22,791 nt of DNA from Pseudomonadota bacterium (lineage in GTDB: Bacteria; Pseudomonadota; Gammaproteobacteria; Steroidobacterales; Steroidobacteraceae). Both the position numbers and the translations under genes were made by a program. The stretch covers positions 1-22,791 of the forward strand of contig JAJXYU010000133.1 of assembly GCA_021780395.1 (NCBI GenBank), read 5' to 3'. Every line of letters begins with the position of its first letter. The first letter of the stretch is position 1. The notes under the pieces were generated by a model, which ran no database searches, was not told the origin of the DNA, and saw only the letters and a list, made by a program, of their open reading frames with translations. Positions 1-22,791 of the stretch are shown here, piece by piece.

Positions 1-443
1 GGGGCGGCAAGCCGACCGAGACGATCCTCGAGGAACTCAAGACCGGGTACGGGATCGACCTCGGCGACTTTGCGGCCGCGGCGGCGCGCAAGGAGCAGTA
101 TTTCACCGAGAGCCTCGGCGAGGTCGTGCCGATCGAGCCGGTCGTGCGGATCGCGCGCGGGGCGCACCGGCGGCTGCCGATGGCGGTCGCCTCGGGGGGC
201 TTGCGGCGGCACGTCGAGGCGACGCTCGATGCGCTCGGGATCCGCGATCTATTCGATGCGATCGTGTGCTTCGAGGACAGCGCGCGCCCGAAGCCTCACC
301 CCGATCCCTTTCTCGAGGCGGCGCGGCGCTTGAGGGTGCCGCCGCGCGCGTGCCTGGTCTTCGAGGACAGTCCGCTCGGGATCGCGGCGGCCGAGGCGGC
401 GGGCATGGCGTGCGTGCGCGTGCCGCCGCTGCACGGCGCCTGA
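1..443 (+). CDS. HAD-superfamily phosphatase, beta-phosphoglucomutase-like (5' end missing)
   Basis: This is the C-terminal part of a haloacid dehalogenase-like hydrolase. The frame is open from the window edge (first full codon at position 3) to a TGA at 441-443, about 146 residues. HAD motif II is seen as ASGG (in VASGGLRRHV), motif III as the lysine in ARPKPHPDPF, and motif IV as VFEDSPLGIAAAEAAGM, the usual EDS...G...A...AGM block of beta-phosphoglucomutase and phosphoglycolate-phosphatase-like enzymes. Motif I (DxDxT) and most of the cap domain lie upstream of the window. Such enzymes dephosphorylate small cytoplasmic phospho-metabolites, or isomerise sugar phosphates; the substrate cannot be read from this fragment. 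The 3' end overlaps the convergent DUF488 gene by about 148 bases. Confidence 0.85.
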   Translation, partial: GGKPTETILEELKTGYGIDLGDFAAAAARKEQYFTESLGEVVPIEPVVRIARGAHRRLPMAVASGGLRRHVEATLDALGIRDLFDAIVCFEDSARPKPHPDPFLEAARRLRVPPRACLVFEDSPLGIAAAEAAGMACVRVPPLHGA

Positions 444-910
444 GGGGTCGCGAGCACGCGTCGCAGCACCGCGACGTGGCTCTTCTCGAGGTCGCGTGCG
501 GCGCTGAGGAGCGTCACCGGCCGTGCCCGTGCCCGTGCGCGCAGCGCGGCGATCGCCTCGGCCTGCGCTTCGAGCTCGCGGCGGTAGCGGCGCGCGAACT
601 GCGGCCAGCGGGAGCGGTCCGCGTGGAACCAGCGGCGCAACCGGTCGCTCGGCGTGATCTCGCGTGCCCAGTCGTCGAGCGCGGCCGAGGCCTTGTCGAT
701 CCCGCGCGGCCAGAGGCGGTCGACGAGCACGCGGTATCCGTCGGCGGGCTCCGCGGCGTCGTAGATCCGCTTCGCGCGCAGCGTCGGGCGGTCGCGCGAC
801 TCGGCCGGCGGCGGCTCGACGAACTCGAGATAGCACGTCGGCGAACTCGGCTCGCGCGGACGCCGCGGGGTCGATCTGCGATGGGTCGCCATCGCGAAAC
901 ACGATATCAT
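296..910 (-). CDS. DUF488 family protein
   Basis: The central part of this 204-residue frame carries the DUF488 signature: RIYDAAEPADGYRVLVDRLW, then PRGIDK, DDWAREITPS, LRRWFHADRSRWPQFARRY and LLSAARDLEKSHVAVLRRVL. The family is small (usually about 115-125 residues), cytoplasmic and of unknown biochemical function. The domain is flanked by about 45 N-terminal residues and about 48 C-terminal residues that do not look conserved. The C-terminal tail is wholly antisense to the HAD gene and ends at TGA 296-298. The start is uncertain: ATG 910 and ATG 892 are both in frame, and neither has a clear Shine-Dalgarno sequence. The gene is divergent from the methyltransferase gene starting at 940. Confidence 0.75.
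   Translation of the reverse strand: MISCFAMATHRRSTPRRPREPSSPTCYLEFVEPPPAESRDRPTLRAKRIYDAAEPADGYRVLVDRLWPRGIDKASAALDDWAREITPSDRLRRWFHADRSRWPQFARRYRRELEAQAEAIAALRARARARPVTLLSAARDLEKSHVAVLRRVLATPQAPCSGGTRTHAMPAASAAAIPSGLSSKTRHARGGTLKRRAASRKGSG
905..910 (+). promoter_or_regulatory. possible -10 box (TATCAT) for the mttB-sox operon
   Basis: TATCAT followed by CGTCGC lies 30 bases before the proposed ATG at 940, between divergent genes. A similar TATCATCGCGCG is found before the transporter gene at 8610. No convincing -35 hexamer is seen 16-18 bases upstream. The box overlaps the DUF488 start codon, so it is weak evidence only. Confidence 0.25.
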
Positions 911-939
911 CGTCGCAACCACGGAGCGACTCCTCGCGG

Positions 940-2517
940 ATGCCCGCCGAACCACCTTCCATGCGACCCCCGGATGCCGGCTCGGCGCACGCGCGCGACG
1001 CCGGATCGCGGCGGGCGCGCCGCGAACGCAGCGCGCGGTTGCCGCAACGGCCCTGGACCGCGGTCCGCAATCCATATCCGCCGCTCGAGATCCTCTCGGC
1101 CGATCAGCTGGACGCGATCCATGCGGCGTCGCTGCGGATCCTCGAGGAACTCGGGATCGAGGTGCTCTCCGCCGAGGCGCGCCGCCGCCTGCGGGCGGCG
1201 GGCGCGGACGTCGACGAGGCGAGCGGGCTCGTCCGGCTCGATCGGCACTGCGTCGCGGCTGCGCTCGCGAGCGCACCGCCGGAATTCACGCTGACGCCGC
1301 GCAACCCGGCCCATCGGGTGCGGATCGGCGGCGATGCCCTGGTGTTCGGCCTCGTCGCGGGACCGCCGAACGTGCACGACCGGGAGCGCGGACGCCGACC
1401 GGGCAACTATCGCGACTTCTGCGATCTGATTCGCCTCGCACAGCATTTCAACGTGATCCACGTGATCGGCAACCAGGTCTGCGCGCCGATCGATCTGCCG
1501 GCGAATACGCGCCACCTGGATGCGTATCAGGCGAATCTCCTGTACTCGGATCGTGCGTATCAGTGCCCCGCGATCGGCGCCGCGCGCGCGCTCGACGGGA
1601 TCCGGATGATGGCGATCGCGCGCGGGATCGGTCTCGAGGAGATCGCGCGCTCGCCGGGCGTGATGACCATCATCTCGGTGAACAGTCCGCGCCGGCTCGA
1701 CGAGGCGATGGCCGACGGCCTGATCGCGATGGCCGAGCACGGCCAGCCGGTCGTGATCACGCCGTTCACGCTGATGGGTGCGATGACCCCGGTATCGCTC
1801 GCCGCGGCGCTCGCGCAGCAGAACGCGGAGGCGCTGTTCGGCGTCGTGCTCGCGCAGACGGTGCGTCCGGGAACGCCGGTGATGTACGGCGCGTTCACCT
1901 CGAACGTCGATCTGCGCTCCGGCGCGCCGGCGTTCGGGACGCCGGAGAACGCGAAGGCGAACGTCGCCTGTGGCCAGCTCGCGCGCCGCTACCGCCTGCC
2001 CTACCGCACGTCCAACGCGAGCGCGTCGAACGCACCCGATGCGCAGGGGGCGTACGAGAGTCAGATGTCGCTCTGGGGCGCGCTGCTCGGCGGGGGGAAT
2101 CTCGTGTACCACGCCGCGGGCTGGCAGGAGGGCGGCTTGACCGCGTCCTTCGAAAAGCTGGTGCTCGACGTCGAGATGTTGCAGATGCTCGTCGAGTTCC
2201 TGCAGCCGATCGTCGTCGACGAGGCGGAGCTCGGGCTCGACGCGATCGCGCGCGTGGCGCCGGGCGGGCATTTCTTTGGCGATCCGCACACGCTCGCGCG
2301 CTACGAGCACGCGTTCCATCGTCCGCTGGTCTCCGACTGGCAGGGCTTCGAGGCCTGGAGCGCCGCCGGCGCGCCCGACGCCGCGCAGCGCGCGACCGCG
2401 GTGTGGAAGCGCGCGCTCGGCGAGTACGAGCAGCCGGCGATGGATCCCGCCGTCCGCGAGGCGCTGGACGACTACGTCGCACGCCGGCGTGAGGCGATCG
2501 GCGACGGCGAGCCTTAG
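940..2517 (+). CDS. trimethylamine methyltransferase (MttB/COG5598) family protein, non-pyrrolysine
   Basis: A 525-residue protein close to the usual size of the MttB superfamily. Family features include SLRILEELGIEVLS near residues 64-77, the barrel segments around TPFTLMGAMTPVSLAAAL (274-291) and PVMYGAFTSNVDLRSGAPAF (313-332), and NLVYHAAGWQEGGLTAS (387-403). Archaeal-type MttB has an internal amber codon read as pyrrolysine. Here the frame has no internal TAG before its terminal TAG, so it belongs to the non-Pyl branch, which includes glycine-betaine and proline-betaine demethylases that transfer methyl to a corrinoid protein. It is cytoplasmic and first in an operon with sarcosine oxidase, 6 bases before soxB, so glycine betaine or a related N-methyl compound is the inferred substrate. 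The first ~44 residues are Arg/Pro-rich and non-conserved. ATG 961 is an alternative start, and no strong ribosome site decides between them. Confidence 0.85.
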   Translation: MPAEPPSMRPPDAGSAHARDAGSRRARRERSARLPQRPWTAVRNPYPPLEILSADQLDAIHAASLRILEELGIEVLSAEARRRLRAAGADVDEASGLVRLDRHCVAAALASAPPEFTLTPRNPAHRVRIGGDALVFGLVAGPPNVHDRERGRRPGNYRDFCDLIRLAQHFNVIHVIGNQVCAPIDLPANTRHLDAYQANLLYSDRAYQCPAIGAARALDGIRMMAIARGIGLEEIARSPGVMTIISVNSPRRLDEAMADGLIAMAEHGQPVVITPFTLMGAMTPVSLAAALAQQNAEALFGVVLAQTVRPGTPVMYGAFTSNVDLRSGAPAFGTPENAKANVACGQLARRYRLPYRTSNASASNAPDAQGAYESQMSLWGALLGGGNLVYHAAGWQEGGLTASFEKLVLDVEMLQMLVEFLQPIVVDEAELGLDAIARVAPGGHFFGDPHTLARYEHAFHRPLVSDWQGFEAWSAAGAPDAAQRATAVWKRALGEYEQPAMDPAVREALDDYVARRREAIGDGEP

Positions 2518-2523
2518 ACGCGC

Positions 2524-3774
2524 ATGCGTCATTCGATCGTCTCGCTGCTCCTGAATGCGGCGACGGGCCACCGGCGCTGGCCGCGGATGTGGCGCGACCC
2601 CGAGCCGCGGCCGCATTACGAGGCGATCGTCGTCGGCGGGGGCGGGCACGGCCTCGCGACCGCCTACTACCTCGCGAAGGCGCACGGCGTGCGCGACGTC
2701 GCGGTGCTCGAGAAGGGCTGGATCGGCGGCGGCAACGTCGGACGCAACACCACGATCATCCGGTCCAACTACCTGTTGCCGGGCAACGTCTCGTTCTACG
2801 AGGCGTCGCTGAGACACTGGGAAGGGCTCGAGCGCGAGCTCAACTTCAATGCGATGGTGAGCCAGCGGGGCGTGCTGAACCTCTATCATTCGGATGCGCA
2901 GCGCGATGCGATCGTGCGTCGCGGCAACGCGATGCGTCTGCACGGCGTCGATGCGGAGCTCCTCGATGCGCACGAGGTCCGGCGGATCGCGCCCTTCCTC
3001 GCGATGGACGATGCGCGCTTTCCGATTCGCGGCGGACTGCTGCAGCCGCGCGGCGGAACCGTGCGGCACGATGCGGTCGCGTGGGGCTACGCGCGCGCGG
3101 CCGACCGTCTCGGCGTCGACGTGATCCAGCAGTGCGAGCTCCTCGGCTTCGAGATCGAGCGCGGCCGCGTCGTCGGGGTGCGCACCAGCCGGGGCCGGAT
3201 CGGCGCGCGGCGGATCGGCCTTGCGTGCGCGGGCCATTCCTCCCAGGTCGCGGCGCTCGCGGGGCTCACGCTTCCGATCGAGACGCACGTGCTGCAGGCC
3301 TTCGTGAGCGAGGGGGTGAAGCCGCTGATCCCGGGCGTGATCACCTTCGGCGCGGGACACTTCTACGTCAGTCAGTCCGACAAGGGCGGGCTCGTGTTCG
3401 GCGGCGACCTCGACGGCTACAACTCCTACGCGCAGCGCGGCAATCTCCCGACCGTCGAGGACGTCTGCGAGAGCGGGGTCGCGATGATCCCGGCGATGAG
3501 CCGGCTGCGCCTGCTGCGTTCCTGGGGCGGCCGGATGGACATGACGATGGACGGCTCGCCGATCATCGATCGGACGCCGATCGAGGGGCTGTACCTGAAC
3601 GCGGGCTGGTGCTACGGGGGCTTCAAGGCGACACCGGCGTCGGGCTGGTGCTTCGCGCACCTGCTCGCGACCGGGGAGAGCCATGCGCTCGCGCGCGCCT
3701 ATCGCCTGGACCGCTTCGCGACCGGGCACCTGATCGACGAAAAGGGGCAGGGCGCACACCCGAACCGGCAATGA
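2524..3774 (+). CDS. soxB: sarcosine oxidase, heterotetrameric, beta subunit
   Basis: A 416-residue FAD/FMN subunit of tetrameric sarcosine oxidase, the cytoplasmic enzyme that oxidises sarcosine to glycine and passes the one-carbon unit to tetrahydrofolate. The dinucleotide-binding motif VGGGGHGLATAYYLAK spans residues 37-52, after the family's typical N-terminal stretch with LLNAATGHRRWPRMWRDPEP. GGTVRHDAVAWGYAR (178-191) matches the segment in which the corynebacterial beta subunit carries covalent FMN on a histidine, which here would be His182. The C-terminal SWGGRMDMTMDGSPIID and GWCYGGFKATPASGW blocks are typical of the family. Length is normal. The gene lies 6 bases after the methyltransferase stop and 13 bases before soxD. 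Confidence 0.95.
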   Translation: MRHSIVSLLLNAATGHRRWPRMWRDPEPRPHYEAIVVGGGGHGLATAYYLAKAHGVRDVAVLEKGWIGGGNVGRNTTIIRSNYLLPGNVSFYEASLRHWEGLERELNFNAMVSQRGVLNLYHSDAQRDAIVRRGNAMRLHGVDAELLDAHEVRRIAPFLAMDDARFPIRGGLLQPRGGTVRHDAVAWGYARAADRLGVDVIQQCELLGFEIERGRVVGVRTSRGRIGARRIGLACAGHSSQVAALAGLTLPIETHVLQAFVSEGVKPLIPGVITFGAGHFYVSQSDKGGLVFGGDLDGYNSYAQRGNLPTVEDVCESGVAMIPAMSRLRLLRSWGGRMDMTMDGSPIIDRTPIEGLYLNAGWCYGGFKATPASGWCFAHLLATGESHALARAYRLDRFATGHLIDEKGQGAHPNRQ

Positions 3775-3787
3775 GCGAGCGCGACCG

Positions 3788-4066
3788 ATGAGGATTCCCT
3801 GCCCGTTCTGCGGCCTGCGCGGCCACGAGGAATTCGTGGTCGACGGGGACGCGACCGTGACCCGACCGGCGCCGGGCCGGCCGGACGCCCCGACGGCGGC
3901 GGTTCGCTTCGTGTACCTGCGCGACAACCCCGCGGGCTGGCACCGGGAATGGTGGTTCCACGCGTTCGGCTGCGAGCGCTGGATCGTCGTCGAGCGCGAT
4001 ACCGTGACGCACGCGGTCGGCCGCGTGTGGAGCGCGGGCGACCCGGCGCCCGGGGAGGATCGGTGA
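3788..4066 (+). CDS. soxD: sarcosine oxidase delta subunit
   Basis: A 92-residue small subunit. Cys5, Cys8, His58 and Cys62 (in MRIPCPFCG and FHAFGCERW) match, with a one-residue shift, the four zinc ligands known for the delta subunit of heterotetrameric sarcosine oxidase (Cys6, Cys9, His59, Cys63, from memory of the structure). The subunit is structural, binds zinc and caps the alpha subunit. The stop codon TGA at 4064-4066 overlaps the GTG start of soxA in the sequence GTGA, so the two are probably translationally coupled. Confidence 0.95.
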   Translation: MRIPCPFCGLRGHEEFVVDGDATVTRPAPGRPDAPTAAVRFVYLRDNPAGWHREWWFHAFGCERWIVVERDTVTHAVGRVWSAGDPAPGEDR

Positions 4067-7047
4067 GCGCTCGACCCGGCGCCGGTGCGCGACTCGCGGA
4101 CGGCGGCTTGATCGACCGGACGCGCACGCTCCGCTTTCGCTTCGACGGGCGCGAGTACGCCGGGCATCCGGGCGACACGCTGGCCTCGGCACTGCTCGCG
4201 CACGGCGTGCACCGGGTCGCCCGCTCGTTCAAGTACCATCGGTCGCGCGGGATCCTCTCGGCCGGCTTCGAGGAACCGAACGCGCTCGTCGAACTCGGCG
4301 AAGGCGACGCGCGCGTGCCGAACACGCCCGCGACCACGATCGAGCTGTTCGAGGGACTCGACGCGCAGAGCCAGAATCGCTGGCCGTCGCTGCGGTTCGA
4401 CCTGCGCGCGGTGAATCGCCTGTTCTCCGCCCTGCTGCCGGCGGGCTTCTACTACAAGACGTTCATGTGGCCGGCCGCGTTCTGGGAACGGGTGTACGAG
4501 CCCGCCATCCGGCGAGCGGCCGGGCTCGGTCGTGCGTCGGGTGCGCCGGATCCGGCGACCTACGAGCGTTCGTACGGCTTCTGCGACGTGCTCGTCGTCG
4601 GCGCGGGCCCCGCGGGCCTCGCCGCGGCGCTCGGCGCGGCCCGCGCCGGCGCGCGCGTCTGGCTCGTCGAGGCGGATTGTCGCGCCGGCGGCCGATTGCT
4701 CGCGGAGCGGCTCGCGATCGGCGGGGAGCCGGCGCTGCGCTGGGTCGAGGCCACCGTCGCGGAGCTCGAATCGATGCCGACGGTGCGCGTGCTGCGCCGG
4801 GCGACCGCGGTCGGCCGTTACGACGGCGGGGTCTATGCGATCCTCGAGCGGGTCGGCGCCGATCGTGCGCAGTCCGCGCCGTTCGAGCCGCGCGAGCGCC
4901 TCTGGCACGTCGTCGCGCGCCACGGCGTGCTCGCGAGCGGCGCGATCGAGCAGCCGCTGGTGTTCGAGAACAACGACCTGCCGGGGATCCTGCTCGCGGG
5001 GGCGGTGCGCGCGTATGCGAACCGCTACGCGGTGCTCGCGGGGCGGCGCGTGGTCGTCGCGACGAGCTGCGACGACGCGTGGGCGACCGCGCGGGACCTG
5101 CTGCGGGCGGGCGCGTCGGTCGAGGCGATCGTGGACCAGCGGCCGGCAGCCGCGCGCGGCCCGGGTGCGTGGGCCCCCGACGGCGTCCCGGTCGAGACCG
5201 GCTGGCTGCGGCGCGCACGCGGACGGGATCGCGTGCGCGCGGTCGAGATCGAAGCCGCCTCCGGGCGAACGCGGCGCGTCGCGTGCGATGCGATCGCGAT
5301 GTCCGGGGGCTGGGCGCCGCAGCTGCAGCTCGCGACGCACCTCGGCGAGCGGCTGCGCTGGGACGGCGCCGCCCAGTGCTTCGCGCCCGAGTCGTGGCCG
5401 CCGGATCTGTCCGGCGCGGGCGCGGTCTGCGGAGAGTTCGGGCTTGCGGCGGCGCTCGCCGCGGGTGCGCGCTGCGGTACCGGGGCGGCGCGGGCGCTCG
5501 GCTTTCGCGCGACGGATCTCGTGCTGCCCGCGGTCGAGCCGGATCGTCCGCTGCAGACGGTGCCCTCGCGCGCCGCGCGGGCGGTCCGCGCGGCGTTCGT
5601 CGATTGGCAGAACGACGTGACGATCGCGGACGTGCAGCTGGCGGTGCGCGAGGGCTTCGCAGCGAGCGAGCACCTGAAGCGCTACACGACGCTCGGGATG
5701 GCGACCGACCAGGGCAAGACCTCGAGCCTGAACGGGCTGATCGCGCTCGCGGAGGCGACCGGCCGGCGTCTCGAGGAGCTCGGCCCGACGACCCATCGAC
5801 CGCCGGTCGTTCCGGTCACGATCGGTGCGCTCGCGGGTCGGCACCGCGGACGCCACTACCGGCCGACGCGCCTGCCGCCCGCGCACGCGGTCGCGGCGGA
5901 CCTCGGCGCGGTGTTCGTCGAGACCGGACCCTGGCTGCGCGCTCAGGTCTTTCCGCGTGCCGGGGACCGGGGATGGCTCGACGCGATGTGCCGCGAGGTG
6001 AACACGGTTCGCCGCGCGGTCGGCGTGTGCGACGTCTCGACGCTCGGCAAGGTCGACGTGCAGGGCGCCGATGCGCCCGAGTTCCTGGAGCGGGTCTATG
6101 CGAGCCGCATCGCGACGCTCGCGATCGGCCGCGTGCGGTACGCGCTGATGCGGCGCGAGGACGGGTTCGTGATGGACGACGGTACCGTCGCGCGGCTCGG
6201 CGAGCGCCACTACCTGCTCAGCACGACGACCGCCGGCGCCGTCGACGTCTATCGCCACCTGCAGTACTGCCGTCAGGTGCTCTGGCCCGATCTCGACGTA
6301 CGCCTCGCCTCGGTCACCGACCAGTGGGCGCAGTTCGCGGTCGCCGGGCCGCGGTCGCGCGAGCTGCTCGGGCGCCTCGTCGAGCCGGGCATCGACCTCG
6401 CGGACCCGCAGTTCCCGCTGCTCGCGGCCGGGTCGGTGAGGCTCGGTGACGGGACCGCGGCGCGGCTGTTCCGGGTGTCGTTCTGCGGCGAGCTCGCCTA
6501 CGAGCTCGCGGTGCCGGCGCGCGCGGCGCACCGGACTCTCGAGCGGCTGTTCGAGGCGGGCGCGCCGCTCGGGGTCGCGCCCTATGGCCTGGAGGCGCTC
6601 GGCGCGATGCGGATCGAGAAGGGACACGTCGCGGGCAACGAGATCAACGGCCAGACGACGGCGGCGGACCTCGGTCTCGGCCGCTGGACGACCAAGGATG
6701 GCGACAGCGTCGGTGCGGTGCTCGCCCGGCGCCCCGGGCTCGCGGATCCGCAGCGACCGCGCCTCGCGGGTTTCGTGCCGGTCGACCGCGCGCAGCGCCT
6801 GGGCGCGGGCGCGCACCTGATCGCGCTCGGCGCGCCGCGGGATGCGGCGCACGACGAGGGATACCTGTCCTCGGTCGCGTATTCGCCGACGCTCGGGCAC
6901 TGGATCGGTCTCGGCTTCCTGCGGCGGGCGGCCGAGCGCGTCGGCGAACGCGTGCTCGCGCACGATCCGCTGCGTGGACGGGATGCGCTCGTCGAGGTCG
7001 TCGAGACGCCGTTCGTCGATCCACGCGGAGAGCGCCTGCGTGGCTGA
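4063..7047 (+). CDS. soxA: sarcosine oxidase alpha subunit
   Basis: A 994-residue subunit of normal length, starting with GTG at 4063 inside the soxD stop. Domains in order: an N-terminal Fer2_4-like fold (about residues 18-95) with no cysteines and hence no 2Fe-2S cluster, as is usual for this subunit; a NAD/FAD-binding Rossmann domain with LVVGAGPAGLAAALGAARAG from about residue 177, continuing through FENNDLPGILLAGAVRAYAN; a central segment with KRYTTLGMATDQGKTSSLNG; and a C-terminal aminomethyltransferase (GcvT-like) domain from about residue 610 with GVCDVSTLGKVDVQG and RIEKGHVAGNEI. The GcvT domain is where tetrahydrofolate accepts the methyl-derived one-carbon unit in this family. The last eight bases overlap the GTG start of soxG. 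Confidence 0.95.
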   Translation: MSARPGAGARLADGGLIDRTRTLRFRFDGREYAGHPGDTLASALLAHGVHRVARSFKYHRSRGILSAGFEEPNALVELGEGDARVPNTPATTIELFEGLDAQSQNRWPSLRFDLRAVNRLFSALLPAGFYYKTFMWPAAFWERVYEPAIRRAAGLGRASGAPDPATYERSYGFCDVLVVGAGPAGLAAALGAARAGARVWLVEADCRAGGRLLAERLAIGGEPALRWVEATVAELESMPTVRVLRRATAVGRYDGGVYAILERVGADRAQSAPFEPRERLWHVVARHGVLASGAIEQPLVFENNDLPGILLAGAVRAYANRYAVLAGRRVVVATSCDDAWATARDLLRAGASVEAIVDQRPAAARGPGAWAPDGVPVETGWLRRARGRDRVRAVEIEAASGRTRRVACDAIAMSGGWAPQLQLATHLGERLRWDGAAQCFAPESWPPDLSGAGAVCGEFGLAAALAAGARCGTGAARALGFRATDLVLPAVEPDRPLQTVPSRAARAVRAAFVDWQNDVTIADVQLAVREGFAASEHLKRYTTLGMATDQGKTSSLNGLIALAEATGRRLEELGPTTHRPPVVPVTIGALAGRHRGRHYRPTRLPPAHAVAADLGAVFVETGPWLRAQVFPRAGDRGWLDAMCREVNTVRRAVGVCDVSTLGKVDVQGADAPEFLERVYASRIATLAIGRVRYALMRREDGFVMDDGTVARLGERHYLLSTTTAGAVDVYRHLQYCRQVLWPDLDVRLASVTDQWAQFAVAGPRSRELLGRLVEPGIDLADPQFPLLAAGSVRLGDGTAARLFRVSFCGELAYELAVPARAAHRTLERLFEAGAPLGVAPYGLEALGAMRIEKGHVAGNEINGQTTAADLGLGRWTTKDGDSVGAVLARRPGLADPQRPRLAGFVPVDRAQRLGAGAHLIALGAPRDAAHDEGYLSSVAYSPTLGHWIGLGFLRRAAERVGERVLAHDPLRGRDALVEVVETPFVDPRGERLRG

Positions 7048-7612
7048 GTCGCCGTCCGCGCCGTCGATCGCGCGCGTCCGCATCGGCGAGGCGCCGAGCC
7101 TCGCGCGCATCGATCTCGTGTCATCGGCGCGCCGCGTGGCGGCGCTCGGCGCGGCGTTCGCGGCCGCGACCGGCGTCGCCTTGCCGTGCACCGGGCGCAG
7201 CGTGCGCGCCGGGGAGTTCACCGTGCTCGCGCTCGCTCCGGATCGCTGGCAAATCGAATCCGAGGGTCCACCGGGGCACGCGATCGCGGCGCTGGGCGCG
7301 ATCGCCGGCGAGTCGGGTTCGGTCGTCGATCAGTCGGACGGGTCGCGTGCGTTCGACGTCGCCGGCCCGGGCGCGCGTGAGGTACTCGCGAAAGGCGTGC
7401 CGATCGATCTCGACGCCGCGGTGTTTCGCGTCGGCGACGTCGCGCGCACGGGGGTCGCGCTGGTCGCGGTCACGCTGCGCTGCCTGTCCGCGGAACCGTC
7501 GTTCCGGATCGTCGTCGCGCGCAGTTACGCGGAGTCCTTCCTCGAGTGGTTGCTCGACGCGGGCGCCGCATACGGGGTCTTGCGCGAGCGCCACAGCGCG
7601 TCGCCGAGGTAG
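7040..7612 (+). CDS. soxG: sarcosine oxidase gamma subunit
   Basis: A 190-residue protein that begins with GTG at 7040, overlaps the soxA stop by 8 bases and ends with TAG at 7610-7612. Size, last position in a soxBDAG order, and segments such as IARVRIGEAP, FDVAGPGAREVLAKGVPIDL, RVGDVARTGVALV and RSYAESFLEWLLDAG fit the SoxG family, which has a GcvT-like fold without catalytic function and packs against the beta and alpha subunits. Sequence conservation in this family is low, so the assignment leans partly on context. The final 88 bases are shared antisense with the 3' end of rarD. Confidence 0.9.
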   Translation: MAESPSAPSIARVRIGEAPSLARIDLVSSARRVAALGAAFAAATGVALPCTGRSVRAGEFTVLALAPDRWQIESEGPPGHAIAALGAIAGESGSVVDQSDGSRAFDVAGPGAREVLAKGVPIDLDAAVFRVGDVARTGVALVAVTLRCLSAEPSFRIVVARSYAESFLEWLLDAGAAYGVLRERHSASPR

Positions 7613-8442
7613 AGCACCACACCGCCCCAGACGAGGCCGAAGCCGATCGCGCGATCGCGCCCGAAGGATTCGTGATAGAGCCAGACGCCAAGTGCCAGCA
7701 CCACGGTCGGCATCAGGTACTGCAGGATGCCGAGCAGGGACAGCGGAATGCGCCGCGCCGCGGCCGCGAACAGCAGCAGCGGGATCGCGGTCACGGGTCC
7801 CGCGGCCATCAGCGCGAGCCGCAGCCCCCAGCCCCCGCGCAGGAACGCGTCCGCGCCGTGGGAGCCTTCCCACGCGAGGTAGGCGAGCGCGAGCGGCAGC
7901 AGCGCGGCGGTCTCGAGGGTCAGGCCCTCGAGCGAACCGAGCGGCGCGGTCTTGCGCATCAGACCGTACAGCGCGAAGCTCAGCGCGAGCGACAGCGCGA
8001 TCCACGGCAGGTGTCCGGCCACGATCGCCATCCACGCGACGCCTCCGGCCGCGATCGCGACCGCGATCCACTGCGCGGGTCGCAGGCGCTCCGACAGCGC
8101 GACGGCGCCGACGACGACGCTCATCAGTGGATTGATGTAGTAGCCGAGGCTCGCATCGACGACGTGCCCGGTGTTGATCGCCCAGATGTAAAGACCCCAG
8201 TTGTTCGCGAGCAGGAACGCGCTCAGCGCGAAGCGGGCGACGATCGATGGCCGCTCGCGGACCGCGCGCAGCCAGGTGAAGTGCCGCTTGACGAGGAGCA
8301 CCAGGGTGAGCAGCACGAGCGACCAGACCATCCGGTGGGCGAGGATCTGCAGCGGCGGCACGCTGATCAGCGCCTTGAAATACAGCGGGAACAGGCCCCA
8401 GAGCAGATACGCGCCGAGCGCGTAGGCGACGCCCCAGTTCAT
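7525..8442 (-). CDS. rarD: RarD-type EamA/DMT permease
   Basis: A 305-residue inner-membrane protein with about ten hydrophobic segments and two EamA-like halves. The start MNWGVAYALGAYLLWGLFPL and the segments PLQILAHRMVWSL, NWGLYIWAINTGHVVDASLG and YYINPLMSVVVG are hallmark RarD sequences (drug/metabolite transporter superfamily, chloramphenicol-sensitive protein type; real substrate unknown). ATG 8442 is preceded by GAGGTG (complement of 8448-8453), a good ribosome-binding site at five bases; the in-frame GTG at 8448 is less likely. The C-terminus after LYLGDALWRSRK is a polar tail that overlaps soxG antisense. A plausible -10 box lies at 8528-8533. Confidence 0.92.
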   Translation of the reverse strand: MNWGVAYALGAYLLWGLFPLYFKALISVPPLQILAHRMVWSLVLLTLVLLVKRHFTWLRAVRERPSIVARFALSAFLLANNWGLYIWAINTGHVVDASLGYYINPLMSVVVGAVALSERLRPAQWIAVAIAAGGVAWMAIVAGHLPWIALSLALSFALYGLMRKTAPLGSLEGLTLETAALLPLALAYLAWEGSHGADAFLRGGWGLRLALMAAGPVTAIPLLLFAAAARRIPLSLLGILQYLMPTVVLALGVWLYHESFGRDRAIGFGLVWGGVVLYLGDALWRSRKTPYAAPASSNHSRKDSA

Positions 8443-8527
8443 GATCACACCTCGCGGTTCGAGTCGGGGCGCGGGTCGCGGCGCATCCGTCGCGGGCGCG
8501 CGATCACCGGGCCGGTGGCGGCGCGGG

Positions 8528-8533
8528 AGTATA
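8528..8533 (-). promoter_or_regulatory. possible -10 box (TATACT) for rarD
   Basis: On the minus strand, TATACT (within GGGTATACTCCC) is five of six to the sigma-70 consensus. It stands about 86 bases upstream of the rarD ATG, in the intergenic space shared with the divergent transporter. No good -35 match is visible. Confidence 0.35.
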
Positions 8534-8562
8534 CCCGAGATCCGGCGCGTCGATGAGTCCGG

Positions 8563-8568
8563 TATCAT
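8563..8568 (+). promoter_or_regulatory. possible -10 box (TATCAT) for the DMT transporter
   Basis: TATCAT in GGTATCATCGCGCG lies 41 bases before the proposed GTG start at 8610 and faces away from the rarD box. The -35 region is not recognisable. Confidence 0.35.
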
Positions 8569-8609
8569 CGCGCGACCATGCGTGCAATCGACCCGACGAG
8601 GGGCGTACC

Positions 8610-9482
8610 GTGACCCGCGATCACGTCGGTCGAGGCATCGCGCTCGGGGCCCTCGGCTACACGCTGTTCGCGATGCACGACGCGGCGACCAAGTGGCTCG
8701 TCGAAACGATCCCGGTCTGGCAGATCCTGTTCTTCCGCAGCGTGCTGATCGTGCTCGGCTGTACCCTGATCGGGCGCGGCAGGCTGTGGCGTCGGGTGCT
8801 CACGTCGCCGAACCGCGGGGCACTGACGCTGCGCGCGGCGCTGGTGCTGATCGCCTGGCTCGCGTATTACACCGCGGCGCGGACGCTCCCGCTCGCGCAG
8901 CTGCTGACGCTGTATTTCGGCGCCCCGGTGGTCACGACGCTGCTCGCGATGCCGCTGCTCGGCGAGCGGGTCAGCGGCTCGCGCTGGGTCAGCGTGCTCC
9001 TCGGCTTCACCGGGGTGCTGATCGCCGCGGAGCCGTCCCGGATCCACGCATCGCGCGCGACCGTGCTCGTGCTCGCGGCCGCGGTCACCTGGGCCTACAC
9101 GGTGATCCTGATGCGGCAGATCGCGAAGCGCGAATCCTCGCTCGTGCAGGTGCTCGCGCAGAACCTGTTCTACCTGGTGGTCACCGGCGGCCTGTCGCTC
9201 GCGACCTGGGTCCCGCCGCGAGGCGCGCAGTGGTGGCTCCTGCTGCTGGTCGGTGTGCTCGGAGGCGCCGGGCAGTTCTTCCTGATCGAAGGGGCGCAGG
9301 TCGCGCCGGCGGCGATCATGGCGACCGTCGAGTACACCTCGCTCGTCTGGGCGTTCGTGCTCGGCTACCTGGTGTTCGGCAACGTCCCGCGGCGCCCGGT
9401 GTGGATCGGCGCGGCGCTGATCCTGCTGTCGGGATTCTTCATGCTCTGGCGGGAGCGCCGGCGCGTGTTCCGGGAGGATTAG
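8610..9482 (+). CDS. EamA/DMT family transporter
   Basis: A 290-residue inner-membrane protein with about ten transmembrane helices and the two-EamA-repeat layout. Typical pieces are GALGYTLFAMHDAATKWLVE at the first helix, PVWQILFFRSVLIVLGC, LAQLLTLYFGAPVVTTLLAM, GERVSGSRWVSVLLGFTGVL, the second-repeat AAAVTWAYTVILMRQIAKRE and APAAIMATVEYTSLVWAFVL. The chosen start is GTG 8610, with GAGGGG at 8598-8603 six bases ahead; an earlier in-frame ATG at 8553 would add a polar, non-conserved N-terminus. The substrate is unknown; relatives export amino acids, metabolites or drugs. Its stop overlaps the convergent radical SAM stop in the sequence TTAG. Confidence 0.9.
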   Translation: MTRDHVGRGIALGALGYTLFAMHDAATKWLVETIPVWQILFFRSVLIVLGCTLIGRGRLWRRVLTSPNRGALTLRAALVLIAWLAYYTAARTLPLAQLLTLYFGAPVVTTLLAMPLLGERVSGSRWVSVLLGFTGVLIAAEPSRIHASRATVLVLAAAVTWAYTVILMRQIAKRESSLVQVLAQNLFYLVVTGGLSLATWVPPRGAQWWLLLLVGVLGGAGQFFLIEGAQVAPAAIMATVEYTSLVWAFVLGYLVFGNVPRRPVWIGAALILLSGFFMLWRERRRVFRED

Positions 9483-11392
9483 CGCCGCGGCACCGCGGGA
9501 GGCCCCGGCGGCGCCGATGCGCGCGCGGGCAGGATGAGCTCGAAATGCCGCATGTCGGGCGCGAGCCATTCGTGCAGCGTCTCGGCGACCTCGATCGAGA
9601 TCCGGTCGCCGAAGTCGGCGAGCTGGCGCAGCATCCGGCGCAGCTGCGGCACGTCGACCTCGCGCGCGTCGAACACCCGCAGGTGCAGCTTCGACGGGGT
9701 CGCCGCGAGGAGCGCCCGCAGGTGACGTGCGGCGCGCGCGAGCTGGCGGCGGCCGCGCCCGGCCTGCACCGAGAGCGTCAGCACCGGGACGCCGCCGGTT
9801 TCGCGGCGCTCCGTGAGGGCGAGGCGTGCGCGATCGCGGGATCGCGAAATGGCGGCGCTCAGGCGCGCGATCTGGGCCTCCCACGCGCGCGGTGACGCGG
9901 CCTCGGCGTGTCCGAAGTGCCGGTCGACGAAGTCGCGCATCGACAAGCCGACGATCCAGTCCGAGATCGCGATCGGAATTCGCCCGGGCGAGCGCCACGG
10001 GACGGATCGCAGGAACCAGCCGATCCGCCGCGGCCCGCCGCGCAGCAGGCCCTCGCGCGCGAAGCGCAGCACAATCCGCGTCGCCGCGACCGGTCCGTAG
10101 CCCGTGCCGGCGCTCGAGTGGCCGAGATCGCGCATCTTGTTCGCGATCCGCGTGGCGATTGCCGCGTCGGTCAGCAGCCGCCGGTAGAGCCGGCGGTACT
10201 CCGCGACGAGCCTCTCGTAGCTCATGTTCAGTGGCACGACGTTGGTCGCGAGCTTGGTGTTGTCGCATTCCGCCGCGTGCTCGCGCAGACGTCCGGCGCG
10301 CTCGAGCCGTTCGTGCAGCGGCGTCCGCGGCAGCGCGTTCAGCAGGCCGATCATCGCCGCCTGGATCCCGGAGCGCATGATGAACTCGTACTGCCGATCG
10401 AAGGTCGCGACGGTGTCGTTGTCGAAGCCGACGATGAAGCCCGCGAGCACCTCGATGCCGTTCGCGTGGATCCGCCGGATCGCTGCCAGCGGATCCTCGC
10501 GCAGGTTCTGCAGCTTGCGGGTCTCGCGCAGGCTCGCGGGATCTGGCGACTCGATCCCGATGAACACCCACTGCAGGTTCGCTGCGCGGAACAGCGTCAT
10601 CAGTTCCGCATCGGACGCGAGATTGATCGATGCCTCGGTGCCGAAGCGGAACGCGTAGCGATGCTCGCGCTGGTACGCGGCAAGGTAGCGCAGCAGGGTC
10701 TTCGCGACCTTGCGGTCGCCGATCAGGTTGTCGTCGACGAAAAACACGTTGCGCACGCCGAGCTCGCGCAGCCGGTCGAGCTCCCGCCCGATCTGCTCGG
10801 GCGCCTTGTGGCGCGGCTTGCGGCCGAACATCACGATGATGTCGCAGAACTCGCACAGGTACGGACAGCCGCGCGAGAACTGCATGGTCGCGGTCGAGTA
10901 CCGCTCGAGCTTCAGCAGGTCGAAGCGCGGCACCGGCGAGTCGCGCAGGTCCACCGTCTGCGCCTCGCGATACAGTGGCTCGGGCCGGCCCTGCTCGAAG
11001 TCACGGCAGAACCGCGGCCAGATCGACTCGGCCTCGCCGCAGACCACCGCGTCGGCGAGCTCGGCGTAGCGCTCCGGGCACAGCGATGCGAAGCTGCCGC
11101 CGGCGACCACGAAGTGGCCGCGCTCGCGGTAGTAGCGCAGCAGCTCCTTCTGGCGCGCGAACTGCACGCCCATGCCCGCGACCCCGATCAGGTCGACGTC
11201 CGGGGACAGCGGGACCGGCTCGACGTTCTCGTCGACGATCGTCACCTGCCAGTTCGGCGGGCACAGCGCCGCGAGCGTCGCGAGGCCGAGCGGCGGGTTG
11301 ATCGCGGCGTCGCTCGCCCGGGCGAGCCGCACCCCCCAGCGGAAGTTCCAGAAACTCTCCGGCGAGCGCGGGTTGATCAGGAGGAGGCGCAC
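9479..11392 (-). CDS. B12-binding domain radical SAM protein (DUF4070-type) with extra C-terminal region
   Basis: A 637-residue protein. Residues 1-140 look like a degenerate cobalamin-binding Rossmann domain (LLLINPRSPESFW, INPPLGLATLAAL, VTIVDENVEPV, LIGVAGMGVQFAR, VVCGEAESIWPRF). The radical SAM motif CPYLCEFCD gives the cluster ligands Cys176, Cys180 and Cys183. It is followed by FFVDDNLIGDRK, RFGTEASINLASD, FIGIESPDPASL and GFIVGFDNDT, all usual in B12-dependent (class B type) radical SAM enzymes. The section to about residue 500 resembles the DUF4070 region of HpnP-like enzymes. The rest (about 530-620) is an additional region I do not recognise. Members may methylate unreactive carbons; the substrate here is unknown. 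The start is GTG 11392 without a clear ribosome site. The gene is monocistronic and divergent from the SDR gene. Confidence 0.85.
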   Translation of the reverse strand: MRLLLINPRSPESFWNFRWGVRLARASDAAINPPLGLATLAALCPPNWQVTIVDENVEPVPLSPDVDLIGVAGMGVQFARQKELLRYYRERGHFVVAGGSFASLCPERYAELADAVVCGEAESIWPRFCRDFEQGRPEPLYREAQTVDLRDSPVPRFDLLKLERYSTATMQFSRGCPYLCEFCDIIVMFGRKPRHKAPEQIGRELDRLRELGVRNVFFVDDNLIGDRKVAKTLLRYLAAYQREHRYAFRFGTEASINLASDAELMTLFRAANLQWVFIGIESPDPASLRETRKLQNLREDPLAAIRRIHANGIEVLAGFIVGFDNDTVATFDRQYEFIMRSGIQAAMIGLLNALPRTPLHERLERAGRLREHAAECDNTKLATNVVPLNMSYERLVAEYRRLYRRLLTDAAIATRIANKMRDLGHSSAGTGYGPVAATRIVLRFAREGLLRGGPRRIGWFLRSVPWRSPGRIPIAISDWIVGLSMRDFVDRHFGHAEAASPRAWEAQIARLSAAISRSRDRARLALTERRETGGVPVLTLSVQAGRGRRQLARAARHLRALLAATPSKLHLRVFDAREVDVPQLRRMLRQLADFGDRISIEVAETLHEWLAPDMRHFELILPARASAPPGPPAVPRR

Positions 11393-11456
11393 GGTGGGGA
11401 TTCTGCGGCGTCGGCGGCGCGCTCGAATTGATTCCGATCAGTAATCCGCCGCGGCT

Positions 11457-11462
11457 TATAAT
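11457..11462 (+). promoter_or_regulatory. -10 box (TATAAT) of the SDR gene
   Basis: A perfect TATAAT stands out in very GC-rich DNA, 50 bases before the ATG at 11507, in the divergent gap between the radical SAM and SDR genes. The -35 region is poor: TTGATT at 11428-11433 is 23 bases away, too far, so the promoter may depend on an activator. Confidence 0.5.
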
Positions 11463-11494
11463 CCGACCGCTGCGCGAGCGCGCGTGGCGTCCGT

Positions 11495-11502
11495 GGGAGG
11501 AG
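11495..11502 (+). promoter_or_regulatory. strong ribosome-binding site of the SDR gene
   Basis: GGGAGGAG ends four bases before ATG 11507 and fixes that start codon. Confidence 0.7.
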
Positions 11503-11506
11503 TGCG

Positions 11507-12268
11507 ATGGATCCGGCGGGTAAGACATTCATCGTGACCGGCGCGGCCCGTGGGATCGGGCGGGCGATCGCGCAGCGGCTCGCGAGCGGCGGCGCGAATC
11601 TCGCGCTGATCGATTTGAACGCCGCGGACCTCGACGGCTCGCTCGAGGCGTGCCGCGCGGGGGGCGGCGGCGCGCGTGCTTATGCGGCCGACGTCGCGCG
11701 CGAAGCGGACGTGATCGAGACCGTGGCGCGGATCGCGACCGACTTCGGTCGGATCGACGGACTCGTGAACAACGCCGGCATCGTGCGCGACGGCCTGCTC
11801 GTGAAGGTCCGCGACGACGGCGGCGTCGACCGACTGCCGCTCGCGCAGTGGCAGGCCGTGATCGACGTGAACTTGACCGGTACCTTCCTGTGCACGCGCG
11901 AGGTCGCGGCACGGATGGCGGAATCGCGCGCGGGCGGCGTGATCGTGAATCTGTCGAGCATTTCGAGGTCCGGAAACGCGGGCCAGAGCAATTACAGCGC
12001 GGCGAAGGCCGGGGTCGCCGCGATGACGGTCGTCTGGGCGAAGGAGCTCGGCCGGCACGGCATTCGGGTCGGCGCGGTCGCGCCCGGCTTCGTGCGGACC
12101 GAGATGATCGCCGCGATGCGTCCGGCGCTCCTCGAGAAGCTCGAGGAAGCGGTGCCGCTGCGTCGGTTCGCGCGTCCGGAGGAGATCGCGGAGGCGGTCG
12201 CGTTCATCGTCGCGAACGATTATTTCACGGGCCGCTGCCTCGAGATCGACGGCGGTCTGCGGCTCTAG
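11507..12268 (+). CDS. SDR family oxidoreductase (FabG-like)
   Basis: A 253-residue classical short-chain dehydrogenase/reductase, of normal length and cytoplasmic. The cofactor loop TGAARGIG is at residues 11-18, and Asp36 at the end of the second strand (ALIDLN) favours NAD(H) over NADP(H). NNAG is at 88-91, the structural Asn122 is in VIDVNLTG, and the catalytic Ser151, Tyr163 and Lys167 are in NLSSIS and YSAAK. The C-terminal VAPGFVRTEM and CLEIDGGLRL are standard. It reduces or oxidises a keto/hydroxy group; a 3-oxoacyl substrate is possible but not shown. It has its own promoter and is not part of the convergent amine dehydrogenase cluster, whose last stop it overlaps in the sequence CTAG (12265-12268). 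Confidence 0.92.
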   Translation: MDPAGKTFIVTGAARGIGRAIAQRLASGGANLALIDLNAADLDGSLEACRAGGGGARAYAADVAREADVIETVARIATDFGRIDGLVNNAGIVRDGLLVKVRDDGGVDRLPLAQWQAVIDVNLTGTFLCTREVAARMAESRAGGVIVNLSSISRSGNAGQSNYSAAKAGVAAMTVVWAKELGRHGIRVGAVAPGFVRTEMIAAMRPALLEKLEEAVPLRRFARPEEIAEAVAFIVANDYFTGRCLEIDGGLRL

Positions 12269-12924
12269 CGCCGCTCGGGACCGTGGAATCGGGCGAGGGC
12301 GGCGAGACGTCGCCGACTCGCGTCGTACCCCTCTCCGGGCACCAGCTGGCGCAGGATGAACCGGGACAGATGGGCCGCGCCGATGCTCGCGCCGCCGGTC
12401 CCGTCGTCGGCGCGCGCGCAGGCGCCGAAATGCCCGCGATCCGCATCGAGCGCCGAGATCTCGTCGGGCGCGCAGCGCGCATCGCCGGTGCCGCGGATCA
12501 CGCCGGGGTAGGCCGCCGGAAACGGCGACGGGCCGCGCGCGGGCGTCGACGCGATCAGCAGGATGCCCGCGGCCGCGGCGGCCGCGACCGCCCCCGCGAG
12601 CACGGCTCGATCTTCGCGCACCCCGAGACTCAGATGGACCAGCGCCGCATGCTCCGCGATCGCCCAGTGGATCGCGGCGGCGACGGTGGCCGCGGTCGTC
12701 GCGCGCCGCTGGTCGAACACCTGCGCGACGAGCAGCTCCGCGCGCGCCACGTCGCTCCACAGCACGCCCGCGACGCGGGTGCCATGTCCGAGCGCGTCGG
12801 CGACGACCGGATGAATCTCGACGCGCCGGCCGGCATCGACGAAGCGGCGCGTGGCGCGGGCCGCGCCGAGCGTCGCCGGATCCGCGCCGCTGTCGATCAA
12901 TGCGACGCGCCAGCCGTCAAACAC
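12265..12924 (-). CDS. qhpE: QhpE-like subtilisin (S8) leader protease
   Basis: A 219-residue S8-family protease, small and with no signal peptide. The catalytic Asp is Asp11 in ALIDSG, His is His47 in LGHGTRVAGV, and Ser is Ser180 in GTGGASIGAAHLS. In the QHNDH system the homologous QhpE removes the leader of the cross-linked gamma subunit (established for Paracoccus). The start GTG 12924 overlaps the qhpF stop by 8 bases and is the first possible start in this frame close to the catalytic Asp, so translation is probably coupled. The usual oxyanion-hole Asn (A-G-N segment) is not visible; Ser126-Thr127-Pro128 lie there. Last gene of the cluster; ends with TAG. Confidence 0.85.
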   Translation of the reverse strand: MFDGWRVALIDSGADPATLGAARATRRFVDAGRRVEIHPVVADALGHGTRVAGVLWSDVARAELLVAQVFDQRRATTAATVAAAIHWAIAEHAALVHLSLGVREDRAVLAGAVAAAAAAGILLIASTPARGPSPFPAAYPGVIRGTGDARCAPDEISALDADRGHFGACARADDGTGGASIGAAHLSRFILRQLVPGEGYDASRRRLAALARFHGPERR

Positions 12925-14638
12925 GCGAGCGCCGGTCGTCGCACCGGACCAGGGAGGCGGCGCGCAGCTCGTAGACGGCGTCGGGCGCCGGCACGCGCGC
13001 CGGCGCATGGGTGACCACGATCCGCGTGCGATCCCCGAATTGTTCGTCGACCACGTGCAGCAGCTCGACCGCGGCCGCGGCGTCGAGATTCGCGAGTGCC
13101 TCGTCGAGCACGAGCACGTCCGGATCGCGCAGCAGCGCCCGCACGAGCGCGATGCGCTGTCGTTCGCCGGTCGACAGTTCCCGGCCGTGCTCGCCGAGCA
13201 GGGTCGCGTATCCCGCCGGCAAGCCGTCGGCGATCGCCTCGACGCCCGTGCGCCGTGCGGCACTCAGCACCTCGGACTCCGGCGCGTCGAAGCGGCCGTA
13301 GCGGAGATTGTCGAACAAGGACGCGCGAAAGATCGCGGGCTCGGTCACGAGCACCGCGACCGCGCGTCGGAGCGCGCGCGCTTCGATCATCGCGAGATCG
13401 CGGCCGTCGAGCCGGATCCGTCCCGCGTCGAGCGGGACGAATCGGCACAGCGCGTCGACGAGCGTCGACTTGCCCACGCCCGAATCGCCGTGGATCACGA
13501 TCTTCGTGCCCGCGTCGATCGTCAGCGTGGTGTCGGCGAGCAGCGTTCGGCCGCAGACCGCGGCGCCGAGACGCACGCGCTCGAAGCAGAGCTCGCCGCG
13601 ACGGCGGCCGCGCGACGCGCCGGTGCGCCCCGCCAGGGACCCCGCCGGCTCGGCGGGCGCCGCGTCGGTGGCGATCCCGGCCGTGGCGGGCTCGAGGAGC
13701 TCGCGGACCCGATCGAGGCTCACGCGCGCACGCTGGTACGCGGTGACCAGGTTCAGCAGGGACACCGCCGAACCGGTGCCTCGCGCCATGTAGGCGACGA
13801 ACGCGACCAGCGTGCCGACGCTCGTCTCGCCGTGGATCACGCGATAGCCGCCGACCAGGAACACCGCCGCGGTCGCGCCGTGCGACAACAGGTTCGAGAT
13901 GCCGCCGATCGTGAAATTCAACATCTGCTGCGCGAGCAGCCGCCCGAGGTAGGCGCGGTTCAGGCGCGCGAGGCGCGCGGATTCGTGAGGTTCGGCACCG
14001 TACCCCTGGATCGCCTTCGTCGCGGCGAGCGTCTCGTAGAGGAACTGCGCGATCGCGCTGGTCTGCTCCCGCACCGCGCGCGTGCGCGCGGTGATCCACG
14101 GGCGCGCGAGGTGGCGCAGCGCGAGCTGCAACGGCAGCGCGGCGGCGGCGATCAGCGCGAGCCGCCAGCTCATGTACACCATGATCGCCGCGGTCGCGCC
14201 GAGCGCGAGCGCGCCGTTCACGAACGCGAGCACGGTATCGGTGCCGAACCGCTGGATCTCGGCGACGTCGCCGTCCAGGCGGGTCACCAGATCCCCGACC
14301 GCGCGGCGCCGCTGCAGCGCCGGCGGCAGCGACACCAGGTGCGCGTACAGATCTTCGCGCAGCGCGAACAGGACGTCGGCGGACACCCGCACGTACAGCC
14401 AGCGATTCAGCGCGCCGATCGCGAACCCGGCCGCGGCGAGCGCGAGGATCGCCGAGCACAACTGCGCGAGGCGGTGGAAGTCGTGCGCGAGCAATCCCTG
14501 GTCGACGATCTCCTTCGTCAGGTACGGTAGCGCGATCGACAGGAGCGACGCGACCACCGCGAGCGCGGCGACGCCCGCGAGCGCCGGCAGTCGCGGTCGC
14601 AGGTAGGGCCACAGCCAGCGCAGCGCGCGCGACCGCAT
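12917..14638 (-). CDS. qhpF: QhpF-like ABC exporter (fused membrane and ATPase domains)
   Basis: A 573-residue half-transporter of the ABC exporter type. Membrane helices occupy about residues 18-300 and the ATPase domain about 350-560. Visible motifs are Walker A GDSGVGKST (384-392), signature LSTGERQR (488-495), Walker B VLVLDE (508-513) and H-loop His543 in VTHAPA. The Q-loop position reads VTEPAIF, with Thr432 where Gln is usual. In the amine dehydrogenase system QhpF is the proposed exporter of the cross-linked gamma subunit, which has no signal peptide. It starts 4 bases after the qhpB stop and overlaps qhpE. By sequence alone it could be a generic lipid or peptide exporter; the QHNDH role rests on context. 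Confidence 0.88.
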   Translation of the reverse strand: MRSRALRWLWPYLRPRLPALAGVAALAVVASLLSIALPYLTKEIVDQGLLAHDFHRLAQLCSAILALAAAGFAIGALNRWLYVRVSADVLFALREDLYAHLVSLPPALQRRRAVGDLVTRLDGDVAEIQRFGTDTVLAFVNGALALGATAAIMVYMSWRLALIAAAALPLQLALRHLARPWITARTRAVREQTSAIAQFLYETLAATKAIQGYGAEPHESARLARLNRAYLGRLLAQQMLNFTIGGISNLLSHGATAAVFLVGGYRVIHGETSVGTLVAFVAYMARGTGSAVSLLNLVTAYQRARVSLDRVRELLEPATAGIATDAAPAEPAGSLAGRTGASRGRRRGELCFERVRLGAAVCGRTLLADTTLTIDAGTKIVIHGDSGVGKSTLVDALCRFVPLDAGRIRLDGRDLAMIEARALRRAVAVLVTEPAIFRASLFDNLRYGRFDAPESEVLSAARRTGVEAIADGLPAGYATLLGEHGRELSTGERQRIALVRALLRDPDVLVLDEALANLDAAAAVELLHVVDEQFGDRTRIVVTHAPARVPAPDAVYELRAASLVRCDDRRSRV

Positions 14639-14642
14639 CGCG

Positions 14643-15734
14643 TCAGCGGCGCACCAGTCGCGGCGAGGTCACCGATTGGTCGCCGCAGCCGGGCAGCCGG
14701 ATGTTCGCCTTCTCGGCGAGCGTGTCGGCGTCGAACACGGTGACGTCGCACATCGCGCCGGCCGTGTACACCTCCTTGCCGTCGGTCGAGACCAGCACCG
14801 CGTAATAGGTGTGCGGCAGGTCGACGCGCTTCTCCACGCGGTACGGATCGAGGCCGATCTTCGTGAGTTGCGTGTAGGCGCCGAACGCGGCGGGCTCGGT
14901 TGGGCTCAGCACCGTGGAGAAGATCAGCGCGGAGGTCTTCTCGACGTCGTGATACGCGAGCGCGCCGGTGCGCAGGTTCAGGGTCATCAACGAGGTCACC
15001 GGCACCGGCGCGCCGTGGCCGGCGGCCGGTGTGCGGGTGCTGTAGATCGGCGCCGCGAAGATGCCGGTCGGTTCGCTGACCGGCCAGAACGCGAGCAAGT
15101 CCGGGCGCGAGTGCCCAGGGTGGTCCCAGTGACGGATCCCGCGGGTCTCCAGTCGCTTCCCGGTCGCGATGTCGTACTCGTAGAGATCGAAGCCGAGCGC
15201 GAAGAACGTGCGATCGTTCTTGTCCGCGAGGAGCGTGTGCACGCGCCGCGGCGCGGGGAATTCGCGGACCGGCTTCGCGTGCAGGCCGGCGTTCGTGTCG
15301 AAGACCGCGAAGCGCGTCGGCTCGACCTGATATTCGCTCAGTCCGAGCTTCACCGGGACCTCGTACACGAGCATTTGCTTGCCGTCGGGCGTCACGTCGA
15401 ACGCGAACAGGCACTTCACGCGCTCGCCCGGCGAGGACAGGTCCGCGCGAAAGACTTCCTTGCCGGTGCCGAGATCGATCCCGGCGATGCTCTCCATCCG
15501 GTTCACGAGCACGTACGCGATCCGCCCGTCGGGCGAGGGCACGATCGTGCCGACCCAGTCGTGCGCGCCGGGGATCTTGAAGTCGCCGACGACCCGGCGC
15601 GCGGCCGCGTCGATCAGGAACAGCCGGTCGGGCTTGCTCCCGGTGACGATGTAGTCCTTCTTCGGCGCCGCGCTCGCCGCCTGTGCGATCGCGGGCAGCA
15701 GCAGGGCGAGCCGTAACAGGGTTTTCGGGTTCAC
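14643..15734 (-). CDS. qhpB: quinohemoprotein amine dehydrogenase beta subunit (beta-propeller)
   Basis: A 363-residue secreted protein. A signal peptide (KTLLRLALLLPAIAQAASA, cleavage near residue 22) precedes repeated propeller strands such as DRLFLIDAAARRVVGDFKIP, VPSPDGRIAYVLVNRMESIA, GIDLGTGKEVF and VSTDGKEVYTAGAMCDVTVF. The known beta subunit is a seven-bladed propeller in the periplasm that clamps the gamma subunit against the haem subunit. The start is GTG 15734 with GAGGAG (complement of 15742-15747) seven bases ahead. It follows qhpC by 25 bases. Length and gene position fit the family. Confidence 0.93.
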   Translation of the reverse strand: MNPKTLLRLALLLPAIAQAASAAPKKDYIVTGSKPDRLFLIDAAARRVVGDFKIPGAHDWVGTIVPSPDGRIAYVLVNRMESIAGIDLGTGKEVFRADLSSPGERVKCLFAFDVTPDGKQMLVYEVPVKLGLSEYQVEPTRFAVFDTNAGLHAKPVREFPAPRRVHTLLADKNDRTFFALGFDLYEYDIATGKRLETRGIRHWDHPGHSRPDLLAFWPVSEPTGIFAAPIYSTRTPAAGHGAPVPVTSLMTLNLRTGALAYHDVEKTSALIFSTVLSPTEPAAFGAYTQLTKIGLDPYRVEKRVDLPHTYYAVLVSTDGKEVYTAGAMCDVTVFDADTLAEKANIRLPGCGDQSVTSPRLVRR

Positions 15735-15759
15735 CGTGATTCTCCTCGGGGCGGCGGGG

Positions 15760-16080
15760 TCATTTCTTCGGGAAGACGGCGTCGAGCTCGCGCCAGTCGT
15801 TCTGCGCCGACGGCGCGCCGGCGTCCCAGTTCGGATAGGTGTTCAGCGTGTCCGGGACCTGCGCCGGCCACCAGCACGGATCCGAACAGCCGTACAGATC
15901 CGCCTCCATCGGTTGGCACAGCGAAGCGACGCCGCCGAACGGATCGACTTCCCAGCCGGGGTCGAAGGTCGTCGCGCAGCCGGCGACGCTCTCCATCGTC
16001 ACGACTTCCTCGACGTGCCCCGAGCGCTCGGCCTCGGTCAGGAGTTGCGCCTTGGTGTTCACGGGTTTCATGCCGCTCAT
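15760..16080 (-). CDS. qhpC: quinohemoprotein amine dehydrogenase gamma subunit, CTQ precursor
   Basis: A 106-residue RiPP-like precursor. After a 28-residue leader (from [10 protein letters not shown] to EEVVT) the cysteines fall at 35, 55, 65 and 69. Subtracting 28 gives 7, 27, 37 and 41, the positions recalled from the Paracoccus and Pseudomonas structures. The partners also match: Glu44 (16) for Cys35, Asp61 (33) for Cys55, Asp77 (49) for Cys69, and Trp71 (43) with Cys65, which become cysteine tryptophylquinone. There is no Sec signal. QhpD makes the thioether bridges, QhpG hydroxylates the Trp, QhpE cuts the leader. ATG overlaps the qhpD stop as ATGA. Confidence 0.95.
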
Positions 16081-17519
16081 GGGAGAGCCCTCCGGGGTTC
16101 GATATGGGTGCTGAGGAACTTCGGGTTCCGGGCCGCGATCTCGCCGTAGACCCTGACGCCGAAATCGACCCAGCGACGCAGCAGGTCGCAGTAGTGATAG
16201 GTGCGGTGCAGGGGATCGCCGAAGCGCGAGTACGCCTCGTGGTAACAGCCGCCGGCGCAGAGGTTGCGGATCCGGCACTTCGCGCAGTCGGTGCCGTCGC
16301 GGTCCGAGGCACGCCGCAGGAACTCGCCGAGCCGTTCGGCGTCGATCCCGCGCTCGACGTCGCCGAAGGTCGCGAGGTCCGAGCCGGCGAAGCGGTGACA
16401 CAGGTTCAAACCGCCGTTGCGATCGACCGCGAGCAAGCCGACGCCGGCGCCGCAGGGCAAGGTCTTGCGTCGACCCTCGTGCAGATCGCTGATCAACTGG
16501 TGCAGGTTCGAGAATCCGGTGTTGGCGTTGCGGATCGCCGCCGCGAGGTACGCCTCGCCGAGTCGCTCGAAGCCCGCGTGCACGCGCTCGAGCTCTTCGG
16601 GCGTGAGCGCGTGCGCGGCGTTCGCGGCCGCGGTCACCGGCGCGTAGCCGACCTCGTGGAAGCCGAGCTGCCCGCGAAGGTACGCATGGATCGCCTCGAT
16701 CTCGACGGTGCCGCGCGCGAGCGTGACCCGCGCGCCGATCGGTCGCGAGCGGTACCGTGAGAGCAGCATCGCGGCCTTGCGCTCGACGACCGCGTGCGTG
16801 CCCTTGCCGCCGACGCTGCGGCGGTTGCGGTCGTGGATCGCGGCGGGACCGTCGATGCTGATCGACAGGCCGAATCGATGGGCATCGAAATAGTCGGCGA
16901 GCGCGGGGGTCAGCAAGGTCGCGTTCGTCGTCAGGGAGAAATCGACCGATTTGCCGCGCGCCGCGGCGCGCTGCTCGGCCAGGTCGACGACCTGGCGGAT
17001 CAGCGGGACGTTGCTGAGCGGCTCGCCGCCGAAGAACACGACGCCGATTCGCTCGCGGTCCGCGGCCTGCTCGAGCAGCAGCTCGATCCCGCGCGCGGCG
17101 GTCTCGAAGGACATCCGCTCGCCGCGCGCCGGCGCTTGCACGTCCTCCTTGTAGCAGTAGGTGCACCCGAGGTTGCACCCGGTGTTCACGTTCAGCACGA
17201 TCGTGCTGAGCGGATACGCCTCGACCGCCGCGAGGCGCGGATTGATCGCGCCGCGGCCCTCGTCCGCCTGGTAGATCTCGAGCCCGGCGAGGCGATCGAC
17301 GAACGCCTCGACGTCCGCGCCGTCGAAGCGCCCGCGGAGGCGCTCGCGCAGTTGCGTCGAATCGAAATCGCCGCCGTCGCCGGTCGCGTCGATCACGGCG
17401 GCGCCGAGCTCGTCGAGCTCGAACAGCGCCGTGGTCGGCACGTGGAACAGCATCGCTCTGCCGGAGAACCGCACCACGTGCGCGTTCGCGGGATTGAACC
17501 GGAGCCTCGTCGCAGCCAT
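16077..17519 (-). CDS. qhpD: QhpD radical SAM/SPASM thioether-forming maturase
   Basis: A 480-residue cytoplasmic radical SAM enzyme that introduces Cys-to-Asp/Glu thioether bridges into the QhpC subunit. The N-terminal ~100 residues form a leader-binding-type region. The SAM cluster motif CNLGCTYCY gives Cys115, Cys119 and Cys122, followed by [16 protein letters not shown] and [15 protein letters not shown]. The SPASM region holds seven cysteines (356, 374, 412, 415, 421, 425, 444) within [32 protein letters not shown] and YHYCDL, enough for two auxiliary 4Fe-4S clusters. ATG 17519 is chosen over GTG 17558 because GGAGGAGA stands five bases ahead. The gene lies 14 bases after qhpA. Confidence 0.95.
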
Positions 17520-17524
17520 CGGCG

Positions 17525-17532
17525 TCTCCTCC
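17525..17532 (-). promoter_or_regulatory. strong ribosome-binding site of qhpD
   Basis: On the minus strand GGAGGAGA precedes ATG 17519 by five bases. It decides the qhpD start against the upstream in-frame GTG at 17558. Confidence 0.7.
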
Positions 17533-17533
17533 G

Positions 17534-19165
17534 TCAGTAGATCGGCGGCGTGTTCCACCGCTGCACGGTCACGACCAAGTGGGCCTTGCCGACGACCGCC
17601 GTCGGCCGGCCGGCGGCGCCGGGCGGAAGCGTCGCGATCACCTCGAGGTTCCCGGTGTTGTCCGCATGGAACGGGCGCTTCGGATTCGGACCCGCACCGG
17701 CCGGCAGGAAGCGGCCGCGCGAGTCGATCCGGCCCGCGAAGTCCACGTCACGGTCGTGCGCCGCCTGCGCGTCGAACGGCCCGATCGACCAGGCGACCGG
17801 GAGCGCGCCGAGGTGCACCGCCTGCGGTTTGCCCGCGGGTCCGGGGATCTCCTCGATCGCGTCGACCGCGAATTGCGCGGCGACCGGATCGATCTTGCCC
17901 CCGCCGAGGCGCGCGATCGCGTACGCCGGCGTCACGTCGAGGCGATCGACGCGGTCGTAGACCGCGACCGCGTCGGCGGCGTTCGCGCCGCCGACGCGAA
18001 CCGTGCGATAGCCCGGTGCCGCGTGCGCGGCCGCGTCGACCTGCAACACGAGCGAGGTGCGGCCGCGGTGGACCACCCGCGCGCGCAGTCCGGCGCCGAG
18101 ATCGACGCGGCCGCCGAGGTGTTCCCCGACGATCGTCACGCGCGTCGAGGTCCCGGCGCGGATCGCGCGCGGGCTCACCAGCACGATCCGGGGGGCGCGG
18201 CCGGCGCGGACCGCATCCCAGTCGGCGCCGATCTCGGCGTGATCGTCGAGGAACCAGCGCCCGCTGAGCCGCCGTCCGCCCGGCGAGGCCGCGAAGACCT
18301 CGTGGGTGGAGCGATCACCGAGCGTCGCGGTGCCGCGCCACTCGTAGCCGGTGTAGACGATCGCGTGGGATTGGCCGTCGAGCGCCTGGCCGTCCGCGAA
18401 GCGCAGGCGATAGGTCGTGCGGTACTCGTCCGCGGCGGTCCGGCGGATCTCGGCGGTTCCCCAGTACGTGCCGCGCCCGGGCTCGTCGCCGCGAACCAGC
18501 CAGCGGCCGGCGAGGTCGATCGGGGCGTGTCGCTGCCACGCGGCCCACGCGGCCGTGTGCAGCGGGAAGAGTCGGCCGAGCTCGGCGGGCACCTTCGTCG
18601 AGGCCTCGCGCCACCAATGCCGGTCGCGAGCGCCTTCCTGGTATTCGATCGTCGGGAATTCCGCGAGATGCCAGTTCGCGTTCTTCAGCCAGTCGGCGGC
18701 GTCGCGCCGCTCCAGCGCGATCCGCGCCGCCGAGTGACAGCGCGCGCACATCCGCTGCAGGTCGCCGGGCAGCGCCAAGTCCGGCACGTTCGGGCGGCGC
18801 TCGAGCGCGAAGCGCGCCGGCGCCGCTTCGGACGGCGCGAGCCCCCGGGTGTCGGCGAGGTAGCGAACGATCGTGTCGCGCGCGGTCGCCGGGAGCTGCA
18901 AGCCGTGCAGGTTTTGCATCCGGAAGATCGTCATCACCCAGCCCTCGGGCGTCTTGCGCTCGTCGCCGATGCGGGCGAGCGTGCCTTGCCGGTCCGGGAG
19001 GTGACAGGCGCCGCAATAGGTCTTCACCAGGGTTGCCCCGTCGGCCGGGCCGGTGGTCGCGGTCACGGCCGCGACCGCCCGCGTCGCGGCGCCCGCGGCG
19101 AGCACGCCCAGCAGCACGGCCAACGCCCATCCCCCCGTGTTCTCAGCTTTGCTCGTCGTGCTCAT
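17534..19165 (-). CDS. qhpA: quinohemoprotein amine dehydrogenase alpha subunit (di-haem cytochrome c)
   Basis: A 543-residue periplasmic subunit. An N-terminal signal segment ([17 protein letters not shown], about residues 11-27) ends near residue 33. Two c-type haem motifs follow: CGACH (51-55) and CARCH (140-144), as expected for the di-haem domain. The rest is beta-rich, with segments such as [20 protein letters not shown] and [18 protein letters not shown] and Ig-like strands such as [18 protein letters not shown]. The subunit passes electrons from the CTQ cofactor on QhpC to a soluble azurin or cytochrome. ATG 19165 has AGAGAGG six bases ahead. It overlaps the end of qhpG by 23 bases. 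Confidence 0.94.
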
Positions 19166-20381
19166 CGCGAACCTCTCTGGATGCTCTCGTTACCGCCGCC
19201 CGCCACACGCCCCGTGGCCAGCGAGCGCTGACCCACACCGGCCGAAGCTCGATGCGTTCCCCGTTCAACACCGGCCGGCGCTCGAATCGTCCGGCGCCCG
19301 CGTCGATCCGCGCGTTCGCGTCGACCGAGAGACGTTCGTAGTGGTCCGCGGCGGCCGCCCAAAACGGCGCGCCGGGCAGGGATCGCGCCTGTTCTCGATA
19401 GAACGTCCCCGCGGTCGCGACCGCGCGCCGCCAAACCTCGTCGCTGCGTTCGCGCACGAACCGTGCGATCGGCGTCCAATCGGTCCCGTCGAGGTAGGAG
19501 TGAATCGCCGCGACGCCGACGCGCGCGGATTGCAGGGCCTCGTGGACGCCGTGCCCGGCGAGCGGATCGAGCGCGAGCGCGGCGTCGCCGATGCGCAAAC
19601 GACCGGGGGAGGGCGCGGCGTCGGCACGGCGCATCACCGCGGCGGTCGCGCGCGCGCCGAGAAATTGCGCACGTTGCGTCGAGAACGCGTCTTCCTGCAG
19701 GGTCGCCGTCGCGGTCTCGAACCGCTCGCGCAGCTGCTCGCGGTCGAGCCGCGTCCGCGGCGCGCAGATGAATTGCCGCTGCAAGATCCCGTTCGCGTCG
19801 CGTGCGAACCAGCACCAGCCGTCGTCGATCGCGACCACCGCGCTGCCGGGACCGCCGCCCGCGGCGATCCGCCAGCGCTCGCTCCACGCGACGAGTCGCG
19901 GGCCGAGACGCTCGACGCCGCCGGATCGCCGGCCGCGCGCGTCCAGGATCGCACGACACCGGAGCGAACCCTGCGCGGTGTCGATCCGCCAACCGACGCC
20001 GGCGTCCGCGGCGATCGCGCGCGCCGCGCGGCGATCGAGACGCAGTCCCGCGAGCGCGAGATCGAGCGCCAGCGCTTCGTCGAACGCCGTCCGATCGATC
20101 GGGCATTCGCGTCCGCGCGTCGAGCGCGTGCCGGCCCAGACGCCGATCCGGGGCGCCGAGCGGCCGGCGGCGGCGGCCGCGCGCTCGAGGCCGGCCTAGA
20201 GCAAGCGTGCGACGCAGCGTTCGCCGAGGCCTTCGCTCGCCGCGGGCCGGGGTCGGCCGAGGATCGCGACGGAGTACCGTAGACGGTGCAGGCCGAGCGC
20301 CGCGGCGCAGCCCGCCGGCCCGGCGCCGAGCACGCCGACGTCGACGCTCGCGTCGGGTGCCGCGGTCAACACCGGTCGCAT
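19143..20381 (-). pseudogene. qhpG: QhpG-like FAD monooxygenase, interrupted by an in-frame TAG at 20196-20198
   Basis: Read through one TAG at codon 62, this frame gives a 412-codon flavoprotein. Before the stop, residues 14-26 hold the FAD-binding VGVLGAGPAGCAA. After it come RECPIDRTAFDEAL, CRAILDARGRRS (the DG-type motif region) and RIGDAALALDPLAGHGVHEA (the GD motif of class A flavin monooxygenases). Both halves are in the same frame, and the downstream part is open to TGA 19143-19145. QhpG dihydroxylates the QhpC tryptophan during CTQ formation in Paracoccus. After the TAG the first usable start is GTG 19838, which would yield a 231-residue piece lacking the FAD-binding fold. The likely start is ATG 20381, overlapping the synthetase stop by 16 bases (GTG 20372 also possible). 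It may be a pseudogene, a readthrough gene or a base-call error. Confidence 0.85.
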
Positions 20382-22060
20382 CCGTCCGGGGCGGACAGGA
20401 GCGATTCCATTTGCTCGCGTAGCAGGTACTTCTGCACCTTGCCCGTCACGGTCATCGGGAATTGGTCGACGAAGCGGACGTAACGCGGGACCTTGTAGTG
20501 CGCGATCCGGCCGCGACAGTACGCGACGATCTCCTCCGCGTCGCCGTCGACGCCCTCGCGCAGTCGAACCACCGCGCAGACTTCCTCGCCGTACTTCGGA
20601 TCGGGAACGCCGACGACGGCGACGTCGAGCACCTTCGGGTGATGGTGCAGGAACTCCTCGATCTCTCGCGGGTACACGTTCTCGCCGCCGCGGATGATCA
20701 TGTCCTTCACGCGGCCGACGATCGTGCAGTAGCCGTCGGCGTCGATCGTCGCGAGATCGCCGGTGTGCATCCAACCGGCCTCGTCGACCGCTTCGGCGGT
20801 ATGCTCGGGGTCGTCCCAATAGCCGCGCATCACGCTGTAGCCGCGCGTCAGGAGCTCGCCGGTCTCGCCGCGCGGGACCACGCGGCCGTCGGCGTCGATG
20901 ACCTTCGCCTGCAGGTGCGGGTGGATCCGCCCGACGGTGGACACCAGGTGTTCCAGCGGATCGCCGATCCGCGACTGGAAGCTCACCGGGCTGGTCTCGG
21001 TCATGCCGTAGCAGATCGTGATCTCGGCGAGATGCATCTCGTCGATCACGCGCCGCATCACCGTGATCGGGCAGGTCGCACCCGCCATGATCCCGGTGCG
21101 CAAGGAGCGCAGATCGAACTCGCGAAAGCGCGGATGATCGAGCTCCGCGATGAACATCGTCGGGACCCCGTAGAGCGCGGTGCAGCGCTCCTCGGCGACC
21201 GCGGACAGGACTTCGAGCGGATCGAATGCCTCCGACGGAAACACCACGCTCGCCCCGTGGGTCACCGCGCCGAGCACGCCCATCACCATTCCGAAGCAGT
21301 GGTACAGCGGCACCGGGATGCACAGCCGATCGGCCTCGCCGAGGTGGATCCCGCGGCCGACGAAGTAGCCGTTGTTCACGATGTTGAAGTGCGTCAGGGT
21401 CGCGCCCTTCGGCGCGCCGGTCGTGCCGCTGGTGAACTGGATGTTGATCGGGTCGTCGGGGTCGATGTCGACCGCGAGGTCCTCGAGCACGTGCGCGGGG
21501 ACGGTCTCGCCGAGCGCGCCGAGCCGATCGAACGGCAGGAATCGCGGCGCGACGTCGGATCCGAGGCAGATCAGCCGGCGTAGCTCCGGGAATCCGGGAT
21601 TCTCGAGCACGCCGTCGCGTCGGGGCGGCGCGGCCGCGAACAGCTCGTCGAGCATCGTGACGTAGTCGCTCGCCTTGAAGCGCGGCGCGAAGATGAGCGC
21701 CCGGCAGCCGACCTTGCGCAACACATAGGCAAGTTCGGCGGTGCGGTATGCCGGGTTGATGTTCACGAGGATGAGTCCCGCGCGCGCGGTCGCGAACTGG
21801 GTCATCACCCACTCGAGATTGTTCGGCGACCAGATGCCGATGCGCTCGCCCGGCACGAGCCCGAGCGCAAGGAGGCCGCGCGCGAGCCGATCCGCTCGGT
21901 CCAGCAGCCCCCGGTAGTCCAGGCGCACGCCCTGGTGGCGCACCACGAGCGCGGTTCGATCGGGCCAGCGCGCCGCCGCGTCGACGAGCACGCCGCCGAT
22001 GCTACGGTGAATCAGCGGCGATTCGCTGGTTCCCGATACGTAACTGCTTTCGACGCTCAT
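20366..22060 (-). CDS. AMP-binding acyl-CoA synthetase
   Basis: A 564-residue cytoplasmic adenylate-forming ligase of the fatty-acyl-CoA synthetase type. Motifs: P-loop [12 protein letters not shown] (209-220), [11 protein letters not shown] (251-261), YGMTETSP (351-358), [19 protein letters not shown] with the TGD core at 433-435, hinge region [20 protein letters not shown] and catalytic Lys541 in TVTGKVQK. It joins a carboxylic acid to CoA through an acyl-AMP. Chain-length preference cannot be read. ATG 22060 is chosen; an in-frame GTG lies directly before it, and neither has a ribosome site. It overlaps qhpG by 16 bases, so it is probably cotranscribed and may activate the acid formed when the amine-derived aldehyde is oxidised. 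No aldehyde dehydrogenase gene is in the window. Confidence 0.92.
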
Positions 22061-22064
22061 CACG

Positions 22065-22079
22065 CGCGATTCGATCGCG
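22065..22079. repeat. short perfect inverted repeat before the acyl-CoA synthetase start
   Basis: CGCGAT-TCG-ATCGCG is a six-base perfect inverted repeat with a three-base loop, directly upstream of ATG 22060 in the 42-base gap after the TonB receptor stop. It could form a small hairpin or be an operator half-site pair, but CGAT-rich palindromes are frequent in this base composition. Confidence 0.3.
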
Positions 22080-22102
22080 TCCGCTCCCCGTCCAGTGCCG
22101 GC

Positions 22103-22791
22103 TCAGAACTTGTACGTCACGTCGGCCCCGTAGGTTCTCGGCACGCCCCGGTGGCGATAGTCGTAGCCGAGGCCCTGCAGGTCAACCGCGTTCGTCAGGT
22201 AGAACTTGTCGGTCACGTTGTTGCTCCACAGCCCGAGATCCCAGCGGTCGTTCGGCGAATGCAGGTCCGCACGCAGGTTCAGCAGCGCGTAGGTGGGCTG
22301 CGAAATCGCCTGTTCCTGCGGGAGCGCGAGGTATTGCCTCGCCGCGAACGACAGATCGAAGTGCAAGCGCAGGCCGACCGACGGCGTCGACCAGGCGTCC
22401 CAGTCGCCGCTCGCGGTCCCGGAGATGCGCGGTGCGTTCGGGAGTTGCTGGCCCACGATGCTGCCGGTCGCGAGCGCGCCTTGCTGCACCTTCGAGTCGA
22501 GCATCCCGATTCCGATGCGGCCGGTGAAGCTTCGTACCGGACGCGCGACGATCTCGAGCTCGCCGCCGACGATCCGCGACCTGCCGAGGTTGATCAGCGG
22601 TTGCTGGCCGGTCGGATAGACGTTGATGATCTGCTGGTTCTTGTACTGGTAATGGAAGATCGCACCATCGACCTGCAGCCGATCCGTGAACCAGGTGGTC
22701 TTGAACCCGGCCTCGATCGAGTCGAGCGTCTCGGGCTTCACCGTCGTGAAGTCGCTCTGCGTGAACAGGAACTGCGCGTTGAACGCCGCGG
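22103..22791 (-). CDS. TonB-dependent receptor, C-terminal part
   Basis: The frame is open from the right edge to TGA 22103-22105, giving about 228 residues of an outer-membrane beta-barrel. KPETLDSIEAGFKTTWFTDR is the typical late-barrel turn, followed by alternating strands (AIFHYQYKNQQIINVYPTG, GELEIVARPV, SFTGRIGIGML, YALLNLRADLHSP, WDLGLWSNNVTDKFYL) and a C-terminal TYGADVTYKF ending in the Phe that outer-membrane proteins need for assembly. The plug domain and TonB box lie outside the window. The ligand is unknown. It stands only 42 bases upstream of the synthetase on the same strand, so it may be the first gene of the amine dehydrogenase operon and take up its substrate or a cofactor. 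Confidence 0.9.
   Translation of the reverse strand, partial: AAFNAQFLFTQSDFTTVKPETLDSIEAGFKTTWFTDRLQVDGAIFHYQYKNQQIINVYPTGQQPLINLGRSRIVGGELEIVARPVRSFTGRIGIGMLDSKVQQGALATGSIVGQQLPNAPRISGTASGDWDAWSTPSVGLRLHFDLSFAARQYLALPQEQAISQPTYALLNLRADLHSPNDRWDLGLWSNNVTDKFYLTNAVDLQGLGYDYRHRGVPRTYGADVTYKF

Follow-up and report, generated by a model that had tools for sequence, protein, structure and literature searches.

The window, a stretch of 22,791 nucleotides considered here at its full length, carries genes for an amine dehydrogenase and its maturation. Among them is qhpG, the reading frame of which is interrupted by one in-frame TAG. What does a lone stop codon mean in a cluster that otherwise looks complete? 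The preliminary description of this DNA left five answers side by side: a very recent loss of the gene, read-through of the codon, an enzyme formed by two polypeptides, replacement by another monooxygenase, or a base error.

One in-frame TAG in an otherwise intact cluster

The plus strand of the window reads CTA at positions 20196–20198, that is, TAG on the minus strand. As had been reported, this triplet is codon 62 of the qhpG frame, which is read from 20381 to 19143 (Table 1). The NCBIfam model of QhpG (NF049967) matches the 61-amino-acid piece before the stop at model positions 2–47 (39.8 bits) and the 350-amino-acid piece after it at positions 50–389 (197.1 bits), and the two parts of the model adjoin. 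As the window reads, neither piece reaches the model cut-off of 240, whereas the frame read through the TAG passes it with 253.2 bits. The pieces are therefore one gene, in agreement with the earlier statement that both halves are QhpG-like and lie in one frame. In a comparison with solved structures, the intact QhpG of the sister assembly described below (G000) had its best match (E-value = 4.3e-40) in PDB entry 7ctq, a peptidyl tryptophan dihydroxylase.

Table 1. Positions of the interrupted qhpG frame, its parts, and the neighbouring genes in the window
Feature	Position	Strand	Support
In-frame TAG, codon 62 of qhpG	20196..20198	-	Glutamate codon in conspecific G000 and congener G016
qhpG reading frame, 412 codons and TGA, broken at codon 62	19143..20381	-	NF049967; match to PDB 7ctq
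61-codon piece 5' of the stop; dinucleotide-binding glycine motif, E50, R55	20199..20381	-	
350-codon piece 3' of the stop; first in-frame ATG, GTG, or TTG is a GTG at codon 182 (19838)	19143..20195	-	
qhpA, alpha subunit; two CxxCH haem motifs in the translation	17534..19165	-	TIGR03908, 569.5 bits (cut-off 274.35)
qhpD, radical SAM maturase	16077..17558	-	TIGR03906, 669.6 bits (cut-off 453)
qhpC, gamma subunit; identical in G000	15760..16080	-	PF08992, 147.8 bits (over the Pfam cut-off)
qhpB, beta subunit	14643..15734	-	TIGR03907, 355.5 bits (cut-off 223.2)
qhpF, ABC exporter	12917..14638	-	PF00664 and PF00005; named by place and kind
qhpE, subtilisin-like protease; start approximate	12265..12918	-	NF049966, 207.7 bits (cut-off 165); PF00082
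AMP-binding acyl-CoA synthetase, upstream of qhpG	20366..22063	-	PF00501

On the minus strand, the order of genes is acyl-CoA synthetase, qhpG, qhpA, qhpD, qhpC, qhpB, qhpF, and qhpE, which places qhpG within the qhp operon. The synthetase gene and qhpG share 16 bases, at the end of the former and the start of the latter. A further 23 bases are common to the end of qhpG and the start of qhpA, and a polar effect of the stop on qhpA is possible. The other qhp genes had been described as intact, and our searches bear this out: QhpA, QhpD, QhpB, and QhpE score above their NCBIfam cut-offs and QhpC above its Pfam cut-off, and QhpF is an ABC exporter, with no QhpF model over its cut-off for that gene. 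Among the 18 window genes checked (some with approximate starts, and the last one cut at the window end), qhpG alone has an internal stop.

The qhp operon of the literature also includes the regulator gene qhpR (PMC7876137); in a non-systematic look at the genes of 12265–22063, we noticed none. Elsewhere in the window, sarcosine oxidase genes adjoin mttB (2514–7563). Of these, soxB and soxA have Pfam support, and soxD and soxG are named by place only. The stretch from the congener G016 has no counterpart of soxB, and the flanks of the sarcosine oxidase block are joined there with approximately 45 bases between them; the block was thus gained or lost between the species.

Codon 62 in the closest genomes and in homologs

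Although G000 is labelled as the genome of the window itself, we take it to be a conspecific, not letter-identical, sister assembly, judging by the identity of its contigs C126 (99.83 per cent to window positions 1–13660), C99 (99.65 per cent to 13642–21363), and C46 (98 per cent from 21033 on). The G000 assembly thus breaks twice inside the window. A comparison of close relatives at codon 62 had been proposed earlier, and it returns a sense codon in both genomes available: the qhpG frame of G000 is open with glutamate at this place, and glutamate is also found in the nearest congener, G016 (81 per cent protein identity). The search of genome contigs returned this congener and one distant match. 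Because G000 and G016 both have glutamate at codon 62, the stop arose on the window's side, as a single-base change that is found only in the window. The frame is thus broken in a gene that close relatives carry intact, as is expected of a pseudogene or a nonsense allele.

In the alignment column of codon 62, the 22 homolog rows have glutamate (16 rows, of which two, P0005 and L004, represent the same G016 gene), alanine (5), or aspartate (1), and a stop in none. It does not belong to the nearly invariant columns of the alignment, and the corresponding residue of 7ctq is histidine. Because alanine, aspartate, and histidine occur in homologs, glutamate is usual but not obligatory at this position of the QhpG family. 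A second difference in qhpG lies at codon 129, with valine in the window and glycine in G000 and the protein P0003; comparison with G016 assigns it to neither side. Purifying selection acts on the intact qhpG, with dN/dS = 0.32 between G000 and G016 (0.13–0.38 for qhpA, qhpB, qhpD, qhpE, and qhpF).

The gene is also retained beyond these two genomes. In a class-wide set, QhpA exceeds its cut-off in only 2 of 369 genomes, which is uninformative for co-occurrence, and we used a set of 60 genomes instead. Nine of them, G000 included, have QhpA over the cut-off, and seven of the nine, again including G000, have QhpG over the cut-off without stops. Of the remaining two, G009 has its QhpG divided over two contig ends, and in G018 the contig begins at QhpA, so that the neighbor of QhpA is not visible.

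Read-through, two polypeptides, or another enzyme

If a suppressor tRNA or natural leakiness allowed read-through of the amber codon, full-length QhpG would be made, and the tolerance of codon 62 for different residues suggests that an inserted amino acid could be accepted. We searched for the means of such decoding in G000, a 92 per cent complete sister assembly that stands in for the window's strain. None of the 38 tRNAs found there has the CUA anticodon that would read UAG, in a set that also has none for phenylalanine, tyrosine, tryptophan, or isoleucine and is therefore incomplete. The prfA model detects release factor 1 with 516.2 bits (cut-off 423.25), and the pyrrolysyl-tRNA synthetase (PylS) model reaches 21.2 bits with a cut-off of 178.15 and is thus not found. 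A stop at codon 62 recurs in no homolog row. Additionally, five genes ending in TAG had been named as an argument against general recoding, and the argument holds for the four of them compared with G016: mttB, the DMT transporter, the SDR, and qhpE each terminate after the same residue as in G016, where the stop codons are TGA, TAG, TAG, and TAG, respectively. TAG therefore ends window genes in the normal way. We consider read-through very improbable.

The proposal that polypeptides from before and after the stop jointly form the enzyme would fit two QhpG-like halves in the same frame. It is contradicted by the lack of a place to begin the second polypeptide. For 119 codons past the stop, there is no in-frame ATG, GTG, or TTG, and a start at codon 182, the first that is available, would drop residues 62–181, including the equivalents of R70, W74, E84, and R89 of 7ctq. 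Internal stops are absent from the QhpG matches listed, among which the only divided QhpG, that of G009, sits at two contig ends. Because no in-frame ATG, GTG, or TTG precedes codon 182, a split enzyme is not credible, and we give it the lowest standing of all the explanations.

A substitute monooxygenase would make the loss harmless. A QhpG-like paralogue with about 157–179 bits, below the cut-off, occurs in 13 of the 60 genomes, and one of its carriers, G018, combines QhpA with no QhpG over the cut-off (its paralogue, located elsewhere, scores 164 bits). In G000, however, the paralogue is missing: one match to the QhpG model exceeds the cut-off of 240, and the next reaches 48 bits, by which a second QhpG in the same genome is also rejected. 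Moreover, the QhpA genomes without an intact QhpG are the two with contig ends at the locus, since the G018 neighborhood is cut by a contig start. Replacement thus has hardly any more credit than the two-polypeptide scheme, and about as little as read-through. The paralogue carriers are G003, G007, G008, G010, G011, G012, G014, G015, G017, G018, G019, G020, and G030, and 10 of these 13 genomes have no QhpA over the cut-off; as a guess, the paralogue may be a LodB/GoxB-like maturase.

Taken together, no evidence favors recoding, and none favors an enzyme in two pieces or a replacement for QhpG. Low-level read-through might nevertheless suffice for activity, as a single-turnover maturase is possibly needed in small amounts only. 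That the strain carries the TAG and makes active cysteine tryptophylquinone (CTQ) enzyme, by such read-through or by a QhpG-independent route, is very improbable.

A probable recent nonsense mutation, or a base error

The reading that we consider most likely, and in which we place somewhat more trust than doubt, is a recent strain-level nonsense allele of qhpG, or a minority allele that was taken up by the assembly. If the base is real, the ribosome would halt after 61 residues, and, with no in-frame restart nearby, the QhpG dihydroxylase would presumably not be made. The remaining Qhp proteins would then yield a cross-linked gamma subunit without CTQ, and hence an inactive amine dehydrogenase. 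By analogy, a strain with this allele is expected to lack active enzyme, because disruption of qhpG in Paracoccus gives an inactive enzyme devoid of the quinone, with a gamma subunit lighter by about 28 mass units (PMC7876137).

The loss, if it occurred, would be recent. The rest of qhpG shows no decay: the equivalents of R70, W74, E84, and R89, the importance of which in QhpG is taken from PMC7876137, are still in frame 3' of the stop as R78, W82, E92, and R97 (the alignment and the text of that paper together give an offset of two between the paper's numbering and the 7ctq chain). Since the residues checked are kept in frame after the stop, any decay would be very young. With glutamate in both relatives and no other damage to the gene, the earlier suggestion of a very recent loss survives.

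Much of the same evidence would fit a mistake in base calling or in the consensus of the window assembly, with an intact qhpG in the organism. Glutamate in G000 and G016 would be expected if the window's letter were wrong, as would intact remaining cluster genes, the intact state of all six qhpG residues checked against 7ctq (E50, R55, R78, W82, E92, and R97), and retention of qhpG in relatives. The locus also assembles badly, as the G000 contigs break inside the window and disagree where C99 and C46 overlap. The final 320 bases of C99 hold 17 further differences from the window. C46 agrees with the window at 15 of 15 of these sites from 21164 on but with C99 at 21146, and over roughly its first hundred bases it is unlike both. 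These patterns suggest that the G000 data contain more than one strain.

Base-change statistics speak against a window full of errors. Below 21039, 33 positions distinguish the window from G000. With G016 as the outgroup, 14 of the changes fall on the window's side and 13 on that of G000, and six are unresolved; the six include position 19996, where G016 agrees with the window in the nucleotide alignment but its codon is an unlike serine codon. Such a balance looks like that of two real strains. With no excess of window-side changes and no other gene disrupted, there is therefore no general sign of poor sequence. Ten of the 33 differences fall in 838–1878, as mixed strains would give.

Stop-making changes account for 2.6 per cent of all single-base substitutions possible in the window genes, and the probability of at least one stop among 14 window-side substitutions is 0.30 if there is no selection. 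A lone nonsense change can therefore be accounted for without any special cause. The change does create one of the only two CTAG words in the 22.8-kb window (at 12265 and 20196), where 12 are expected from a Markov estimate and 59 from base composition. This is slightly odd for a standing allele and counts in favor of an error. The G016 stretches are likewise poor in CTAG, with two and three copies (Markov estimates of 5.6 and 10.7), as is the G388 stretch, with one (11.1). The G000 contig C99 has none, which says little because the Markov expectation there is 0.0. The scarcity is curious and decides nothing.

We therefore rank a base error second to a nonsense allele: it is a real contender that we hold to be distinctly the less probable of the two, and, with a sense codon in the conspecific and in the congener, the earlier mention of it stands.

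Searches for truncated products elsewhere gave little. The 61-amino-acid product had no match at E <= 0.001 in the protein search, in which clustering could hide one. The 231-amino-acid piece expected from the restart had 15 proteins among the matches listed, of which the closest is 66 per cent identical. Neither product was a separate protein among the matches listed, where clustering could again hide such entries. The intact copy P0002 lies beyond the length range of the 231-amino-acid search, so that its absence there is meaningless, and it represents three member sequences, among which there could be a truncated one. A qhpG nonsense allele was mentioned in no title or abstract start among the literature matches listed; one in print is still possible.

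If the allele is real, the strain would be a naturally occurring qhpG null mutant in which the rest of the cluster is complete, and it would offer a system for asking whether the gamma subunit is produced and exported when it is left unmodified. More generally, the case advises a look at a sister genome before an isolated stop codon in a single assembly is put down to recoding.

Among known systems, the gene resembles QhpG of PDB entry 7ctq (PMC7876137) in its match to NF049967, the glycine motif, the checked flavin-site and channel residues, and its place in the qhp operon. It differs from that enzyme in the stop at the position of 7ctq residue 54 (numbering of the paper, offset two) and in that, as read, no full-length product is encoded. 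The change itself is either a commonplace mutation of recent date in this strain or a base error, and not a new reading of the code. Strain-specific nonsense alleles occur in bacterial genomes, and the arginine decarboxylase of Chlamydia is reportedly a case. Like them, the putative window allele involves one base change in a gene that is otherwise undecayed and is intact in sister genomes.
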